From assembly GCA_000238815.2 (NCBI GenBank), contig AFXB01000010.1, positions 1,058,501 through 1,122,500 on the forward strand: a stretch of DNA of 64,000 bases. The letters are read 5' to 3'. Numbering within the stretch: the first letter of the stretch is position 1; every line of letters begins with the position of its first letter. Position numbers and translations under genes: made by a program. Shown here piece after piece: positions 1 to 64,000 of the stretch. The stretch comes from SAR116 cluster alpha proteobacterium HIMB100. GTDB lineage: Bacteria; Pseudomonadota; Alphaproteobacteria; Puniceispirillales; Puniceispirillaceae. A model generated the notes under the pieces. That model ran no database searches and was not told the origin of the DNA. It was given only the letters and a program-made list of their open reading frames with translations.

Positions 1-1
1 T

Positions 2-724
2 CTAGGGGTTCCGGTAATTCTGCAGGCAGGCCCGGGCTGCCGGGCACATACTCCTGTATCTGTATTAGGGCCGATGTTCCGTCATCTGGCTGAACAGGCC
101 CGCGTGCCCGTGGTTTGTCATATTGATCATGCGACCAGTGTGGCAGAATGTCAGGCTGGCATTGATTATGGGTTTACTTCTGTAATGATTGATGGCTCTC
201 GTCTGCCTCTTGCAGATAATATCACCTTGACCTCTGCTGTCACGGCTATGGCCCGCCCTCACGGTATTTCTGTTGAAGCAGAGATTGGATTTGTGGGGTA
301 TGATAATGGGGCTGTGTCTCATCCCACGCAGCCAGATGAAGCTGCTGAACTGGTCCGTGCGGCCCGACCTGACGCGCTGGCGGTGTCAGTGGGCAATGTG
401 CATCTGCAAACCTCTGCTGATACGGTGATAGACAGGCCCGCTTTGGCAGGGATTGAAGCGGTTGTGGACTGTCCGCTTGTCTTGCATGGGTCAAGCGGCA
501 TTGCGCTGGCAGACAGACGCTGGCTGGCAACTGAAACAGCGGTCTGTAAATTTAATGTCGGCACAGAATTACGCCAGACTTTTGGTGCAGCTTTGCGGGA
601 TATTCTGGATGAACAGCCAGACATGTTTGACCGCAATCAAATCCTTGCTGCTGTCAAACCAGCACTCATTGACCAGACCAAAACAATATTGAGAACCTTG
701 CAAAGGTCTGAACCCTCAGTTTGA
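2..724 (+). CDS. Class II fructose-bisphosphate/ketose aldolase family protein (5' partial)
   Basis: The reading frame is open to the left window edge, so the N-terminus is missing; an internal ATG at 74 is not the start because the upstream codons read VILQAGPG and continue the family pattern. About 240 residues are visible of a usual 280-350. Class II aldolases use a divalent metal to cleave or form ketose phosphates. The metal and base signature VCHIDHA (visible residues 39-45), the EAEIG segment, GNVHL and LVLHGSSG match the family's Asp base and zinc-binding His positions, and KFNVGTELR matches the phosphate-binding C-terminal region. Substrate (fructose-, tagatose- or sedoheptulose-bisphosphate) cannot be told. 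Its stop overlaps the convergent PanB-like gene by 9 bp. Confidence 0.85.
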   Translation, partial: LGVPVILQAGPGCRAHTPVSVLGPMFRHLAEQARVPVVCHIDHATSVAECQAGIDYGFTSVMIDGSRLPLADNITLTSAVTAMARPHGISVEAEIGFVGYDNGAVSHPTQPDEAAELVRAARPDALAVSVGNVHLQTSADTVIDRPALAGIEAVVDCPLVLHGSSGIALADRRWLATETAVCKFNVGTELRQTFGAALRDILDEQPDMFDRNQILAAVKPALIDQTKTILRTLQRSEPSV

Positions 725-1543
725 TTTGCGCTCCAGCTGTTCAATGAAGCTGTCCATCACATCTTCATCAACAAATATTGATTCATCCGGCCCAGGGAAT
801 TCAGCATCTGCGATTGCTTGTTTGAAGGCAGATAATGCGCGTATACGTTCAGCTTTCATCTCTTCACGAAGAGCGTGCAGACGCCCGAAAGCCCGTGCAT
901 GACGGGGCGGGTTGAGGGTGTCGCCGACCATATCTTCCATGAATAAATAATCCACATCTCCGCCCTGACCAGAACCTAAGCTGACGGTGATTATGGATGT
1001 ACGCTTTGAAATTTCAGCCATAATATTTGCAGGGATAACTTCTGCCTCCACCATCACGCCGCCAGCCTCTTCCAGCTGTTTAAACGCCTGATACAGCTCT
1101 ACAGCTTCATCAGCGGTTTTCCCAACAGCCCTCAATCCGCCGGTCCAGGTTGATTTTCGGGGTACCAGACCCAAATGCCCCATTACCGGAATATCTTCTT
1201 TTGCTAATGCTGTGACCACATCCATGCTTCTGGCGGTCATGATTGCATCTGCTCCTGCCCCCAAGGCACGAAAGGCTTCGCGCAAAATATCATCTGTGGT
1301 GGCAAAATCAGGCAGCGGGATAGAAGCGGTCAGAAACCGCGTATTGTCACCAGATCGCACAGGCTCGACATTCTTTGAATTACAAATGATCATATCAAAG
1401 TCAGCTTCTGCGGCGGCCGCGGCTTCTTCGGCGGTATTTGCGGTGACTTGAACAGATTTGCTCTTGCCCTTTTTGGCCCGAAGCTCAGCAACGCTGGTTG
1501 AGCGCTTGACCGGCTGGGCAGTCCATGTATAGAAATTTTTCAT
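716..1543 (-). CDS. Divergent ketopantoate hydroxymethyltransferase (PanB)-like protein
   Basis: 275 residues, near the usual PanB length (about 265-280). PanB transfers a hydroxymethyl group from methylene-THF to ketoisovalerate in pantothenate synthesis. Similarity is clear in the centre: GHLGLVP (residues 122-128), VGKTADEA (140-147), LEEAGGVMVEAEVIP with a candidate catalytic Glu, and SLGSG plus MEDMVG. The N-terminal half lacks the canonical metal-binding GDS and MPF segments and has MIICNSKN (51-58) instead. It therefore probably belongs to a PanB-like branch of the PEP-mutase/PanB barrel superfamily with another substrate. The start has an AGGA ribosome site 8 bases upstream. It is convergent with and overlaps the aldolase; no panC lies nearby. 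Confidence 0.65.
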   Translation of the reverse strand: MKNFYTWTAQPVKRSTSVAELRAKKGKSKSVQVTANTAEEAAAAAEADFDMIICNSKNVEPVRSGDNTRFLTASIPLPDFATTDDILREAFRALGAGADAIMTARSMDVVTALAKEDIPVMGHLGLVPRKSTWTGGLRAVGKTADEAVELYQAFKQLEEAGGVMVEAEVIPANIMAEISKRTSIITVSLGSGQGGDVDYLFMEDMVGDTLNPPRHARAFGRLHALREEMKAERIRALSAFKQAIADAEFPGPDESIFVDEDVMDSFIEQLERKSN

Positions 1544-1654
1544 CTGTTTTCCTGCATATTTGTGAAAATACAGCGCGTAACGTTAGCCTATCATTGCCGG
1601 AGATGGGCTTCAATTATGCCCAAATAACTGTCTGCTGAAGGTAGGAACGCTGCT

Positions 1655-2551
1655 TTATGCTGTTGTTTGTTGAGATAAATGGTCTGACAGTAAATCGATG
1701 AATTTGCGGACCTTCAACGGCAAGTAACGCCGGTCCGGATAGATGGCATAAATGCCCATTTCAGGGGTGAGCTTGTGATCAGCTAACAGCCGAATTAACC
1801 GGCCGTCAGCCAAATACGTACTGCAGGCAAATGCGGGAAGCTTCGCAAAGCCAACTCCTTTCAACGTGCTTTCCATCAGCATACCCATAGAATTTGCATA
1901 AATCGCCGGATTCAGACTGATGACGCCTGTTCTGTTATCTGGTGTTTGATAGCTGATTTGTGCGGCTGCATTGCTGTAAATAACAGCGGGCAGCTGTTTT
2001 AATTCATCTGGGCTTTGTGGTGTGCCATAGCGGCTTAAAAAGGCCGGACTTGCGCATAAATGGCTTGCAAAATGACTTAACCTTTTGGCCACAAGGCCTG
2101 AATTCTCAAGCTTGCCAATCCGGATGATGAGATCATAACCCTCTTCAACAAGGTGAACGCGATGATCGCTGAACTCTACATCGACAGTAACATCCGGATA
2201 TAGCAGAGCGTAATCAGCGATAGGGGAGACCAGGAAACGTTCACCAAATGCCATAGGCGCATTAATTTTCAGCTTGCCAGATGGTCGTTCCTGATGATCT
2301 GACAATCGTTGCAAAAGGCTCTGCATTTCGTCATGGCTTCTGTCCAAACAGTCAGCAAGCTGCTTTCCCGCTTCGGTAAGAACAACGCTTCGTGTGGTAC
2401 GATTGAAAATCACAAATCCCAGCTGATTTTCAAGCTGCTTAATCTGCTTGCTGACTGCAGGAGCAGAAATCCCCAACATTCGCGCAGCATCAACGAATGT
2501 ACCCTGCCTCGCCACTTCAAGCACAATTTTAAAGCTGTTCGCCAGAAACAT
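1655..2551 (-). CDS. LysR-family transcriptional regulator
   Basis: The frame is open to 2770, but the LysR winged-helix domain begins right at the ATG at 2551 (MFLANSFKIVLEVARQGTF), giving 298 residues, the normal family length; the extra upstream codons cover the intergenic promoter region. The helix-turn-helix AARMLGISAPAVSKQIKQLE (about residues 19-38) and the LFNRTTRSVVLTEAG-type wing segment are present, followed by a periplasmic-binding-like effector domain. It is transcribed divergently from DoxX, and a dyad fitting the T-N11-A rule sits just upstream of its start. Probably it represses itself and controls the DoxX and pirin genes; inducer unknown. Confidence 0.9.
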   Translation of the reverse strand: MFLANSFKIVLEVARQGTFVDAARMLGISAPAVSKQIKQLENQLGFVIFNRTTRSVVLTEAGKQLADCLDRSHDEMQSLLQRLSDHQERPSGKLKINAPMAFGERFLVSPIADYALLYPDVTVDVEFSDHRVHLVEEGYDLIIRIGKLENSGLVAKRLSHFASHLCASPAFLSRYGTPQSPDELKQLPAVIYSNAAAQISYQTPDNRTGVISLNPAIYANSMGMLMESTLKGVGFAKLPAFACSTYLADGRLIRLLADHKLTPEMGIYAIYPDRRYLPLKVRKFIDLLSDHLSQQTTA

Positions 2552-2556
2552 AATTA

Positions 2557-2571
2557 ATAACCACAGGTTAT
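2557..2571. promoter_or_regulatory. Candidate LysR operator (T-N11-A dyad)
   Basis: A perfect inverted repeat, ATAACC-ACA-GGTTAT, lies 6 bp upstream of the LysR start in the 106-bp divergent space before DoxX. T2558 and A2570 fit the T-N11-A rule of LysR regulators. The sequence is direct; binding is inferred. It would suit autorepression and coupled control of doxX. Confidence 0.5.
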
Positions 2572-2657
2572 GAGTATAATAAAAATTATATATATTCATA
2601 TAAACATGTGAAGGGACTATTTTGCAATCAAGGAACATTCTTGCAATGGAGAATAAA

Positions 2658-3101
2658 ATGTCTGCTTCATCTGAACCTTTTTCAGGCTCGTCTTTTGGCA
2701 TCAGTATTCTACGGGTGCATTTCGGTCTAATTCTGTTTGCACACGGCTGGCTTAAAGTATCTGTGTTCACAATACCGGGAACGGTTGGCTATTTTGCAGG
2801 CCTTGGCTTGTCGAGTTTTGCTGCTTATCTGACAATTTTCGGTGAATTAGCAGCTGGTCTTGCTTTAATCGCTGGCATACAAACACGTCTTGCCTCAGCA
2901 CTTTGTCTCCCCATCTTAATGGGCGCAACGATCGTACATTTAAATAATGGATGGCTGTTTTCTGCTGAAGGTGGGGGTTGGGAATTTCCTGCCTCTCTGA
3001 CAGTTATTGCGATTGCACTTATCTTCACAGGCTCGGGGAACAAGCTGAGTGTGAACCGCAATCCTCTGAATGGCTATTTGCCGAAAGCCATTCAAAGCTG
3101 A
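2658..3101 (+). CDS. DoxX family membrane protein
   Basis: 147 residues from the ATG at 2658, chosen because a TGGAGA ribosome site lies 5-6 bases upstream; the frame also allows starts at 2622 and 2646. Four hydrophobic helices are visible: ILRVHFGLILFAHGW, the YLTIFGELAAGLALIAG segment, the ASALCLPILMGATIV segment and LTVIAIALIF. The FAHGWLK and GELAAG patterns are typical of DoxX/DoxD-like inner-membrane proteins, whose exact activity is unsettled (linked to thiol and redox stress). It is divergent from the LysR gene and followed by a terminator, then pirin. LysR-DoxX-pirin neighbourhoods are common in Proteobacteria. Confidence 0.85.
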   Translation: MSASSEPFSGSSFGISILRVHFGLILFAHGWLKVSVFTIPGTVGYFAGLGLSSFAAYLTIFGELAAGLALIAGIQTRLASALCLPILMGATIVHLNNGWLFSAEGGGWEFPASLTVIAIALIFTGSGNKLSVNRNPLNGYLPKAIQS

Positions 3102-3118
3102 GGAAAATCATCATCCCA

Positions 3119-3154
3119 ACAGAGGTGGCTTTGGGCTGCCTCTGTCCTTTTTTT
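3119..3154 (+). terminator. Rho-independent terminator after DoxX
   Basis: ACAGAGG (3119-3125) pairs with CCTCTGT (3139-3145); inner bases extend the stem with two G-U pairs around a TTTGG loop. A run of seven Ts follows at 3148-3154. It separates the DoxX transcript from pirin, or acts as a partial attenuator. Confidence 0.7.
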
Positions 3155-3172
3155 CCACTAACGGAGAGACCG

Positions 3173-3877
3173 ATGTTACATCATCATAAATTTGAAACCC
3201 TTGGCGGCGAGAATCATGGCTGGCTGAAGGCAAAACATCATTTCAGTTTTGCCAATTATTTTGACCCTAAAAAGCTCAGCCATGGGGAGCTTCTGGTTAT
3301 AAATGATGACAGCATTGCCCCGCATACAGGTTTTGACACCCATCCTCACAGGGATATGGAAATTATCACCTATGTCAGAAAGGGCGCGATTACACATAAA
3401 GACAATAAAGGAAATAAAGGGCGCACATCTGCAGGAAATGTGCAGGTTATGAGTGCCGGAACGGGCATTTACCATTCAGAATATAATCTGGAAGATGAAG
3501 AAACCAATATCTATCAGATTTGGATTAAGCCAAAAGAAAAGGGTGTAAACCCAAAATGGGATGCTGCTGAATTTCCGAAAATACCTGTTTCTTCACATCT
3601 GAATTTGCTGGTGTCCGGCGATGGCAAAGCGCCTTTGCAAATCAATCAAGATGCGCGGATATTTGCAGGCCGTGTTCAAAGTGGAACCCGGATCACGCAT
3701 GCTATCCGCGGGAAAGCCTATCTGCTGGTCTCAGAAGGTGAAATGCTGGTGAATGATAAAATTGTGAAGACAGGCGACGGCGTGGCGATTTCGAATGAGG
3801 CATCAATAGAGTTAACTGCACAAAAGGATGCAGAAGTTTTAATTATTGAAGTTCCTGGATTAACAGAGGCACGGTGA
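3173..3877 (+). CDS. Pirin family protein (quercetin 2,3-dioxygenase-like bicupin)
   Basis: Start at ATG 3173 with GGAGAG five bases upstream; the longer frame back to 2978 overlaps DoxX and the terminator and is rejected. 234 residues, like E. coli YhhW. Pirins are two-domain cupins binding iron or copper; bacterial members often oxidise quercetin in vitro, with unclear natural role. The metal ligands H57 and H59 (THPHRDMEIITYV) and H101 and E103 (GTGIYHSEYN) fall exactly at the expected positions, so the N-terminal cupin should bind metal. A second cupin fills residues 130-230. The stop overlaps the next gene's GTG, suggesting coupling with the nitroreductase. Confidence 0.92.
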   Translation: MLHHHKFETLGGENHGWLKAKHHFSFANYFDPKKLSHGELLVINDDSIAPHTGFDTHPHRDMEIITYVRKGAITHKDNKGNKGRTSAGNVQVMSAGTGIYHSEYNLEDEETNIYQIWIKPKEKGVNPKWDAAEFPKIPVSSHLNLLVSGDGKAPLQINQDARIFAGRVQSGTRITHAIRGKAYLLVSEGEMLVNDKIVKTGDGVAISNEASIELTAQKDAEVLIIEVPGLTEAR

Positions 3878-4491
3878 GTAAAATGATGAATTCCGAACAA
3901 ACAGAACTGAAAATACCGCAAGATGTCTTGTCCCTCTTATTGCGTGACAAGCGAACATATCGGTTCTTTGCTGACCGGCAAATTGACCCTGATATATTGC
4001 ATAAGCTGTATGATGAGGTAAAATTCGGCCCGACAGCGTCTAATCTATGTCCTATGCGGATCGTGTTTGTGCAGAGCCCTGAACACAAACAGCAAGTCAT
4101 TGCCGCTGCCGCTGAAGGCAATAAAGCCAAGATAGACTCAGCATCGGTTACAGCGATCATCGCTCATGATACGGCATTTCATCAATATGTTGAAACTTTG
4201 GCCCCTCATATGGATGCTGAAGCATTTCGTGAACAAGATGCCGCAAAGTTAGAAAAAATCGCTGTTGAAAATAGCTGGCTTCAGGCGGGTTATTTTATTC
4301 TTGCCGCGCGTGCGCTGGGGCTGGATTGCGGTCCGATGAGCGGCTTTGACAAGGCCAAAATTGACCAGGCGTTTTTTAAAGACAGCTCATGGCGGTCTGA
4401 TATGCTGATCAATTTGGGTTATGGCCTTGCTGAAACTTTGCATCAGCGCGGCGCGCGCTTGTCCTTTGAAGAGGCTTGCCAGATCCTGTAA
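3874..4491 (+). CDS. RutE-like nitroreductase family flavoprotein (malonic semialdehyde reductase type)
   Basis: 205 residues from a GTG overlapping the pirin stop (GTGA); an ATG at 3883 is an alternative. It belongs to the FMN-dependent nitroreductase fold. The RDKRTYRFF FMN-phosphate segment (about residues 24-32), GPTASNLCPMR, and LAARALGLDCGPMSGF match the RutE/YdfN branch, which reduces malonic semialdehyde to 3-hydroxypropionate in uracil breakdown. No other rut gene is in view, so the substrate here may be a different aldehyde or nitro compound. It forms a likely operon with pirin. Confidence 0.85.
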   Translation: MSKMMNSEQTELKIPQDVLSLLLRDKRTYRFFADRQIDPDILHKLYDEVKFGPTASNLCPMRIVFVQSPEHKQQVIAAAAEGNKAKIDSASVTAIIAHDTAFHQYVETLAPHMDAEAFREQDAAKLEKIAVENSWLQAGYFILAARALGLDCGPMSGFDKAKIDQAFFKDSSWRSDMLINLGYGLAETLHQRGARLSFEEACQIL

Positions 4492-4698
4492 GTACAGCTG
4501 CCCGGCACAGAGTTTTACTTCTCAAGGAAAACAGAGCCTTTTTAGAGATAAAGTGCCATTGTTTTTGGTGCTATTTTCCTTGTCTCAGTAAGGGTTATTG
4601 CCTAACTTTTTGGACAGCTTGTCATGATCATACGGGTATAGGCGTGCGCGAAGATATTTTTTACGAGTTCAATTATCGACAGAAGTTGGGGCTGAACA

Positions 4699-5442
4699 GT
4701 GTTTGAAGCTGTCACCCTGTCACAAGTGATATCCATTTCCTCGCTGACGTTCTTCACCTCTGCCATCACCTCTTTTATCGGGGCTGGTGGCGGAACAATT
4801 TTGTTGTTGTTCATGCTGTATGTTCTGCCCGCGCCCAGCGTTATCCCTGTGCATGGCTGTATTCAATTAATGTCAAACACAACCAGGGTGTATCTGTTAT
4901 GGCAGCATATGCAATGGGGCATTATCTTAAGGTTTCTGGCTTTAATGCCTTTGGGTGTTTATCTGGGGCTGATTCTGTATAATGCGCTTTCAGCTGACTA
5001 TATTCAGCTTTTGATCGCCTGTTCTATTTTGCTGTCTTTATTTTTGAGACCCGGACATTCGGCGGCAAAATCGAAATTTCCAAAACCAGCTTATTATCTG
5101 GTGGGGCTGGTGATTGGGTTCGGGAATATGATTGTTGGTGTGCTTGCGCCCTTACTTGCTGCGGTGCTTAGGTTGGAAAATTTACCAAAAGAAGCAACCG
5201 TCGGAACGTTGGGCTTTTTTGGCTTTGCCGGAAATCTTCTGAAGATAGCTGGGTTTGCGGCTGTTGGCTTTTCGTTTTCTGCTTATTTGCCGATTATTCT
5301 TCCTGCTTGTCTTGCCTCTATAGCGGGAAGCATTATCGGAAAAGCCCTTCTGACACGCTCGACAAACAAATTTTTCACAACAGCTTTCAAAGTTGTTATT
5401 TGTTTGCTTGCTATAAAACTGATTGCAGATGCTGTTATCTGA
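4699..5442 (+). CDS. TauE/SafE (TSUP) family permease
   Basis: 247 residues with about eight membrane helices in two repeats. The N-terminal ITSFIGAGGGTILLL motif and its echo LVGLVIGFGNMIVGVLAP are the paired TSUP signatures. Family members export sulfite, sulfoacetate or other organosulfur or carboxylate anions across the inner membrane. The start is GTG 4699 with GTTGGGG about 10 bases upstream. It stands alone after a 207-bp gap from the nitroreductase; no sulfonate genes are adjacent, so the substrate is unknown. Confidence 0.85.
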   Translation: MFEAVTLSQVISISSLTFFTSAITSFIGAGGGTILLLFMLYVLPAPSVIPVHGCIQLMSNTTRVYLLWQHMQWGIILRFLALMPLGVYLGLILYNALSADYIQLLIACSILLSLFLRPGHSAAKSKFPKPAYYLVGLVIGFGNMIVGVLAPLLAAVLRLENLPKEATVGTLGFFGFAGNLLKIAGFAAVGFSFSAYLPIILPACLASIAGSIIGKALLTRSTNKFFTTAFKVVICLLAIKLIADAVI

Positions 5443-5528
5443 TAAGGATAAATACCCGCGCAACCCGGCGGCGTCTGCCACATCCGGTAAAGCAATTCAA
5501 TTGATTGTATGAAGTGATAGAAGAAAAA

Positions 5529-5583
5529 TGGTGCTGCTAGCGTGATTCGAACACGCGACCTCACCCTTGCCAAGGGTGCTCTC
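5529..5583 (-). pseudogene. 3' fragment of tRNA-Thr (attachment-site remnant)
   Basis: CCA end, acceptor 3' strand, T-arm, variable loop and anticodon arm of tRNA-Thr are present, then homology stops before the D-arm. It matches the intact tRNA-Thr at 6519-6594 with one mismatch (5569 versus 6559), which changes the anticodon from GGT to GGC in this copy. A full cloverleaf cannot form, so it is not a functional tRNA. It marks the far end of the insertion that carries the 2OG oxygenase. Confidence 0.85.
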
Positions 5584-5651
5584 AGTTTGAATAATTGGTT
5601 AATTTATTTGGACATTTTTACTTCGAACGACATCAGTGTGTTCTAGATGTG

Positions 5652-5737
5652 CTCAACCTTGTAATTGTAAATTCGCTTGTTTTGCGGTTGGTTCATACAT
5701 ACATTTTATCAAGCGAATTTTAAATTGTAGGTTAGAC
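5652..5737. repeat. Inverted repeat upstream of the 2OG oxygenase
   Basis: AAATTCGCTTG (5669-5679) and CAAGCGAATTT (5710-5720) are perfect 11-bp inverted arms 30 bp apart. The arms extend outward imperfectly to 5652 and 5737 (20 of 28 positions). The outer arm ends 5 bp before the oxygenase ATG, so a hairpin would include its ribosome-binding region. It could be an operator pair, a translational hairpin or an arm-type recombination site. Confidence 0.55.
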
Positions 5738-5742
5738 GAGAT

Positions 5743-6375
5743 ATGACAAATAAAAATTCATTAGAGGTTTTTCACCCTTTTGGTCCATCGATAGCAAAGT
5801 TCACAATGCCTAAAAAAATGGTGGAGTCTTTAAATAGACATATCGACGAGCAATTAGCTTCCGGCGAAGCAGACGATAAGAATTTAGGTCATACTCTAGC
5901 TGGTAATGTAAAACAGGAGTTTAGAATCGAGTTTGGCTTATTGCAGGAAGTCGGTTTGCTCGAGCTTTTAGGAATAAGTGCGCAGACTTGGATAAAGAAG
6001 GTCAGAGATCAGGAAATTACAAAGTTTAACCTACTAGATTGTTGGGCCGTTCGCCAATTTCGAAACGAATATAATCCAGCCCATATACATAACGGCCATA
6101 TTTCTGGTGTTGGGTATCTTAAGTTACCGAAGGATTTTGGAGCTACGGTTCAAGAGAATAAGAGTAGAAATAAGAATGGACACATTGAATTCATTCATGG
6201 TCAAAAAGCGTTTTTATCAGACTCAATTACAACATTCGCTCCTTCTGTGGGTGATTTTTATTTGTTCCCCCATTACATGATGCATGCCGTTTATCCGTTC
6301 GATGCTCCAGGTGAAAGGCGTTCTATATCTTTTAATGCCAATATAGATGATCAGATATATTCCCGCTTTGGCTAA
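5743..6375 (+). CDS. Putative 2OG-Fe(II) oxygenase (2OG-FeII_Oxy_5 type)
   Basis: 210 residues. The fold is the non-haem iron, 2-oxoglutarate-dependent dioxygenase double-stranded helix. AHIHNGHISGVGYLKLP (about residues 113-129) supplies the first metal-ligand region and FPHYMMHAVYPF followed by ERRSISFN supplies the distal His and the Arg for 2-oxoglutarate. This pattern matches the small putative-oxygenase family found in marine bacteria and cyanophages, whose substrates are unknown. The gene is the only cargo between the duplicated tRNA-Thr ends, and its base composition is lower in GC than the betA side. GACGAG precedes the ATG. Confidence 0.82.
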   Translation: MTNKNSLEVFHPFGPSIAKFTMPKKMVESLNRHIDEQLASGEADDKNLGHTLAGNVKQEFRIEFGLLQEVGLLELLGISAQTWIKKVRDQEITKFNLLDCWAVRQFRNEYNPAHIHNGHISGVGYLKLPKDFGATVQENKSRNKNGHIEFIHGQKAFLSDSITTFAPSVGDFYLFPHYMMHAVYPFDAPGERRSISFNANIDDQIYSRFG

Positions 6376-6518
6376 AATATACTTTTTTCTGCTCGCTATA
6401 TGCTCAAACTTCATGACTGCATTACAGTAATCTACTGATGATATGAGATAAAACGCAATAAAGCAGCACGGTAAAGATAAGCTTTCATTGCTTAAACAAC
6501 TGATTGTTTGAGGAATGA

Positions 6519-6594
6519 TGGTGCTGCTAGCGTGATTCGAACACGCGACCTCACCCTTACCAAGGGTGCGCTCTACCGCTGGAGCTATAGCAGC
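6519..6594 (-). tRNA. tRNA-Thr (anticodon GGT)
   Basis: A 76-nt cloverleaf on the minus strand: acceptor GCTGCTA/TAGCAGC, D-stem GCTC/GAGC, anticodon stem CACCC/GGGTG with loop TTGGTAA, T-arm GCGTG-TTCGAAT-CACGC, A73 and an encoded CCA. Anticodon GGT reads threonine ACC/ACT codons. Its 3' half is duplicated at 5529-5583. Confidence 0.97.
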
Positions 6595-6685
6595 ACATGG
6601 CCTTGTCATACATCAGCCAACATCTTTATGCAAGTTCAGGACCAGAAGAAATCAAGCTGCCAGCTCAGCGGGCAAATATAGGCGG

Positions 6686-8359
6686 TCACCTTTGATGTGT
6701 CTGCCAGTCAGGATGCAGAAAAGGCGTATCATTGGCCGGAGCTAATGCTGATTTACCCAAAATATGATCAGCCGCCTTTTCGCCAGTCATGATTGATGGT
6801 GCGTTCAGGTTGCCATTGGTAATGCGCGGAAACAAAGATGAATCCGCACAAAACAAATTGTCTGTGCCAATGATGCGGCAATCCGGACTGACCACAGCCA
6901 GCGGGTCATCTGGCATCCCCATACGGCATGTCCCGCAGGGATGATAGGCAGATTCGGCCTCATTGCGGATAAATTCATCCAAAGCGTCATCTGAGGCGGC
7001 GTCTGCCCCGGGTTGGATTTCATACTCATAAAACGGGGCCATGGCGGACTGGCTTAAGATTTCCCGGCTCAGGCGCAATGCTTTTCGAAACTCTGGTAAA
7101 TCGTCAGGGTGAGACAGGTAATTGAATTTAATTTCAGGGGCTGTGCTGGGATCAGGCGAGCTTATCTTCACATGCCCGCGTGATTTTGACCGCATTGGGC
7201 CGACATGAAGCTGAAAACCGTGACCAGCTGCCGGGGCCGTGCCATCATATCGGATCGCCACCGGCAGGAAATGATATTGGATATCGGGATAGGGGATGTT
7301 TTTGTCTGAACGGATAAAGCCTAATGTTTCAAACTGGTTGGACGCCCCCAAGCCTGATTTGAACAACAGCCATCGCGCGCCAATAACAGCTTTTGAGACC
7401 AGATTGAGATGCTTATACAGCGTGATCGGTTGAGCACAGGCGATCTGGAAATATACCTCCAGGTGATCCTGAAGATTGGCCCCGACACCTTTTCGATCTA
7501 CAACAACGTCAATGCCCTGCTTGCGCAAAAAGCTGGCCTCACCCACGCCAGAACGTTGCAGAATGGCCGGGCTGGCGATGGCACCAGCAGACAGGATTAC
7601 AGATCTGCTGGCCAGAATATCTGTCTGCCTGCCTTTATGGTGCACGCGCACCCCGGTCGCCTTTTTGCCGTCAAATAAAATGCGATCTGCCAAGGTGCGG
7701 CTGAACAGCTTCACCCGCCCTGTCTTCAGGGCTGGCCGTAGATAGGCGTTGGCAGCAGACCAGCGGCGGCCTTTCCAGACGGTCATATCTGCAGGTCCAA
7801 AGCCTTCCTGACGATAGCCGTTATAATCTGGTGTGGCGGTATAGCCAGCTTGTGTGGTCGCTTCAACAAAGGCGTCATGCAGCGGGTTGTCGCGCGGCCC
7901 TCTTGTGATATGCAAAGGCCCGTCTGTCCCGCGCCAGGGGGCCTCGCCCCCATGTGATGTTTCCATCCGCCGAAAGTAAGGCAGCACATCTGCAAAGCCC
8001 CATCCGGTCGCGCCCTGATCCCGCCAGTGATCATAATCCTGTGGGTTGCCGCGGACATATATCATCCCATTAATGGAAGATGAGCCGCCAATAACCTTAC
8101 CGCGCGGACATACAAGAGAACGGCCGTTTAACCCTGGTTCTGGCTCTGCCTGAAAGCCCCAATCATAGGCAGACATATTCATCGGGTAGGACAAGGCGGC
8201 CGGCATCTGAATAAAAGGGCCAGCATCACTGCCGCCAAATTCGATAACTGCGATACGGGCCCCGCCTGCCTCAGCCAGCCTGTAGGCAATGGCTGATCCA
8301 GCTGATCCAGAGCCGATAATGATATAATCAAAAGTTTCGTCTGTGTGTGCAGAAGTCAT
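6686..8359 (-). CDS. betA: Choline dehydrogenase (GMC oxidoreductase)
   Basis: 557 residues, the length of E. coli BetA (556). BetA is a membrane-associated FAD enzyme oxidising choline to betaine aldehyde for osmoprotection or carbon use. Seen: the FAD-binding [19 protein letters not shown] near residue 14, the GMC signature [18 protein letters not shown], the second motif [17 protein letters not shown], the active-site region [10 protein letters not shown], and the C-terminal [19 protein letters not shown], closely BetA-like. No betB, betI or betaine transporter is in the window, so another GMC alcohol dehydrogenase remains possible. It is followed 40 bp downstream, on the same strand, by the flavoprotein gene's end-to-start order (that gene lies upstream). 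Confidence 0.87.
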
Positions 8360-8399
8360 CAGCAGCCTGCCTGTCTGGTCATTTGCCGTGACCGACAGT

Positions 8400-9848
8400 C
8401 TAGCCCTTTCGCTGCGTAAACTTCAAAAGAAATTTGACAACGTTACGGGTACGGGTACTGAACAGGCTGTCTGTAAAGTAAGCCCCGGCTGCACGTTTGG
8501 ACGCTTCGGACCAGCTCGGGTAGGGTGCGATGGTCCCGGCCATGGCCGAGATATTCATTTTCTTTGTTATGGCCAGTGCCCAGACATGGATCATCTCTCC
8601 TGCATGGGGGGCGAGGATAGACGCGCCAACTATCCGGCCCTTTTTTGTGGTGATGACGCGAATCATACCTTCAGTCCGCCGCTCTGCCCGGGCCCGGTCA
8701 TTCTCAGCCAGCTCCCAGTCGACCCGGCGCAGGCCAGCCTCTGTATAGCGGTCGACAGCTTCTGCCCAGCTCAGCCCGACGTGTCCCAATTCCGGGTCTG
8801 TGTAAGTCACCCAGGGGATTGCATCATGGTTCAGTTTGGCAGGCAGACGGAACAGCATGTTTCGAATGACGATACCTGCGTGATAGCCAGCGACATGTGT
8901 GAACTGATGCCGCCCTGCCACATCACCAATGGCAAAGATATGTTTTTGCGAGGTGCGCAGCCACTCATCTGTGGTGATGCCTTTGGCGGTATAGGCGATC
9001 CGGCCAGCATCAAGATGAAGCGATTCAATATTCGGCCGCCGCCCGATCGCAACCAAAAGATGGCTGCCTTTGACTGAATGCCCGTCTGCCAGATCAATAC
9101 AGATTTGCCCGTTTAGCTTGGAAACACTGGTGATCTGGGTATTTTCAATCAATATGATCTGCTCATCTTCAAGCCGTTTTTTCAGGCGGCTGACCAGCTC
9201 GGCATCATCACGGCCCATGATAGAAAAAGCTTCAACAACAGTTACTTTGCAGCCCAGCCGGCGATGGGCCTGAGCCATTTCAATACCAATCGGCCCGCCC
9301 CCTATAACGAGCAGATGGTCTGGTTTTTCCTGCAGCTCAAAAATGGTTTCGTTGGTATAAACGGGCACATCTGTCAGCCCTTCAATTGGCGGCGCCCAAG
9401 GGTGAGATCCTGTGGCGATCACAAAATAGCGGGCACAGATTTCGGTCGTTCCTGTTGTTGTTTCTGCAATGACTTTGTGGGCAGAGGCAAAGCGGGCTTC
9501 AGCCTGAATGACCGTTACCCCCAAATCTGTAAACCGTTCGACTGAATCATGTGGGGCAATGCCAGCAATAACATCAGCAACATGGGCTTTGACTGCGGCA
9601 AAATCGATTAATGGGTCTTCGCTTGCCGTGATCCCCATAGCCGGTGTGCCCCTGGCGGCCTTCGCGGCTTTGCCTGCTGCCAGAAGCGCTTTAGAGGGAA
9701 CACAACCAGTATTCAGGCAATCACCGCCCATTTCTGCGCGTTCCAGCAATACCACATCGGCGCCCATCTGAACTGCACCAGCCGCAACCGACAATCCGCC
9801 CGATCCCGCTCCGATAATGCAAATATCTGTGTTCAGGACGTCAGTCAT
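8400..9848 (-). CDS. Pyridine nucleotide-disulphide oxidoreductase (mercuric reductase/LPD-like)
   Basis: 482 residues from the ATG at 9848, preferred over the upstream codons to 9863 because GAGGG lies 6 bases before it. Domain order: FAD-binding [10 protein letters not shown] (11-20), redox-active CLNTGC (C44, C49), NAD(P)-binding [15 protein letters not shown]-binding AIGDV, and a C-terminal dimerisation domain. In dihydrolipoamide dehydrogenase the C-terminal active site has a His-Pro-Thr-x-x-Glu-like motif; here it reads YPSWSE, so the His is replaced by Tyr. It is thus likely not an authentic lipoamide dehydrogenase. It overlaps the TVP38 gene by 8 bp; this pair recurs in bacteria, function unknown. 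Confidence 0.85.
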
Positions 9849-10602
9849 CTTTGCCCTCATCACCAGCCATAGCCTTTTGTCTGGCTCTTAATCTTTGCCA
9901 CAGCGCGGGCAGTAAGGACAGTGCGCCAAGTGCAAATAAAGGCGCGATGACAGCTGGTTCACGCAATACCGATAAATCAGGGCTTTGCCCGCGTGACAGC
10001 AGAATGTCAAAGCTTCTGGCCACCCACACATAAATGAATGTGCCTGGTGCAATGCCAATAAATGTGGCCAGGACATACTGATTCAGCCGCATCCCCAGCA
10101 AGGCTGGTACAATATTCACCACCCAAAACGGGGCAGCCGGAATAAGACGTAGAGCCAGCAGATAGGAAAAGGCGTTTTTCTGAAACCCTGTTTCCAATTT
10201 AGCCATGAATCCAGAGGTGCGGCGTGTTAAAAATTCATTCAGTACAGTTCGGGCTGCTATAAATACGATTGTGGCGCCAAGGGTTGCTGAACATACAATC
10301 ACCGCCGCGGCGCTCCAGCCCAGCAAGGCGCCGCCTGCAAGCGTTAAAACAGAGGCGATAGGCAGCGACAAAGCCACAGTGATGACATAAGCACAAGCGA
10401 ATATCAGAACAGATAAAAATGGGGAGGTTTCAACAAAGCTTTTCAATGTGCTGTAATTTTCGTCCAGGCGGCTGAAGGATAAAAAATTATGCGCACCGCT
10501 GAGGAAAAATAGAGCCAGCCCTGCCAGAAGGAGAACAGGAAGGGCGCGCTTGGCAAGACCAGATTTCGGGTCAGTCTTTTCCGTGTGGTGTGATGCGGTC
10601 AT
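9841..10602 (-). CDS. TVP38/TMEM64 family membrane protein
   Basis: 253 residues, five to six membrane helices. The SNARE-associated/VTT domain is recognisable: the LSLPIASVLTLAGGALLG segment (central re-entrant region), the RLIPAAPFWVVNIVPALLG segment and FIGIAPGTFIYVWVARS, which align with the DedA/TVP38 pattern. Family members are inner-membrane proteins proposed to be transporters or lipid scramblases. Translationally coupled to the downstream flavoprotein. The C-terminus is charged (GDEGKDD). Confidence 0.88.
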   Translation of the reverse strand: MTASHHTEKTDPKSGLAKRALPVLLLAGLALFFLSGAHNFLSFSRLDENYSTLKSFVETSPFLSVLIFACAYVITVALSLPIASVLTLAGGALLGWSAAAVIVCSATLGATIVFIAARTVLNEFLTRRTSGFMAKLETGFQKNAFSYLLALRLIPAAPFWVVNIVPALLGMRLNQYVLATFIGIAPGTFIYVWVARSFDILLSRGQSPDLSVLREPAVIAPLFALGALSLLPALWQRLRARQKAMAGDEGKDD

Positions 10603-10814
10603 ACCAATTCCTGTCTTGCCTTTGTTCTCAGGCTCGGATTGTCCCAGAGGAAATCAGAAGACAAGCCTTTTTTCAGCCATATTATTCTGCGTCTAATCAT
10701 CGTGTTCCCAAAACTAATGCCTAGTCTGCATAATGTTTTTACGATAGGAATAGAACGAGAATAGGCAGAATTAAGACTTTTCAGCAAGGCGCAGTTTGAC
10801 AAGAGATAACAATC

Positions 10815-10973
10815 ATGGCGGAGAAATCTGAGGCAAAACAAAACCGGCCCCGCAGCCAGTCCGAACAGGACAGACAGCAGCGCCTGAATAAGGCACTTCG
10901 CGAGAACCTTCTTAAACGAAAACAGCAGAGTCGTTCTCGGCAAAATCTGCAGCCATCAGAACAAAAATCATAA
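10815..10973 (+). CDS. Small basic conserved protein upstream of murA
   Basis: A 52-residue frame (ATG 10815, stop 10971-10973). It is highly charged: Lys/Arg/Gln rich with a central RLNKALRENLLKRKQQ segment that should form an amphipathic helix. Small proteins with this kind of Arg-rich helix lie directly upstream of murA in many alphaproteobacteria; they have no known function (recalled pattern, not searched). It ends 37 bp before murA on the same strand and is probably cotranscribed. A 114-codon frame on the opposite strand overlaps it and is judged spurious. Confidence 0.65.
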   Translation: MAEKSEAKQNRPRSQSEQDRQQRLNKALRENLLKRKQQSRSRQNLQPSEQKS

Positions 10974-11010
10974 GCGAGAAGACTTTAAAAAAAGGACAGG
11001 CAGGACAATA

Positions 11011-12267
11011 ATGGGACGTCTGGCAGTTAAGGGCGGCAATCAGCTGCATGGAGACATCATCATCAGCGGTGCTAAAAATGCGGCACTGCCTTTGTTGGCA
11101 GCAGGGCTGATGGCCAAAGGCGGTACGAGCCTGACACTGACAAATCTGCCTGACCTTGCCGATACACGTCTGATGATCCGTCTTCTTGAACAGTTGGGCA
11201 TGGATATTTACCAGCAGGCAGATACGGTGTCGATATCGGGGGCGGCCACCAATACAGACGCACCGTATGATCTGGTCAGCCAGATGCGGGCATCAATTCT
11301 TGTGATGGGTCCTTTATTGGCCAGGTATGGCGAGGCGCGCGTATCTCTGCCCGGCGGTTGTGCCATTGGCTCACGGCCAGTTGATCTGCATATACGTGCA
11401 TTGCAAAAGCTGGGCGCGGTTGTTGAACTGGCAGATGGTTATGTTCAGGCACGCACGCCAAACGGGCTTAAAGGTGATAAAATCATCTTTCCGTTTGTAT
11501 CTGTCGGGGCGACGGAAAATGCGATGATGGCGGCTTGCCTTGCTTCTGGCACGACCCAGTTGATAAATGCTGCGCGCGAACCTGAAATTGTAGATTTGGC
11601 GGCTTGCCTGTCTGCAATGGGGGCCAAAATTTCCGGGGCGGGAAGTGACATTATTACGATTGAAGGTGTTGCTGCCCTGACCTCTGCCCAACATCCGGTG
11701 GTCGCTGATCGGGTTGAGGCCGGAAGCTATGCCATGGCGGTGGCCATGACGGGTGGTGAGTTATGTTTAAAACATATGGTGCCGGCGCATCTGGATTCTC
11801 TTTTTGAAGTGATGACACAAGCCGGTATACATATTGACGTCGGCCAGGACGAGGTGCGGGTGTCCAGTACCGGCAGCTATCGCGGAGTTGATATTGAAAC
11901 CCAGCCCTACCCTGGTTTCCCGACAGATCTGCAGGCCCAGTTTATGGCCATGATGTGCCGGGCTGATGGCCTGTCAAAAATATCTGAGACCATATTTGAA
12001 AACCGCTTCATGCATGTTCCTGAGCTGGTCAGAATGGGCGCAGATATTCAGGTTGAAGGACGCATCGCGCTTGTTAAAGGTAAGCCTTCATTATTATCTG
12101 CACCGGTCAGGGCAACTGATCTGCGGGCATCAGTCAGTCTGGTCCTGGCTGCATTGGCGGCTGAAGGACGTTCTGTGATCAGCGATATTTATCATCTGGA
12201 CAGAGGCTACGCCTCATTAGACAGCAAGCTCGGCAATTGCGGTGCTGACCTTGAACGGTTGGATTGA
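11011..12267 (+). CDS. murA: UDP-N-acetylglucosamine 1-carboxyvinyltransferase
   Basis: 418 residues, the family norm. MurA transfers enolpyruvate from PEP to UDP-GlcNAc, the first committed step of peptidoglycan synthesis in the cytoplasm. K22 and N23 (SGAKNAALP) bind substrate; the loop Cys that attacks PEP is C117 in [14 protein letters not shown], so the enzyme should be fosfomycin-sensitive; [13 protein letters not shown] holds the catalytic Asp. It heads a run with DUF2948, hisG, UPF0262, phosphatase, infA, maf, RNase and yacG, typical of alphaproteobacteria. Confidence 0.98.
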
Positions 12268-12291
12268 TGTGTGTGGGAGCCATTCTGGCGG

Positions 12292-12726
12292 ATGACAAAT
12301 CATAACAAGCTGAAACTCAAAGCGGTAGCTGCTGAAGATATCGAGGTCTTATCAGCCTTGCTGCAAGACAGTTTGGTTGCCGCGCCCGACATCCGGTTTT
12401 TGGAAGATGAATCAAGTTTAATGATGGTGCTGAACCGCTATTGCTGGGAGCGGGATTCTGAAGAGTCCCAAACACAGCCGCTACGCTGTATGTGCGGGCT
12501 GAAGGTGACATCTGTCAGTGAGATTAAGCAGCGTGGCCTGTCTGGCCAGGCAAACCAATTTTACAACTTATTATCAGTAACCTATGAACAGGCAACAAAA
12601 AGACTGACATTCACCTTTTCTGAGGGATGTGGTATAAGGCTCGTCGTGGACAGGTTGGCGGTTCTTGTGCAGGATGTTGCAGACCCGCATCCTGGCTTTG
12701 CCCGGCCGCAACATGATGACGGCTAA
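12292..12726 (+). CDS. DUF2948 family protein
   Basis: 144 residues from ATG 12292 (a GTG at 12271 would add seven). It matches the DUF2948 proteins that follow murA in alphaproteobacteria: the LKLKAVAAEDIEVLSALLQDSLVA opening, the FLEDESSLMMVLNRYCWE segment and a C-terminal LVVDRLAVLVQDVADPHP. Soluble, no membrane segment. Function unknown. Position between murA and hisG is conserved in the class, which supports the call. Confidence 0.85.
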   Translation: MTNHNKLKLKAVAAEDIEVLSALLQDSLVAAPDIRFLEDESSLMMVLNRYCWERDSEESQTQPLRCMCGLKVTSVSEIKQRGLSGQANQFYNLLSVTYEQATKRLTFTFSEGCGIRLVVDRLAVLVQDVADPHPGFARPQHDDG

Positions 12727-12762
12727 ACAGGTAATGCGACCAGATGAAATGAGGCCCTGAAC

Positions 12763-13440
12763 GTGGCGGTACAAACTGACAAACAAAAGCTGATCTTGGC
12801 TGTGCCGAAAGGGCGTATTCTGGACCAACTGATGCCGATTTTTCAGCAGACAGGTCTTCAGCCGGAATCTGCCTTTTTTGATGCTGCGGACAGGCGGCTC
12901 AGATTTGCGACCAATTATGAAGATGTTGACGTTATTCGTGTGCGCAGCTTTGATGTGGCCACTTTCCTCGCTTATGGCGCAGCTCATCTGGGTGTGGCCG
13001 GTTCAGACGTGTTAGCTGAATTTGATCATCCTGAAATATATACGCCTGTGGATTTGGGTATTGGTCACTGCCGGATGGTGGTGGCTTGCCCTGCCGAACT
13101 GGCTGAACGTGATGACCCGCGCACCTGGTCTCATGTACGGGTTGCCACAAAATATCCCAACCTGACCAAAACCTATTTTGCTGCTCGCGGTGTTCAGGCT
13201 GAATGTATCAAACTAAATGGTGCGATGGAGCTGGCGCCATCAATGGGGCTGTGCAGGCGGATTGTGGATTTGGTTGAAACAGGATCAACCTTAATCGCAA
13301 ATGGCCTTGTTGAGCTTGAGACCATCTGTGCTGTCAGCTCTCGATTAGCGGTCAACCGGTCAGCCTGGAAACAGCACCCAGAGCAGATCGACCAATGGAT
13401 AAACCGCTTCAGAACTGCTGTATCAGCTGCCGCAGAATAG
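12763..13440 (+). CDS. hisG: ATP phosphoribosyltransferase, short form
   Basis: 225 residues from GTG 12763, with GAGG about eight bases upstream. HisG condenses ATP and PRPP in the first step of histidine synthesis. Seen: LAVPKGRILDQLMPIF at the N-terminus, VIRVRSFDVATFLAYGAAHLGVAGSD, and the PRPP-binding IVDLVETGSTLIANGLVE. The C-terminal regulatory ACT-like domain is absent, so this is the short form that works with HisZ in a hetero-octamer; hisZ is not in the window. The usual following gene, hisD, is missing: UPF0262 starts 68 bp downstream. Confidence 0.95.
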   Translation: MAVQTDKQKLILAVPKGRILDQLMPIFQQTGLQPESAFFDAADRRLRFATNYEDVDVIRVRSFDVATFLAYGAAHLGVAGSDVLAEFDHPEIYTPVDLGIGHCRMVVACPAELAERDDPRTWSHVRVATKYPNLTKTYFAARGVQAECIKLNGAMELAPSMGLCRRIVDLVETGSTLIANGLVELETICAVSSRLAVNRSAWKQHPEQIDQWINRFRTAVSAAAE

Positions 13441-13508
13441 CTGGCGGATATCATGCTTGTTTGGTGTGTCGTTAACCGGACAATAAAAAAAGGCCGAATG
13501 CTGCGACT

Positions 13509-13979
13509 ATGACTGATAAGCTGGTGTATATTCATATTGAACAGGACAGTTCCAATCGGGTATCGCCAGAACGGCTGCATGAACAGGAAGTCGCTATTTA
13601 TGATTTGCTGGATGAAAATCAGTTCAATGTGATTGCCCAAACCGGCCCCTATCATTTGTATCTGAAAACAGATTTACGGCATATTTACTTTGACGTTCGC
13701 GATCAGCATGAAGCAGCGCTCAGCGGGTTTGTTATGGCTCTGGGGCCTTTCCGCCGGATTATGCGTGATTACCATATGGTCTGTACCAGCTATTATGATG
13801 CGATCCGCACAAAATCACCGTCTCAGATTCAGGCGATAGATATGGGACGCCGGGGCTTACATAATGAGGGGGCTGACCTGTTGAAACAACGGCTGGAAAA
13901 CTATGTTAATGTTGACGGCCCGACAGCGCGCCGCCTGTTCACATTGATCTATGTGATGACATCAAAGGGGGAAAAATGA
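13509..13979 (+). CDS. UPF0262 family protein
   Basis: 156 residues. Matches the alphaproteobacterial UPF0262 family: VYIHIEQDSSNRVSPERLHEQEVAIYDLL at the N-terminus, LRHIYFDVRD, the ALGPFRRIMRDYHMVCTSYYDAIRT core and IQAIDMGRRGLHNEGADLL. No signal or membrane segment. Function unknown; it is nearly always beside the phosphatase gene that follows and overlaps its start by 4 bp (ATGA), implying translational coupling. Confidence 0.93.
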   Translation: MTDKLVYIHIEQDSSNRVSPERLHEQEVAIYDLLDENQFNVIAQTGPYHLYLKTDLRHIYFDVRDQHEAALSGFVMALGPFRRIMRDYHMVCTSYYDAIRTKSPSQIQAIDMGRRGLHNEGADLLKQRLENYVNVDGPTARRLFTLIYVMTSKGEK

Positions 13980-14416
13980 CGTCTGCTGCACTGCCGATCT
14001 TATTTGCCTGTACGCAAAATGCTGTTCGGTCTGTTATGGCCAAAGCGTTATACGAAAAAAGACTGTTGTCTGCAGGCAGGCCAGCGGTTTCCTGCGGCGT
14101 TATTGAAGGACCGCTTGATGGGTTTGTGGTGTCAGTTCTTGCAGAAGCGGGTATCGATGTCAGCGAACATGAGGCACAGGTGTTTGATGTCCTTGATCCC
14201 GGAGAATTTGATCTGATCATTTCGTTCTCAAGAGAGGCTGAGGACAAAGCCCGAAGGTGGGCAAAGCCAGACTGCAAGGCTGCGTTCTGGGATGTCCGCC
14301 CGCCACAAGTCAGCGAGCGTTCACGCGAAGAGACTTTGGACAGCTATCGGCAGATAAGAGATGAGATAGATGCGCGTCTGACAGAATTTTTCAGGGAAAA
14401 TATGCAAAAAACTTGA
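13976..14416 (+). CDS. Low-molecular-weight protein-tyrosine-phosphatase-like/arsenate reductase-fold protein
   Basis: 146 residues. The P-loop C12-T-Q-N-A-V-R18 fits the C-x5-R signature of low-molecular-weight phosphatases. The WDVRPP segment near residue 100 is where the general-acid Asp lies. In alphaproteobacteria this gene sits between UPF0262 and infA. The substrate is not established; arsenate reduction would need additional cysteines that are not obvious (only C41 and C97 besides the nucleophile). Coupled by ATGA to UPF0262. Confidence 0.88.
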   Translation: MTSAALPILFACTQNAVRSVMAKALYEKRLLSAGRPAVSCGVIEGPLDGFVVSVLAEAGIDVSEHEAQVFDVLDPGEFDLIISFSREAEDKARRWAKPDCKAAFWDVRPPQVSERSREETLDSYRQIRDEIDARLTEFFRENMQKT

Positions 14417-14481
14417 CCTTTTGTTCAAAAATGACCAACACTGTCAGGCACATAAAAGGACAGAGATAAGGATTTTACTGT

Positions 14482-14700
14482 ATGGCCAAGGAAGGCGTCA
14501 TTGAATTTTCCGGCACGGTTGCCGAATTGCTGCCAAACGCGATGTTTCGCGTGAAGCTCGATAATGATCATGAAGTGCTTGCCCACACAAGCGGCAAAAT
14601 GCGGAAGAACAGGATCCGCGTGCTGGCAGGTGACAGGGTAAATGTTGAAATGACCCCTTATGATCTGACCAAGGGGCGTATCACATTCCGGTTCAAGTAA
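14482..14700 (+). CDS. infA: Translation initiation factor IF-1
   Basis: 72 residues, exactly the family length, a single S1/OB fold. [19 protein letters not shown] opens the protein, with [30 protein letters not shown] and the C-terminal GRITFRFK, all canonical. IF-1 occupies the ribosomal A site during initiation. AAGGA precedes the ATG by about ten bases. The conserved neighbour order with maf downstream supports the call. Confidence 0.98.
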
Positions 14701-14732
14701 CCTTTGACAGGTGAAAGGCCCGAAAAAAGGCC

Positions 14733-15344
14733 ATGAAAAGCTATTTTACGCCGCCACCTCACCACCATCTTATCCTTGCCTCGCAATCCCCACGACGCAA
14801 ACAGCTTCTGGCTGACGCAGGGATTGCGGTTCAGCAGATCATAGCTGCAGATATTGACGAGACGCCTGCGCAAGCTGAATTGCCTGTGCCCTATGCGTTA
14901 CGTATGGCCCGGCAAAAAGCAGAAGTTATTACAGCAATTACAACAGGACAGTTTGTTTTGGCTGCTGACACAGTTGTGGCCTGCGGACGGCGAATATTGC
15001 CGAAAGCAGAAACAGCTGAACAGGCGTTGGCATGTCTTGATTTATTATCTGGCCGGGCGCACCGGGTTTATGGCGGGATTTGCTTATGCCTGCCAAATGG
15101 CGACGTGCGGACCAGACTGTCAGTCAGTCAGGTGAAGTTCAGAGTTCTGGATAAAACAGATAAACAGGCCTATCTAGACAGTGGTGAATGGCAAGGTAAA
15201 GCCGGGGGCTATGCCATTCAGAGCCGTGCAGGCCTGTATATCCGCCAGATTACGGGCTCATATTCAAATATTGTTGGGCTGGATATGCATCAAGTTGCCG
15301 GATTGCTTATGGGGGCGGGATTTACATATGCAGATGCTGGCTGA
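14733..15344 (+). CDS. maf: Maf-like nucleoside triphosphate pyrophosphatase
   Basis: 203 residues. Maf proteins hydrolyse dTTP/UTP or modified nucleotides to monophosphates. Conserved segments: LASQSPRRKQLL near residue 16 (phosphate binding), FVLAADTVV (catalytic Asp), LSGRAHRVYGG, and GKAGGYAIQSRAGLYI (Lys and acidic pocket). The Ile/Gln around AIQ suggests the dTTP/UTP (YhdE) subgroup, with modest confidence. Its last 17 bases overlap the ATG chosen for the RNase gene. Confidence 0.95.
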   Translation: MKSYFTPPPHHHLILASQSPRRKQLLADAGIAVQQIIAADIDETPAQAELPVPYALRMARQKAEVITAITTGQFVLAADTVVACGRRILPKAETAEQALACLDLLSGRAHRVYGGICLCLPNGDVRTRLSVSQVKFRVLDKTDKQAYLDSGEWQGKAGGYAIQSRAGLYIRQITGSYSNIVGLDMHQVAGLLMGAGFTYADAG

Positions 15345-16455
15345 TGGTCTGTTTCTTGATTGTCTGGATCATCCGCGCCTGATTGCGGCTGCTTTTGATA
15401 ACAGAGTGATTGATTTATGGGCTGAACAGGACAGCGGTGAGCGGCTGGGCGCGGTGCATCTGGCGCGTGTCACAGGCCGGTTTGCACAGCATAATCGCCT
15501 GACCGGACAGTTGTCGTCTGGTGCATCTGTAAGCTGGCCTATCAAGGGCAAGGCCAAAATAGCCGAAGGCCAGTTGGTGCCGGTTACCCTCATAGCAGCA
15601 GCCCGGCAGGACAAACCTCTACAGGCGGTCGGCGGCATTGAATTAGCCGGCCGATTGTCTGTTTTGCGCTGGCAGGGCGAAAAGCAGGGGCAGGTTTATT
15701 TGAGCCGGAAGGCGGGTAAGCTGCGCTCACATGACGATCAGATCACAAAATTAACACAGCTCTGTCAGCATACTGGTGTGCTGGAGGCAGGCTTTGACGT
15801 GGTGATTAGGCGTTCGGCTTTTGCTTTAGGCCAGCAGCTGGATGAGGCAGTATTAGCCCTTATCAGGGACGAGGTTACAGGGCTGCTGGCAGGCTGGTCG
15901 GAACAGGCAGACAAGCCAGGTGAGCTGAGCGGGCAAGCACAAGCACGACTGATTTACCCGGGCCCTTTGCTTCACCGCCGGCTGAAATTCTTATATCCAG
16001 AATTACCTTTACGCCAATTGGGGGAAAATGACTGGCAGATTGTGCATGCAGCTTATGATGCAGCTGTTCAGCCCCGATATGAAAGCCGCCAGGGTGCTGT
16101 ATTCTGGATAGAGCAGACAAGAGCGGCTGTGATGGTGGATATTGACAGCGCCGCCAGTAAATTAGCCCCAGACAGGCTTTGTCAGCTTATCTTGCCTGAG
16201 TTGTTTACACAGATAAGTTTACGCAGGCTTTCGGGTAAAATTCTTGTTGACCTGCCATATATTGCAAAAAATAAGCGCAGCGCTGTTCTGGCAGAAATTG
16301 ATCAGCTGGCGCGGTTTGATCCCCGTTATCCTGAATGTTTTGGCTTTACGCGATCTGGCCTTTTGGAATTGTCTGTTCGGCATGGCCGCCCTGTTCTTGA
16401 CAAAGATCACGCGCTTCAGGCAGTGATAGAACAGGCGGCCAGAAGTGGGGAGTGA
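15328..16455 (+). CDS. Short ribonuclease E/G family protein
   Basis: 375 residues from ATG 15328, chosen for the strong GGGGGCGGGA site seven bases upstream; the frame opens earlier inside maf. RNase E/G enzymes process rRNA and decay mRNA. The N-terminal part contains an S1-like segment ([14 protein letters not shown] on), and the catalytic domain ends with VMVDIDSA and LVDLPYI, which align with the metal-binding DxN and second Asp of the family; the usual Asn is Asp here. It is shorter than E. coli RNase G (489) and lacks the Zn-link cysteines. Position between maf and yacG is conserved in alphaproteobacteria. Confidence 0.85.
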
Positions 16456-16709
16456 TGAGCGATAAAGCCTCACATCTGAAAATTGTTAAAGGCGGGGCAC
16501 AGACAGTCCCATGCCCGATATGCGACAAACCCGCAAATGTGCCGCATACGCCATTTTGCTCGCGTCGCTGTGCTCAGCTTGATCTGGGTAAATGGTTAAC
16601 CGGCGATTATGCTATCCCGGCTCATGAAGCCATGGATGACAGTGATGTTGAGATGCTGTTGGCTGCCCATGAAGCAGACACAAATGATGAGAGTAATCAG
16701 GATAGCTGA
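16455..16709 (+). CDS. yacG: DNA gyrase inhibitor YacG-like zinc protein
   Basis: 84 residues, starting at ATG 16455 which overlaps the RNase stop by one base. The zinc site C20-x2-C23-x11-C35-x3-C39 (CPICDKP then [15 protein letters not shown]) is the YacG signature, and [11 protein letters not shown] follows as in the family. The E. coli protein binds GyrB and inhibits gyrase. The C-terminus is acidic and probably unstructured. Last gene before the terminator and tRNA-Phe. Confidence 0.95.
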
Positions 16710-16827
16710 GGACAGTCTGGTACTGCTTGTAATCCCGGTCAGAACAGGCTGTTTTGGGGCTGGACAGAGTGGGATGATATGGGTATAAACGCTAAATCTT
16801 CAGCCGTATAGGATCAGGTAAGGTGAT

Positions 16828-16847
16828 GGCCGCAACGGCCTTTTTTT
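16828..16847 (+). terminator. Rho-independent terminator between yacG and tRNA-Phe
   Basis: GGCCG (16828-16832), loop CAA, CGGCC (16836-16840), then seven Ts (16841-16847). A textbook intrinsic terminator ending the murA-to-yacG transcripts, about 120 bp after yacG. Confidence 0.9.
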
Positions 16848-16878
16848 ACTGTCTGATGAGAATAAGATGGCTTTAGAC

Positions 16879-16954
16879 GCCCAGGTAGCTCAGTTGGTAG
16901 AGCAGTGGACTGAAAATCCTCGTGTCGGTGGTTCGAATCCGCCCCTGGGCACCA
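16879..16954 (+). tRNA. tRNA-Phe (anticodon GAA)
   Basis: 76 nt: acceptor GCCCAGG/CCTGGGC, D-stem GCTC/GAGC, anticodon loop CTGAAAA giving GAA, T-arm GGTGG-TTCGAAT-CCGCC, A73 and encoded CCA. The AT-rich glycan island starts immediately after its 3' end; no second copy of the 3' end was seen in this window. Confidence 0.98.
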
Positions 16955-17444
16955 TCCTTCATGAGATAGTTGATAGGTGCTGCCTTACGTTGGCCGCTAG
17001 TATTTTCAATAACCAAGAAGTCAAATGAATTGTAAGTGCTCTGTAAAAAGTGCTAACGAACCTACAATACATAGTTGTAATCCTCTGAACATATTCAGGT
17101 CTATGGGGAGAATAGGACTGTGTACAAACTGTCCGGATTTATTGTCCTGGTATAGAACTTTTGGAAATCATGACTAAAGTTGTTCAATTTCGAAACTCAC
17201 TCAGCAAACTCAACTTGCTGGGCATGCCCTCTTTTCATTCGCTTTTTCCAATTAAAGACGCATACCTATCGACTACTGGAAATGTTAATTGATAATAATT
17301 AAAAAAAACGACCTACTTAAACACTATTGACATTACTCTTAAAGGTATTGTTCCCGTTTGATTGATCGCGAAAGCGATACAAAACATACATCTATTCTAT
17401 ATTTTTAAGTGAAATAATTTCTTTGGTAAATTGGAAAAAAATCT
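16955..17444. other. Gene-free 490-bp gap after tRNA-Phe
   Basis: AT-rich, no convincing frame on either strand, no recognisable RNA or insertion sequence. It marks the switch from the core block to the glycan island. Confidence 0.6.
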
Positions 17445-18317
17445 ATGACTGCTCAAAAGAAACCACAGACTTCATCTAAGTGTTTTGTTAGGCAATTAAA
17501 TTTTATCTCTCTTTTTGGAGGGTTCATAACACTCCTTCCTTTTGGCTTGCTGTTCCATAAAATTTTTAGATATTTGTTTTCAGTAAAGCCAACAGTGAGG
17601 CCGTTAGACTATGGTTTGAAAGTTATCGCTAGCCGACTTAATGAAGCTCAACTCGATAAGAACTATATGAAAAATAAAATTTTTTTAGAAATAGCACCTG
17701 GTGAAAATTTTTCTGGACCGATAGCAGCGGTAATTTTGGGCGCTAGCAAAGGAATTGGGATCGACGCTTTTGATTACACTAAATTTGATTACAATTTGTT
17801 AATAGCCGAGGATCTTTTTGCTAAAATCCCTCTTTCAAATGCAAAACAAATAAACATCCTAAGGGACCTAAACGTATTTTCAAAAGATACTCCGTCATCT
17901 CTTTTTTCATATTATGCGCCGTACTTGTCTTCAGATATATCAAAAAATTCTGTGGATATCATTATGAGTCTGAGTACAATGGAGCATGTCCTTAAACCAG
18001 AACAACTTTATAAAAACTGTTTTGATTGGCTGAAACCCGGGGGCATTATGATACATAAGATAGATTTTTCATCTCACGGCATGACTAGAGATTGGTTTGG
18101 TCATCATTTTTTGCCTGAAATAATTTTTAAAATGATGAATGGGAAAAAGCCAAGTAGAATAAACAAATGGACCGAAGAAGCGCATATTGAGACCTGTAAA
18201 AGTTTGGGTTTTCAACTTCAAAGGAAAATTTCACATAGTGGCGCAGAGCCGCCACCAGAACCATATAGCGAGCTACCTTTGGCAGCCACTCACATATGGA
18301 CTAAGAAAAAAGCTTGA
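17445..18317 (+). CDS. SAM-dependent methyltransferase-like protein
   Basis: 290 residues. A hydrophobic stretch near residues 22-38 could be a membrane anchor. Rossmann features of a class I methyltransferase: FLEIAPGENFSG (motif I position, near residue 80), GIGIDAFDY, SVDIIMSLSTMEHVLKPEQL (motif IV) and LKPGGIMIHKIDFSSHG (motif VI). Substrate unknown; a sugar or lipid-linked saccharide is likely from context. It is a lone plus-strand gene facing the long minus-strand cluster, convergent with the FkbM gene. Confidence 0.75.
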   Translation: MTAQKKPQTSSKCFVRQLNFISLFGGFITLLPFGLLFHKIFRYLFSVKPTVRPLDYGLKVIASRLNEAQLDKNYMKNKIFLEIAPGENFSGPIAAVILGASKGIGIDAFDYTKFDYNLLIAEDLFAKIPLSNAKQINILRDLNVFSKDTPSSLFSYYAPYLSSDISKNSVDIIMSLSTMEHVLKPEQLYKNCFDWLKPGGIMIHKIDFSSHGMTRDWFGHHFLPEIIFKMMNGKKPSRINKWTEEAHIETCKSLGFQLQRKISHSGAEPPPEPYSELPLAATHIWTKKKA

Positions 18318-18458
18318 TATCTACATTAGCGATAAGGTAATTAAGCCTATAATGCACTGCATAGATTCTAATCAGCAAATGCGGAAGCGTAAGCTTTGAG
18401 AAAATTCCATTACTTGCATTATTAAAACCATAGTTTTGCTTTTGTGAGTAAATTCTAG

Positions 18459-19370
18459 TTATTTTAACGCAAGCAGATGTTCACTTCCGTTATTGCCAGA
18501 TGCGGTATCTTCTTCAAAATGAAATGAACTTCCAAATAATAGGACATATATTAATTTACTCGGCCAATTTATAATCTTTGGAAAAAATCCAGGTTTGTCT
18601 ATGAGATTGTCTGGCTTTTGCTTTAGTGACAGGAACTTAGTATACCCTAACTCACGTAAAAAGTTTCTTAATTCACTGGGCTGACCTTTTTTTGAGTCCC
18701 AATCCTCACATATTATAGCAGGGCTGTGTGCTTCAATTGTCTTAACAGCGCCTTTCAAGGCTTGAATCTCATGGCCCTCAATATCAATTTTTAACAACGA
18801 TACTTTTGATTTGATGTTCGCCTCTACGAATTCATCAATACTTATTGCCTGGATTTTCAGGCCTTTCACTCTGAATTTAGAACTATTGTGTTTTTTTAAC
18901 TGGACGGGTAACGGGTTTAATCTAGCTTTTGCCGCCTGATAAGGGTCCCAGTCGAAAAGCTCTACCATTTTGCTATTTTCGCTTATTGCAATATGAAAAG
19001 GTGATATATTCTTTCTAAAACAGTAAGCTGCATTTAATTGTAAAAGTTTGAAATTTGATGGGTGCGGCTCAAAGGAGTAAACACTATTATAGTACTTTGA
19101 TAGATACACCGAGACTAAACCTATATTCGCACCTACATCCAGGGCCGTATCAAAGTCATATCCTTTTTGTTTAAGATAAGAGATTGAGAAGTCAAATTCA
19201 CGCCTTTCAGGACCGCCGTGAAAACCTAAAAGATCGGCTGAAGGCTCGAAACCAAAACAAACAATATTCTCAGCATCTAGAGAAAAGCGGTGCTTTTTCC
19301 TCTGGGTTGAAGCGTAATGCCTCAGTATAGAATTCAACTGATTTTGAATATAAGGTTTAAATTTAAGCAT
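18459..19370 (-). CDS. FkbM family methyltransferase
   Basis: 303 residues. SAM-binding ALDVGANIGLVSVYLSKY near residue 77, VYSFEPHPSNFKLLQLNA, and LLKIDIEGHEIQALKG are the FkbM family hallmarks; SIDEF precedes the last as usual. Such enzymes O-methylate sugars or polyketides. It is the last gene of the long minus-strand run, after the ABC exporter. A second FkbM gene lies at 36931-37776. Confidence 0.88.
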   Translation of the reverse strand: MLKFKPYIQNQLNSILRHYASTQRKKHRFSLDAENIVCFGFEPSADLLGFHGGPERREFDFSISYLKQKGYDFDTALDVGANIGLVSVYLSKYYNSVYSFEPHPSNFKLLQLNAAYCFRKNISPFHIAISENSKMVELFDWDPYQAAKARLNPLPVQLKKHNSSKFRVKGLKIQAISIDEFVEANIKSKVSLLKIDIEGHEIQALKGAVKTIEAHSPAIICEDWDSKKGQPSELRNFLRELGYTKFLSLKQKPDNLIDKPGFFPKIINWPSKLIYVLLFGSSFHFEEDTASGNNGSEHLLALK

Positions 19371-19419
19371 AATGTTTAAAAACTCTTGCCGGTACAGTCT
19401 TTTCTATTCCAGGTAAAAC

Positions 19420-21150
19420 TTACTGATTTTGTTTTTGGATTTTGCCATTTTTAATAGAATATACAAGGTCTGCAAACTTTAAGGTTTTTGCATCATGACT
19501 GACAAAAATTACTGAAAAATCGGCAGCATTCTTCTTTAATCCCTCGAAAATGTGACTTTCTGTTTTTGAATCAAGTGCATTTGTAGCTTCATCAAGGATT
19601 AAAATATTCTTATTTTGAACGAACATTCTAGCAATTGCGAGACGTTGCTGCTGTCCTCCAGAAATTCCGGCACCTTTCTCACCGATTGCTAGGTCAAATC
19701 TATTCTTAAATTCGTCCAACCCAACTTTTTCGAGGGCAGGGTTAATTTTAGACAAATTTTCCTCATTATACTCCAATCCCATGAGTAAATTTTCGGCTAA
19801 CGTTCCCCTAAAAATAAAACTTTGTTGCGTCACATAACCGATAGAAAGAAAAAATTGTTCGCAGTCTCGTTTCGAGAGATTGCCATTGATGCAAAAGGTG
19901 CCGCTTTGAGGTGACAACAATCCGCATATAATGTCCAATAAAGTAGATTTTCCAGCTCCTGATGGCCCATTAATGCCAATGAATTGACCCTTTTTAAAAT
20001 TCAGCGTTGCAGCATTAAAGATTGGTTGTTCATTACTAGAATGACTGAAAGACATATCTCTGAGTTCGAAAGTCTCGAAATTAAACTCTGAATTGTATTC
20101 CAATTGTTTTCTGGGAGAACTTGCATTTGAGCTATCAGGGGTTGAAACAGCTTTGCTCAATAACATTATTGAGTTTTGGTGATATCTGTAGTCCGCAAAT
20201 GTCTTGTTAAATTGTGCAGCTATGGGTCTCAATCTAAACAGAGTGAAACCAAATACCCCGACTTTGGCTACTGCTAATTCAGGAGGAAGAGAAGAAATAG
20301 CAACCCAATAAATGAGCGCGAGGACAAGAAAACCACTTACCAATTCTAAACTTTGCAATTGGATATTGGATATGATTGAGTGTGTAATATTTCGCTTACT
20401 TATAGTTTGCGAGATGTTAAATATTTTATCTTTTAGCCAACTTTCGCTTCTTAATAAATGGATCTGCTTGAAGCCGTCAAATGATAAGGAAATTAGATTA
20501 ATCAGCGAGCTCGAAAGCTGATTTATTTCACTTCCTAGTTTCCTGAGAATGTTTCCAAAAATTTTATTATTTAAAAAGAGCCATGCAACCAAAATGCTGC
20601 TCAAGCCCAGTAACATCGGAAGATCAATGACGCCCAAAAATGAAACGAAGACAACAAATAAAATAACATCAGAAAATGTTTTAAGAAGGCTTCCAAAGAT
20701 TCTGATGAAATTGTTATTCAAATCGTTGGTGAGAAAAATAAAATCTGAACGCTTATTTTTACTGTATTCTGAGTAAGCGCTCTCAAAAAACTTTTCAATT
20801 ATTCGACTTCTCAACATCACGGTCACGTTATTAGAAAGCTTTGTCTGCCAGAAGCTTAAGAACACGGCAAACACTGTTTTCAACAAAAGCGCCATAAAAG
20901 CAACACCTATAATTTGCTCTAAAGACCATGTATTTATTTCTAACCATGATAAGTCAAAAATGAAATCTAAAGGCCCGGAGTTTGGCGTATCCCCGTCAGC
21001 AAGCACAATTGAAAAAATCGGTATAAGCAAGCCAATGCTAAATAGTTCGACAACAGTCATTAGGAGCGTGAGTACAAGCAAAAATGTAACATTAGCCTTT
21101 GACACAGAACTAAGGTTCAATATCAGCCGGATATATTCTAAAAAGCTCAA
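19420..21150 (-). CDS. ABC transporter, fused permease and ATPase (glycan/lipid exporter type)
   Basis: 576 residues: an N-terminal six-helix exporter domain (about 1-320) and a C-terminal nucleotide-binding domain. Walker A is GPSGAGKSTLLDII, the signature is ISGGQQQRLAIARMF, Walker B ILILDEATNALD, and the switch His is in VSHDA. The overall type resembles MsbA and PglK-like flippases for lipid-linked oligosaccharides. Between a TIGR04372 glycosyltransferase and an FkbM gene, it is a good candidate for exporting the cluster's glycan or a lipid-linked repeat. Confidence 0.88.
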   Translation of the reverse strand: MSFLEYIRLILNLSSVSKANVTFLLVLTLLMTVVELFSIGLLIPIFSIVLADGDTPNSGPLDFIFDLSWLEINTWSLEQIIGVAFMALLLKTVFAVFLSFWQTKLSNNVTVMLRSRIIEKFFESAYSEYSKNKRSDFIFLTNDLNNNFIRIFGSLLKTFSDVILFVVFVSFLGVIDLPMLLGLSSILVAWLFLNNKIFGNILRKLGSEINQLSSSLINLISLSFDGFKQIHLLRSESWLKDKIFNISQTISKRNITHSIISNIQLQSLELVSGFLVLALIYWVAISSLPPELAVAKVGVFGFTLFRLRPIAAQFNKTFADYRYHQNSIMLLSKAVSTPDSSNASSPRKQLEYNSEFNFETFELRDMSFSHSSNEQPIFNAATLNFKKGQFIGINGPSGAGKSTLLDIICGLLSPQSGTFCINGNLSKRDCEQFFLSIGYVTQQSFIFRGTLAENLLMGLEYNEENLSKINPALEKVGLDEFKNRFDLAIGEKGAGISGGQQQRLAIARMFVQNKNILILDEATNALDSKTESHIFEGLKKNAADFSVIFVSHDAKTLKFADLVYSIKNGKIQKQNQ

Positions 21151-21178
21151 CTTGTTGTTCCTGCTTCAACGGCAAAAA

Positions 21179-22504
21179 TTATGGTTTGATGTCATACAAT
21201 CGTAAAATTGTATTAGAGAAATTTCCTGAGCAACCATAGCTATAATTATAGGGTTTAAGTTTGGATTTAGCATATGACTGTATCTTACTAGGCCGTGAAT
21301 TTTTAGATTCTAAAAATTCACGGACTGCCCCTAAAATTTCATCAGGAGAGTTGTTGACTAGTTCAAAGCCTAACTTATTCAGACTTTCCTCTTGGAGGTT
21401 TCTGTCAAAAGGTTGTTTAACCATGTTTTCGAAAGGTAGAAGTTCGCCAGTATCTTTAGCTCTAATTTTTTTGAATGTCGCTAAATTTTGCTCTAAGAAT
21501 AATGTTGCAGTTGCGACGGTGTAAACATTAACATTACAAGATGGGACGCCAAATATATCAGGAAGTACACTAGGGCCTGATGAACAGCCGATAAAAAATG
21601 AACATTTTGAGGTTAGGTAACAGTCAAGGAAGTCAGACCTAATTCCTGAGCAAGCATAGTCAACTAACTTATCGCCTAACCGACTTTTCATATCTATAAT
21701 TGAGTCAGCTGAAGGATGACCGATACGCACTACGTAAAAACCTTCCTTTATTAGGTGTCTGATTGCTTTTTCATAAGTATTGATGTCGGCACCGCGTGTT
21801 TGTCTCGTTTTATCTCCATAAAAGCCTGCATCTCGAACATGAAGTGCAACAAACTTTGCTTTAGGTGGTATCAGTTCCGCTAACTCGCTCTGCGCCTTTA
21901 GCACCTCATCTTCTGAGAGTTTAACTAGATGAAAATTATACTTTTTATGGAAATTATGGTAATTTTCCTGTGAAAATGACCAGCGTGTGTTCTCTTCTAC
22001 TTCTGGGTCTGTTAACTGTTCGAATTCAGTTGCTCTGATAGTGAAAAACTGATTCATGAAGAATGGAGCGATCAGGAGCTTGAGGAACGGGTTAGAGATG
22101 AACGTGAAATATTGTTTGTACAAATTTAACGAATATGGATTTGCGTCTGTGAATGTCGAACGTGTTACGAAAATTTTTTCTTTTGGAGTATTTCTTCCGC
22201 GTAATCGATCTTGTCTGACAAAAGAATCTAACCAAAGTAATGATCCAATTTGTTTTAAGTCCACAGAAAAAAAACGATAACCAAGAATATGTAAAATCAG
22301 GGCCAAAGGCGTCAATAAATAGCTGGCCAAAATTAATAAAAAAATCCGTGCGAGCTGAATCAGTGATTTAGAACTAGTGTTCCCACTTCTGATCCAATGA
22401 ATATGACTATATAGCTGTCTCCAAGGTCCATTGCTGCACTGATAAAAAACTAGTGGCTCTGCTAGTAAATCAACTTTTTGAAGAATTGTCTGATATTTTT
22501 GCAT
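21179..22504 (-). CDS. TIGR04372-type putative glycosyltransferase
   Basis: 441 residues. A hydrophobic segment at about 50-75 (LARIFLLILASYLLTPLALILHILGY) suggests membrane association. FVALHVRDAGFYGD, NTYEKAIRHLIKEGFYVVRIGHPS, LVDYACSGIRSDFLDCYLTSKCSFFIGCSSGPSVLPDIFGVPSCNV follow the TIGR04372 layout, a GT-B-like family found in surface carbohydrate clusters. Donor and acceptor unknown. Near its 3' end lies a perfect 13-bp inverted repeat (see 21293-21323). Confidence 0.8.
   Translation of the reverse strand: MQKYQTILQKVDLLAEPLVFYQCSNGPWRQLYSHIHWIRSGNTSSKSLIQLARIFLLILASYLLTPLALILHILGYRFFSVDLKQIGSLLWLDSFVRQDRLRGRNTPKEKIFVTRSTFTDANPYSLNLYKQYFTFISNPFLKLLIAPFFMNQFFTIRATEFEQLTDPEVEENTRWSFSQENYHNFHKKYNFHLVKLSEDEVLKAQSELAELIPPKAKFVALHVRDAGFYGDKTRQTRGADINTYEKAIRHLIKEGFYVVRIGHPSADSIIDMKSRLGDKLVDYACSGIRSDFLDCYLTSKCSFFIGCSSGPSVLPDIFGVPSCNVNVYTVATATLFLEQNLATFKKIRAKDTGELLPFENMVKQPFDRNLQEESLNKLGFELVNNSPDEILGAVREFLESKNSRPSKIQSYAKSKLKPYNYSYGCSGNFSNTILRLYDIKP
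21293..21323. repeat. Perfect 13-bp inverted repeat inside the TIGR04372 gene
   Basis: CCGTGAATTTTTA (21293-21305), loop GATTC, TAAAAATTCACGG (21311-21323). It lies in the codons for the last 40-50 residues. There is no T-run after it on the minus strand, so it is not a standard terminator. Confidence 0.6.
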
Positions 22505-22551
22505 AGTAAAGAATTATAGCTTCACTTCAGGAATGTGAGGTTTAGTGTTCG

Positions 22552-23004
22552 TTATGAGAGTTTTGATCGAATAAAAGTTTTAAGTTCTTTGATCTCATCG
22601 TCAGTACGTTTTGCATATTTAAGCAGCAATAAGTTCCGATTTAAGTTCGAAAAATCAGCCTGATTTTTGAGTTCTTTTCCCTCAAAAACGCAATGTAGAG
22701 TGAGACTTTTGTTAATCACTTTGAGCGTTAATTGATCCATTAAACTTTCTTCATTTTCGGGTAACATGTGAGCGCTACAAAAGCCTATGTGTGAGCCAGG
22801 TTGGGCGGCATTGATCGTCGCGAAAAGTTGCATGAAACAATTTTCATACTTATGTTCTCCCATCGGAAGAGAATAAGTATAGCCCTTCTGTAGGCAATAA
22901 TTTCTTAAAACTAGATTTTGAACAGGGACCGGTAAAGCGACCCCCCCAAAGGGTCGTACTGTTACATATCCCTTAAGCGTTTCAACTTTGTTAGAACTGA
23001 CCAT
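22552..23004 (-). CDS. Sporadic carbohydrate cluster protein, LIC12192 family
   Basis: 150 residues. The opening KGYVTVRPFGGVALPVPVQ, then QNLVLRNYCLQKGYTYSLPMGEHKYENCFMQL and GFCSAHMLPE, match a small family defined in scattered carbohydrate clusters (named for Leptospira LIC12192); function unknown. It overlaps the preceding 2OG oxygenase gene by 14 bp, and the two usually travel together. Possibly an enzyme acting on the same sugar or a partner subunit. Confidence 0.75.
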   Translation of the reverse strand: MVSSNKVETLKGYVTVRPFGGVALPVPVQNLVLRNYCLQKGYTYSLPMGEHKYENCFMQLFATINAAQPGSHIGFCSAHMLPENEESLMDQLTLKVINKSLTLHCVFEGKELKNQADFSNLNRNLLLLKYAKRTDDEIKELKTFIRSKLS

Positions 23005-23767
23005 TAGGCTCCTCGTATCTAAGAGCCAACTCAGTTACGGGGCTTACCCGGAAGGGGCGATAAAAGTTACCTAATTTTTTCTCGCTATGAGCCAAACTGC
23101 TGTAAGGTGAAAAAAGGGATTTAAACCTAGTGTTCAAAGAAACTCTTGTTTGGTTTGTTTCGTTAATTGTATTGCCATGCATCAGAGTGGAGGAAAAAAC
23201 CAACTTTTGTCCATAGTCAAGCTCAACACGAAAGGACTTTGATGCCCAGTCATCATACAGCTCATCCATGCCTTTAGTGTGGTAATTCGGTAATTCAGAT
23301 AACATTCTTTGGCTATCTTGAAAATTAAACGCGAACATCGCATTAGAACTGAATGCATCAGTCAGCGGAAGCCATGCAACTACTTCAAATTCGCTTTGGC
23401 CGCTGACAGTATCGGTGTGTAGACCAAGCCTGGAAGTTTTATCATGAGGTAATTGTATATTTAAGTTGATATTGTTTTGTGAAGCAAGCTCAGTGCCGAC
23501 TAAGCCTTCTATTGTTGGTTGGAATATTGAAAAGTATTTTTCCATTACATCAGATAAAGCGTTGAGGTCGTTGTATGCTTTCATTCTCACAATATTCACA
23601 TCATCAAACGTAAGGTAATTATGTAAGTCTTTCAGAGATTTTATTTTAATGCCTAACGACTGACTTATGCTTGTGGTTATTGTGCTTCGTATTTCCCTTA
23701 ATGCGGCCTCATTTGCTACAGTGCCAATAACATAGCTTTTTTCTAAAAATGTTTTCTTGAAATTCAT
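22991..23767 (-). CDS. Sporadic carbohydrate cluster 2OG-Fe(II) oxygenase
   Basis: 258 residues. LGLHTDTVSGQSEFEVVAWLPLT (about residues 113-135) has the H-x-D iron motif, and STLMHGNTINETNQTRVSLNTRF carries the distal His and the 2-oxoglutarate Arg, as in PhyH-like dioxygenases. It is expected to hydroxylate or oxidise a sugar intermediate. Coupled to the LIC12192-type gene by overlap, and downstream of an SDR. This pair is the signature of the sporadic carbohydrate clusters. Confidence 0.78.
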   Translation of the reverse strand: MNFKKTFLEKSYVIGTVANEAALREIRSTITTSISQSLGIKIKSLKDLHNYLTFDDVNIVRMKAYNDLNALSDVMEKYFSIFQPTIEGLVGTELASQNNINLNIQLPHDKTSRLGLHTDTVSGQSEFEVVAWLPLTDAFSSNAMFAFNFQDSQRMLSELPNYHTKGMDELYDDWASKSFRVELDYGQKLVFSSTLMHGNTINETNQTRVSLNTRFKSLFSPYSSLAHSEKKLGNFYRPFRVSPVTELALRYEEPNGQF

Positions 23768-23784
23768 GAGTAGGAAACCTCAAT

Positions 23785-24690
23785 CTAGCACTGGGCGAAC
23801 ATTCTAATTGAACGCTCGACTGACAAGGGGGTGAAGCCAAAACTTACTGCAAGATTGCAATCATAGAATTGACTGCGTTTTTCAGAAACTAGCACATTTG
23901 GTAATTTTGTTCCATCGAAGTGTGTTGCCAATATATCATGAGCAGCTCTTATAGTAATTGGGTCCTTCGAACCAACATTGCAAATAAGATGATTAGTCTC
24001 ATTTTGGGCAAAAAATTTTTCAGAAAATTCTAGCAAATTTTCTAACCATATGCATGAATTGAAGTTGTTGTTTGGATTGAATAATGTGACGGGCTGGCCG
24101 ATTTGCATATCTTTTTTCCACTTGGATAAAAAATTGTGTAATGCTCCTGGTGCCAACAAGACCGGCGCTCTTACAGATAAAAATTGCTCATCATTTGTAC
24201 TTATCGATGCTAAGTTTTGAAGAAAACTCTCAAAGAGCCATTTTGAAACCCCATAATGATCTTGAAATGTTTTTTTGGAGGTTTCGGTGAATGTTTCTGT
24301 ATTTTGGTCATACACAGACGCACTCGAGAAATTTAAAAAACGCGCTTTTTCCGATAGTCGAATAGACTTAACTAAAGAAGAGGAGTTTAAGAAATTAACC
24401 TGATAAAATTGACTGTTATCTTCCGCAGTAGATGGACTCGTTGTGGCTAGGTGATAGAATTCATCTATGTCTGGGAGGTCAAGTTCTCCTAAAGAAGTAT
24501 TGAATTTTTGTTCTGTTTCCCCTAGGTCGAGCGGGACAGTGTGGACATTACTTAAACAACTCAACGAAATTAATCGCTTTGATTTCCGCCCTAGCACTAT
24601 AATTTTTGATCCAGGTCGTTTTTTCTTGAGCCAACTGATCAAAGCTACGCCGGTTGGGCTGGTTCCACCAGTGATAAGAATATTATGCAT
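23785..24690 (-). CDS. NAD-dependent epimerase/dehydratase (SDR)
   Basis: 301 residues from ATG 24690 (a GTG two codons earlier is possible). Extended SDR: nucleotide-binding ILITGGTSPTGVALISWL at the N-terminus, FYHLATTSPS, FLNFSSASVY and active-site YGVSK near residue 148. The SSASVY plus YxxxK triad is intact, so a redox or epimerase role on a nucleotide sugar is plausible. It sits between the UGM-like flavoprotein and the 2OG oxygenase, probably in one pathway. Confidence 0.8.
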   Translation of the reverse strand: MHNILITGGTSPTGVALISWLKKKRPGSKIIVLGRKSKRLISLSCLSNVHTVPLDLGETEQKFNTSLGELDLPDIDEFYHLATTSPSTAEDNSQFYQVNFLNSSSLVKSIRLSEKARFLNFSSASVYDQNTETFTETSKKTFQDHYGVSKWLFESFLQNLASISTNDEQFLSVRAPVLLAPGALHNFLSKWKKDMQIGQPVTLFNPNNNFNSCIWLENLLEFSEKFFAQNETNHLICNVGSKDPITIRAAHDILATHFDGTKLPNVLVSEKRSQFYDCNLAVSFGFTPLSVERSIRMFAQC

Positions 24691-24786
24691 AAACACGCCG
24701 AAAAAAATTGATTTGTGTTATTTTAACTCATCTAGAAGGCAAACTGGTAGGCCCCATTTCTATTCATGAATATCAAGGCTTCTTTT

Positions 24787-25908
24787 CTAACCTCTAATTT
24801 TACTAACAACATCCATTGCCTGAGCAATGCAATCATCGATATCTATTCTGTATAAATAGCTTCCTGCCCGACCAATTGAAAATACGTCATCGGGCATTAA
24901 GTCGAAGTATTTTTGCGCTTTTGAAAATTCTGAACTGATAGGCAAAGGGTAATATTTTCCATTGAGAGACGGTATTTCCATGCTTAAAAGGGATGTTGGT
25001 GATTTAAAGCGGGTAAATTTTTTATATTCAATGAGCCGCGTGAATTTTTCACCATTAGGGTAATACAGAAAATAGACATTCTCTGGAAACACGTGTTCAA
25101 CAGGTAGGACAAACAAATGTAGATCTCTGCCGACGTAACGAAGGGTTTCGTAGCAATGGTCAAACAAAGCGTCAGGTGAGATAGTGTTAATTATTACGTC
25201 GAATACGTGCCACTCAGAGTTGAAGAACACACGCTTATTGATAATATCCCAACGTTCAATTGATGTATCTAGAAGAACTTTACTGTTTTGCGTTGAAATA
25301 GAAAAATAAGGGTCATACCCATCAAAATTTTGAGGAAAAGCGGAAATAGCCGTGTCCCAAACCTCTCTAGGGCCATCTTTTAGTGCAACTCCTTTAGGTG
25401 ACCAAGAAAAATCATCTATTAATTTATTATCATCTAACATCCACATTTTTTTTGAGTATGTATCAATGAATTTGCTGTAAAGAGTATCGCCTACCGATTT
25501 ACGCCAAAACTCCTCTAAATTTTTTGGAGGAACTTCGAAATTTTTTTCTACATGAGCTAATTCATTTTGTATCTTGTCAGCCTCAGGCATCAGAGGTACG
25601 TCATCAACATGTATAGGATAGTTATAAAACGCATTTTCGGATTCAATGTATGATAAACAGATATGTTCTTGACAACGTCGCATTGGCAAGATTGATGTTA
25701 AATGTTCCCAGACTTTTTCATTTTGCGTGATAAAATGTCGTGGGCCTAAGGTGTGTGGATGCCCCCCCCACCAACGCGTTTTATTTCCTCCACCGAGTTC
25801 TTTTGCTCGCTCAACCAGCGTAACGTCCCAGTTTACATCATCTGATAGAAATTTTGCAGCTGCGCAGCCAGCAAAACCACCACCGATAATCAGTGCTTTT
25901 TTACTCAT
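24787..25908 (-). CDS. UDP-galactopyranose mutase-like flavoprotein
   Basis: 373 residues from ATG 25908, which has GAGG four to five bases upstream; frame continues to 25935. FAD-binding ALIIGGGFAGCAAAKFLSD, then the UGM-type ELGGGNKTRWWGGHPHTLGPRHF, and C-terminal SIGRAGSYLYRIDIDDCIAQA, equivalent to the mutase's GR-x-Y-x-Y-x-D region. UGMs interconvert pyranose and furanose nucleotide sugars using reduced FAD. The match is distant, so ring contraction of a non-galactose sugar or another flavin reaction is possible. Confidence 0.7.
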   Translation of the reverse strand: MSKKALIIGGGFAGCAAAKFLSDDVNWDVTLVERAKELGGGNKTRWWGGHPHTLGPRHFITQNEKVWEHLTSILPMRRCQEHICLSYIESENAFYNYPIHVDDVPLMPEADKIQNELAHVEKNFEVPPKNLEEFWRKSVGDTLYSKFIDTYSKKMWMLDDNKLIDDFSWSPKGVALKDGPREVWDTAISAFPQNFDGYDPYFSISTQNSKVLLDTSIERWDIINKRVFFNSEWHVFDVIINTISPDALFDHCYETLRYVGRDLHLFVLPVEHVFPENVYFLYYPNGEKFTRLIEYKKFTRFKSPTSLLSMEIPSLNGKYYPLPISSEFSKAQKYFDLMPDDVFSIGRAGSYLYRIDIDDCIAQAMDVVSKIRG

Positions 25909-25983
25909 TGTTACCTCGTTGAATTCAAATCTCACCTTTAAGGTAGATTTTTTTGGGCTTAGATTTGTATCAGTTAAGTTAAT

Positions 25984-26703
25984 CTAATTAATTTTAGTAA
26001 GGTCAAACTTTATAGCATCAGATTGAGCAATTTCAAGTGCTTCAGCATTTCCAATATCTCGTAAGTAATCAGCGTTAAAGAAGGTATTTATTCTTCCTAA
26101 AAAGAGGGGAAGAATTTCAGTACTTAGGTCAAGCGGGGTTCTGTTAATTGAAACAATTTTTGATAGTGCTATTTTGTCAAGAATGTAGATGGCACCGTTA
26201 GCAATATTCCCCGCATCATATTTAACTTTCTCATGCAATTCCATAACTATCCCCTCATCGTTTGTTGTTACGATGCCACAGCTATCAGGACTCGTGGTTA
26301 AAAAGGTCATCATTGTAATGTTGATGTTGTCACTTCTGGATAAATGTGCGTTTTGAAATTGTTTAAGGCTGAAGCGAGTGAGATTGTCTGCATGTGCAAC
26401 TAGAAAAGATTCCTCTAAAAAATAGTCACAGTTCTTGGCTATCGTACCCCCCGTACCTAATAGTTGTTCTTCGTTTGTTATATCGATGTATTCGCGCCAT
26501 TTGCTTTTTGAAATATGGTCCGAGACTTTTTCTGATAGATAGTGGGTGTTTATCAACACACGCTCTATTCCTTGCTCGAAAAGGGAGTCCAACCAATAAT
26601 CTAAAAGAGGTTTGTTATTTATCTCCACAAGGCATTTGGGGGTGTCGTTTGTAATGGGCTTAAGCCTTGTGCCAAAGCCCGCAGAAAGCAATAGCGCTCT
26701 CAT
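25984..26703 (-). CDS. Sugar-1-phosphate nucleotidyltransferase
   Basis: 239 residues, the nucleotidyltransferase domain only. LLLSAGFGTRLKPITNDTPKCLVEINNKPLLDYW has the G-x-G-T-R-x(6)-P-K pattern; EEQLLGTGGTI and VAHADNLTRF hold the sugar and metal sites; the tail resembles HddC/ManC-type enzymes. It overlaps the HldE-like gene by 4 bp, so both act probably on one sugar phosphate. Which nucleotide (CTP, GTP or UTP) is used cannot be read. Confidence 0.85.
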   Translation of the reverse strand: MRALLLSAGFGTRLKPITNDTPKCLVEINNKPLLDYWLDSLFEQGIERVLINTHYLSEKVSDHISKSKWREYIDITNEEQLLGTGGTIAKNCDYFLEESFLVAHADNLTRFSLKQFQNAHLSRSDNINITMMTFLTTSPDSCGIVTTNDEGIVMELHEKVKYDAGNIANGAIYILDKIALSKIVSINRTPLDLSTEILPLFLGRINTFFNADYLRDIGNAEALEIAQSDAIKFDLTKIN

Positions 26704-28178
26704 TGCATGATCTCATTATAAACATCTTGCTTACTTAAGGGGAGGTTACCTAACCTGCTTACTTGAATTGCGGCGGCTATCGACCCTAATAGCGCGGCTT
26801 CCCATATGGATGCTTCTACTGCGAGAGCCATTGCTGCGGTAACTAAAAGAGAGTCTCCCCCACCAGCCACATCTAGCGGTGTCGGATTCAATGCTGGTAT
26901 TCGATCGGTCATCAACTCTTTTAATTCATTCTCGATAGTTGTTTGAACAAAAACACCCTCAGAACCCAAAGTCATAAGTATGTTTTCAGCATTCGAATTT
27001 TTCTGAAGTTGCGATGCTAGGTTCACAAGTCCCGCGGTATGGTCTCCAACGGCAAGCCTCACCTCTCTTTCGGTGGGCGTAACTAATTTCATGTTTTTGA
27101 AGCGGGCGATGTCTCCAAGTTGTGAAGAAGACTGGCTGTCAGCAGCCATCATAACATTTTCTTTTCGACATATTTCGATGATTTCATCGACTAAACCTTG
27201 TGGGAGACAGCCATAATTAAAATCTGAAAAGATTACTAAGTCTAAATTATGGATCAATTCCTTGATCCGTTGTAAAAATGTTGCTGCTAGGTTTTTAGAT
27301 ATTTCATGTTGACGAAGGGTGTTGACTCTCAAAAGTGTTTTACTTTGAGACCGGTACCTTTTTTTTAGTGTGGTTGGTCTGGTCTCGTCTGCTATCAAAT
27401 AAGACTGTACACCGAAGTCGTTTAAACGTTCTTTTACGAAGTCAGCCGTCTTATCACAGCCGTGAATAGAAATAAGGTGTGCTTCTGCACCCAGCCCTTT
27501 AGCGTGAGCTGCAACTATACCAGCCCCCCCAAGGAAAGTTTCCGAGGTGATAGGGCTAACGACAATAGTAGGGTCTTCTTGCGACATACCTAAGGCTTCG
27601 CAAGATACATACTCATCTGCGATAATGTCGCCAACTACAAGGACCTTTAGCTGACCAAACTTTTCTAAAGTATGTTTGTTTCTACTTTGGGAGATATTGT
27701 GTCTGTCTAAATAATTTTTAACTTTGGTCAATGAGAAGGGTTTTGCCTTGTTAAATTCGGTTTTTAAGAGCTCCATTGAGGAAAATCTTGAATCAGCTGA
27801 TCCAAACAATAGTTTGCCACCATAACCATCTATTATGCCTTGTTCTGGGTTTTGCATTTGTTCATGCTCTTTCCCTTTGATAACAATATCAGGCTTTATT
27901 TTTTCAATAATGTTAGATGCTGTTCCTTCCATAACAAAAGCGTGGTCCACGACGGAAATAGCCGAAATAGCTTCCAGCCTAAGTTCTTTTGGAACAATAC
28001 TACCAGCCTCATTATCGTGATTTAGTCCCACTATCAGAATATCACCACATTCTGCCCCAAAGTTTAATAATCTTACATGTCCGGAATGCACTACGTTGAA
28101 AGAGCCGGAAATGAACACTACTTTCAATCCATCTCGTTGCTGAGATAACAATTCTATTAATTTATCGGATTCCATCAT
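26700..28178 (-). CDS. HldE-like bifunctional protein with inverted domain order
   Basis: 492 residues. N-terminal nucleotidyltransferase of the HIGH family (about 1-140): SGSFNVVHSGHVRLLNFG with H31 and H34, then KPDIVIKGKEHE. C-terminal PfkB kinase (about 175-492): VLVVGDIIADEYV, LGGAGIVAAHAKGLGA, and AGGGDSLL with the catalytic Asp. E. coli HldE has kinase first and nucleotidyltransferase second; here the order is reversed. HldE phosphorylates heptose-7-phosphate at C1, then activates it. Here it may act on a similar seven-carbon or ketose-derived sugar; the GAGD motif reads GGGD. Confidence 0.85.
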   Translation of the reverse strand: MMESDKLIELLSQQRDGLKVVFISGSFNVVHSGHVRLLNFGAECGDILIVGLNHDNEAGSIVPKELRLEAISAISVVDHAFVMEGTASNIIEKIKPDIVIKGKEHEQMQNPEQGIIDGYGGKLLFGSADSRFSSMELLKTEFNKAKPFSLTKVKNYLDRHNISQSRNKHTLEKFGQLKVLVVGDIIADEYVSCEALGMSQEDPTIVVSPITSETFLGGAGIVAAHAKGLGAEAHLISIHGCDKTADFVKERLNDFGVQSYLIADETRPTTLKKRYRSQSKTLLRVNTLRQHEISKNLAATFLQRIKELIHNLDLVIFSDFNYGCLPQGLVDEIIEICRKENVMMAADSQSSSQLGDIARFKNMKLVTPTEREVRLAVGDHTAGLVNLASQLQKNSNAENILMTLGSEGVFVQTTIENELKELMTDRIPALNPTPLDVAGGGDSLLVTAAMALAVEASIWEAALLGSIAAAIQVSRLGNLPLSKQDVYNEIMQ

Positions 28179-28237
28179 AACAATTCGGTATTTTCACGGC
28201 TAATAGTGTTAACAGGGGAATTTAAGTCTCTTGAGCG

Positions 28238-29293
28238 TTAGTCCATAGTAACTAAAACTCTTCCGCTAATTGTCCCATTTTTCATCCCAGCTAGCCCGTT
28301 GTTAATTTCAGACAGTGAGACTCTATGTGTGATTAAATTTTTGAGTTTCATTTTACCTGCCTCTGAAAGAGATAGATATCTCGGTATATCGATTTCAGGC
28401 ACTGCCTCACCGCCATGAGAGCCTGAAACCGTTTTCCCAAAGTGAAGCGGCAATGTGAAAATGCTTGTCTTATTTCCAGCTTTTGGGACACCAACTAAGA
28501 TTACGCGCCCTCTTGAACTTGTGAGCTCGTAACCAGTTTCAATGATTTCAGGAATGCCTGTGTTATCAACAAAAACATCTAAGCCTGAATCGCCAATGAT
28601 TGCCTTTATTTCATTTTGAGGAATTACGGAATTTGCATCAATTGTATGTGTTGCTCCCATTTCCGTTGCAAGTTGCAACCGACCAGGATGAATATCAACG
28701 GCAATTATTGGGTGTGCCGATGTCATTGCAGCAGCTTGTATGATGTTTAAGCCGACACCTCCAGCTCCATAAACAACTAATGACTCTCCAATTTTCAATT
28801 TTGCATTATTTGTTATCACGCCAAAGCCGGTGGTAACTGCACAGCCAAATAAAGCGGCACACTCTTTATCGACATTTGATGAAATTGCTGTAAGGCGGTT
28901 TTCTGATACGATTGCATATTCGTTGAATGTTGTTATCCAACCAGCATTAACAACTTGTGAGCCCCATTTATAGGAGGGTGGTGCAGAATCTATTCCCAGC
29001 CCTTTTTTCCAATGCATCACCACTAAGTCTTCTTTTTTTACATGTTTGACGCCCGGGCCTGTTTCTAGAACCGTCCCAGAGCCTTCGTGTCCTAGCAGGT
29101 GTGGCAGAAAATGATCAAATCCTTTGACGCCTTCGATTTCACCAATTTGTGAACCGCATATTCCGCTAAAGTGAACTTTGACAAGAACTTGCCCTGGCTT
29201 TAGTTCACTTGGCAACGAAATTTCGTCTATAATTAGAGGCTTTCTGAGCTCGGTTAGTATAGCTGCTTTGAATTTGATGTTAGGTAATTTCAT
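28238..29293 (-). CDS. Zinc-binding alcohol dehydrogenase (MDR family)
   Basis: 351 residues. Catalytic zinc ligands are in SGICGSQIGE (Cys) and LLGHEGSGTV (His-Glu). The four structural-zinc cysteines normally near residues 95-115 are absent (VVMHWKKGLGID). Rossmann VVYGAGGVGLNIIQAA binds NAD(P), with IIAVDIHPGRL giving the Asp for NAD preference. It probably oxidises or reduces a sugar alcohol or keto-sugar of the pathway. Between the HldE-like gene and a methyltransferase. Confidence 0.88.
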   Translation of the reverse strand: MKLPNIKFKAAILTELRKPLIIDEISLPSELKPGQVLVKVHFSGICGSQIGEIEGVKGFDHFLPHLLGHEGSGTVLETGPGVKHVKKEDLVVMHWKKGLGIDSAPPSYKWGSQVVNAGWITTFNEYAIVSENRLTAISSNVDKECAALFGCAVTTGFGVITNNAKLKIGESLVVYGAGGVGLNIIQAAAMTSAHPIIAVDIHPGRLQLATEMGATHTIDANSVIPQNEIKAIIGDSGLDVFVDNTGIPEIIETGYELTSSRGRVILVGVPKAGNKTSIFTLPLHFGKTVSGSHGGEAVPEIDIPRYLSLSEAGKMKLKNLITHRVSLSEINNGLAGMKNGTISGRVLVTMD

Positions 29294-29301
29294 TTTTAAC
29301 T

Positions 29302-29970
29302 CTATTCAAAAAAAATGAAGGAATGGTCGCCGTTGTACCCCGTCAATTCAAACCACCAATCCCATTCATCTGGAGTATTAAAAGCTTCACATGTTACCTG
29401 CCAATAGAGTAAGTTGGCTTTCTCTTGCTCATTTCTGTATGATTCAACACATAAATATTTGTGCTGTTTCCCAACACGTTCCATTTCACGCAGTGCTCGA
29501 TAGAGGTCTGGTGCATGAAGGTTATGAAGCGTTGTTAATGAGACAACGAGGTCAAATTCATCGTTGTTAAATGGTAAATTATTTGCGTTACCCAGTTTTA
29601 AACTATCTTTTATTTCAGGTAATGAATTTTGAATTGCATACTCTGAGATATCAAGTCCTATAACCTCAACGCCTGGGCAGACTTGCGTAAAGTCATAAAG
29701 CAAAAAGCCTTTTCCGCAACCGATGTCGAGTATTTTGTCTCCAGCTTTGATGCCATAATGTTGAACCATTTGTGCCGCTACGTTTGCCCATCTACCATCA
29801 TACTTATATCCACCGTAGTTTATTTTTCGGCTTCCATCCCAGTAGTCAAAAGCCCATTTTTTCGCTAACGATGCTGCATAAGGCTTTGGGTAATCTTTGT
29901 CGTTTACTCTAGCAAGATAGTCACGCTTTGTACTCTTGTGCACGGATGACATGAAATCTTGGTAACTCAT
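29302..29970 (-). CDS. Class I SAM-dependent methyltransferase
   Basis: 222 residues. Motif I ILDIGCGKGFLLYDF near residue 82, VIGLDISEYAI, motif IV FDLVVSLTTLHNLHAPDLYRALREMERVG and CVESYRN beta strand. The N-terminal 75 residues carry a YWDGSRKINYGGYKYDGRW segment common in sugar methyltransferases of carbohydrate clusters. The gene ends 8 bp upstream of the dehydrogenase start, so they are cotranscribed. Substrate unknown. Confidence 0.85.
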   Translation of the reverse strand: MSYQDFMSSVHKSTKRDYLARVNDKDYPKPYAASLAKKWAFDYWDGSRKINYGGYKYDGRWANVAAQMVQHYGIKAGDKILDIGCGKGFLLYDFTQVCPGVEVIGLDISEYAIQNSLPEIKDSLKLGNANNLPFNNDEFDLVVSLTTLHNLHAPDLYRALREMERVGKQHKYLCVESYRNEQEKANLLYWQVTCEAFNTPDEWDWWFELTGYNGDHSFIFFE

Positions 29971-30005
29971 ATCTTAGAACCTTCCGTCGTTTATTTACTG
30001 AACAA

Positions 30006-31079
30006 TTAGGAAAAATTTGACTTCTTGACTGCAAATTTCAGAAGCTCGGCTGCAGAATTAACGCGACTTATGCAAGTTTCTTCATAAGCGGTCTTATCTT
30101 TATCCAACCCTCTGGTAATTGCCCATTCTTCTCTCAGAGGGTTAAGAAGGATGAAGCACCATCTTAGCCGGAAAAATGGCTTTAGAAGATTTGCTCTACG
30201 CTTATGTTTTAAAAGTTTATTTTCGCCCAAATGTGATAGGCAAGATTTAAGAAATAAGTCCTCATATTTTTCCGGGACAGGAACTTTCGGTTGTAAAAAA
30301 AAATCCGCGAAAAGTTTCGCCGGGTCGTCCCAGCCTGCATACTCAAAATCGATAAATGCGAGTGAACCTGTGTTTCTTTTTATAGCATTATGGTACCCAA
30401 AATCAGAAGGGGACAAACATCTTTCATTTAGAGGAATTTCTGCGCTTTCGTCAATTCCTTCGTCACGCGCGAGCCATAGAATATTCTTGATACTTTTTTC
30501 GAGATAAGTATGTATCTCTCGAGCCAATGGTTGAAGTAACTTTGTATTTCTTTTTATGTGCTTCAGTTCACTTAACTTATTTTGTAAAAAATTTATGTGC
30601 CCTAAAATTGAAAATTCAGCATCAGAGGCATTTGGTAAATGTGACGCATTTTTTCTCATTGTCGGGCTATTCAATTTTCTGATGAAGTCTGCCGCATTTA
30701 AAACATCAGGAGTGGTCAGGCTATTTGCTTCTATGGAGGTTCCTTCAATAAATTCAAATATTGCTAGACCTGCATCTTTGTTGACAGCTATCGGACTTGG
30801 TACCGGTAATTCTCCACAAACGTTTTTGACTAGGTTAGTAAAATCCCATTCGGTGTTCATTCGGTTTCGTTTATCAACCTTTGAAAGGTTATACTTTTTC
30901 AAAGCGTATGTTTCATCTTCGATCATCAGTTTTAGAACTGTGTTATTGCCACCAAGGTTTTTATCGATGACCCGCAGCCTGACATCTGATTTGTTCAAAA
31001 AACTCAATAGCTTGCGAACTTGTTCAGCATCTGCCTCGATAAATGACGCTAATTCAGAAATGTTTCCAGTTGTTTCCAA
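30006..31079 (-). CDS. APH/choline-kinase-fold phosphotransferase
   Basis: 357 residues with the aminoglycoside-phosphotransferase fold: a Lys in YALKKYN in the N-lobe, the catalytic loop SPSDFGYHNAIK (Asp and Asn as in HxDxxxxN, with the leading His replaced by Ser) and DFEYAGWDDPAKLFADFF as the metal-binding DFG-like segment. It likely phosphorylates a sugar or amino-alcohol. It overlaps the HAD phosphatase upstream by 31 bp, a kinase-phosphatase pair that recurs in sporadic carbohydrate clusters. Confidence 0.78.
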   Translation of the reverse strand: METTGNISELASFIEADAEQVRKLLSFLNKSDVRLRVIDKNLGGNNTVLKLMIEDETYALKKYNLSKVDKRNRMNTEWDFTNLVKNVCGELPVPSPIAVNKDAGLAIFEFIEGTSIEANSLTTPDVLNAADFIRKLNSPTMRKNASHLPNASDAEFSILGHINFLQNKLSELKHIKRNTKLLQPLAREIHTYLEKSIKNILWLARDEGIDESAEIPLNERCLSPSDFGYHNAIKRNTGSLAFIDFEYAGWDDPAKLFADFFLQPKVPVPEKYEDLFLKSCLSHLGENKLLKHKRRANLLKPFFRLRWCFILLNPLREEWAITRGLDKDKTAYEETCISRVNSAAELLKFAVKKSNFS

Positions 31080-31648
31080 GCTTTTATTCTTTCCAGATTA
31101 GTCTCTTCACGGTGATGAGACATAGGATCAAACAGAATGCCTCTTGTGGTATCAGGAAATGCTTCAGCTAATAGTATTTCCGGCAGATCATCGATGAAAA
31201 TATCACAATTTTGAGCCTTTATTTGCTCAATCTTAGCGGTCTTGGTTTGATGGAAAAAGACTTCATCCTCTTGCACCATTAGCTCATTTTGAAAAACCAA
31301 CGCTGTTTTTATCCACTTATTGGCAGCATTGTGCAAATCATACCTGGGGCCTGAATAAGGATGTTTAGTTTTATGGCTGATGATTTTGCATGTATGATTG
31401 TTTTTTTTTGCCCAAACTAGAAATTCTATAACTCCTTTGTAAGGCTTGACTCTAGGCATAGCACGTCCGTAAACAAATCCTTGTAATTTTATCCAATCTT
31501 CCTCTTTACCATTCGCACGTAAGTTATCCCTAACTGAAGTCTTATCCGTCTTAACCGACTTATCAATTAATCCCTTTTCGACGGCTATCTCGTGAAAAAT
31601 GAGATCGTAGCATGCTATAGTATTGTCGAAGTCTAGCCCTACTATCAT
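31049..31648 (-). CDS. HAD-family hydrolase
   Basis: 199 residues from ATG 31648, which has GGAAGATGAGAG just upstream and lies 4 bp past the transketolase stop; the frame reaches 31693. Motif I is GLDFDNTIACYD (nucleophile and acid Asp), motif II IISHKTK, a Lys in the TAKIEQIKA segment, and motif IV IFIDDLPE. All four HAD elements are present, so a phosphatase is likely. Long cap-like insert between residues 30 and 90. Acts probably on a phosphosugar made by the transketolase or kinase. Confidence 0.8.
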   Translation of the reverse strand: MIVGLDFDNTIACYDLIFHEIAVEKGLIDKSVKTDKTSVRDNLRANGKEEDWIKLQGFVYGRAMPRVKPYKGVIEFLVWAKKNNHTCKIISHKTKHPYSGPRYDLHNAANKWIKTALVFQNELMVQEDEVFFHQTKTAKIEQIKAQNCDIFIDDLPEILLAEAFPDTTRGILFDPMSHHREETNLERIKAWKQLETFLN

Positions 31649-31652
31649 GCTC

Positions 31653-32576
31653 TCATCTTCCAATTGCGTTTTGGATGGCGGAGGAGATCGCATTAGCGTT
31701 TATACCATATTGATCCATGGCAAAGTTTTGGTCTCCGATTTTGTGTAAGAAGTAATCTGCTGCAGAAATAGGATGTAATTGTATTTTATTATTTTTTTGG
31801 ATTGAAAGCTGTTCTGCAATCGCTCCAAACAGACCGCCTATTCTTCCATGCTCTTCAACTATAAATACCTGCGCGAAGGAAGTAGAGATTTCGTCCAACT
31901 TAATTTTGTCAAGTGGTTTAACAGTGTGAAAATTTTCGACTCTTACCGAGAGCCCCTCGAACTTAAGTTTATCAGCAGCCTCGATCGCTTGTCGTAAAAC
32001 GGGCCCAGTGCCAATAATGCAAGCATCATGACCCTCACGTAGCGTAACAGACTCCCCAAATTTTAGTTTGTTTGAGTTCTCATATAGATCGGGTTCACCT
32101 TTTTTTCCAAGTCGTATGTAAATCGGGTTTTGATACTCAAAAGCGGCCTCTAACCCTTCTCTTGTTTCTTTAGGCCCTGATGGGCAAAATATAGTCATAT
32201 TAGGCAGAGTTCGTAAAATCGCGATGTCTTCCATTGAGTGATGAGTAGGCCCAAGTGACGCGTATGAGAGGCCTGCACCAGTTCCGACGATTATCACAGG
32301 GGCATTGTTGTAACAAACATCAACTCTTATTTGCTCGAAGCATCGATAGGTAGTGAATGGTGCTATAGTATAGACCACCGGCTTCAGCCCAGATAACGCT
32401 AAGCCAGCAGCAGTGCCCATCATCATTTGTTCTGCGATGCCGCAATTTATGAACTGCTTTTCGTTATAATCCTTAAGTCCGTCAAACATACGGTTGCCAA
32501 TATCACCAGATAACAGGACTATTCGTTCATCTTGACGAGCTTTTTTTTGAAGCTCTGCTGCAAAACTGTCTCTCAT
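31653..32576 (-). CDS. Transketolase-like protein, C-terminal (beta) subunit
   Basis: 307 residues covering the pyrimidine-binding and C-terminal domains of transketolase. FINCGIAEQMMMGTAAGLALSG holds the catalytic Glu for ThDP; YRCFEQIRVD and GLSYASLGPTHHSMEDIAILR follow family patterns; VFIVEEHGRIGGL ends the third domain. With the next gene upstream it makes a split transketolase. The two genes abut, with ATG directly after the preceding stop. It would move a two-carbon ketol between a ketose and an aldose inside this sugar pathway. Confidence 0.9.
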   Translation of the reverse strand: MRDSFAAELQKKARQDERIVLLSGDIGNRMFDGLKDYNEKQFINCGIAEQMMMGTAAGLALSGLKPVVYTIAPFTTYRCFEQIRVDVCYNNAPVIIVGTGAGLSYASLGPTHHSMEDIAILRTLPNMTIFCPSGPKETREGLEAAFEYQNPIYIRLGKKGEPDLYENSNKLKFGESVTLREGHDACIIGTGPVLRQAIEAADKLKFEGLSVRVENFHTVKPLDKIKLDEISTSFAQVFIVEEHGRIGGLFGAIAEQLSIQKNNKIQLHPISAADYFLHKIGDQNFAMDQYGINANAISSAIQNAIGR

Positions 32577-33410
32577 TTAGAGTGTTCCTAGTTCGTACTT
32601 GGCTGCCTGAACCTCTTCAGAGGTTGGAATTTTATAATGCCAGTTGTTATCATTTTGCATAAATGATACGCCCTTGCCTTTAATTGTGTGAGCAATAACC
32701 GCTCGAGGTTTATCGCCAATAGGCTTTGTTAGAGCGTTGATTATCTCCATCATGTTGTGCCCGTCGATTTCAGTTGCGTGCCAGCCAAAAGCTCTCCATT
32801 TGTCCGCCATTGGATCGATTGCCATTACATTTTGGCTTCTATCTGTTGCCTGCCATTTATTAAAATCAACGATTACGGTTAGATTAGCTAATTTACGAGA
32901 CGCTCCCAGTAACGCAGTTTCCCATATTGTTCCCTCGTTACTTTCTCCATCACCAATAAGAACGTCGACCCGATTATTTTGATTTTTGACCTTGCTGGCA
33001 ATAGCGAAGCCTAATCCAATTGGAAGCCCATGACCAAGTGATCCAGTTGCAGCCTCGATGCCAGCTAAATATTGCGGCGCAGGGGGGTGCTCACCAAAAA
33101 TGTCTGTGCCATCGTGCTTCGCTTTAAGAAGTCTACTTTCTGGGAAAAAACCGGCCATTGCGAGTGTATTGAATAAGGCAGGGGCTGCATGCCCTTTGCT
33201 TAAAACGAAGCGATCGCGAAGATCATCATTTGGGTTCTTGGGATCGATTTCTAAAATGTGAAAATAATATGCGGTCAGAATATCAACGCATGACAAACAA
33301 GATGCAAGATGTGGTGTTCTTGAGCTGAAGGAGTACTCTATTATTTTTGATCGGAGTAGGGTAGCAGTTTGTTGGAGCTTTTCTATTGATGAATGTGACA
33401 CTTGTTTCAT
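32577..33410 (-). CDS. Transketolase-like protein, N-terminal (alpha) subunit
   Basis: 277 residues: the ThDP-pyrophosphate domain. GDGESNEGTIWE to NLTVIVDFNKWQ fits the GDG-x(26-28)-N motif that binds Mg-ThDP; FVLSKGHAAPALFNTLA and ATGSLGHGLPIGLGFAIA are strong transketolase segments. Paired with the beta subunit. Split transketolases of this kind occur in natural-product and carbohydrate clusters, for example in kanosamine and aminoshikimate pathways. A 126-bp gap separates it from the DegT genes. Confidence 0.92.
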   Translation of the reverse strand: MKQVSHSSIEKLQQTATLLRSKIIEYSFSSRTPHLASCLSCVDILTAYYFHILEIDPKNPNDDLRDRFVLSKGHAAPALFNTLAMAGFFPESRLLKAKHDGTDIFGEHPPAPQYLAGIEAATGSLGHGLPIGLGFAIASKVKNQNNRVDVLIGDGESNEGTIWETALLGASRKLANLTVIVDFNKWQATDRSQNVMAIDPMADKWRAFGWHATEIDGHNMMEIINALTKPIGDKPRAVIAHTIKGKGVSFMQNDNNWHYKIPTSEEVQAAKYELGTL

Positions 33411-33536
33411 ATCTACGCCATCTTTTATAAAAATTGATCTGTTATTTATTCAATATTTTGCAGAATTCTTAGTGATTTACGCTTTATCAATCTCAAGCTT
33501 TTTGCGTTTTCGTTTCAGCTTGAATAATAGATTAAT

Positions 33537-34649
33537 TCAAGCTTTGGAAGAAAAGAAATCTTTTACAGATCCAATTATATAATTTACTTCGTCGTCTAAT
33601 AGTTCTGGATATATCGGAAGGCTTAACATTTCTTCGGATATTTTCTCAGCAACAGGAAAATCACCTCTTTTATATCCCAAAGCAGCCGCTGACGGTTGAA
33701 GATGCAATTGAATAGGGTAATGTACTTTTGTTTCTATACCTCTTTCTCGTAAATGCAGAGCAAGTTCATTGCGGTATGCGGTACGAATTACGAAGTTATG
33801 ATAGACGCAATATTCAAATTCCCTATCAAAGGGTGTGTCAACTAAGTTTTCTAAATTTGCTCTGTATTTAGCTGCAATGAGTCTGAATTTTTGCGTTGTT
33901 GTCTCTATTTTTTTAAGTCTGTGGTGGGCAATTTCAGCTTGAAGTGTGTCTAATCGTGAGTTCCAGCCCCAAAATTCAGAAACATCTCGATCTTTGAGGC
34001 CGTGATTTCGTAATTTTTTTAGTTTCTTGTACAACGCTTCATTGTTAGTGGTAATTAGACCACCGTCTCCCAAAACATTTAAGTTTTTTAAGGGATGCAA
34101 ACTGAAACTCCCAGCAGTTCCGAGTGAACCTACGCTTTTGCCATGATATTTTGCGCCAAAAGCTTGTGCTGCGTCCTCAATTAAATAAAGGTTATATTTT
34201 TCAGCAATTACAGAAAGTTCGTGCATTTGGGCTGGTTTCCCAGTTAGATGCACGGCCATTATTGCTTTGGTCTTATTGGTGATTTTACCCTCTACGCAAG
34301 CGGGGTCGATATTAAGGTCCTCATTAATGTCGGCAAACACAGGTTTGGCTACGATATTTGAAATTGAGCTGGCTGAGGATATGTAAGAATTCGGCGCAGT
34401 GATGACTTCGTCACCTCTGCCGATGCCAAGGCTAAACATAATCATTGATAATGCATCTGTGCCATTTCCAACACCAAGCGCATATTTTGAGTCACAGTAC
34501 TCTGCCGCGGCTTTTTCAAATTCGGTTACGGCTTCCCCGAGCACATAAATGCCACTTCTTCCTACCGACCTGAATATGTCGACAAGCTGCGGCTCTTCCT
34601 CTTGAAATTGTCGTTTAAGATTTACAAAAGGAATATCCATTTTCTTCAT
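33537..34649 (-). CDS. DegT/DnrJ/EryC1-family PLP aminotransferase (second of tandem pair)
   Basis: 370 residues. Sugar aminotransferase fold: GNGTDAL (61-67), VFADINEDLNIDP, IEDAAQAFGA with PLP-contacting D159, and SLHPLKNLNVLGDGG with Schiff-base K188. These enzymes aminate keto sugars of nucleotide-linked or free form. The start overlaps the stop of the first aminotransferase by 4 bp (ATGA). The two proteins share the HPLKNLN lysine loop and are clearly paralogues, but the N-termini and many loop residues differ, suggesting two different amination steps or a heterodimer. Confidence 0.92.
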   Translation of the reverse strand: MKKMDIPFVNLKRQFQEEEPQLVDIFRSVGRSGIYVLGEAVTEFEKAAAEYCDSKYALGVGNGTDALSMIMFSLGIGRGDEVITAPNSYISSASSISNIVAKPVFADINEDLNIDPACVEGKITNKTKAIMAVHLTGKPAQMHELSVIAEKYNLYLIEDAAQAFGAKYHGKSVGSLGTAGSFSLHPLKNLNVLGDGGLITTNNEALYKKLKKLRNHGLKDRDVSEFWGWNSRLDTLQAEIAHHRLKKIETTTQKFRLIAAKYRANLENLVDTPFDREFEYCVYHNFVIRTAYRNELALHLRERGIETKVHYPIQLHLQPSAAALGYKRGDFPVAEKISEEMLSLPIYPELLDDEVNYIIGSVKDFFSSKA

Positions 34650-35803
34650 GCGTAAAAACTCTCAATCAAATCCACAACTTTTGATTGCTCATCGGCTGTA
34701 ATGTACTCGTGAACAGGAAGTGACATGACACTCTTCGCTACGGTTTCTGCAATAGGGAAATCTCCTTCTTTGTATCCAAAACCTTTAGATGCTGGTTGCA
34801 GATGCATTGGTGTTGGATAGTGGATTTTTGCGTCCACTCCGTTGGCAATTAGATAAGCCTGTAACTCATCTCTTCTCTCGAAACATAGTGAGTAAATGTG
34901 AAATACCTGCTTGACTGTCTCCTCTTCTCTTGGAGGGATGGTAACCTGAGGTATTTTCAAAAGCAATTTATCAAAATTACGCGAATTCTCGATTCTTTTT
35001 TTACTAATTTCAGGTAGCTTGCGTAATAAATGCTCTGCAACAACTGCCTGAATAGTATCTAATCTTGAATTATATGCGAATATTTCACATGTGTTTCGAC
35101 CTGACAAGCCATGGTTTCTTAGTAGTCGGAGCTTAGCCGCCACTTTTTCTGATTGAGTGCAAATTATGCCTCCATCTCCCCAGACATTTAAGTTCTTGAG
35201 CGGGTGCATCGAAAAACAACCCGTGTCGCCAAATGTACCTGCATTCTTATTTTTGTAGGTTGCTGTTATAGCATGACAAGCGTCCTCAATGATCTTCAGA
35301 CCATATTTTTCCGCAATTTTGGAAATTCTATCCATGTCACAAGGTTTGCCAGACCAATGAACCGGTACAATCGCTTTTGTGTTGGGTGTAATTGCAGCTT
35401 CAATTTTTTCGGGGTCTATATTGTAATCATCGCCAATGTCAGCAAAAACAGGGCGAGCTCCAGCTGTTACTATTGCACCTATCGTGGCGTAAAATGTAAA
35501 AGGTGTTGTTATTACCTCATCTTCATTTGTATCGCCAATCCCGAAAGCTTTAAGGCTTAAAAATAGTGCATCGGTACCGCTTCCCACTCCCACAGAAAAT
35601 TTGCTGTTTATTGTTTCGCAGAAATGATTTTCAAACTCATCAACTTTTCTACCTAACGTGTAATCACCGTTTCTCACAACCACAGAAATTTTCTCTAAAA
35701 TTTCCTCATAATCAGAGAACTGCTTAGTTAGATAGTTGTGGTTGATGGGCAGAACGCTATTTTCATCGTACTGCCTTGGCAGAAAGTTCTTTACACTTTT
35801 CAA
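34646..35803 (-). CDS. DegT/DnrJ/EryC1-family PLP aminotransferase (first of tandem pair)
   Basis: 385 residues. GSGTDALFLSLKAFG (75-89), PVFADIGDDYNIDPEKI, IIEDACHAITATYKNKNAG and SMHPLKNLNVWGDGG with Schiff-base K203 fit the sugar aminotransferase family. The protein has about 20 more N-terminal residues than its neighbour. It starts 18 bp after the dehydratase-like SDR stop, so keto-sugar formation and amination are probably consecutive. Confidence 0.92.
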   Translation of the reverse strand: MKSVKNFLPRQYDENSVLPINHNYLTKQFSDYEEILEKISVVVRNGDYTLGRKVDEFENHFCETINSKFSVGVGSGTDALFLSLKAFGIGDTNEDEVITTPFTFYATIGAIVTAGARPVFADIGDDYNIDPEKIEAAITPNTKAIVPVHWSGKPCDMDRISKIAEKYGLKIIEDACHAITATYKNKNAGTFGDTGCFSMHPLKNLNVWGDGGIICTQSEKVAAKLRLLRNHGLSGRNTCEIFAYNSRLDTIQAVVAEHLLRKLPEISKKRIENSRNFDKLLLKIPQVTIPPREEETVKQVFHIYSLCFERRDELQAYLIANGVDAKIHYPTPMHLQPASKGFGYKEGDFPIAETVAKSVMSLPVHEYITADEQSKVVDLIESFYA

Positions 35804-35820
35804 TTAGGTCTCCCATCAGA

Positions 35821-36864
35821 TTATGTTGTGTGAATATATTCAAGAGGTAAAGTCTTCAGTTTTTGAAAGTTAGAAACAATCCATTCAGCAGTTTCACTTA
35901 GACCTTTATTGAGAGTTGTTTGCGGAGACCATCCTAAATTCGCAGCGGCCTTATCTGAACTCATCAGATAAGCTGCATCTTTACCAATTCGCTCTGGACC
36001 AGTTTTACAAAAGGTATCTTGTTGAACATCCATTAAGTCACAAATTATTGCCACTAATTCACTAATAGAGACGAATTCGGAATTTGAGAAATGATAAGTT
36101 TCTCCTGGTGCACCGTTGAATAACGCTGCTAATACCCCACTAACTATGTCCGATGAATAAATAAATGAACGGATGGACGTCCCACCGCCGTCTAAAGTTA
36201 GGCTTCCGCACCCCAAAGCTGCTAGCATAGTTTTTGGGACTATTCTATACAGTTGTTGCCCTGGGCCATAAAAATTGGCGAAACGCGCGGTTATGATTGG
36301 GAAATTGTAATGTTTAAAGAAAGCATTAAGACTCATATCCGTTGCGGCATGTGATACCGCATAAGGTGTCGAAGGATTGTATCGGGAGCTCTCTGTAAGA
36401 AGTTTTTCGCTGCTTCCATAGACTTCCGGGGTTGATATTCGCACGTACGCTTTAAGATACTCTTTTCCAATTAGAAACCGATGAAGTTTTGCTTTGGCAA
36501 GAATATTTGTTTGATACCATTGTTCAGGGTTTTCCCAGCTTTGAGCTACCATACCTTGGCCGGCAAAATCAATGATAGCATCTGGTCTCACAACATCTAT
36601 TAATTCGAGGAGCTGGTTGTGCTGTTTATTTATATTCAATTGTGTGAATGTGAACGATGATACATTTTTATTTTTTCTGTAAGTATTAAAAACATTTTGA
36701 AGTTCTCTTGATCTACTAACACCCCACACTTTCATTCCCATATGCAAGCATCCATCGACTGTTGCTGCGCCTGCGAAAGAGTTACTGCCAATAATCAAGG
36801 CTTTCTCGATATCTCTTTTTTGTGGGAAACTTTGAAAATTATAAATCATATTTTGATAGCTCAC
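35821..36864 (-). CDS. Nucleotide-sugar dehydratase/epimerase-like SDR with altered active site
   Basis: 347 residues. Extended SDR resembling dTDP-glucose and GDP-mannose 4,6-dehydratases: ALIIGSNSFAGA near residue 22, DFAGQGMVAQSWENPEQWYQTN, STPEVYGSSE (144-153), NPSTPYAVSHAATDMSL (163-179), ARFANFYGPGQQLYRIVPK. The Tyr of YxxxK is Y168 but the Lys position is H172, and the usual T-D-E is T-P-E. A changed Lys and Asp argue against an ordinary dehydratase. It precedes the two aminotransferases. Confidence 0.82.
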   Translation of the reverse strand: MSYQNMIYNFQSFPQKRDIEKALIIGSNSFAGAATVDGCLHMGMKVWGVSRSRELQNVFNTYRKNKNVSSFTFTQLNINKQHNQLLELIDVVRPDAIIDFAGQGMVAQSWENPEQWYQTNILAKAKLHRFLIGKEYLKAYVRISTPEVYGSSEKLLTESSRYNPSTPYAVSHAATDMSLNAFFKHYNFPIITARFANFYGPGQQLYRIVPKTMLAALGCGSLTLDGGGTSIRSFIYSSDIVSGVLAALFNGAPGETYHFSNSEFVSISELVAIICDLMDVQQDTFCKTGPERIGKDAAYLMSSDKAAANLGWSPQTTLNKGLSETAEWIVSNFQKLKTLPLEYIHTT

Positions 36865-36930
36865 ATAAGATTAAGTGAAATCTCTTTCATTGATGCTGTT
36901 CTAGATTTTGCGAAATTTTCGTTAGAGCTT

Positions 36931-37776
36931 TTATGTTGGTAAGCAAATCAGATAGTTGTACAAGCCTGAGACTTTTTCTAAATTTTCCACATTTCTAATT
37001 ACGATTTGCGAATTTTTACTAAAAAGTTTTTTGATTCTATTCCGTCCTCTGTATTTTATCTCTGGGTTGTAAAACTTATAGCCCCTTTCTTTGAGGAACT
37101 TAAACGAATCTGACGAACCATCATTGATTTTTCGTCTCAAGATTTCAATTATGAAGACGGGCTTATGTTTGGCTATAGTTCTTTCAGCACCCTGTAACGC
37201 ATTAAATTCACTTCCTTCAACATCTAACTTAACCACCAAGTTTTTGAAACGTTCCCCTTTAAGTTCTTCATCCAGTGTTGTGGTGGAAACCATTTGGCTT
37301 ACATGTGTTTCCCCGACCGGTTCCAGGCTTGCTCCGCTTACATAGCCTTTGCCAAAACTTATTTTACGGTTTGAAGTTACGTTAAAAAGCGCAGCCTTGC
37401 GAATTTCAATGTTTTCTGTATTCCTAGTATTCAGACGCAGTAATTCAAACGTCAAATCCATCGGCTCAAACGCAATAATTTTTTTAAAGTACGGGCTAAC
37501 TGCTCTCGATGTCATCCCAATATGTGCACCACCATCAATAAATGTATCAAAGGTTACATTATTGTCTTTGAGAAAAGTGAGCCACGCGTCAATAAAATTA
37601 GCCTCATATCTGGGTGTTATTATAAGATCAGTCGTCACCTGATCATAGACGAAACCGACTAAATCTTCTGTGGCGCTTGGATTTTTTCTAAACTCTTCCT
37701 GAGTATGCGCTGATTGTATCGCTAGACGTGCATATCTCAATGAGAATAGATGCCTAAAGTTATCAATAATTTGCAT
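36931..37776 (-). CDS. FkbM family methyltransferase
   Basis: 281 residues. FIDGGAHIGMTSRAVSPYF (motif I), IAFEPMDLTFELLRLNT, TTTLDEEL and VVKLDVEGSEFNALQGAERT are the FkbM signatures. It is expected to methylate a hydroxyl on a sugar of the cluster. It lies between the GHMP kinase and the dehydratase-like SDR, and is only distantly similar to the FkbM protein at 18459-19370. Confidence 0.88.
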   Translation of the reverse strand: MQIIDNFRHLFSLRYARLAIQSAHTQEEFRKNPSATEDLVGFVYDQVTTDLIITPRYEANFIDAWLTFLKDNNVTFDTFIDGGAHIGMTSRAVSPYFKKIIAFEPMDLTFELLRLNTRNTENIEIRKAALFNVTSNRKISFGKGYVSGASLEPVGETHVSQMVSTTTLDEELKGERFKNLVVKLDVEGSEFNALQGAERTIAKHKPVFIIEILRRKINDGSSDSFKFLKERGYKFYNPEIKYRGRNRIKKLFSKNSQIVIRNVENLEKVSGLYNYLICLPT

Positions 37777-37841
37777 TTATTTTCCTATTTTTGTTCCAAC
37801 TGATGGCAAGCCAATTCTATACCCCAGCCTCATTAAGTCTC

Positions 37842-38825
37842 TTAATCTGTTTGATAAATTATCTGACTTCCAAACGGATGTGTTTTAACTGGCATCTCTT
37901 TTAACCTGGAACCCAAATTTGTTCTCAGCTCATTATGTGTTTCTGGAGGTGCGAGGAACATAATGAAACCCCCATTTCCGGCTCCTAGCAATTTTCCTCC
38001 GTAGGCACCAGCACGACGACCAATTTTGATATATTCTTCTATCGTGTCGTTTGAAACAGACTTTGCAGTTTTTCGTTTTAAATTCCAGCTTTCGCTTAGT
38101 ATCTTGCCCATAGTTTCTATATCGTTTTTTTTCATTGCACAGAGAAATGGGTCACACAAATTTTTAATTTCATCGACTAGCCTTACTGTTTCTGTTTTTG
38201 TTTTCAATAAATAGCTTTGTTCCGCCAGTACAGATGATGCAGACCTGCTTTTTCCAGTGTAAAAAAGAAGCATATGATGATTTAAATTTTCCTGTGTGAC
38301 GTTAGAGCAGCTTACAGGAGAAACTGAAACAGTCCCTTGAGCGTGAAAAGAAATTTCATTGATACCGCCAAAAGCTGCTGCATATTGGTCTTGCTTACCA
38401 ATAGGCTCATTGCACATCTCAATTTCAATTTTGCAAGCCTCGCGTGCCAAGTAATCTGCCGATACTGTTTTCCCCCTTAAACTATTAAGGGCGTGTAGGA
38501 GGCATACAGTAAAGCTACTAGATGAGCCCAGGCCTGTTCCTTTAGGTACATCTGCCATTGATGCAACCTCTACTCCCTTGTCAATTCCAGTCAACTGCAT
38601 TGCGCTTCTAATTAAGGGATGTTTTAGTTGCGTTACTTTTTCCACGTCTTCTGTGATTGAGTAAGATGCTCTAATCCCTGAATCGAATTTGTCCTTTACG
38701 GTAAGATACATAAATTTATTTATCGTCGTGGATATAACTTTTCCACCGTAGTGTTTATAATAGGAGGGGAGGTCGCTTCCGCCCCCAATGAAACTTACCC
38801 TCATGGGTGTTCTGCAAATAATCAC
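37842..38825 (-). CDS. hddA: GHMP kinase, D-glycero-D-manno-heptose 7-phosphate kinase type
   Basis: 327 residues. Opening IICRTPMRVSFIGGGSDLPSYY is typical of HddA and fucokinase-like GHMP kinases; GTGLGSSSSFTVCLLHAL is the phosphate loop; KLLGAGNGGFIMFLAP is motif 3. HddA converts D-glycero-D-manno-heptose 7-phosphate to the 1,7-bisphosphate. The HddC fusion lies 8 bp upstream and GmhA is at 43.9 kb, which supports the heptose assignment. Confidence 0.85.
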   Translation of the reverse strand: MIICRTPMRVSFIGGGSDLPSYYKHYGGKVISTTINKFMYLTVKDKFDSGIRASYSITEDVEKVTQLKHPLIRSAMQLTGIDKGVEVASMADVPKGTGLGSSSSFTVCLLHALNSLRGKTVSADYLAREACKIEIEMCNEPIGKQDQYAAAFGGINEISFHAQGTVSVSPVSCSNVTQENLNHHMLLFYTGKSRSASSVLAEQSYLLKTKTETVRLVDEIKNLCDPFLCAMKKNDIETMGKILSESWNLKRKTAKSVSNDTIEEYIKIGRRAGAYGGKLLGAGNGGFIMFLAPPETHNELRTNLGSRLKEMPVKTHPFGSQIIYQTD

Positions 38826-38833
38826 TTACTGCC

Positions 38834-40072
38834 TTACCTGTAATTTTGTTTGGACAATGTATCGCAAAAGGACTGAATCGAAACTTCGGAATCTAGATTT
38901 TCTAGGCTTTTCAACAATACTTGAAGCTCTAAACATGGAAAATCTTTTTTGAGCAGGTGATTGCTATAGTAATTATTATGTTCAATTATCCAAGCACATT
39001 TATTGTCAAAATTAATCCATTTCTTTAGCTCAGACAAACGCTCCTTGTAATTTTCTTGATTGTGAACGAAAGCTGAATCCAGAAAAGCGTTCATTTGTCC
39101 CAGATAGTCATCAATAGTTCTTAGCAGTATTTCGTCGTTTCCTATTCTATCTTGCATTTCATGTTTTTCTGGTATTGAGACTACACACAGACATCCAAAG
39201 TCGTTTAACAACTTCAGTGCTCTCAACGAATCTTTTCGAATTGAAAAATCCGACGAATTTGAAACATTCATCAACGCCTGAATAGTGAAAAAAAATATAG
39301 GTAATGAGTAGTTTGATTTCATGCGCTTTGGCAAACCTGAAGAAAGATGATTAGCAACCTTTTTGACCCTATCGGCAGTGCCCATGTCTTTCACATATTC
39401 TCTTGATTTATATGCCATAACCTTAAAATTATTCTGGATCGCCAGCGGAATGATCTCTGAGGCAAAGTCGCTCTTTTCTTTCGGGATCAACTTAAGAACA
39501 GAATTTGACATAGCATAAACAGCTGTATTAACGAGATTTTTTATTGGTCGTATTTCGTGAGGGTATTTTTGGATTTTTGTTACCAAGTTGTTTTCGTCGG
39601 TTTCAACTAGATCAGCATCAAATGGGTGGTCACTTGGATGAGCTAGTAGGGTTATGTCTGCTTTGTGTTTAAAATGGCTAAATGCCATCCGAGCGAAATC
39701 AACCTCCAATATTAAATCACCATAAACGTAGAAGAAATTATCCTCTAGCAGCGATTCAGCATTTTTTAAACACCCGCCATTACCTAACGGCGTTTCTTCT
39801 ATCACATAGTTGAGGTCTATTTTTAAATGTTTATTGTTCTTAAATTGTTCTATAACCTGTTCACTTCCATGGTGGAGTAACAGTAATCCCTTATTAATAT
39901 TTTGTTCACTCGCAGAAATTAAAATTCGCTCAAGAACCGACACACCATCAAACTCGATAAGACTTTTGGGGGAAACAAACCCTTCTTTCAAGAGTCTGGT
40001 TCCAGCACCTCCGGCTGCTATGACGATTTGGTCTATTGAATTTAGTTTTTTCAATTTTTTTGCTTTAACCAC
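38834..40072 (-). CDS. HddC-like guanylyltransferase fused to a degenerate GmhB/HAD domain
   Basis: 412 residues. Residues 1-240 are a sugar-phosphate nucleotidyltransferase: VIAAGGAGTRLL, VSPKSLIEFDG, EETPLGNGGCL, YVYGDLILEVDF, VKDMGTADR. Residues 250-400 resemble GmhB heptose-bisphosphate phosphatase, but where the family has a DRDGVIN nucleophile motif this protein reads FTIQALMN (262-269), without Asp. RKDSLRALKLLNDFG and a VVSIPEKHEMQDR segment remain recognisable. The nucleotidyltransferase should be active, the phosphatase domain not. Start at 40072 overlaps the epimerase by 22 bp. Confidence 0.8.
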   Translation of the reverse strand: MVKAKKLKKLNSIDQIVIAAGGAGTRLLKEGFVSPKSLIEFDGVSVLERILISASEQNINKGLLLLHHGSEQVIEQFKNNKHLKIDLNYVIEETPLGNGGCLKNAESLLEDNFFYVYGDLILEVDFARMAFSHFKHKADITLLAHPSDHPFDADLVETDENNLVTKIQKYPHEIRPIKNLVNTAVYAMSNSVLKLIPKEKSDFASEIIPLAIQNNFKVMAYKSREYVKDMGTADRVKKVANHLSSGLPKRMKSNYSLPIFFFTIQALMNVSNSSDFSIRKDSLRALKLLNDFGCLCVVSIPEKHEMQDRIGNDEILLRTIDDYLGQMNAFLDSAFVHNQENYKERLSELKKWINFDNKCAWIIEHNNYYSNHLLKKDFPCLELQVLLKSLENLDSEVSIQSFCDTLSKQNYR

Positions 40073-41004
40073 TGCACCGTTGAGCGAATAGCTGTTTCTA
40101 TGTCATATTTCGGCGTCCAGCCCTCAGATGAGATTTTAGTGTTGTCTAGAAAAACAAATGGGTTATCCCCGATCCAACCTTGTTTACCCTCCCCAAATTG
40201 CATCTCAGGATGAATATTCAGTTCGTTGCAGATTATCGAGGCAGATTGTTTGACTGTGATAAAAGAATTGGTGCCTAAATTGTAAATTTGGACATTATGT
40301 TTTGCGTCCCTAGCAGTTTTTTTCTGCAACACCAAGTTCATTGCTGAGATGCAATCCTCGACATGCAAATATGATTTTCGCTGATTTCCGTCTCCCAAAA
40401 TTTCTAATTTGCTTGGGTCTGTTTGTAAGCGTTTGAAAAAATCTATCACATGCCCGTGGGGATATCTTGGGCCGAGTAAAGATACAAACCGAAATATGTA
40501 GCCCTCTAAGCCAAATCCTTCACAGTATGCAGAGATGAGACCTTCACAAGCCATTTTAGAAGCTCCGTAGAGTGAAGTTTGAATTGGCGTAGGACAAGTC
40601 TCGGGTGTTGGAAATACTGATGGCTCGCCTAATGCGGCAGCACTAGAAGCAAAAAGAATAGTTTTTACTGAGTTAGTTCGGATTGCCTCCAAAACATTGA
40701 ATGTTGCAAAGGTGTTCTGTTGCAAATCATAACTAGGCTTTTCAAGCCCCCCCCTGATATCTGCGTTTGCTGACATATGGCAAACGATATCTACACCTTC
40801 AAAATAACGCACCATTCCATCTAAATTTGTTATATCTGCTGTGGCAAATGAGAACGAATTGTGTTTCAGTGCTTGGTCTAAATTACTCGATTGGCCAGTC
40901 GAGAAGTTATCTATACCGATAACTTTATGCCCTGCGTTTAGGTAGAAATCACACAAGTGGCTGCCTACGAAACCCGCCGCTCCTGTAACAAGCACTTTTG
41001 CCAT
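40051..41004 (-). CDS. NAD-dependent nucleotide-sugar epimerase (SDR)
   Basis: 317 residues. VLVTGAAGFVGSHLCDFYLNAG, VIGIDNFSTG, VCHMSANADIRGGLEKP, FASSAAALGE, and YGASKMACE (intact Y-x3-K) define an extended SDR like UDP-glucose 4-epimerase; the LGPRYPHGHVIDFFKRL segment is typical. It may epimerise the GDP-heptose or another nucleotide sugar. Overlaps the downstream HddC gene start. Confidence 0.88.
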   Translation of the reverse strand: MAKVLVTGAAGFVGSHLCDFYLNAGHKVIGIDNFSTGQSSNLDQALKHNSFSFATADITNLDGMVRYFEGVDIVCHMSANADIRGGLEKPSYDLQQNTFATFNVLEAIRTNSVKTILFASSAAALGEPSVFPTPETCPTPIQTSLYGASKMACEGLISAYCEGFGLEGYIFRFVSLLGPRYPHGHVIDFFKRLQTDPSKLEILGDGNQRKSYLHVEDCISAMNLVLQKKTARDAKHNVQIYNLGTNSFITVKQSASIICNELNIHPEMQFGEGKQGWIGDNPFVFLDNTKISSEGWTPKYDIETAIRSTVQWLKQKN

Positions 41005-41045
41005 GACATGGCTCCAATCTGTTTGTCTTTAACAATCGTCGATGT

Positions 41046-41963
41046 CTAAAAAAATATATTTTTTGAATCAGTATTTACGAAGTTTTTGATAACCTGCTCG
41101 TCCTCAGCATCGATTAATTCACTCAGTTTTTTTGTATTATTCGCTTTATATGACGAAAAAGAGCTGGGATTGAAGTCATGATCCTTATTCAGTTTTTCAA
41201 TAAATAAAGAAATGATGAACAGCGGTAGGGCATAAACTAATTTGATGATAGAGTTTGTTGTTGGTCTTTTTAAGATCTGACGCCACTGAATATTTAAGAA
41301 CTCTCTAAACGATAACCCTTGTTGGAAATCATTCAAAGTTCCGTACCCATTTTCAATGAATGTTTTGAATAATCGCTGTTTTGCTGTCCGCTCCATGCGA
41401 GTTACAAAATTTTTGTGTGACCACCTTACCCAGCAACCCTCATAAGCGCAGCGCATCCATAAGTCTCTATCTTCGAAGCGAATGTTTTTATAACCACCTA
41501 ATTTTAAAAATAGTGATTTCTTCATCATATTAATGTGTTCACCGCTTACAAGAATATCTGCATCTTTATTTTTTTCTATTAAATGAAAACAGTGAACCCA
41601 ATCTAATAAGTGATCACCGTATAAGTCGTCACAGTCTATGTTCAATAATACATATTCCCCTCGTGCCAGTCGCACACTAGTGTTTCGGTCATGCCCAATT
41701 TTTCGCCTTCTGTTTCTCGGCAGTTTTTCCAATCTGATGGCTGGGAATTCTTTTTGGAGCATAGTAATTTTTTGGATGCTGCCGTCTGTAGAGCCACCAT
41801 CTACCACTATTACTTCATATTTTTCATCTATTTGGCGAACCACGCTTCGCAAAGCTCTTTCTATGGTATCAGCCATATCCAAATTTATGACGCAAATGGA
41901 GTAAACAGGCCTAATTTGATCCAAAGAAGATTTTCCTTCCTGCTTCAGTGAGGCATAATTCAC
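41046..41963 (-). CDS. Glycosyltransferase family 2
   Basis: 305 residues. GT-A fold: VYSICVINLDMADTIERALRSV, YEVIVVDGGSTDGS, NIDCDDLY as the DxD-type metal site, and FEDRDLWMRC. An apparent hydrophobic helix (LVYALPLFIISLFI) follows near residue 240. Its first 53 bases overlap the end of the other GT2 gene in a different frame; they are paralogues. Donor and acceptor unknown. Confidence 0.88.
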   Translation of the reverse strand: MNYASLKQEGKSSLDQIRPVYSICVINLDMADTIERALRSVVRQIDEKYEVIVVDGGSTDGSIQKITMLQKEFPAIRLEKLPRNRRRKIGHDRNTSVRLARGEYVLLNIDCDDLYGDHLLDWVHCFHLIEKNKDADILVSGEHINMMKKSLFLKLGGYKNIRFEDRDLWMRCAYEGCWVRWSHKNFVTRMERTAKQRLFKTFIENGYGTLNDFQQGLSFREFLNIQWRQILKRPTTNSIIKLVYALPLFIISLFIEKLNKDHDFNPSSFSSYKANNTKKLSELIDAEDEQVIKNFVNTDSKNIFF

Positions 41964-42816
41964 TGACGTCAGTGTTTTTTTCCTTCAAAAGTTCGGACAA
42001 GCTAAAGGTTGAGATTTGTTTACCTGCTTCTTTCGAAGCTATAAATTCTCGCTGCACCACTTTTCCATTGAAGAGATACCTTGGTAAAACGATGAAGCAC
42101 ATTGCAAATCTGAAAAAACTGTTTTTAAATCCTACGGATTTGATATCAATGATTTGTCTAAAACAATAATTTAAAAACGATGTCTCTGGTTGTTGAAGGT
42201 CTTCCAAAATACGAATAAAAGTGCGTTTCATTATTTTGAGTGTTTTCGCAGGCTGCGGTATTTTCATTCTCGTTCTTACTTGTGCGTGTCGAAGTCTTAT
42301 AAGCGCATCTAAACGGTCGAGCCTAGTCCATAACTCTCTGTCTTCAAAATGTAAGTTTTTATATGGGCCATGTTTGAGCAAAAATGATCTTCTACCCATG
42401 TTAATCTGCTCACCTGATACGAGAATATCAGGTCCATAGGCTGCTTCGATCCAGAGAAACACTTTCACCCAATCCAAAATTGATGGATAGTACAGGTCAT
42501 CACAGTCCAGATGAAGTAAAACATAATCACCTTTGGCATTTTCGATAGATATATTTCGATCCGTACCCAGTTTTCTTTTTTTGTCTCGTGGCAGTTCTAT
42601 CAGTCGTAACCTATCCAATCTAACTTCGAGTTTTTTCAGAATATCGACACTTCCGTCTGTGGAGCCGCCGTCAACCACCACTATCTCGAAGTCATCGTTT
42701 AGTTGATTGTATATGCTCAAAATTGACGGCTCAATGAAATTAGCCATATTAAAGTTAGCCATGCAAATAGAAAACTTTGGTGCAAATTTGGTGTCGTTTT
42801 CAAGATGTCCTGCCAT
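41911..42816 (-). CDS. Glycosyltransferase family 2
   Basis: 301 residues, first gene of the minus-strand operon. FSICMANFNMANFIEPSILSI, FEIVVVDGGSTDGS, HLDCDDLYYPSILDW (metal site) and HFEDRELWTRL give a GT-A fold closely related to the next gene. The paralogue pair shares layout from the DGGSTDGS loop through the SGE-IN-M motif. A divergent promoter region of about 120 bp separates it from the plus-strand epimerase. Confidence 0.88.
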   Translation of the reverse strand: MAGHLENDTKFAPKFSICMANFNMANFIEPSILSIYNQLNDDFEIVVVDGGSTDGSVDILKKLEVRLDRLRLIELPRDKKRKLGTDRNISIENAKGDYVLLHLDCDDLYYPSILDWVKVFLWIEAAYGPDILVSGEQINMGRRSFLLKHGPYKNLHFEDRELWTRLDRLDALIRLRHAQVRTRMKIPQPAKTLKIMKRTFIRILEDLQQPETSFLNYCFRQIIDIKSVGFKNSFFRFAMCFIVLPRYLFNGKVVQREFIASKEAGKQISTFSLSELLKEKNTDVSELCLTEAGRKIFFGSN

Positions 42817-42935
42817 GGTCTTTGCCCGTATATTTTGGTTTTAATTTTGTTAGAACTTGATTATGTTCTTGGTCAAGTGAAAATTGGGTCCATTATTAAG
42901 CGGCTTAATTGAAACTGCTGGAGAAAGATAAATTA
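42817..42935. promoter_or_regulatory. Divergent promoter region between the two main glycan operons
   Basis: About 120 bp of AT-rich DNA between the GT2 gene (minus) and the epimerase gene (plus). It must drive the long minus-strand operon and the plus-strand block. No box matches a known consensus well enough to name. The plus gene has GGAGAAAG before its ATG. Confidence 0.4.
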
Positions 42936-43877
42936 ATGAAATTATTAGTAACTGGTGGTTGTGGTTATAAAGGTTCCGTTTTAGTTCCGAAGTTACTAAA
43001 GGCTGGGTATAGCGTTAGAGTTTTAGACAAAATGTGGTTCGGTAATTTACTAGAACCCCATCCTAATTTAGAGATTGATGAGGCTGATGTAATTAATGCT
43101 GGAAAGTTAGATCTCTCAGACATCGAAGGAATAATACACTTAGCATCTATTGCTAATGATCCTACTGGGGATCTCAATCCTAAATTAACCTGGGAAACTA
43201 GTGGTTTGGCTACTATGCAGCTAGCGGATGCCGCTGCTCGTGCCGGTGTCAAGAAGTTTATTTACGCCTCCTCCGGGAGCGTATACGGCATAAAGGAAGA
43301 GGAACAGGTTACCGAAGATCTTCCGCTAGTTCCGATATCAGAATATAATAAAACCAAAATGGTAGCCGAACGTTGTTTACTATCTTACTCTGATAAGATG
43401 ACAGTACAGATACTCCGCCCGGCCACTGTGTGTGGCGTTTCTCCTCGGATGCGTTTTGATGTCTCAGTTAATCTGTTGACTTTGAGTGCATTGAAAAAAC
43501 AGAAAATTACTGTTTTTGGAGGTGACCAAATCCGTCCTAATGTGCATATAGAAGATATTACATCGGCTTATTTATTTTTCTTGGATAATCCTTGCTTCAC
43601 AGGTGTGTTCAACGTCGGCTTTGAAAACTTGTCGATAATGCAGATAGCTCGAATGGTTCAAGATAAATTGGAGGTGCCTATTGAGGTTACACCTTCAGAT
43701 GACCCGAGATCTTATCGAGTGAACTCGAACAAGATACTAGAGACTGGATTCAAGCCTAAATTTAGGGTTAAAGATGCAATTAATGAGATTATCGATGCCT
43801 ATATGAACGGAACACTTAAAGATGAAGAAAGATGGCATAATCTCAATTGGATGAAGAAAAATTCGTTGCATTATTAA
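42936..43877 (+). CDS. NAD-dependent epimerase/dehydratase (SDR)
   Basis: 313 residues from ATG 42936 with GGAGAAAG nine bases upstream (a TTG at 42909 is less likely). LLVTGGCGYKGSVLVPKLLKAG, IIHLASIANDP, IYASSGSVYG, and EYNKTKMVAE (intact Y-x3-K) are extended-SDR motifs; RPATVCG follows. It is the first gene of a plus-strand group with gmhA, so a role in heptose or related nucleotide-sugar epimerisation is likely. Confidence 0.85.
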   Translation: MKLLVTGGCGYKGSVLVPKLLKAGYSVRVLDKMWFGNLLEPHPNLEIDEADVINAGKLDLSDIEGIIHLASIANDPTGDLNPKLTWETSGLATMQLADAAARAGVKKFIYASSGSVYGIKEEEQVTEDLPLVPISEYNKTKMVAERCLLSYSDKMTVQILRPATVCGVSPRMRFDVSVNLLTLSALKKQKITVFGGDQIRPNVHIEDITSAYLFFLDNPCFTGVFNVGFENLSIMQIARMVQDKLEVPIEVTPSDDPRSYRVNSNKILETGFKPKFRVKDAINEIIDAYMNGTLKDEERWHNLNWMKKNSLHY

Positions 43878-43894
43878 AGCACAAGGTTTCTCAA

Positions 43895-44473
43895 ATGAAT
43901 ATCGAAGATTATTTTTCGCAATATCAAATGAATTTATCTGAGCAACTTTCGCTCGCTAACATGGCTGTATTGAGAGAGCTAAGCGAGGCTCTTTACGGCG
44001 CTTGGCTTGAAGATAAACAAGTTTTTGTTTGTGGAAACGGAGGTAGTGGCGCTAACGCGAACCATATCGCGAACGACCTAATTTATGGCATTACCAAAGT
44101 AAAGGGTTCTGGGATCCGCTGCCATTCTCTATCATCAAATTCACCAACTTTACTTTGTTTGGCAAATGATGAAGGTTATGAAAACGTTTTTTCTTACCAA
44201 TTGAGTGTTCTCTCGAAACCTGGCGATATTCTGATCGTTTTGTCAGGCAGTGGAAATTCGCCAAATATCATAAATGTGTTGCAGGAAGCTTCATCTATGA
44301 AAGTAAAGTCGTATGCAATACTTGGGTACGATGGTGGAAAAGCGAAGAAGTTTGCCGACAAAGTGCTACATTTCCCTATTGAAGATATGCAGGTCAGCGA
44401 AGATTTGCAGATGATAGTTTTACATACCATTTCGCAGTGGCTCTTTGAAGCTATCAGCAAAGATTCCTTATGA
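43895..44473 (+). CDS. gmhA: Phosphoheptose isomerase-like SIS-domain protein
   Basis: 192 residues from ATG 43895, matching E. coli GmhA; the frame extends back to 43847 and would overlap the epimerase by 31 bp, so the inner ATG is chosen. SIS fold: FVCGNGGSGANANHIANDLIYG (sugar-phosphate loop), NSPTLLCLANDEGYENVFSYQL, VLSGSGNSPNI, and C-terminal ED-x-Q-M-IVLH helix with catalytic His. GmhA isomerises sedoheptulose 7-phosphate to D-glycero-D-manno-heptose 7-phosphate, the HddA substrate. Confidence 0.88.
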   Translation: MNIEDYFSQYQMNLSEQLSLANMAVLRELSEALYGAWLEDKQVFVCGNGGSGANANHIANDLIYGITKVKGSGIRCHSLSSNSPTLLCLANDEGYENVFSYQLSVLSKPGDILIVLSGSGNSPNIINVLQEASSMKVKSYAILGYDGGKAKKFADKVLHFPIEDMQVSEDLQMIVLHTISQWLFEAISKDSL

Positions 44474-44525
44474 GATTATTGTCTCGAAAGGTCTGAAAAA
44501 ATAGGCTTTCATGGATAGTTGAGAT

Positions 44526-45137
44526 ATGTCACTTCAAAGATTGCCAGCATGTGCTGGATTAATAAATGCGCGCCATAAAAATTATTCGTTAGTAGATCTG
44601 GGTTGTCGTAACATGGCGCTAAAAGCCCTCTTGGAAAATTGCTCTGGTTATTTAGGCGCAGATTTTGTTGAAGGACCTGATGTTGTCCAATGCAACCTAG
44701 AGGATGGCTTGCCTAGTTTCGAAACTAACTCTCATGACATTGTCGTAGCTCTTGATGTACTTGAGCACCTTGAGAACTGTCACAAATTGCTTCAAGAAAT
44801 GTTAAGGGTAGCTCGGAAGTCAGTTTACGTTTCTCTACCTAATATGTTTTATGTGAGCTTCCGCCTCAATGTCTTGCTTAAGGGAGAGCTATCTGGCAAG
44901 TACAATTTTCATACTGATCCAGTAGTGGATAGACATAGATGGTTACTTTCTTATAATGAAGCGGTGCGCTTTATTGAAGCCAACGCGCAAGGCTATACTG
45001 TCAACCATCACAAAATTATTCCTCAGAGAGGCAGGACGCGACTTTTGCTTGGGGGAGTAGAAAAAGTTCTTGGTGAAATGTTTCCAAATCTGTTCTCCTA
45101 CGGCTCTTTACACGAAATAAGAATAGATGGAACATAG
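44526..45137 (+). CDS. Class I SAM-dependent methyltransferase
   Basis: 203 residues. YSLVDLGCRNMALKALL (motif I, near residue 21), YLGADFVEGPDVVQCNLEDGLP, IVVALDVLEHLENCHKLLQEM and ARKSVYVSLPN (MetW-like pattern). Compact, soluble. A substrate cannot be inferred beyond glycan context. 52 bp after gmhA and only 3 bp before the next methyltransferase, so cotranscribed. Confidence 0.8.
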   Translation: MSLQRLPACAGLINARHKNYSLVDLGCRNMALKALLENCSGYLGADFVEGPDVVQCNLEDGLPSFETNSHDIVVALDVLEHLENCHKLLQEMLRVARKSVYVSLPNMFYVSFRLNVLLKGELSGKYNFHTDPVVDRHRWLLSYNEAVRFIEANAQGYTVNHHKIIPQRGRTRLLLGGVEKVLGEMFPNLFSYGSLHEIRIDGT

Positions 45138-45140
45138 CTG

Positions 45141-45851
45141 ATGGAAAAATTTCAGCCTGGTCCATCTAGGAAGGCCTCTTGGGAGAGATTTTTTAATCTT
45201 TTTATCAAGAAAAATTGTAGAAGCATCACAAGAGAGCTGCAGTACGAGCATTTAAAAACTCTTAAGCTTGATGGGCGATTGCTTGACGTAGGTGGTGGCG
45301 AACAAGCTGATTATCGGCAGTTTCTTAATTGCCTTTCCTATAAATCTGTAAATATTAACCCTGAGATGCAGCCTACTTGGCTAACACAGGTAGGAGATAA
45401 TTTCGATCATATTGATGAGCTCTTTGACTTTGTTATTTCTCTGAATACTTTTGAGCATGTTTTAGATGCGGAAAAACTTTTGAATAACGTCTCTGCTGTT
45501 TTGCGGGATGGTGGCCGCTTTTATGCCGCAACACCCTTTTTGTATCCTGTTCATGGAAGTCCTGACGATTTCTTTAGGCCTACGGGCAGCTGGTGGTTTG
45601 AGATATTGTCAAGAAATGGTTTTGAAGATATCAAAATCACTCCCTTGGTCTGGGGTCCTTTTACAACAGGTGCAACTTGTTCTGGTTTGCCTGGACCTTT
45701 TAAAAGTTTGCGAACTTTAATTTCGTTGGTTCTCGATGTCGTATATGTGGGTTTAAAATTTAATGGACACGAACAAATCAACGGGCTGAATGGAACTAGC
45801 TTTCAGAATTGTGCCCTTTCCTATTTCATCGAGGCACAAAAATTTGAATAA
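45141..45851 (+). CDS. Class I SAM-dependent methyltransferase
   Basis: 236 residues. LLDVGGGEQADYRQF (motif I with GGGEQ instead of GCGxG), SVNINPEMQPTW, FDFVISLNTFEHVLDAEKLLNNVSAVLRDGG and FYAATPFLYPVHGSPDDFFRPT, a pattern common to sugar-methyltransferase-like proteins in polysaccharide clusters. The last plus-strand gene before the convergent GT4 gene. Confidence 0.8.
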   Translation: MEKFQPGPSRKASWERFFNLFIKKNCRSITRELQYEHLKTLKLDGRLLDVGGGEQADYRQFLNCLSYKSVNINPEMQPTWLTQVGDNFDHIDELFDFVISLNTFEHVLDAEKLLNNVSAVLRDGGRFYAATPFLYPVHGSPDDFFRPTGSWWFEILSRNGFEDIKITPLVWGPFTTGATCSGLPGPFKSLRTLISLVLDVVYVGLKFNGHEQINGLNGTSFQNCALSYFIEAQKFE

Positions 45852-45889
45852 AAACTTTTCTTTACTAATAATTTTATAAGCTTAGTCTT

Positions 45890-46972
45890 CTAATTATTGA
45901 GTACATCCATCCATGTTTTTTGCCAATTGTGAGTTGAATATTTTCGCGTGATACTTTTCGCATTTTTGGAAAACTCTCCCCATTGTTTTTGATTTCCTAT
46001 TGCGTCAGTGATTGCGGATGCTAAATTCGAGGATGACACTTCACCTTCAACAACAATACCTCTTTTTTCATTTAGTAGTTGGGCTACTCCGCTAGTTTTT
46101 GAAAAGCCGATACAGAGTAGTCCATATGACAAAGCCTCAGCTAGTGCATTGGGGAAGCCTTCCCATTCAGAGGTCGTAACAAAAATAGTTGAGTTTTGAT
46201 AATACGCGTTCACGGAGTGTGTGGACGGGAAAAATTTAATATTGTTATCTAAGCCAAGGCTTACTGCTAATTTTTCTAAGTTTGATTTTAGTGGTCCGTC
46301 ACCTACTATTTTTAATGTCCAAGTCGGGTGGGCTCTTACAACTAAGGCAAAAGCTTGAAGTATGATGTCAATTCGTTTTTGTTTTGTTAACCTTCCAACT
46401 GCTAAAATTGATTTTTCAGATAGATCTGAATATTCTTTAGGGTTGCGGATAGGGTTATGAACTGTAACGATTTTTTTCCTTAACCAAAAAGGGTAATCAT
46501 TTTTGTATTCATCAAATTGGACTGTAATAATTTTCATGAAGCTAAGTAACAAAAAATTTACGTTCCATTTGCGATGGCTGGTAAAATTGTACATCGTTAA
46601 AGAATTTCGTTCACTGCAGATGTGATGAATTCCGAGTCCAAAACTAGCAACTAAAAATCTAGCTAATATCCCGTGACTAAAACAAATAATTTGGTCGACC
46701 TTGTTGCTAAGAATTGCCGACCTCATTTTGTAGAATAAGTTTATCCGTTGAGAAAAATTTATCCCTGAATGTGGCGTGCTTGCTCCCGCCCTGACCCATT
46801 CAACGTTTGGGTCCAGGTCAAAAAATGAGTTGGCATCGGGAAGATCAAAAGACAGTAATGTGACTTTTTTGCCAGTACGAACAAGATAATTCGCTAGATA
46901 AACAATATTTCTCTCAAGGCCGCCAGCCATATTGTTTAGCGATATGGTACCTAATAGAATTGAATTGCCCAT
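45890..46972 (-). CDS. Glycosyltransferase family 4
   Basis: 360 residues, GT-B fold. N-terminal NMAGGLERNIVYLANYLVRTGKKVTLLSFD, C-terminal SILAVGRLTKQKRIDIILQAFALVV, WTLKIVGDGPLKSNLEKLA and EWEGFPNALAEALSYG with the E-x7-E motif. Retaining transferase on nucleotide sugars; specificity unknown. Convergent with the methyltransferase gene and on the strand of the next three transferases. Confidence 0.9.
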   Translation of the reverse strand: MGNSILLGTISLNNMAGGLERNIVYLANYLVRTGKKVTLLSFDLPDANSFFDLDPNVEWVRAGASTPHSGINFSQRINLFYKMRSAILSNKVDQIICFSHGILARFLVASFGLGIHHICSERNSLTMYNFTSHRKWNVNFLLLSFMKIITVQFDEYKNDYPFWLRKKIVTVHNPIRNPKEYSDLSEKSILAVGRLTKQKRIDIILQAFALVVRAHPTWTLKIVGDGPLKSNLEKLAVSLGLDNNIKFFPSTHSVNAYYQNSTIFVTTSEWEGFPNALAEALSYGLLCIGFSKTSGVAQLLNEKRGIVVEGEVSSSNLASAITDAIGNQKQWGEFSKNAKSITRKYSTHNWQKTWMDVLNN

Positions 46973-47080
46973 TGCTTAATCCTAAGAAATTTTCAAAAAA
47001 TTAACGGAATCTATTATTAAATTCTCTAGTGCGTTTCCTTTTCCCAAAAGAGGGCGGATTTTTTGCATATCAAAGATGAT

Positions 47081-48031
47081 TTAAGTTTTTATTTTGTTTT
47101 CGTGGTAGAGCCGTTTTGGACCCGTATCAAGTATATGAAGAAAAGTTCTAATAGGGTTTCGGAATGACAAGTTTATTAATTTTAGGAAAAACCTAAAATA
47201 TTTTTTTTCAAAATGATAAAACCTCAGTAGTGGCCAGTGATAGGAATGATAGAACAGCTGCTCTTTTAGAAGAAAAGCTTTATATTTTTCAGCTAGTTTT
47301 CTCTCAAATTGTAGGTTGACATGTTCTGACTTATCTTCTGACAGCGTCATAAATCTCGTTAGTAAAAATTCCTTACTTCCAACGAAATAAAACCCATTGA
47401 GGGCTAGTCTAACAGCTAGATCTAAATCTTCGACCCTACGAAATTTAGGATCAAAGCCCCCTACATTTTGGATGTTAGCAGTTCTAATCATTAAGGCTGA
47501 AGTGGGCGTTCCAGCGCCATAAAAATATTTTTTATCTTTAATATTGCAGAGTATATATTTCGCGACTTTCGGCCCATGAGGTGGAGACAAACATCTTGAA
47601 CCGATTGCTGGGGAATGTGCCTTATACCCATTCTTGTAAACCCTGCATTCTGAGGCGTAGCAGGCAATATCTCTAGTCTTAAGTTTTTTTTCAAATTTTT
47701 GTATTGTCTCCAGTTGAATTCGCACTCGGCCGCTACTTGAAAAATCATCATCATCAAAAAACACTACGAATTTTCCTTTAGCGTTTTTTATTGCTGTATC
47801 ACGAGCGCCACCCGGCCCAGTATTTTCCTTATGCACTATGAGCCTAAATTTTTTCTTTTTCTGTAACGACTTAATTATTTCAGGCGAACAATCTGTTGAA
47901 CAATCATCAACGATGATTATCTCAAAATTTTTATAATCTTGAGCTAATGCGCTTGATAGCGCGCGCTCAATGGTGCTCTCAGCGTTAAAGCACAGGATAC
48001 ATATAGATACTAAAGGCAATTCTGATTTCAC
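47081..48031 (-). CDS. Glycosyltransferase family 2
   Basis: 316 residues. VSICILCFNAESTIERALSSALAQDYKNFEIIIVDDCSTDCSPEI, TGPGGARDTAIKNAKGKFVVFFDDDDF with metal-binding DDDD, and RRVEDLDLAVRLALNGFYF. GT-A fold, inverting. Its start overlaps the end of the neighbouring GT2 by 4 bp, and the two are close paralogues. Confidence 0.9.
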   Translation of the reverse strand: MKSELPLVSICILCFNAESTIERALSSALAQDYKNFEIIIVDDCSTDCSPEIIKSLQKKKKFRLIVHKENTGPGGARDTAIKNAKGKFVVFFDDDDFSSSGRVRIQLETIQKFEKKLKTRDIACYASECRVYKNGYKAHSPAIGSRCLSPPHGPKVAKYILCNIKDKKYFYGAGTPTSALMIRTANIQNVGGFDPKFRRVEDLDLAVRLALNGFYFVGSKEFLLTRFMTLSEDKSEHVNLQFERKLAEKYKAFLLKEQLFYHSYHWPLLRFYHFEKKYFRFFLKLINLSFRNPIRTFLHILDTGPKRLYHENKIKT

Positions 48032-49014
48032 TTTTCTCTCTTTGAAAATTTATCTATGTAAAATTTAGACATCTTCAGATTTAGCTTTAGATTTGGAAGT
48101 GAGAGCCATATTCGCCTTGAGGTGTGTAATGGGTGCTTCAAGAATAATTTCAGCAAGGTAATGATAGCATCTTTGTATTTGTTTGATATCCAACTGAAGC
48201 GTATGTCAAGCCAATCCTTAGCCACACGAAATGGCATTTTCCTCTCAATGATATCCCTATGCTTGTTGATGAGATAGCGCCAGTTAGTCGCCTCTAATTC
48301 TACCCTTTTTTCATCTCCATTTGTCATCCTCTGCAAAACAAGAGGTGCATCAAGCCCAATAAAAATCGCGCCTCTTTCTGCAGCTCTTATACTGAAGTCC
48401 GTATCTTCACTACGTGTCAAATTTTCATCAAACCCATTTAATAATTTATAAGTTGAGACGCGTGCCATTTGAACACATGTCGGACAAGCGCCCTTTAAAT
48501 TTACATTTTTGGTTCCTGTTAAGATTGCTTCGCTAATCTCAGGCCCGCTTATTCCGGTTTTCCTAGCAGCGTGCCCAAGGGCTGGCTGGTATAATATATC
48601 ATTAGAGGCATATTCAACATATCGAGCTGAATGACATATAACAATCTGTGATTTGTAATCCTTCTCTGCTTGTTTGATCGCGTTCAATTGAAGCTTTATT
48701 CTGTGTGATTCACTTTCATCATCATCGTCAAAAAATGCTATAAAATCAGTTTTGGAATTTTGAATAATCGAATTTCGTGTTGTGGCTACCCCACAATTTC
48801 TTTTGTGGCGCATGGTTGTGATTTTAGGATATTTAGAAGACAGTGCTGTTATAATCTCATAAGTATGGTCGGATGAGCAATCGTCCACTATCAGGATTTC
48901 ACAATTTATATAATCTTGCGAAATTGCAGAGAGGACAGCTTTTTCAATTGTATCTTCACAATTGTAAGCTGTAATCCCAAGTGTCACTGTTTCGTCGGTT
49001 TTTTGATTAGCCAT
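48028..49014 (-). CDS. Glycosyltransferase family 2
   Basis: 328 residues. VTLGITAYNCEDTIEKAVLSAISQDYINCEILIVDDCSSDHTYEI, CGVATTRNSIIQNSKTDFIAFFDDDDESE and TRSEDTDFSIRAAERGAIF show the GT-A domain. Paralogous to the next gene downstream; the pair and the flanking GT4 genes form a four-gene transferase operon on the minus strand. Confidence 0.9.
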   Translation of the reverse strand: MANQKTDETVTLGITAYNCEDTIEKAVLSAISQDYINCEILIVDDCSSDHTYEIITALSSKYPKITTMRHKRNCGVATTRNSIIQNSKTDFIAFFDDDDESESHRIKLQLNAIKQAEKDYKSQIVICHSARYVEYASNDILYQPALGHAARKTGISGPEISEAILTGTKNVNLKGACPTCVQMARVSTYKLLNGFDENLTRSEDTDFSIRAAERGAIFIGLDAPLVLQRMTNGDEKRVELEATNWRYLINKHRDIIERKMPFRVAKDWLDIRFSWISNKYKDAIITLLKLFLKHPLHTSRRIWLSLPNLKLNLKMSKFYIDKFSKREK

Positions 49015-49018
49015 GGCA

Positions 49019-50146
49019 TCATTGCTTAGAAATGAGGCGATGCCACTGATGGTAAATCATCTTCTCATTTTGTGCTAGGGCTCTTGCCTTTGCAGCTCTA
49101 CCCATTTTAGCTAGCTGCTCCTTGTTACTCATGGCATCCTGAAGTGACAGGGCTAGCTCATCTTCGGTCATATCAGACACGATCCAGCCTGTTTTCTTAT
49201 GTTCAATGAGTTCATTCACCCCATCTACATCAAAGCCTATAGCGGGTAATCCGTGTGCCATTGCCTCTGTAAGAGAATTTGGGCATCCTTCCCAAAGAGA
49301 TGGAATTACGAACAAGTCAGCTTCTAGGTATAGTCTGCTGACATCTAATCTTGAAGGAAGAATTGAAATACGATCTGATACTTTTGACTCTGAGGCACAA
49401 CGGATAAGGCAGTTCCTTGCCTCTCCATCACCAATTATTTTAAGTCGCCAATCTGGAAAAATTTCAGATAAACTGATGAATGCGTTCAACAGCATCTTTG
49501 GCTGTTTTTGGATAGGGTCTAACCTGCCAACAAATAACATCTGGTGATTATTTTTGTGAGAAGCTCCCGGAAGTGCCTGGCTTCTCTGTGCAAATATTGG
49601 ATTTCGAATTATGCGAATCTTTTTATGTAAAAATTTTGGATATCCCGTTCTGAAGCTCTCAAACTGTAATATGACTTGCTTGCAGAAAAGTAGTGACAAA
49701 TAACACATCCATCGCCCGATAAATGAATATTTTATATTATACAACGAAGGTCCATTACGTTCTGCAGCTATAAGCTGGGCATTCGATAACAAAGCGCTTA
49801 AAATTACAACCTTATTATTTGCTACGACAAAGCCGATTAGTGTTTTTATTTTGTGTTGTCTTAACGTTTTTATCAGACGCAGCAGGCGCACGAACTTATT
49901 GAAGCGGCAACTATGCGTTCCAAGCTTATGCCAAAATATATTTTCCGGTATTTTATAAAACGGTAGGTCATCGCAATTGTCCCAGGTGATAATGTGGACA
50001 TTATGTCCTGTGCTTGACAGATTTTGCGATAGGAGAATGAGTTGCTTTTCAGCGCCACCTGCCCTACCACAAACAGAGGAGAAATAAAGAGCTACATTTT
50101 TTTTTCTGATTGGTTTCCCAAGTGGCTGCGTGGCTGGTTCCACCAT
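49019..50146 (-). CDS. Glycosyltransferase family 4
   Basis: 375 residues. GRAGGAEKQLILLSQNLSSTGHNVHIITWD, MLFVGRLDPIQKQPKMLLNAF, WRLKIIGDGEARNCLI and LWEGCPNSLTEAMAHG. Close relative of the GT4 protein at 45890-46972, including the LIAAERNGPSLYN middle segment. First gene of the four-gene transferase operon; ends 4 bp before the next gene's start. Confidence 0.9.
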   Translation of the reverse strand: MVEPATQPLGKPIRKKNVALYFSSVCGRAGGAEKQLILLSQNLSSTGHNVHIITWDNCDDLPFYKIPENIFWHKLGTHSCRFNKFVRLLRLIKTLRQHKIKTLIGFVVANNKVVILSALLSNAQLIAAERNGPSLYNIKYSFIGRWMCYLSLLFCKQVILQFESFRTGYPKFLHKKIRIIRNPIFAQRSQALPGASHKNNHQMLFVGRLDPIQKQPKMLLNAFISLSEIFPDWRLKIIGDGEARNCLIRCASESKVSDRISILPSRLDVSRLYLEADLFVIPSLWEGCPNSLTEAMAHGLPAIGFDVDGVNELIEHKKTGWIVSDMTEDELALSLQDAMSNKEQLAKMGRAAKARALAQNEKMIYHQWHRLISKQ

Positions 50147-50375
50147 AATGTTTCCTAAATTAGGTTCAGCTTTCTTTAATTTGTACAGTTGTTTGGATCT
50201 AATGGCTAAGCAAATGAAAATCTCTGGCTCTCTAGACTTTTAACTTCTAACTTGTCTGGACTGAAGTTCTATTATTGTAAGTTTAGTGGAACTAACGATT
50301 TTTTGTTGATGAAATAATTTCTGATATTGGTTTAATGAAATTTCAATACCGAAGAATGAGCTCAGAGTGTCACAT

Positions 50376-51062
50376 ATGCTAATTCATAAAATAAAAAAGA
50401 TGATACCTTCATTTTTGCGGGTGTATCTTAGGAGATTGTCTAAGCTTGTAAAGTATAGACTAAGGTACTTCATATTAAGGCAAGCGGCCACAAAAGATAA
50501 TCATATCAATTTAATTCTTGGAGCAGCTGAGACCTCCCAGAAGGGTTGGTATTCAACAAATTATGAATGGTTTGATATCTCGAAATCAAATGATTGGGAT
50601 AGAATTTTTAATGGAAAAGTCATCGTAAAAAAAATGGTTGCTGAACACGTATTTGAACATTTGACGGCAGATCAAATGTCAGCGGCTTTATCTCTTGCCC
50701 ATCAACATCTCATTCCTGGAGGTAAATTGCGTATCGCTGTTCCAGATGGGTATAACCCAAACTCAATTTACAGAGCACATGTTGACGTGGGGGGAATTGG
50801 CGCAGATGCAAGCGATCATAAGCAGTTATTGAATTGCGATATCTTAAGAGAAGCGCTAATTCATGCTGGGTTTCAATCTACTCTTCTGGAAGGATATTCG
50901 AGTTCGGGAGAGTTGGTTTCAAATGCTATTTGTGAGCAAGACGGTTTTATTTTGCGTTCAAGAGCTAATCCAAAAGAGATTAAGGCTCAAGGCTGGGATT
51001 TTCCTAACTCAAAAACGTCGCTGATCATTGACGCAATAAAATTAACAAAGCTCCCTTCATAG
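50376..51062 (+). CDS. SAM-dependent methyltransferase-like protein
   Basis: 228 residues from ATG 50376 (a GTG three codons earlier is possible). Opens with a very basic, Leu/Arg-rich segment (residues 1-35). INLILGAAETSQKGWYSTNYEWFDIS corresponds to motif I of a Rossmann methyltransferase branch without the usual GxGxG, followed by MVAEHVFEHLTADQMSAALSLAHQHLIPGGKLRIAVPDGY. The glycine-rich loop is degenerate, so a binding role is possible. Divergent from the GT4 operon, with 230 bp between them in which I see no gene. Confidence 0.75.
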   Translation: MLIHKIKKMIPSFLRVYLRRLSKLVKYRLRYFILRQAATKDNHINLILGAAETSQKGWYSTNYEWFDISKSNDWDRIFNGKVIVKKMVAEHVFEHLTADQMSAALSLAHQHLIPGGKLRIAVPDGYNPNSIYRAHVDVGGIGADASDHKQLLNCDILREALIHAGFQSTLLEGYSSSGELVSNAICEQDGFILRSRANPKEIKAQGWDFPNSKTSLIIDAIKLTKLPS

Positions 51063-51325
51063 TTTTGGACCCGTGAAGTATAGACTGCAGGACCGGCTGC
51101 GTTTAGATGAACATGTAATTTGTGAGATGTCCTGACTAATTTTTCTTCTCTTTCTTTTGAGACACAATTGTTACAAACTCCAACAGTACCCTACCGTGAA
51201 ATGACCTCCTACAAAAAACTATTTACCGTGGTCAAGGATTAAGTAATTTGAGAAAATAGCTGGTTAATTCTTAGTCGATAGAATAAGTTAAGCGAAATTC
51301 TTGCAGAGGAGCTTTTGGATACCAT

Positions 51326-52420
51326 ATGAGACTTGTTTTTTGTATTCAATATCTCGATGGTATCTCTGGTGGTGCTGAACGGGTGTTAGCATCTGTAGCA
51401 AACGGACTGGTCAAGAGAGGTTACGATATCGATATCGTGACTTTTGACAGGAGCGGCGCGAAGAGTTTCTATAACTTGTCTGATCAAGTCCGGTTGCATC
51501 AGTTAGGGGGATGCGGCTCCATGCTGCCATCACGACCAGTTAGAATATTTAAAATGATGAGGTGCGCGAGGAACTTGCATCCGGATTTGGTATTTGCGTT
51601 CTTACCTTCAACTTTTGTCCTGTTATCATTTTATTTTTGGCCCACCAATATCAAGCTCGTGTGCTGCGAGCATATTCTGAGGGAATGGTATAAAGGGCAG
51701 TTATTCAAATATATAATGGTATCTTTAGCTGGAAACTTATCTTCTGGGGTCACGTTTTTGTCTGAGGCCATAGCTCGTGATTATACATTGATTTTTAATA
51801 AGAAAAAAATCATTCTTCGCAATCCAGTGCGTGAGATAAAGAAAAAGGCACAGCCTTTAGCTAACCAGAAAAAGAATTTCACGATGTTGGCAGTTGGAAG
51901 GTTGGTTGAATTTAAGGACCACAAAACGCTCATAGATGCATTCAGTTTTATTGCAGACGAATTTCCAAATTGGCGTTTGAAAATTATCGGTGAAGGTCAC
52001 CTGCGGGGGGGTCTCGATCATCAGATTTCTGCTTACAGGATGGAAGATAAAATTCAAATTCAAACTGCAACACATGAAATTGAAGCCGAATATGCCGATG
52101 CAGACCTTTTTGTTATCCCCTCACTTTATGAAGGCTTTGGCTTAGTCACAGCTGAAGCCCTGTCAGCAGGGTTGCCATGCGTAGGGTTCAAGGATTGTGA
52201 AGGTACAAACAAAATCATAAAAAACGATATAAATGGTGTGTTGGTAGAGGCAACCGAAAATCGCGCTGAGGCTTTAGCAGATGCATTAAGTAGGCTTTTG
52301 CGCGATGAAAAAAAAATGAGCGATATGGGCAAAGAGGGATTGAAACGGCCAGAATATTTTGAATTGGATTATGTTTTAGATCGATGGGAAGAAACAATAA
52401 ATTCCGTTTTGAAGTCTTGA
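51326..52420 (+). CDS. Glycosyltransferase family 4
   Basis: 364 residues. YLDGISGGAERVLASVANGLVKRGYDIDIVTFD, TMLAVGRLVEFKDHKTLIDAF, WRLKIIGEGHLRGGLD and LYEGFGLVTAEALSAG with E-x7-E. Start ATG 51326 with GAGGAG about 14 bases upstream. The 263 bp upstream contain no gene I can see. Acts on nucleotide sugars as a retaining GT-B enzyme; linkage unknown. Confidence 0.9.
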   Translation: MRLVFCIQYLDGISGGAERVLASVANGLVKRGYDIDIVTFDRSGAKSFYNLSDQVRLHQLGGCGSMLPSRPVRIFKMMRCARNLHPDLVFAFLPSTFVLLSFYFWPTNIKLVCCEHILREWYKGQLFKYIMVSLAGNLSSGVTFLSEAIARDYTLIFNKKKIILRNPVREIKKKAQPLANQKKNFTMLAVGRLVEFKDHKTLIDAFSFIADEFPNWRLKIIGEGHLRGGLDHQISAYRMEDKIQIQTATHEIEAEYADADLFVIPSLYEGFGLVTAEALSAGLPCVGFKDCEGTNKIIKNDINGVLVEATENRAEALADALSRLLRDEKKMSDMGKEGLKRPEYFELDYVLDRWEETINSVLKS

Positions 52421-52468
52421 ACTCTTAGAAGAACACAATGACAGACACCTACAGAGGCACGTTATTCA

Positions 52469-53224
52469 ATGAGTAATAAAGCACGTTCGAAATTTGTGCG
52501 AATTTACAAACAGTTTTTCGGTTATCCCTCATTGCAATTATCGTCGACTGATTATGATGCATATTGGGAAAAAAAGCGTGGCGAACATATGGGCACGCTT
52601 AATGCGTTTCAGCATAAGCGCGTTGAGTTTGTGGCTAGCAGAATTAAAGAGGGCACACGAATTCTAGATTTTGGTGCTGGCGATGGTGCCGTTCTGATGG
52701 CCTTGCAACGCAAAAAAAAATTCCATCCGATCGCTGTTGATATCTCGGCCAAAGCAATTTCTTTTCTGAAGTCTAATGGTATTGATGCAATCCACATCGA
52801 CCCAACATCGACCGATTACATTGACCATCTGCCGCAAGCTGATTACATTCTCTTGCTCGAGGTATTAGAGCACATGCAGAATCCTGAAAAATTTTTGCTG
52901 GCAATGAGAGATAAATGCAAGGAATCGATTTTTTTCAGCTTTCCGAATACAGGTTATTTCACCTACCGACTTCGAATGTTGTTTGGCCGTTTTCCTATCC
53001 AATGGCGAACCCATCCAGGTGAACATCTGCGGTATTGGACCTTGGCCGACTTGAAGTGGTGGTTGGCTGAACTCAACATTGCTCAACATTGCCAGATCAA
53101 ATGCTATTTGGGTCCGAATATTCTGCGGGCGTTATGGCCGTCTCTTTTCGCGGCTGCCTTCATTGTTGAGTTTAAAATGGTGCAGGAAGACACATCAGGA
53201 CGTAGACAGGATGAAACCGGGTAG
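52469..53224 (+). CDS. Class I SAM-dependent methyltransferase
   Basis: 251 residues. RILDFGAGDGAVLMAL (motif I), PIAVDISAKAI, DYILLLEVLEHMQNPEKFLLAMRDKCKES (motif IV and after), and IFFSFPNTGYFTYRLRMLFGRFPIQW, a pattern typical of MetW-like sugar methyltransferases. From this gene to about 55.5 kb the sequence becomes less AT-rich, suggesting a separately acquired block. The next gene overlaps its 3' end by 14 bp. Confidence 0.85.
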   Translation: MSNKARSKFVRIYKQFFGYPSLQLSSTDYDAYWEKKRGEHMGTLNAFQHKRVEFVASRIKEGTRILDFGAGDGAVLMALQRKKKFHPIAVDISAKAISFLKSNGIDAIHIDPTSTDYIDHLPQADYILLLEVLEHMQNPEKFLLAMRDKCKESIFFSFPNTGYFTYRLRMLFGRFPIQWRTHPGEHLRYWTLADLKWWLAELNIAQHCQIKCYLGPNILRALWPSLFAAAFIVEFKMVQEDTSGRRQDETG

Positions 53225-54347
53225 GCGGCCAGAAATATGGTATGTGTCACGCACACGCATCGATGCAGAGAGCGCTCAAGCAATGCAAGTCAACGATATG
53301 CTTGCCGCCTTGCATCATCATCCTGGACTTACCTTAAAAGCGACTGTGGCAGTTCGCAAAGACTTACCGGTAAATATAACTGACTTTGCTGTTTCCTCAA
53401 TTCGCTCGTCCCTTCTGGGCAAAACATTTTATATTTACTTTGCGTTTCGGTTTGTCTGTCAAATTTTGGCAAGCACGTCTCCGCAAGCAATTGTTTATTC
53501 CCGAGACATTTTGAATGTGTTTTTTGCCTTGTTGTTCGGCTTAAGAGCTGTTTATGAAATGCATCAGCCGCTCCGGTCGAAAGCAAGCCGCGTTCTTTTT
53601 AGGCTTTCTATCAAAATCTGGCCGCATAAGTTCAAGGTTGTTGTGATCAGCGGCCCCCTTTCTGCATATTTAGAAAATGAATTCATGTGCCCTGGGGAGA
53701 AAATTCTTGTTGCCCATGATGGCGTTGATATAAACTGGTACGAATGTGCGAAGGCGAAATCCTCTGTTTCGTATTTGAGAGAACAAGAACAAATCCCCAA
53801 AGACATCAAAATCATAATGCACACTGGCTCTATCTATAAGGGCGGTATCGGCGCTGTTTTGGATGTGTTATCCCGTTATCCGCAATTCTGGTTTGTTCAT
53901 ATTGGGGGGACTAAAGAGGACTGCAGTATTCTTCAGCAGAAAGCCCAATTATCCGGCCTGAGTAATATCAGCGTGTTTCCCCAAAAGGCAAAAGATACCA
54001 TCCCAGCCTATCACGCTCAGTCTGATTTTCTGATTTATATTATTGGCCAACAATCTGGATTAAGCCGCTACACATCCCCTTTAAAGCTGTTTGAATACAT
54101 GGTCTCTGGTCAACCCGTGATTTATGCTTCAACATCATCTGTGGATGAGGTTATAACCCCGGATTTTGGGTATGACTTTATCCCTGATGATATAGGCAGT
54201 TTGAATGCTGTATTTGAAAAGGTGCTCTCTACACCGACTGAAGGGCGCAAAAAAGCGGCCGCTTCTTACGACCATGTGTCTCAGCAATATACGTGGCATC
54301 ATAGGGTTTCACGCATCTGTGATATGATAAAGAACTGGGAGACGTGA
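53211..54347 (+). CDS. Glycosyltransferase family 4-like
   Basis: 378 residues from ATG 53211, which overlaps the methyltransferase stop by 14 bp; the open frame upstream to 53079 lies within that gene. WYVSRTRIDAESAQAMQVNDMLAAL, YSRDILNVFFALLFGLRAVYEMHQP, MHTGSIYKGGIGAVLDVL, and SPLKLFEYMVSGQPVIYAS place it in the GT-B glycosyltransferases, near the family 4 type that uses KLFEYM. The first catalytic Glu of the E-x7-E motif is replaced by this Lys-Leu-Phe-Glu-Tyr form. Confidence 0.85.
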   Translation: MKPGRRPEIWYVSRTRIDAESAQAMQVNDMLAALHHHPGLTLKATVAVRKDLPVNITDFAVSSIRSSLLGKTFYIYFAFRFVCQILASTSPQAIVYSRDILNVFFALLFGLRAVYEMHQPLRSKASRVLFRLSIKIWPHKFKVVVISGPLSAYLENEFMCPGEKILVAHDGVDINWYECAKAKSSVSYLREQEQIPKDIKIIMHTGSIYKGGIGAVLDVLSRYPQFWFVHIGGTKEDCSILQQKAQLSGLSNISVFPQKAKDTIPAYHAQSDFLIYIIGQQSGLSRYTSPLKLFEYMVSGQPVIYASTSSVDEVITPDFGYDFIPDDIGSLNAVFEKVLSTPTEGRKKAAASYDHVSQQYTWHHRVSRICDMIKNWET

Positions 54348-54349
54348 AG

Positions 54350-55558
54350 ATGCCCGCTCGAACAAAATCTGGTTGTGATGAACTACCTGTGTTGTGCGTC
54401 ATTGTTAATTCTATCATTGATCGACCCGGTAATATTGGTCTGCGTACAGGTCGGATTCTCGCTTATCTCTCACAACAGGGCAAAACAGGATTTTGTATTT
54501 GCCGTGGCACACACACAAATTTTTTTGGTTTTGGTATATATTCCATGGGTTGGGCTGGACATATCAGCAGACTATTAAATGGCCTTAGGATATATCTGTT
54601 TAAAAGGTTTGATAACAGGTTTTATGATATTCACCTGTTTGATTTGTTTTCCTTAGGCACCTTGATATGGCTTAGTTTGAGAGGGCATAAGATCGGAAAA
54701 GTCTTTTTATGGGAATATACCCCTCTAACACTTCGCTACCTTAAAAAGCGCAATATACCTGTTATACTCGATGTGCCGATCCTGCCTTTGACCTATGTGC
54801 AAAAATTGAAAGCAAAACATGATTTGCCCTATATGCAAGTATCTGAACGGGTGCTTGGATTGGAACAAAATGCTTACCAGATGAGTGACAAGATCATCGT
54901 GCCGTCAACTCTTGTCAGAGAAGAAATTTCAGAAACTGTTGGCAAAGATAAGCGTATACATTGTGTGCCGTTTGGCGTGACCCTGCCATCCAATGAACAG
55001 GGCAAGCGGTTGCAGCGCCTGCACCATAACAGAACCGAAGGTATTAAATTCTGCATGGTGGGAGCAATAAACCCCAGAAAAGGGGCCGACATATTGATTG
55101 ATGTTTGGCGGGATGACAGGTTTTCTCAAGATGAATTGCATCTTTGTGGTCGTGTCTTCCCTCAGCTTCAAAACCAGATCAACCAAATATCCAAAATGAA
55201 CATCATCTGTCCGGGTTTTGTTGATGTGTTCAATTATTTAAAAGAGTGTGATGTCTTTATCCTGCCCTCATGGTCTGAAGGTTCAGCCAAGGCTGTTTAT
55301 GAGGCGATGGCAATTGGTTTGCCTGTCATTGTTACGGCTGCAACGGGAAGTATTATTGAAGATAATGTTCATGGATTTATCATTGAGGCTGGAAACCATC
55401 AGCAATTGGAAGCTAAGATGATGTATTTAAAAGAAAATCCAGAGGTTAGACGGCTTATGGGAGAAGCAGCGTTTGAGTTAGTGAGGCATTACACGTGGAA
55501 TGAATATTCCCAGCGGGTGTTTGGTATTTTTACACAATCGTCTCTTGAGTCGTCATGA
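54350..55558 (+). CDS. Glycosyltransferase family 4
   Basis: 402 residues from ATG 54350, with GGGAG seven bases upstream; a GTG at 54344 is possible. GT-B: GNIGLRTGRILAYLSQQG, FCMVGAINPRKGADILIDVW, ELHLCGRVFPQL, and SWSEGSAKAVYEAMAIGLPVIV with E-x7-E. Directly follows the previous transferase and closes this block. Confidence 0.88.
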   Translation: MPARTKSGCDELPVLCVIVNSIIDRPGNIGLRTGRILAYLSQQGKTGFCICRGTHTNFFGFGIYSMGWAGHISRLLNGLRIYLFKRFDNRFYDIHLFDLFSLGTLIWLSLRGHKIGKVFLWEYTPLTLRYLKKRNIPVILDVPILPLTYVQKLKAKHDLPYMQVSERVLGLEQNAYQMSDKIIVPSTLVREEISETVGKDKRIHCVPFGVTLPSNEQGKRLQRLHHNRTEGIKFCMVGAINPRKGADILIDVWRDDRFSQDELHLCGRVFPQLQNQINQISKMNIICPGFVDVFNYLKECDVFILPSWSEGSAKAVYEAMAIGLPVIVTAATGSIIEDNVHGFIIEAGNHQQLEAKMMYLKENPEVRRLMGEAAFELVRHYTWNEYSQRVFGIFTQSSLESS

Positions 55559-55944
55559 AGAGTAAAATACCTAATCGCAATTCTTGCATTGACATTGTTA
55601 GCCGTAATTTGAATTAACCTGCATGTCTTTTTGGAAACACAAGAAAAGTAAGATGATAAATGTTCCACTAAGCTCATGAGTATAACGCTTTATTCAACAG
55701 TAATTGCAAAAGCCAATTATAATAATCTGGCCGGTGAAATTACTGAGTTCGGGTGCCCCAATGTCGCGTTATGATTGATGCGTGCCAAGTTTATCCTCTA
55801 GTTTAGCAGAATTCACATCTAGAGCACGCAAAAATAAATGTGATTTAGGCTTTCTATCGAATTTTAATACTTCTCAAGTCTAGGAAAGCATCATTCTCGC
55901 TGGTTCGATTTTTCTTAATTCATCGTAATCAATAACTGGTTTAT
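55559..55944. other. Gene-free 386-bp gap
   Basis: AT-rich space between convergent genes. A 33-codon frame at 55677-55778 has no ribosome site and no family match. Nothing else seen. Confidence 0.5.
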
Positions 55945-56778
55945 CTAAAATAAATAGTCTGAGAAGCCTTTGCTTTCTCTTAGTTCTTGGAATTTATGTG
56001 CTGCATCCATAATTCGAGCTACTTGCTTGCTGTTTGGCAAAAAATTGTGCTTTTTACTATCGCGTAATGAGTGAACCTTTAGCTTCAGCATATTTTGTTT
56101 AATTTGGTTGCCATCAAGCCCACAGATTTTGGAGAATTTTTCAATATCCTCAAAATAATTTTCATAAATAATAAACTTATCAGCCCAGATCTTGTTACCA
56201 ATAGAAAATTTATACCAATTTTTTTGAAAAAATAGGTCCACCCTCTTATCCAGATATTCATCAAAATTTCTAAATTTAATATTTTCTGGTCTAAGTAATT
56301 GATCATAATAATCACTTACAGCTTGAGCGACAGGTTCCCGGATAACGGCTACTTTTAACGCAGAGTTGGTTGCGACAGGCCCAAGCGCACGAAGTGTCTC
56401 CGACATTGTCATATGCTGATGAAATAAAAAATTGCGCTTGAATTTTGCCGTTTTCTGATCGGGCAATTCTTTATATCTGTTGAACGCTTGGTTTTTAATT
56501 TTTTCTTTCTGAAAATGAATCCACTGTCTTACAGCCATCCATGTCTCATAGGGTAGGCTAGATTTATAATTTTGTGGTTGACGACTATTAACAATTTGGC
56601 GGCTATCTTCCTCTGTATCACTTTCAAAATGTCTAATTGCACCAAATAATTTAAGCTCAGAAACCGGCGTAATAATATCCTCCGGCCCTAATTGTGCAGA
56701 AATCGCAATTTCAAAAGACGTGCTTCCTGTCTTCTTTGTTTTCTGAAATATGAAATTATGTTGTTTGCTATACAGCAT
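55945..56778 (-). CDS. Sulfotransferase family protein
   Basis: 277 residues from ATG 56778 (GAGGG five bases upstream; a TTG lies four codons earlier). PAPS-binding elements: the 5'-phosphosulfate loop FQKTKKTGSTSFEIAI at the N-terminus and the 3'-phosphate site VAVIREPVAQAVSDYYDQL (Arg and Ser). HQHMTMSE lies in between, as in sulfotransferase family 2 and Stf0-like enzymes. It would transfer sulfate to a sugar hydroxyl. The CysD and CysNC genes 4 kb away could supply PAPS. Confidence 0.78.
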   Translation of the reverse strand: MLYSKQHNFIFQKTKKTGSTSFEIAISAQLGPEDIITPVSELKLFGAIRHFESDTEEDSRQIVNSRQPQNYKSSLPYETWMAVRQWIHFQKEKIKNQAFNRYKELPDQKTAKFKRNFLFHQHMTMSETLRALGPVATNSALKVAVIREPVAQAVSDYYDQLLRPENIKFRNFDEYLDKRVDLFFQKNWYKFSIGNKIWADKFIIYENYFEDIEKFSKICGLDGNQIKQNMLKLKVHSLRDSKKHNFLPNSKQVARIMDAAHKFQELRESKGFSDYLF

Positions 56779-56832
56779 GTTTTCCCTCAACAGTTTCTGT
56801 TATTGCATATCATTTTTAAGTTAAGTATTAGT

Positions 56833-58626
56833 TTAGATGCTAATCTTAAATTTTTGGCCTAAAATCGCTAAGGATAAGTAAAAGTGTGCTTGCTTTCCTG
56901 GCCATTCATTTGAGCATTCTATTTTTTCTCTAATTTTTTTCCATTTGACTAATTCAGAATTTTGGTTTGGAAGAATGTCTAGGAACATGCATTTCATCTC
57001 CGTGTTATACCATTCTTCCAATGGTCCTCTCCAGCCAACTTTTCCCATTCGTTTTGTTATGAAGTCTGGCAGAACATTAGAGTAAACCTCACGAAGCTCT
57101 CTTTTCTTTAATTTTCCATTAATATTTCTCTCTTCTCTAATTTTTTCGTCGAGAGAGTGTACGATACTTGGTAAAGCGAATGGCAGCCGTACTTCTATTG
57201 ATTGATTCATATAAATTTTATCTACTCGTGTGAAGTTTTCACCGGCGAGCCAAAAAAATCTATCGGCAATCATAGTTGAATGACAATTATGAGTGTTATG
57301 GCTAAACTTTTCTTTCAAGAAATCAAATTCTTGTTTCAGTTTGTCCGAGATTTCCTTCTCTGTTATTCTGGTTTCTAGAAACGAGTCTCTCCAAAATTTA
57401 AAAAAGAGCCACCGTTCTATTGGGTCATCAAATTTCACTTGGCGTCCACGCTTGAATTTGTAAAGTTTAGTCAAAAAAGGTGATGATATAATTTTGCTCA
57501 ATCTGTCAATTCGATAGCTTCTTTCGTAGTGAGGATAGCCCCAAAAAATTTCATCGCCACCATCACCTGAAAATAGAACTTTTTCCTTCGGTTCTTTCGA
57601 TCCTTGGAACTTCGCCAATAAGTTATAAACAGGGACAGATACATTGTAATTTGGTTCATCCAAAACGCCATACGATTCAACTAAGGACTCAATATAGCTT
57701 TCTCTAGAAACTTCGAATTCTAAATGATTTGTTCCATAATATTTTGATAATTGTTTAGCTAATACAGCTTCTGAATTTGCCTCAACAGAACAGTCTTTAT
57801 AGATAGTGGTATAGGTTCTGATATCACTGTGAGCTTTAGAAAGTTCATGGAGTATTACTGACGAGTCCATGCCGCCACTAAGGTTCAGAGATACTTTGCA
57901 ATTCGTTTCAAATACACTGGCCATAGAATTCTGAAAGTTAAAATCTTCACTTGTTTTTTCTGAATAATCCGATGTGCCAATGAATCTGGTGTCGTAAGAC
58001 TTATCAGTGATCCTGTAATCTAATATTTGGCCTGGTAATAGCCGGTATGCATCTCGTATGATTGTCTCACTGCCTGGCCAGTAGCCTAAATGAGCGCCAA
58101 ATCTGATTGAAGATTCATTCGCGACATTTGGAGCAAATCTGGTTAAAGATAACAGAGCTTCTAGCTCAGACGCAAAAAACAAATCGCCACGATGGAAGCG
58201 ATAATATAAGTTTTTTTGCCCAGATTGGTCGCGATAAAGGTGGAGGGTTCGTTCTTCCTTATCAAACAAAACGATGGCGAACATACCATCAATAAACCTT
58301 ACAAATTCTTTTCCATATTTACGGATCAAATGTGAAAGAATTAAAGTATCTGATTTTTCCCTAAGATGCTGCATATTGAGCAATTTAAGAATTGAGACAG
58401 TATTGTAAATTTGCCCGTTAAAAACAAATACCCATCTGCCACAAGCCGTGTGAGAGGGTTGCGTAATGTCACTGGCTTGTCCTCTTGTTGATAAAAGGGT
58501 GTGGCAAAGTGTAACTCCTGAGTCTTGAAAAAAGTTTCTCCCGTCAGGCCCCCTATGTGAAATGGATATTAAAACATCGCTTACATTCTCAATGTTTTGT
58601 GTAGATGCTCCGGCTATTCCGCACAC
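56833..58626 (-). CDS. Asparagine synthase (glutamine-hydrolysing)-like
   Basis: 597 residues. MCGIAG gives the N-terminal nucleophile Cys2 of the glutaminase domain; HRGPDGRNFF, the YNTVSILKLLN region and FIDGMFAIVLFD follow. The synthetase domain has SLNLSGGMDSSVIL (pyrophosphate loop) and LFSGDGGDEIFWGYPHYERSY. In glycan clusters AsnB-like proteins often amidate uronic acids rather than aspartate. It lies between the sulfotransferase and the flippase on the same strand. Confidence 0.9.
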   Translation of the reverse strand: MCGIAGASTQNIENVSDVLISISHRGPDGRNFFQDSGVTLCHTLLSTRGQASDITQPSHTACGRWVFVFNGQIYNTVSILKLLNMQHLREKSDTLILSHLIRKYGKEFVRFIDGMFAIVLFDKEERTLHLYRDQSGQKNLYYRFHRGDLFFASELEALLSLTRFAPNVANESSIRFGAHLGYWPGSETIIRDAYRLLPGQILDYRITDKSYDTRFIGTSDYSEKTSEDFNFQNSMASVFETNCKVSLNLSGGMDSSVILHELSKAHSDIRTYTTIYKDCSVEANSEAVLAKQLSKYYGTNHLEFEVSRESYIESLVESYGVLDEPNYNVSVPVYNLLAKFQGSKEPKEKVLFSGDGGDEIFWGYPHYERSYRIDRLSKIISSPFLTKLYKFKRGRQVKFDDPIERWLFFKFWRDSFLETRITEKEISDKLKQEFDFLKEKFSHNTHNCHSTMIADRFFWLAGENFTRVDKIYMNQSIEVRLPFALPSIVHSLDEKIREERNINGKLKKRELREVYSNVLPDFITKRMGKVGWRGPLEEWYNTEMKCMFLDILPNQNSELVKWKKIREKIECSNEWPGKQAHFYLSLAILGQKFKISI

Positions 58627-58753
58627 GTTGAATGCTCCGTTTTGCTACCCCTTCAGATATTATTACACCGGTGTCAGAGCTAAGAGGTACGCTCAAACGC
58701 AATGCCGAATGAATAAAGAATAGAGCAAAGGTTTTCAAACTTTTTTATTCTTT

Positions 58754-60130
58754 TTAGAAAGCAAGAGTATACAATGAAACCATTCCAAAGAGGAAACAGA
58801 GTGTTGTTGCTATATTAATGTTTTCGCTGGACCTTAAGGGTGCTTGAATAAATAAATAAAAAATTGCAGCAGCGATAATTCCAGCTGTTTCAGCCATAAC
58901 AAAATGAAGCAAGTTGTCATGAAACAAGTATAAAAATACGAAAAAAACGGTTCTTCTCACAATGGAAATGCGGAATAAGCCTTTGGCGGTGCCTTGCTGA
59001 AGCTGGCGTTGTCCACCTGCTTGAACAATACCCATGAGACACAGGTTTATCGCGAAAAATAAGAGAACGAATGAAAGGTCTTGAGAAATCTCCAATGCCC
59101 AAAATTTGAGCCAATATGGGCTCAAAAGAAGTAACGCCAAGCTTGAAATTCCGAAGAACAAAGATAAGTTGACCGCGATGGCTGACTTCAGCAAAGCGTT
59201 TTTATTTATTTTCGAATAATACGGTGAAATCGTGTAGAGAAAACTCCCTATAAATTTGTTCGCCAAATTAAATACACGATCCAATATCGTAAACAAAGCA
59301 AGCATCTCAAATAATTGCAAATAGCCTAACAAAAATGTTGCGGCTCGTTTACCTGCAATGGAGAAGAGTGACACGCCTAAGAAAGGTATGAAAAATTCAG
59401 AAACTTCTGGGCGTTGAAAAAAACTGTATGTTAACCGTTTGAAATGATCACGTTCAATCTTTCTGGTCAACCAGCTCATCCAATACAAGAGCAAGAGGGA
59501 CTCGATTGCAAATAGGATTATAGCGATATTTAAAAAGTTATTATTTCCTTCACCTTGGATGATAAAAAATAAACAAATTGAAAACAGCTCAACAATTCTC
59601 TTTATAAACATTATCGTCTGGTGCTGCAGAACGTTTTGTAAAGCGAGGCACAATGAAGAAATTGAAAAATTTAAAAATTCAATAAAACATTTGGAAAAGA
59701 GTATGCCCAATATCAGTATCCAATTTATTGAGGCTTGGTTGTCTATGACAGCTGGCGATATAATGTCAGGAAAATTATATAAAATTAACAAACCGATCGT
59801 GGTGGTGCAAAGCCAAAGCATGGCTGAAACTTGAAAAACATAAATAAAGTATTCAATCTGGGTGTCTTTAGGTTGTTCTGGAAGAAATCTCAAAAGACCT
59901 GTAAAGATTGGCTGAAAAAAAATGTTTGGGACACTTAATAACAAAAGCAAAAACGTCCATACCCCAAAATCAGATTTTCCAAAAATACGGAGTAAGAGCA
60001 TTGAAATTAAAAGTGATGAGATTCCTCCTACCGCTTGCCTTGAAATGATCGGGGCAATTATAGTGAAGAAGCGTTTTTTCCATGTCTCATCTGTTAGAGA
60101 GTTCAAATTTTTTTTTATTGTTTCAATCAA
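58754..60130 (-). CDS. Wzx-like polysaccharide flippase (MATE/MOP superfamily)
   Basis: 458 residues with about twelve hydrophobic segments, for example GISSLLISMLLLRIFGKSDFGVWTFLLLLL near residue 35 and FVLLFFAINLCLMGIVQAGG near 340. The RISIVRR and PYYSKINK loops and the gap-free alternation of helices are typical of O-antigen flippases, which move undecaprenyl-linked units across the inner membrane. No Wzy polymerase was found nearby. First gene of the minus-strand trio with asparagine synthase and sulfotransferase. Confidence 0.8.
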   Translation of the reverse strand: MIETIKKNLNSLTDETWKKRFFTIIAPIISRQAVGGISSLLISMLLLRIFGKSDFGVWTFLLLLLSVPNIFFQPIFTGLLRFLPEQPKDTQIEYFIYVFQVSAMLWLCTTTIGLLILYNFPDIISPAVIDNQASINWILILGILFSKCFIEFLNFSISSLCLALQNVLQHQTIMFIKRIVELFSICLFFIIQGEGNNNFLNIAIILFAIESLLLLYWMSWLTRKIERDHFKRLTYSFFQRPEVSEFFIPFLGVSLFSIAGKRAATFLLGYLQLFEMLALFTILDRVFNLANKFIGSFLYTISPYYSKINKNALLKSAIAVNLSLFFGISSLALLLLSPYWLKFWALEISQDLSFVLLFFAINLCLMGIVQAGGQRQLQQGTAKGLFRISIVRRTVFFVFLYLFHDNLLHFVMAETAGIIAAAIFYLFIQAPLRSSENINIATTLCFLFGMVSLYTLAF

Positions 60131-60393
60131 AGGTCTAGTCCGTGAAAATGGGAAAATAGAGCCGAACTGCAGTTTGTTTAAACCAAAGACGCATTTTCAG
60201 TGTGTATCAAAACATGAAATCTGTTGTCCAACATAGAAGCTTTTGCGCAAACAGTCATCTCACTCAATGATGAAATCAATCAAAATGCATGATGAGTTCT
60301 AAGTCTACAGCCAAAACCTTGAAAATGAGGCAAGATCATGCCATCACAATTCCGATTTAGTCAGTTTGAAGAATGATAAGAGTTGAGAGAAAC

Positions 60394-61302
60394 ATGAAGC
60401 GCAAAGGATTTATTTCATATTTGGATCAACTCGAATCCGAGGCTATATACATAATCCGAGAAGTTGTAGCTCAATCCAATAATCCAGTAATGTTATTTTC
60501 AATAGGCAAAGATAGCTCAGTGTTGCTTCATCTTGCGAAAAAAGCTTTTTATCCTGCCCCTGTTCCGTTTCCACTTTTGCATGTGGACACAACATGGAAG
60601 TTTCAAGATATGTATAAACTCAGGGATAGATTGTTAACAGACCCTAATATCAACCTTCATATTTACAAAAACCCTGATGCAGAACGGCAGATGATTAACC
60701 CCTTCAAGCATTCAGAAATCCATACTGATATTTGGAAAACAGAGGGCTTGAAGCAAGCGCTGAATAAATGGGAGTTTGACGTTGCCATAGGAGGAGCGCG
60801 CAGAGACGAAGAAAAATCAAGAGCAAAGGAAAGAGTGTTTAGCTTCCGAAATGCACACCATAGATGGGACCCAAAGTCACAGCGGCCAGAACTTTGGTCA
60901 CTCTATAATGCACGTAAAACTCGGGGTGAGAATATTCGTGTCTTTCCATTATCAAATTGGACTGAATTGGATGTTTGGACATATATCTCGCGAGAGGAAA
61001 TCGAGGTGGTGCCATTATATTTTTCAGCAGTTCGTCCAACAGTCAAAAGAAATGGACTCATCCTAATGGTTGATGATGACCGGTTTGTTTTTAGGGAGGG
61101 TGAAAAACCAATCAAAAGATCAATAAGATTTAGGTCGCTAGGCTGTTATCCATTAACAGCAGCAATAGAGAGTTCAGCAAAAGATGTTGATGAAATAATT
61201 CATGAAATGAGAGAAAGTAATACATCAGAGCGTTCTGGCCGGGTTATAGATCGTGATTCATCTAATTCTATGGAATTGAAAAAACAACAAGGCTATTTTT
61301 GA
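60394..61302 (+). CDS. cysD: Sulfate adenylyltransferase subunit 2
   Basis: 302 residues from ATG 60394, with GAGAG four to five bases upstream; ATG 60373 is an alternative. PP-loop ATPase motif [16 protein letters not shown], then [20 protein letters not shown] and [20 protein letters not shown] are conserved. CysD with CysN makes APS from ATP and sulfate. No CysH, CysI or CysJ reductases are near, so the product probably feeds sulfation. A 263-bp space upstream, divergent from the flippase, should hold its promoter. Confidence 0.95.
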
Positions 61303-63233
61303 TGCTAACACCTAGTTCCAAGAAGAGTGAAGCTTGCCCTGAAGGCGTGCTCCAAAGGCGTTCTGAAGCAGAGTATAATTCTGAAATAGTAAGATTTATT
61401 ACTTGCGGTTCTGTTGATGATGGTAAGTCGACATTGATAGGTAGGTTGCTGTTTGACGGTAATCATATCTTATCTGATCAATTAGAAGAGTTAGCGAAAG
61501 AAAGTGAAAAAATAGGAACTCAATCAGGGAATCTTGACTTTTCTCTACTCGTTGATGGTCTCTCAGCAGAGCGTGAACAGGGCATCACAATTGACGTTGC
61601 ATATCGATTTTTTTCTTGGCGTGGAAGAAGATTCATCGTAGCAGACACCCCCGGTCATGAACAATATACAAGAAACACAGTGACGGCTGCGTCCACTGCT
61701 GACGCAGCTGTTTTGATAGTCGATGCTAAAAAAGGTTTATTAACGCAGACAAAACGACATAGCTTTCTATGCAACATCCTAGGTGTGAAGCACATTATTT
61801 TGGCAATAAATAAAATGGATTTGGTTGATTTTCGGCATGATGTCTTTGAGACAATTGTCTCCGAATATGACGATTTTGCCAAATCAATTGGCTTAAAAAA
61901 CTTCTACCCTGTTCCGATTTGCGCATTAACTGGCGAGAATGTAGTTATAACCTCTCAGAAATGCCATTGGTATAATGGTAAAACGCTCATGGAACATCTT
62001 GAGGGTGTGACAATCGAAAAAATTGATGACAGAAATGACTCATTTTCTATGCCTGTTCAGTGGGTGAACCGTCCGTCAGCGGATTTTAGGGGTTTCGCTG
62101 GTAAAATTTTGAATGGTCAAATCAATGCCGGTGAACAAGTTCGTTTATTGCCGTCCGGACAGAAAACCACAGTGGATCGGATTGTTTCTTATGATGGCGA
62201 TTTACAAAGAGCTGTTGCTGGCCAATCAGTAACGCTAACATTCAAAACCGACATCGACTGTTCTCGTGGTCAAATCATATGCTCTTCAGGTACCCCGTTG
62301 GAAAGCGCGGACAAATTTCAAGTTCATATGGTGTGGATGGGTGATAAGCCTTTAGTTCTAGGAAGGGCATATGTTATGCATGTAGGTACTGACAGCTTGA
62401 GTTGTGTGCCCAGCAAACTCAAATATGCTTTGAACGTCAACACCGCTGAGAAATTATATAGCCAAACCCTATCTATGAACCAGGTAGGTGTGTTGGAAAT
62501 TCATCTAGACAGAGAAATTGGTTTTCTTCCTTATGTTGAAAGCCGGGATCTAGGGGGTTTTATTTTAATTGATAAGACTACGAATGAAACTGTGGCAGCT
62601 GGCTTGATTGATTTTGCTCTTCGACGATCAAAGAACATTCATTGGCATGCACAAGACATTGATCAAACTGCTAGGTCGTCGATTAAAGATCAGAAGCCAG
62701 CTTTGATTTGGTTTACAGGATTGTCAGGCGCTGGAAAATCAACGATTGCAAACGCTGTTGAAAAACGGTTGTTTGAAAGTGGCCGCCATACCTTTCTATT
62801 AGATGGTGATAATGTTCGTCATGGTCTAAATAAAGACCTAGGTTTTACTGAGGTAGAAAGAATAGAAAATATTCGTCGTATTGGCGAAGTATCAAAATTA
62901 ATGACTGAAGCCGGATTAATCGTCATGGCTGCATTTATTTCTCCGTTTAAAGAAGATCGAAAAGTCGTGCGGTCCATCATTGGAGACGGCAACTTTATTG
63001 AAGTTTATGTTTACGCGCCGCTTGAGGTAGCTGAACAGAGAGACACAAAAGGGCTGTACAAAAAGGCTCGCAGGGGTGAATTGAAGAACTTTACAGGTTT
63101 AGATAGCAAGTACGAGGCTCCAGAAAATCCCGAAATAATAATCGATACGACAAAACTGACAGTCGATGAAGCGGCAAACCTCATAGTGAAGCTTGTTTTA
63201 GAAAAATTTGGAACATTTGGCACTGAAGGATAG
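61302..63233 (+). CDS. cysNC: Fused sulfate adenylyltransferase GTPase subunit and APS kinase
   Basis: 643 residues from ATG 61302, which shares one base with the cysD stop. CysN part (about 1-440): [53 protein letters not shown]. CysC part (about 450-643): [47 protein letters not shown] and ISPFKEDR. The fusion makes PAPS from sulfate, ATP and GTP hydrolysis. With the sulfotransferase this argues for glycan sulfation. Confidence 0.96.
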
Positions 63234-63239
63234 ATTAGT

Positions 63240-64000
63240 GTGAAATCTGCCATCATCGTTTTTTCGAAATATTTTGGCTATCGGGTTGGCGGTGCTGAAA
63301 TCAGTATGTTTGAGATGGCAAAGAAATTTGAACGAGAAGGACATCATATAAGCGTACTCCTTAACACCGCGCCTAAAGGCTATAATGCCAAGCGTTATCA
63401 GTTTGATATGCCTAAAAGCTGGTCAGTGCACGAGTATAAACCTGCTTTTCAATTTACACGATTTCCGTTTCTTGAATTTGTTTTTTTATACCCGTTTATG
63501 CAACGCTTCATCCGCCAGTTTGAAGGTGATGTCATTTGGTTGAGTTATGGATATTGGGCAGCAATGCTCAGCTGGTCAAGGCAGCAAAAAATCGTTTCCT
63601 TCAGAGACGTGACCAGCATTGGCTGCTATGAAAATGTCAATACTGACTGGCGGTGGTTTATCAAATTATTCTTGTGGTTATGTGAATACCCAGCCCTTTT
63701 TATTTGGCATCACCATATGAAAAGAACAGTTCAGAAGGCAAAGGTGATCACAAATTCTGAATTTATCAAAAGCAAAGTGATGTCCTCTTTTAACCCTGCC
63801 GAAATATCTGTCATTTATCCAGAGATAGATCAGCAATCCTTGCGGGAGCAACATTCTCATGCAATCGAAAATCTGGAGTTCGAAAAAGGGGTGGTCCACG
63901 TAGGTGCTTCACAAAGCAAAGGATTAGATATAACACTACATTTAGCGCAGCAGTTTCCTGAGCAGATATTTCATGTTTTTGATCGGAAATATACAGCTTT
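63240..64000 (+). CDS. Glycosyltransferase family 4-like (3' partial)
   Basis: Starts at GTG 63240, six bases after the cysNC stop, and remains open to the right window edge (253 codons visible). IVFSKYFGYRVGGAEISMFEMAKKFEREGHHISVLL is the GT-B acceptor domain opening; AKVITNSEFIKSKV and VVHVGASQSKGLDITLHLAQQF begin the donor domain. The sequence just after cysNC suggests the transferase is transcribed with the PAPS genes, and may act before sulfation. Confidence 0.82.
   Translation, partial: MKSAIIVFSKYFGYRVGGAEISMFEMAKKFEREGHHISVLLNTAPKGYNAKRYQFDMPKSWSVHEYKPAFQFTRFPFLEFVFLYPFMQRFIRQFEGDVIWLSYGYWAAMLSWSRQQKIVSFRDVTSIGCYENVNTDWRWFIKLFLWLCEYPALFIWHHHMKRTVQKAKVITNSEFIKSKVMSSFNPAEISVIYPEIDQQSLREQHSHAIENLEFEKGVVHVGASQSKGLDITLHLAQQFPEQIFHVFDRKYTA

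Follow-up and report, generated by a model that had tools for sequence, protein, structure and literature searches.

Bradyrhizose, a rare C10 bicyclic sugar found in plant-symbiotic bacteria, belongs to the O-antigen of photosynthetic Bradyrhizobium and is lost from the LPS upon insertion into gdh, a gene within an eleven-gene cluster (PMC4743980). This assignment is based on insertion mutants for which polar effects were not excluded by the authors, who gave one mutated gene in the cluster and stated the genes of bradyrhizose synthesis to be unknown (PMC4743980). A literature search found no later paper on the bradyrhizose pathway. For the two-carbon branching of sugars two mechanisms have been listed, a PDH-like pair and YerE, and in avilamycin and paulomycin biosynthesis PDH-E1-like pairs are proposed to graft a C2 unit onto 4-keto sugars (PMC4425429).

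Relation of the window to the bradyrhizose cluster

The published primer pair for gdh was utilized in order to locate the gene in Bradyrhizobium genomes (n = 196). Both primers matched a locus (L182) with 0 mismatches and 381 bp apart, the published fragments being 300–400 bp, and this locus is a run of exactly eleven genes. It was found in 4 of the 196 genomes, all four of which carry photosynthetic reaction-centre genes. A TIGR04324-type operon of non-photosynthetic Bradyrhizobium was rejected as the bradyrhizose operon since the gdh primer peptides are missing from its SDRs and no TIGR04324 is present in the photosynthetic genomes.

The window, meaning the whole stretch of 64,000 nucleotides analysed, holds homologues of all eleven genes at 32–67% identity. 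These encode a GmhA-like isomerase, an inverted HldE, a nucleotidyltransferase, two SDRs (one of them gdh), a split transketolase, a zinc dehydrogenase, a HAD phosphatase, an APH-type kinase and a methyltransferase. The original prediction had described an unassigned sugar pathway at 22552–36864, a label that falls away given that eleven of the genes are homologous to a cluster tied by mutation to bradyrhizose (PMC4743980). The open reading frames and enzyme names that it listed agree with coordinates, co-direction and family scans, all genes lying on the minus strand with intergenic gaps of −41 to +126 bp. The extent that it gave was right for those genes but incomplete, as the GmhA-like gene and a second SDR gene (42909–44473, plus strand) are also members; both are divergent from the main run, yet part of the same set. 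The window differs from a single operon of only eleven genes by six more genes and two divergent members. The genes are as follows, percentages being identities with the bradyrhizose-cluster counterpart:

43847..44473, plus: GmhA-like SIS ketose/aldose phosphate isomerase, base module (TIGR00441 105.5 bits; SIS_2; TTG start; 52%)
42909..43877, plus: SDR_hep, NAD epimerase/reductase-like SDR, base module (PF01370; 66–67%, the most conserved of the eleven)
35821..36864, minus: SDR1, RmlB-like homologue of Gdh (TIGR01181 176.9 bits, under the cut-off of 365; 42% to the primer-located Gdh)
34646..35803, minus: DegT1 sugar aminotransferase, amination module (family scan; nearest solved structure 3uwc, 4e-108)
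33537..34649, minus: DegT2 sugar aminotransferase, amination module (family scan)
32577..33410, minus: TKa, transketolase N-terminal (TPP) subunit (nearest solved structure 6yak, split transketolase, 2e-61; 57%)
31653..32576, minus: TKb, transketolase C-terminal subunit (6yaj, split transketolase, 6e-53; 48%)
31049..31648, minus: HAD-fold phosphatase (DxDNT motif; HAD fold in model)
30006..31079, minus: APH-fold small-molecule kinase (PF01636, weak, 21.9 bits)
29302..29970, minus: class I SAM methyltransferase, C- or O-methylation (family scan; alignment of relatives; 56%)
28238..29293, minus: MDR zinc-type dehydrogenase (ADH_N and ADH_zinc_N; 41%)
26700..28178, minus: inverted HldE, cytidylyltransferase-like domain (14–139), then PfkB sugar kinase (171–488) (47%)
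25984..26703, minus: RmlA/HddC-like sugar-1-phosphate nucleotidyltransferase (PF00483; 51%)
24787..25935, minus: UDP-galactopyranose-mutase (UGM)-like flavoprotein, accessory (PF03275, Pfam GLF, 95 bits)
23785..24696, minus: SDR2, extended SDR, accessory (PF01370)
22991..23767, minus: 2OG-Fe(II) oxygenase, TIGR04324, accessory (338 bits, cut-off 150; HxD...H retained)
22552..23004, minus: LIC12192 protein, TIGR04323, accessory (150.6 bits, cut-off 55)

Separate heptose-kinase-like and nucleotidyltransferase genes at 37842–41004 were rejected as pathway members, being found in no bradyrhizose-type relative apart from a weak 24% nucleotidyltransferase match in G726.

Motif comparison with RmlB showed that SDR1 carries TPEVYG for the TDE triad and YxxxH for YxxxK, so that on motifs as well as on score it falls outside the dTDP-glucose 4,6-dehydratases. 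The motif type is common to both Gdh homologues (TPEVYG...YAVSH in the window, TPEVYG...YAVSR in Bradyrhizobium), and oxidation at C4, not dehydration, is the probable reaction of SDR1. The inverted HldE has CTP_transf_like at its N-terminus and PfkB at its C-terminus, a reversal of the HldE domain order, and is under the curated cut-offs of TIGR02198 and TIGR02199 (205.8 versus 345 and 73.5 versus 181.5 bits). Its alignment against viral contigs found none. In the HldE tree the window and Bradyrhizobium copies form one clade (support 100/99), and in a quick tree of transketolases they fall on the same side of a branch (SH-aLRT 99). A second HldE-like gene is located elsewhere in the genome (C4:138771-139700).

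TKa and TKb are separate chains whose best matches are solved split transketolases, which is the activity predicted for them. The HAD frame is open from 31693, homologues begin at 31648 (MIVGLDFDNT) and the latter is probably the gene start. The protein had no Pfam match in the family scan; its DxDNT motif is kept across aligned relatives and its predicted structure is a HAD fold (pLDDT 95). The bradyrhizose-cluster homologue of the kinase scores clearly to PF01636 (50.7 bits), and HAD and kinase genes are fused in three loci (L038, L123, L172). For the methyltransferase, a PDB sequence search returned generic class I enzymes as sole matches. After 3uwc, the next solved match of DegT1 is a scyllo-inositol transaminase (7b0d, 8e-87). 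The UGM-like protein is under the UDP-galactopyranose mutase cut-off (TIGR00031, 106 versus 303.75 bits). The 2OG protein had no match in annotated plasmid and phage collections, and the LIC12192 protein has a serine-recombinase-like fold from which the catalytic serine is apparently absent.

Homology between the two clusters is strong; step order and product we infer. Judged on these sequences, the window cluster likely encodes a bradyrhizose-type pathway, and its product is probably a modified relative of bradyrhizose. In part, then, a solved sugar exists for homologous clusters, a finding that the original prediction had said would count against it.

Natural variants and modules

The same set is found in other genera and families and is therefore not a chance clustering. 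Independent occurrence of the genes, also named beforehand as contrary evidence, was not observed; they co-occur as exchangeable modules. A genome of the window's own family (G037) carries all eleven genes without the window's extras; genome G020 has the eleven genes plus the twin DegT. DegT1 and DegT2 homologues are paired in loci L223 and L255–L257, UGM-like homologues (50–55%) adjoin related clusters in L116, L123 and L228, and SDR2-like SDRs adjoin 2OG/LIC12192 in L074, L086 and L093. The kinase was found in 38 of 42 loci with the transketolase (TK) and in 0 of 18 without it.

A PDH-E1 alpha/beta pair is present in five genomes (loci L219, L221, L232, L254, L257). It takes the TK slot in G644, G990, G974 and G040 and lies beside a TK-like pair in G081; these genomes keep the MDR and methyltransferase genes and lack HAD and APH. 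G014 and G022 hold the heptose base and twin DegT alone, with no TPP enzyme, MDR, methyltransferase, HAD or APH.

The GmhA-like gene was found in every type A relative but G726. Type B clusters, with TK and 2OG, have no SDR1, MDR or extra nucleotidyltransferase, and their chemistry cannot for this reason be assumed to be that of the window. The usual place of the 2OG/LIC12192 pair in relatives is after TKa-TKb and ahead of the methyltransferase. Bradyrhizose-type and TIGR04323/TIGR04324-type clusters are combined in the window as a hybrid. Relatives adjoin flagellin and polysaccharide genes, and as some lie beside flagellin arrays, ring-bearing higher sugars may have gone unnoticed among flagellin glycans. 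Literature searches found nothing on the "sporadic carbohydrate cluster" or on transketolase with flagellin glycosylation.

Proposed pathway and its alternatives

A chain-extended, probably aminated and later oxidised sugar, as originally proposed, is still the best reading, and a pathway for a ring-bearing higher-carbon sugar of bradyrhizose type, extended by amination and oxidation, is likely. The exact order and sites of the steps given here are tentative. Sedoheptulose 7-phosphate would be isomerised by GmhA and converted by the inverted HldE (kinase and cytidylyltransferase-like) and the nucleotidyltransferase to an NDP-heptose (C7). SDR1/Gdh, an RmlB relative without the dehydratase residues, would then generate a 4-keto-heptose with no loss of water, and the methyltransferase would add one carbon, perhaps at C5 beside the ketone. 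The split transketolase would transfer a two-carbon ketol unit onto the C4 ketone, generating a tertiary alcohol, with the phosphate needed for C2 transfer added by the APH-type kinase and removed by the HAD phosphatase. Oxidation of C7 to an aldehyde by MDR would allow aldol closure to a six-membered carbocycle, the remaining ketone being reduced by SDR_hep. The carbon sum of 7+2+1 would be 10, matching bradyrhizose, whose tenth carbon we infer from numbering and carbon count to be a methyl. Free bradyrhizose closes its hemiacetal via O4, O5 or O9 (PMC9912281), which a C4–C9 carbocycle fits. The twin DegT of the window would further swap one or two oxygens for amino groups, the UGM-like enzyme would perhaps switch the ring form and 2OG/LIC12192 would act late. 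The occurrence of both kinds of TPP pair in G081 is counted against this proposal.

The usual substrates of transketolase are free sugar phosphates, not nucleotide sugars. This speaks for a route in which transketolase acts first, C2 and a hexose phosphate giving octulose 8-phosphate, from which GmhA, HldE, HAD and the nucleotidyltransferase would form an NDP-octose for later SDR and DegT action. Similarly, the lincosamide octose pathway begins with the transaldolase LmbR, the gene classes of that route (transaldolase, phosphatase, nucleotidyltransferase, epimerase, dehydrogenase and transaminase, from octulose 8-phosphate to GDP-octose; PMC12945683) match and the kinase and phosphatase are tied to transketolase. 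However, G014 and G022 hold the base module without any TPP enzyme, the acetyl donor of the four PDH-E1 replacements would give no ketose phosphate for GmhA, and C8 alone does not reach C10. Replacement by PDH-E1 and the existence of clusters free of TPP enzymes demote this route to an unlikely one and favour an NDP-keto-heptose that receives C2 from a thiamine enzyme.

Two unrelated neighbouring pathways, one for an ordinary NDP-amino sugar (SDR1 and both DegT) and one for an ordinary NDP-heptose with transketolase just raising sedoheptulose supply, would agree with base module and DegT without TK in G014/G022 and with the other HldE-like gene of the genome. This is quite improbable, as TK, HAD, APH, MDR and methyltransferase accompany the base module in different families and also in the bradyrhizose cluster that was mutated, the product of which has ten carbons. 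Kanosamine, aminoshikimate or aminohydroxybenzoate metabolism backed by the split transketolase, already doubted in the original prediction, shares dehydrogenase, aminotransferase, phosphatase, kinase and transketolase classes but can practically be dismissed, since no aminoDAHP synthase, aminoDHQ synthase or other aminoshikimate enzyme is among the scanned cluster proteins and relatives adjoin flagellin and polysaccharide genes.

The bradyrhizose cluster can now be read gene by gene and is found outside Bradyrhizobium, including in the window's own family, and its natural variants divide it into modules that yield concrete, ordered enzyme hypotheses. A further-reaching reading is possible rather than probable: a split transketolase with its own kinase and phosphatase would act on an NDP-4-keto-heptose, followed by inositol-like ring closure, in a modular pathway widespread in Alphaproteobacteria beyond Bradyrhizobium and often beside flagellin genes, the window product being an aminated, oxidised two-ring sugar. 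If true, transketolase would be a third mechanism of C2 addition to a nucleotide sugar, beside the PDH-like pair and YerE.

Comparison with known systems

The closest system is the eleven-gene gdh cluster of photosynthetic Bradyrhizobium (ORS285, ORS278, BTAi1), with which the window shares 11 of 11 homologues and the Gdh changes (TPEVYG, YxxxR/H). The window differs in gene order and in its divergent SDR_hep and GmhA genes, and adds two DegT, the UGM-like protein, SDR2, 2OG and LIC12192, TIGR04324 being absent from the photosynthetic genomes. It is above both cut-offs for the NCBIfam "sporadic carbohydrate cluster" pair TIGR04323/TIGR04324, most relatives of which, unlike the window, lack SDR1, MDR and the nucleotidyltransferase.

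AviB1/AviB2 of avilamycin and Pau11/Pau12 of paulomycin are likewise TPP alpha/beta pairs beside a keto-sugar pathway, and PDH-E1-like pairs fill this slot in five clusters related to the window's; the window pair, however, scores to the transketolase family, and the unit that it donates would be a ketol, not an acetyl. The lincosamide GDP-octose pathway has the same logic of ketose-phosphate isomerase, kinase, phosphatase, nucleotidyltransferase, SDR, dehydrogenase and aminotransferase but employs transaldolase in place of transketolase, starts from octulose 8-phosphate and forms no carbocycle. The ADP-heptose pathway (GmhA-HldE-GmhB-HldD) shares GmhA-like and HldE-like enzymes with the window, where HldE is inverted and well under curated cut-offs, a nucleotidyltransferase is added and a separate HldE-like gene lies elsewhere.

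Window cluster and the bradyrhizose locus

The open reading frames of the original prediction, a sugar cluster spanning 22552-36864 (-), were all recovered on the same strand and closely packed, and the names given to them match the family scans. These scans assigned the two transketolase halves (TKa and TKb), two DegT sugar aminotransferases, an RmlB-like SDR, a nucleotidyltransferase, a UGM-like flavoprotein, a zinc-type (MDR) dehydrogenase, a class I methyltransferase and an APH-fold kinase, while the HldE-like protein has two domains in inverted order and TIGR04323 and TIGR04324 scored far over their cut-offs. The HAD protein had no match in the Pfam scan; a DFDNT motif and a HAD fold are present. 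At related loci L038:324-1934, L123 and L172 the HAD protein and kinase form a single fused protein adjoined by the transketolase pair. Homologues of SDR_hep and GmhA at related loci further identified 42909-44473 as cluster members that had been omitted.

Mutation of gdh in Bradyrhizobium ORS285 by Busset et al. resulted in loss of bradyrhizose from the LPS, the evidence being insertion mutants in which polar effects are possible; gdh belongs to eleven genes syntenic among photosynthetic strains (PMC4743980). The published gdh primers (PMC4743980) were used as probes against 196 Bradyrhizobium genomes and matched four, in one of which both primers were exact at a spacing of 381 bp. All four genomes carry reaction-centre genes. 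The gdh locus located with these primers consists of exactly eleven genes.

Identity of bradyrhizose-cluster genes to their window counterparts
HldE: 47%
Nucleotidyltransferase: 51%
SDR_hep, 42909-43877 (+): 66%
GmhA, 43847-44473 (+): 52%
Gdh, 35821-36864 (-): 42%
TKa: 57%
TKb: 48%
MDR dehydrogenase: 41%
HAD protein: 43%
APH kinase: 32%
Methyltransferase: 56%

In the HldE tree the window and Bradyrhizobium gdh-cluster copies group together, apart from the transketolase clusters bearing the 2OG oxygenase and LIC12192 (type B), with support of 100/99. A quick transketolase tree gave the same grouping (SH-aLRT 99).

Modules among related clusters

Type B loci, obtained from a TIGR04324 search within the Alphaproteobacteria, the class to which both the window's organism and the Bradyrhizobium genomes belong, share the recurrent order HldE, (GmhA), SDR_hep, HAD, APH kinase, TKa, TKb, (DegT, DegT), 2OG, LIC12192, methyltransferase. 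Across 84,980 scanned species genomes, 80 further named loci came to light, mainly from Bradyrhizobium, Azospirillum, Reyranella, Magnetospirillum relatives and marine Alphaproteobacteria. Once near-duplicates were dropped, 42 loci held the transketolase pair; the APH kinase occurred in 38 of these versus 0/18 loci lacking the pair, and HAD in 36/42 versus 2/18, an informal comparison of related loci from unevenly sampled genomes, some of the loci ending at contig edges.

Variant clusters were gathered by searches with HldE and Gdh alignments. Within the window's own family, G037 holds the eleven genes as a single run without the window's extras, and G020 holds them with twin DegT. A PDH-E1 alpha/beta pair replaces transketolase in G644, G990, G974 and G040, and accompanies a transketolase-like pair in G081; all five keep the MDR dehydrogenase and methyltransferase and lack HAD and APH kinase. 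G014 and G022 retain only GmhA, HldE, nucleotidyltransferase, SDR_hep, Gdh and twin DegT. On this gene content, the set is composed of separable modules: a base; a TPP enzyme with MDR dehydrogenase and methyltransferase; HAD and kinase, found only with bradyrhizose-type transketolase; and an independent DegT module.

An acetolactate-synthase-like TPP enzyme was also observed in PDH-E1-pair clusters (L219:6732-8510, L221:6760-8526 and L217:10349-12151; family scan for L219 only). The G020 cluster is immediately flanked by flagellin genes in tandem and by genes for long TPR proteins (L231:1-7670), which suggests that its sugar decorates flagellin in that genome. Viral contigs L176 (IMGVR_UViG_3300047552_000915; 3903-14660) and L177 carry terminase and portal genes, and between their replication and packaging genes an SDR, HldE-like pieces, GmhA, SDR_hep, TKa, TKb, 2OG, LIC12192 and a methyltransferase; this is a phage-borne higher-sugar operon.

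Surrounding region

Genes at 37842-41004 encode a heptose-kinase-like GHMP protein, a nucleotidyltransferase with an additional C-terminal part and an SDR; they were not found in the bradyrhizose-type relatives compared and probably serve a second unusual sugar. About 16 kb past the window a second split transketolase pair (L041:16183-17977; G000:C10:1138683-1140477), 34-35% identical to the window pair, adjoins other surface-polysaccharide-type genes. A tRNA-Phe (16879-16954) lies just ahead of the surface-polysaccharide region (20000-64000), in which G+C drops from 47% to about 39%, a possible island boundary.

Predicted product and pathway

Because the window adds the DegT pair, UGM-like enzyme, SDR2, 2OG and LIC12192, its gene content suggests that the product is an aminated, oxidised relative of bradyrhizose. 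LIC12192 (22552-23004) has the predicted fold of a serine-recombinase catalytic domain (pLDDT 88; no Pfam family; Foldseek probability 1.00, TM about 0.5-0.6, 13% identity). In a visual alignment an arginine lies close to the expected catalytic-serine position, and the serine is apparently lost; the model would place a resolvase fold within sugar biosynthesis.

The base module is predicted to yield an NDP-heptose. In those members in which both motifs were located, Gdh is without two RmlB residues: the acid, where TDE has become TPE, and the lysine, where YxxxK reads YxxxR/H. As these residues are missing, Gdh may act as a 4-oxidase rather than a dehydratase, a role that suits an inositol-like ring with oxygens retained. 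Bradyrhizose hemiacetals are reported to close via O4, O5 and O9 (PMC9912281), closures that would imply a C9-C4 bond. Branching of the heptose at C4 by a C2 unit, with subsequent ring closure onto C7, would yield such a bond, and with a putative methyl as the single extra carbon the tally would be 7 + 2 + 1 = 10. The exchangeable TPP enzyme would most simply act after the keto-sugar step, by analogy with avilamycin and paulomycin, where PDH-like pairs are proposed to attach a two-carbon unit to a 4-keto sugar (PMC4425429; PMC4753412).
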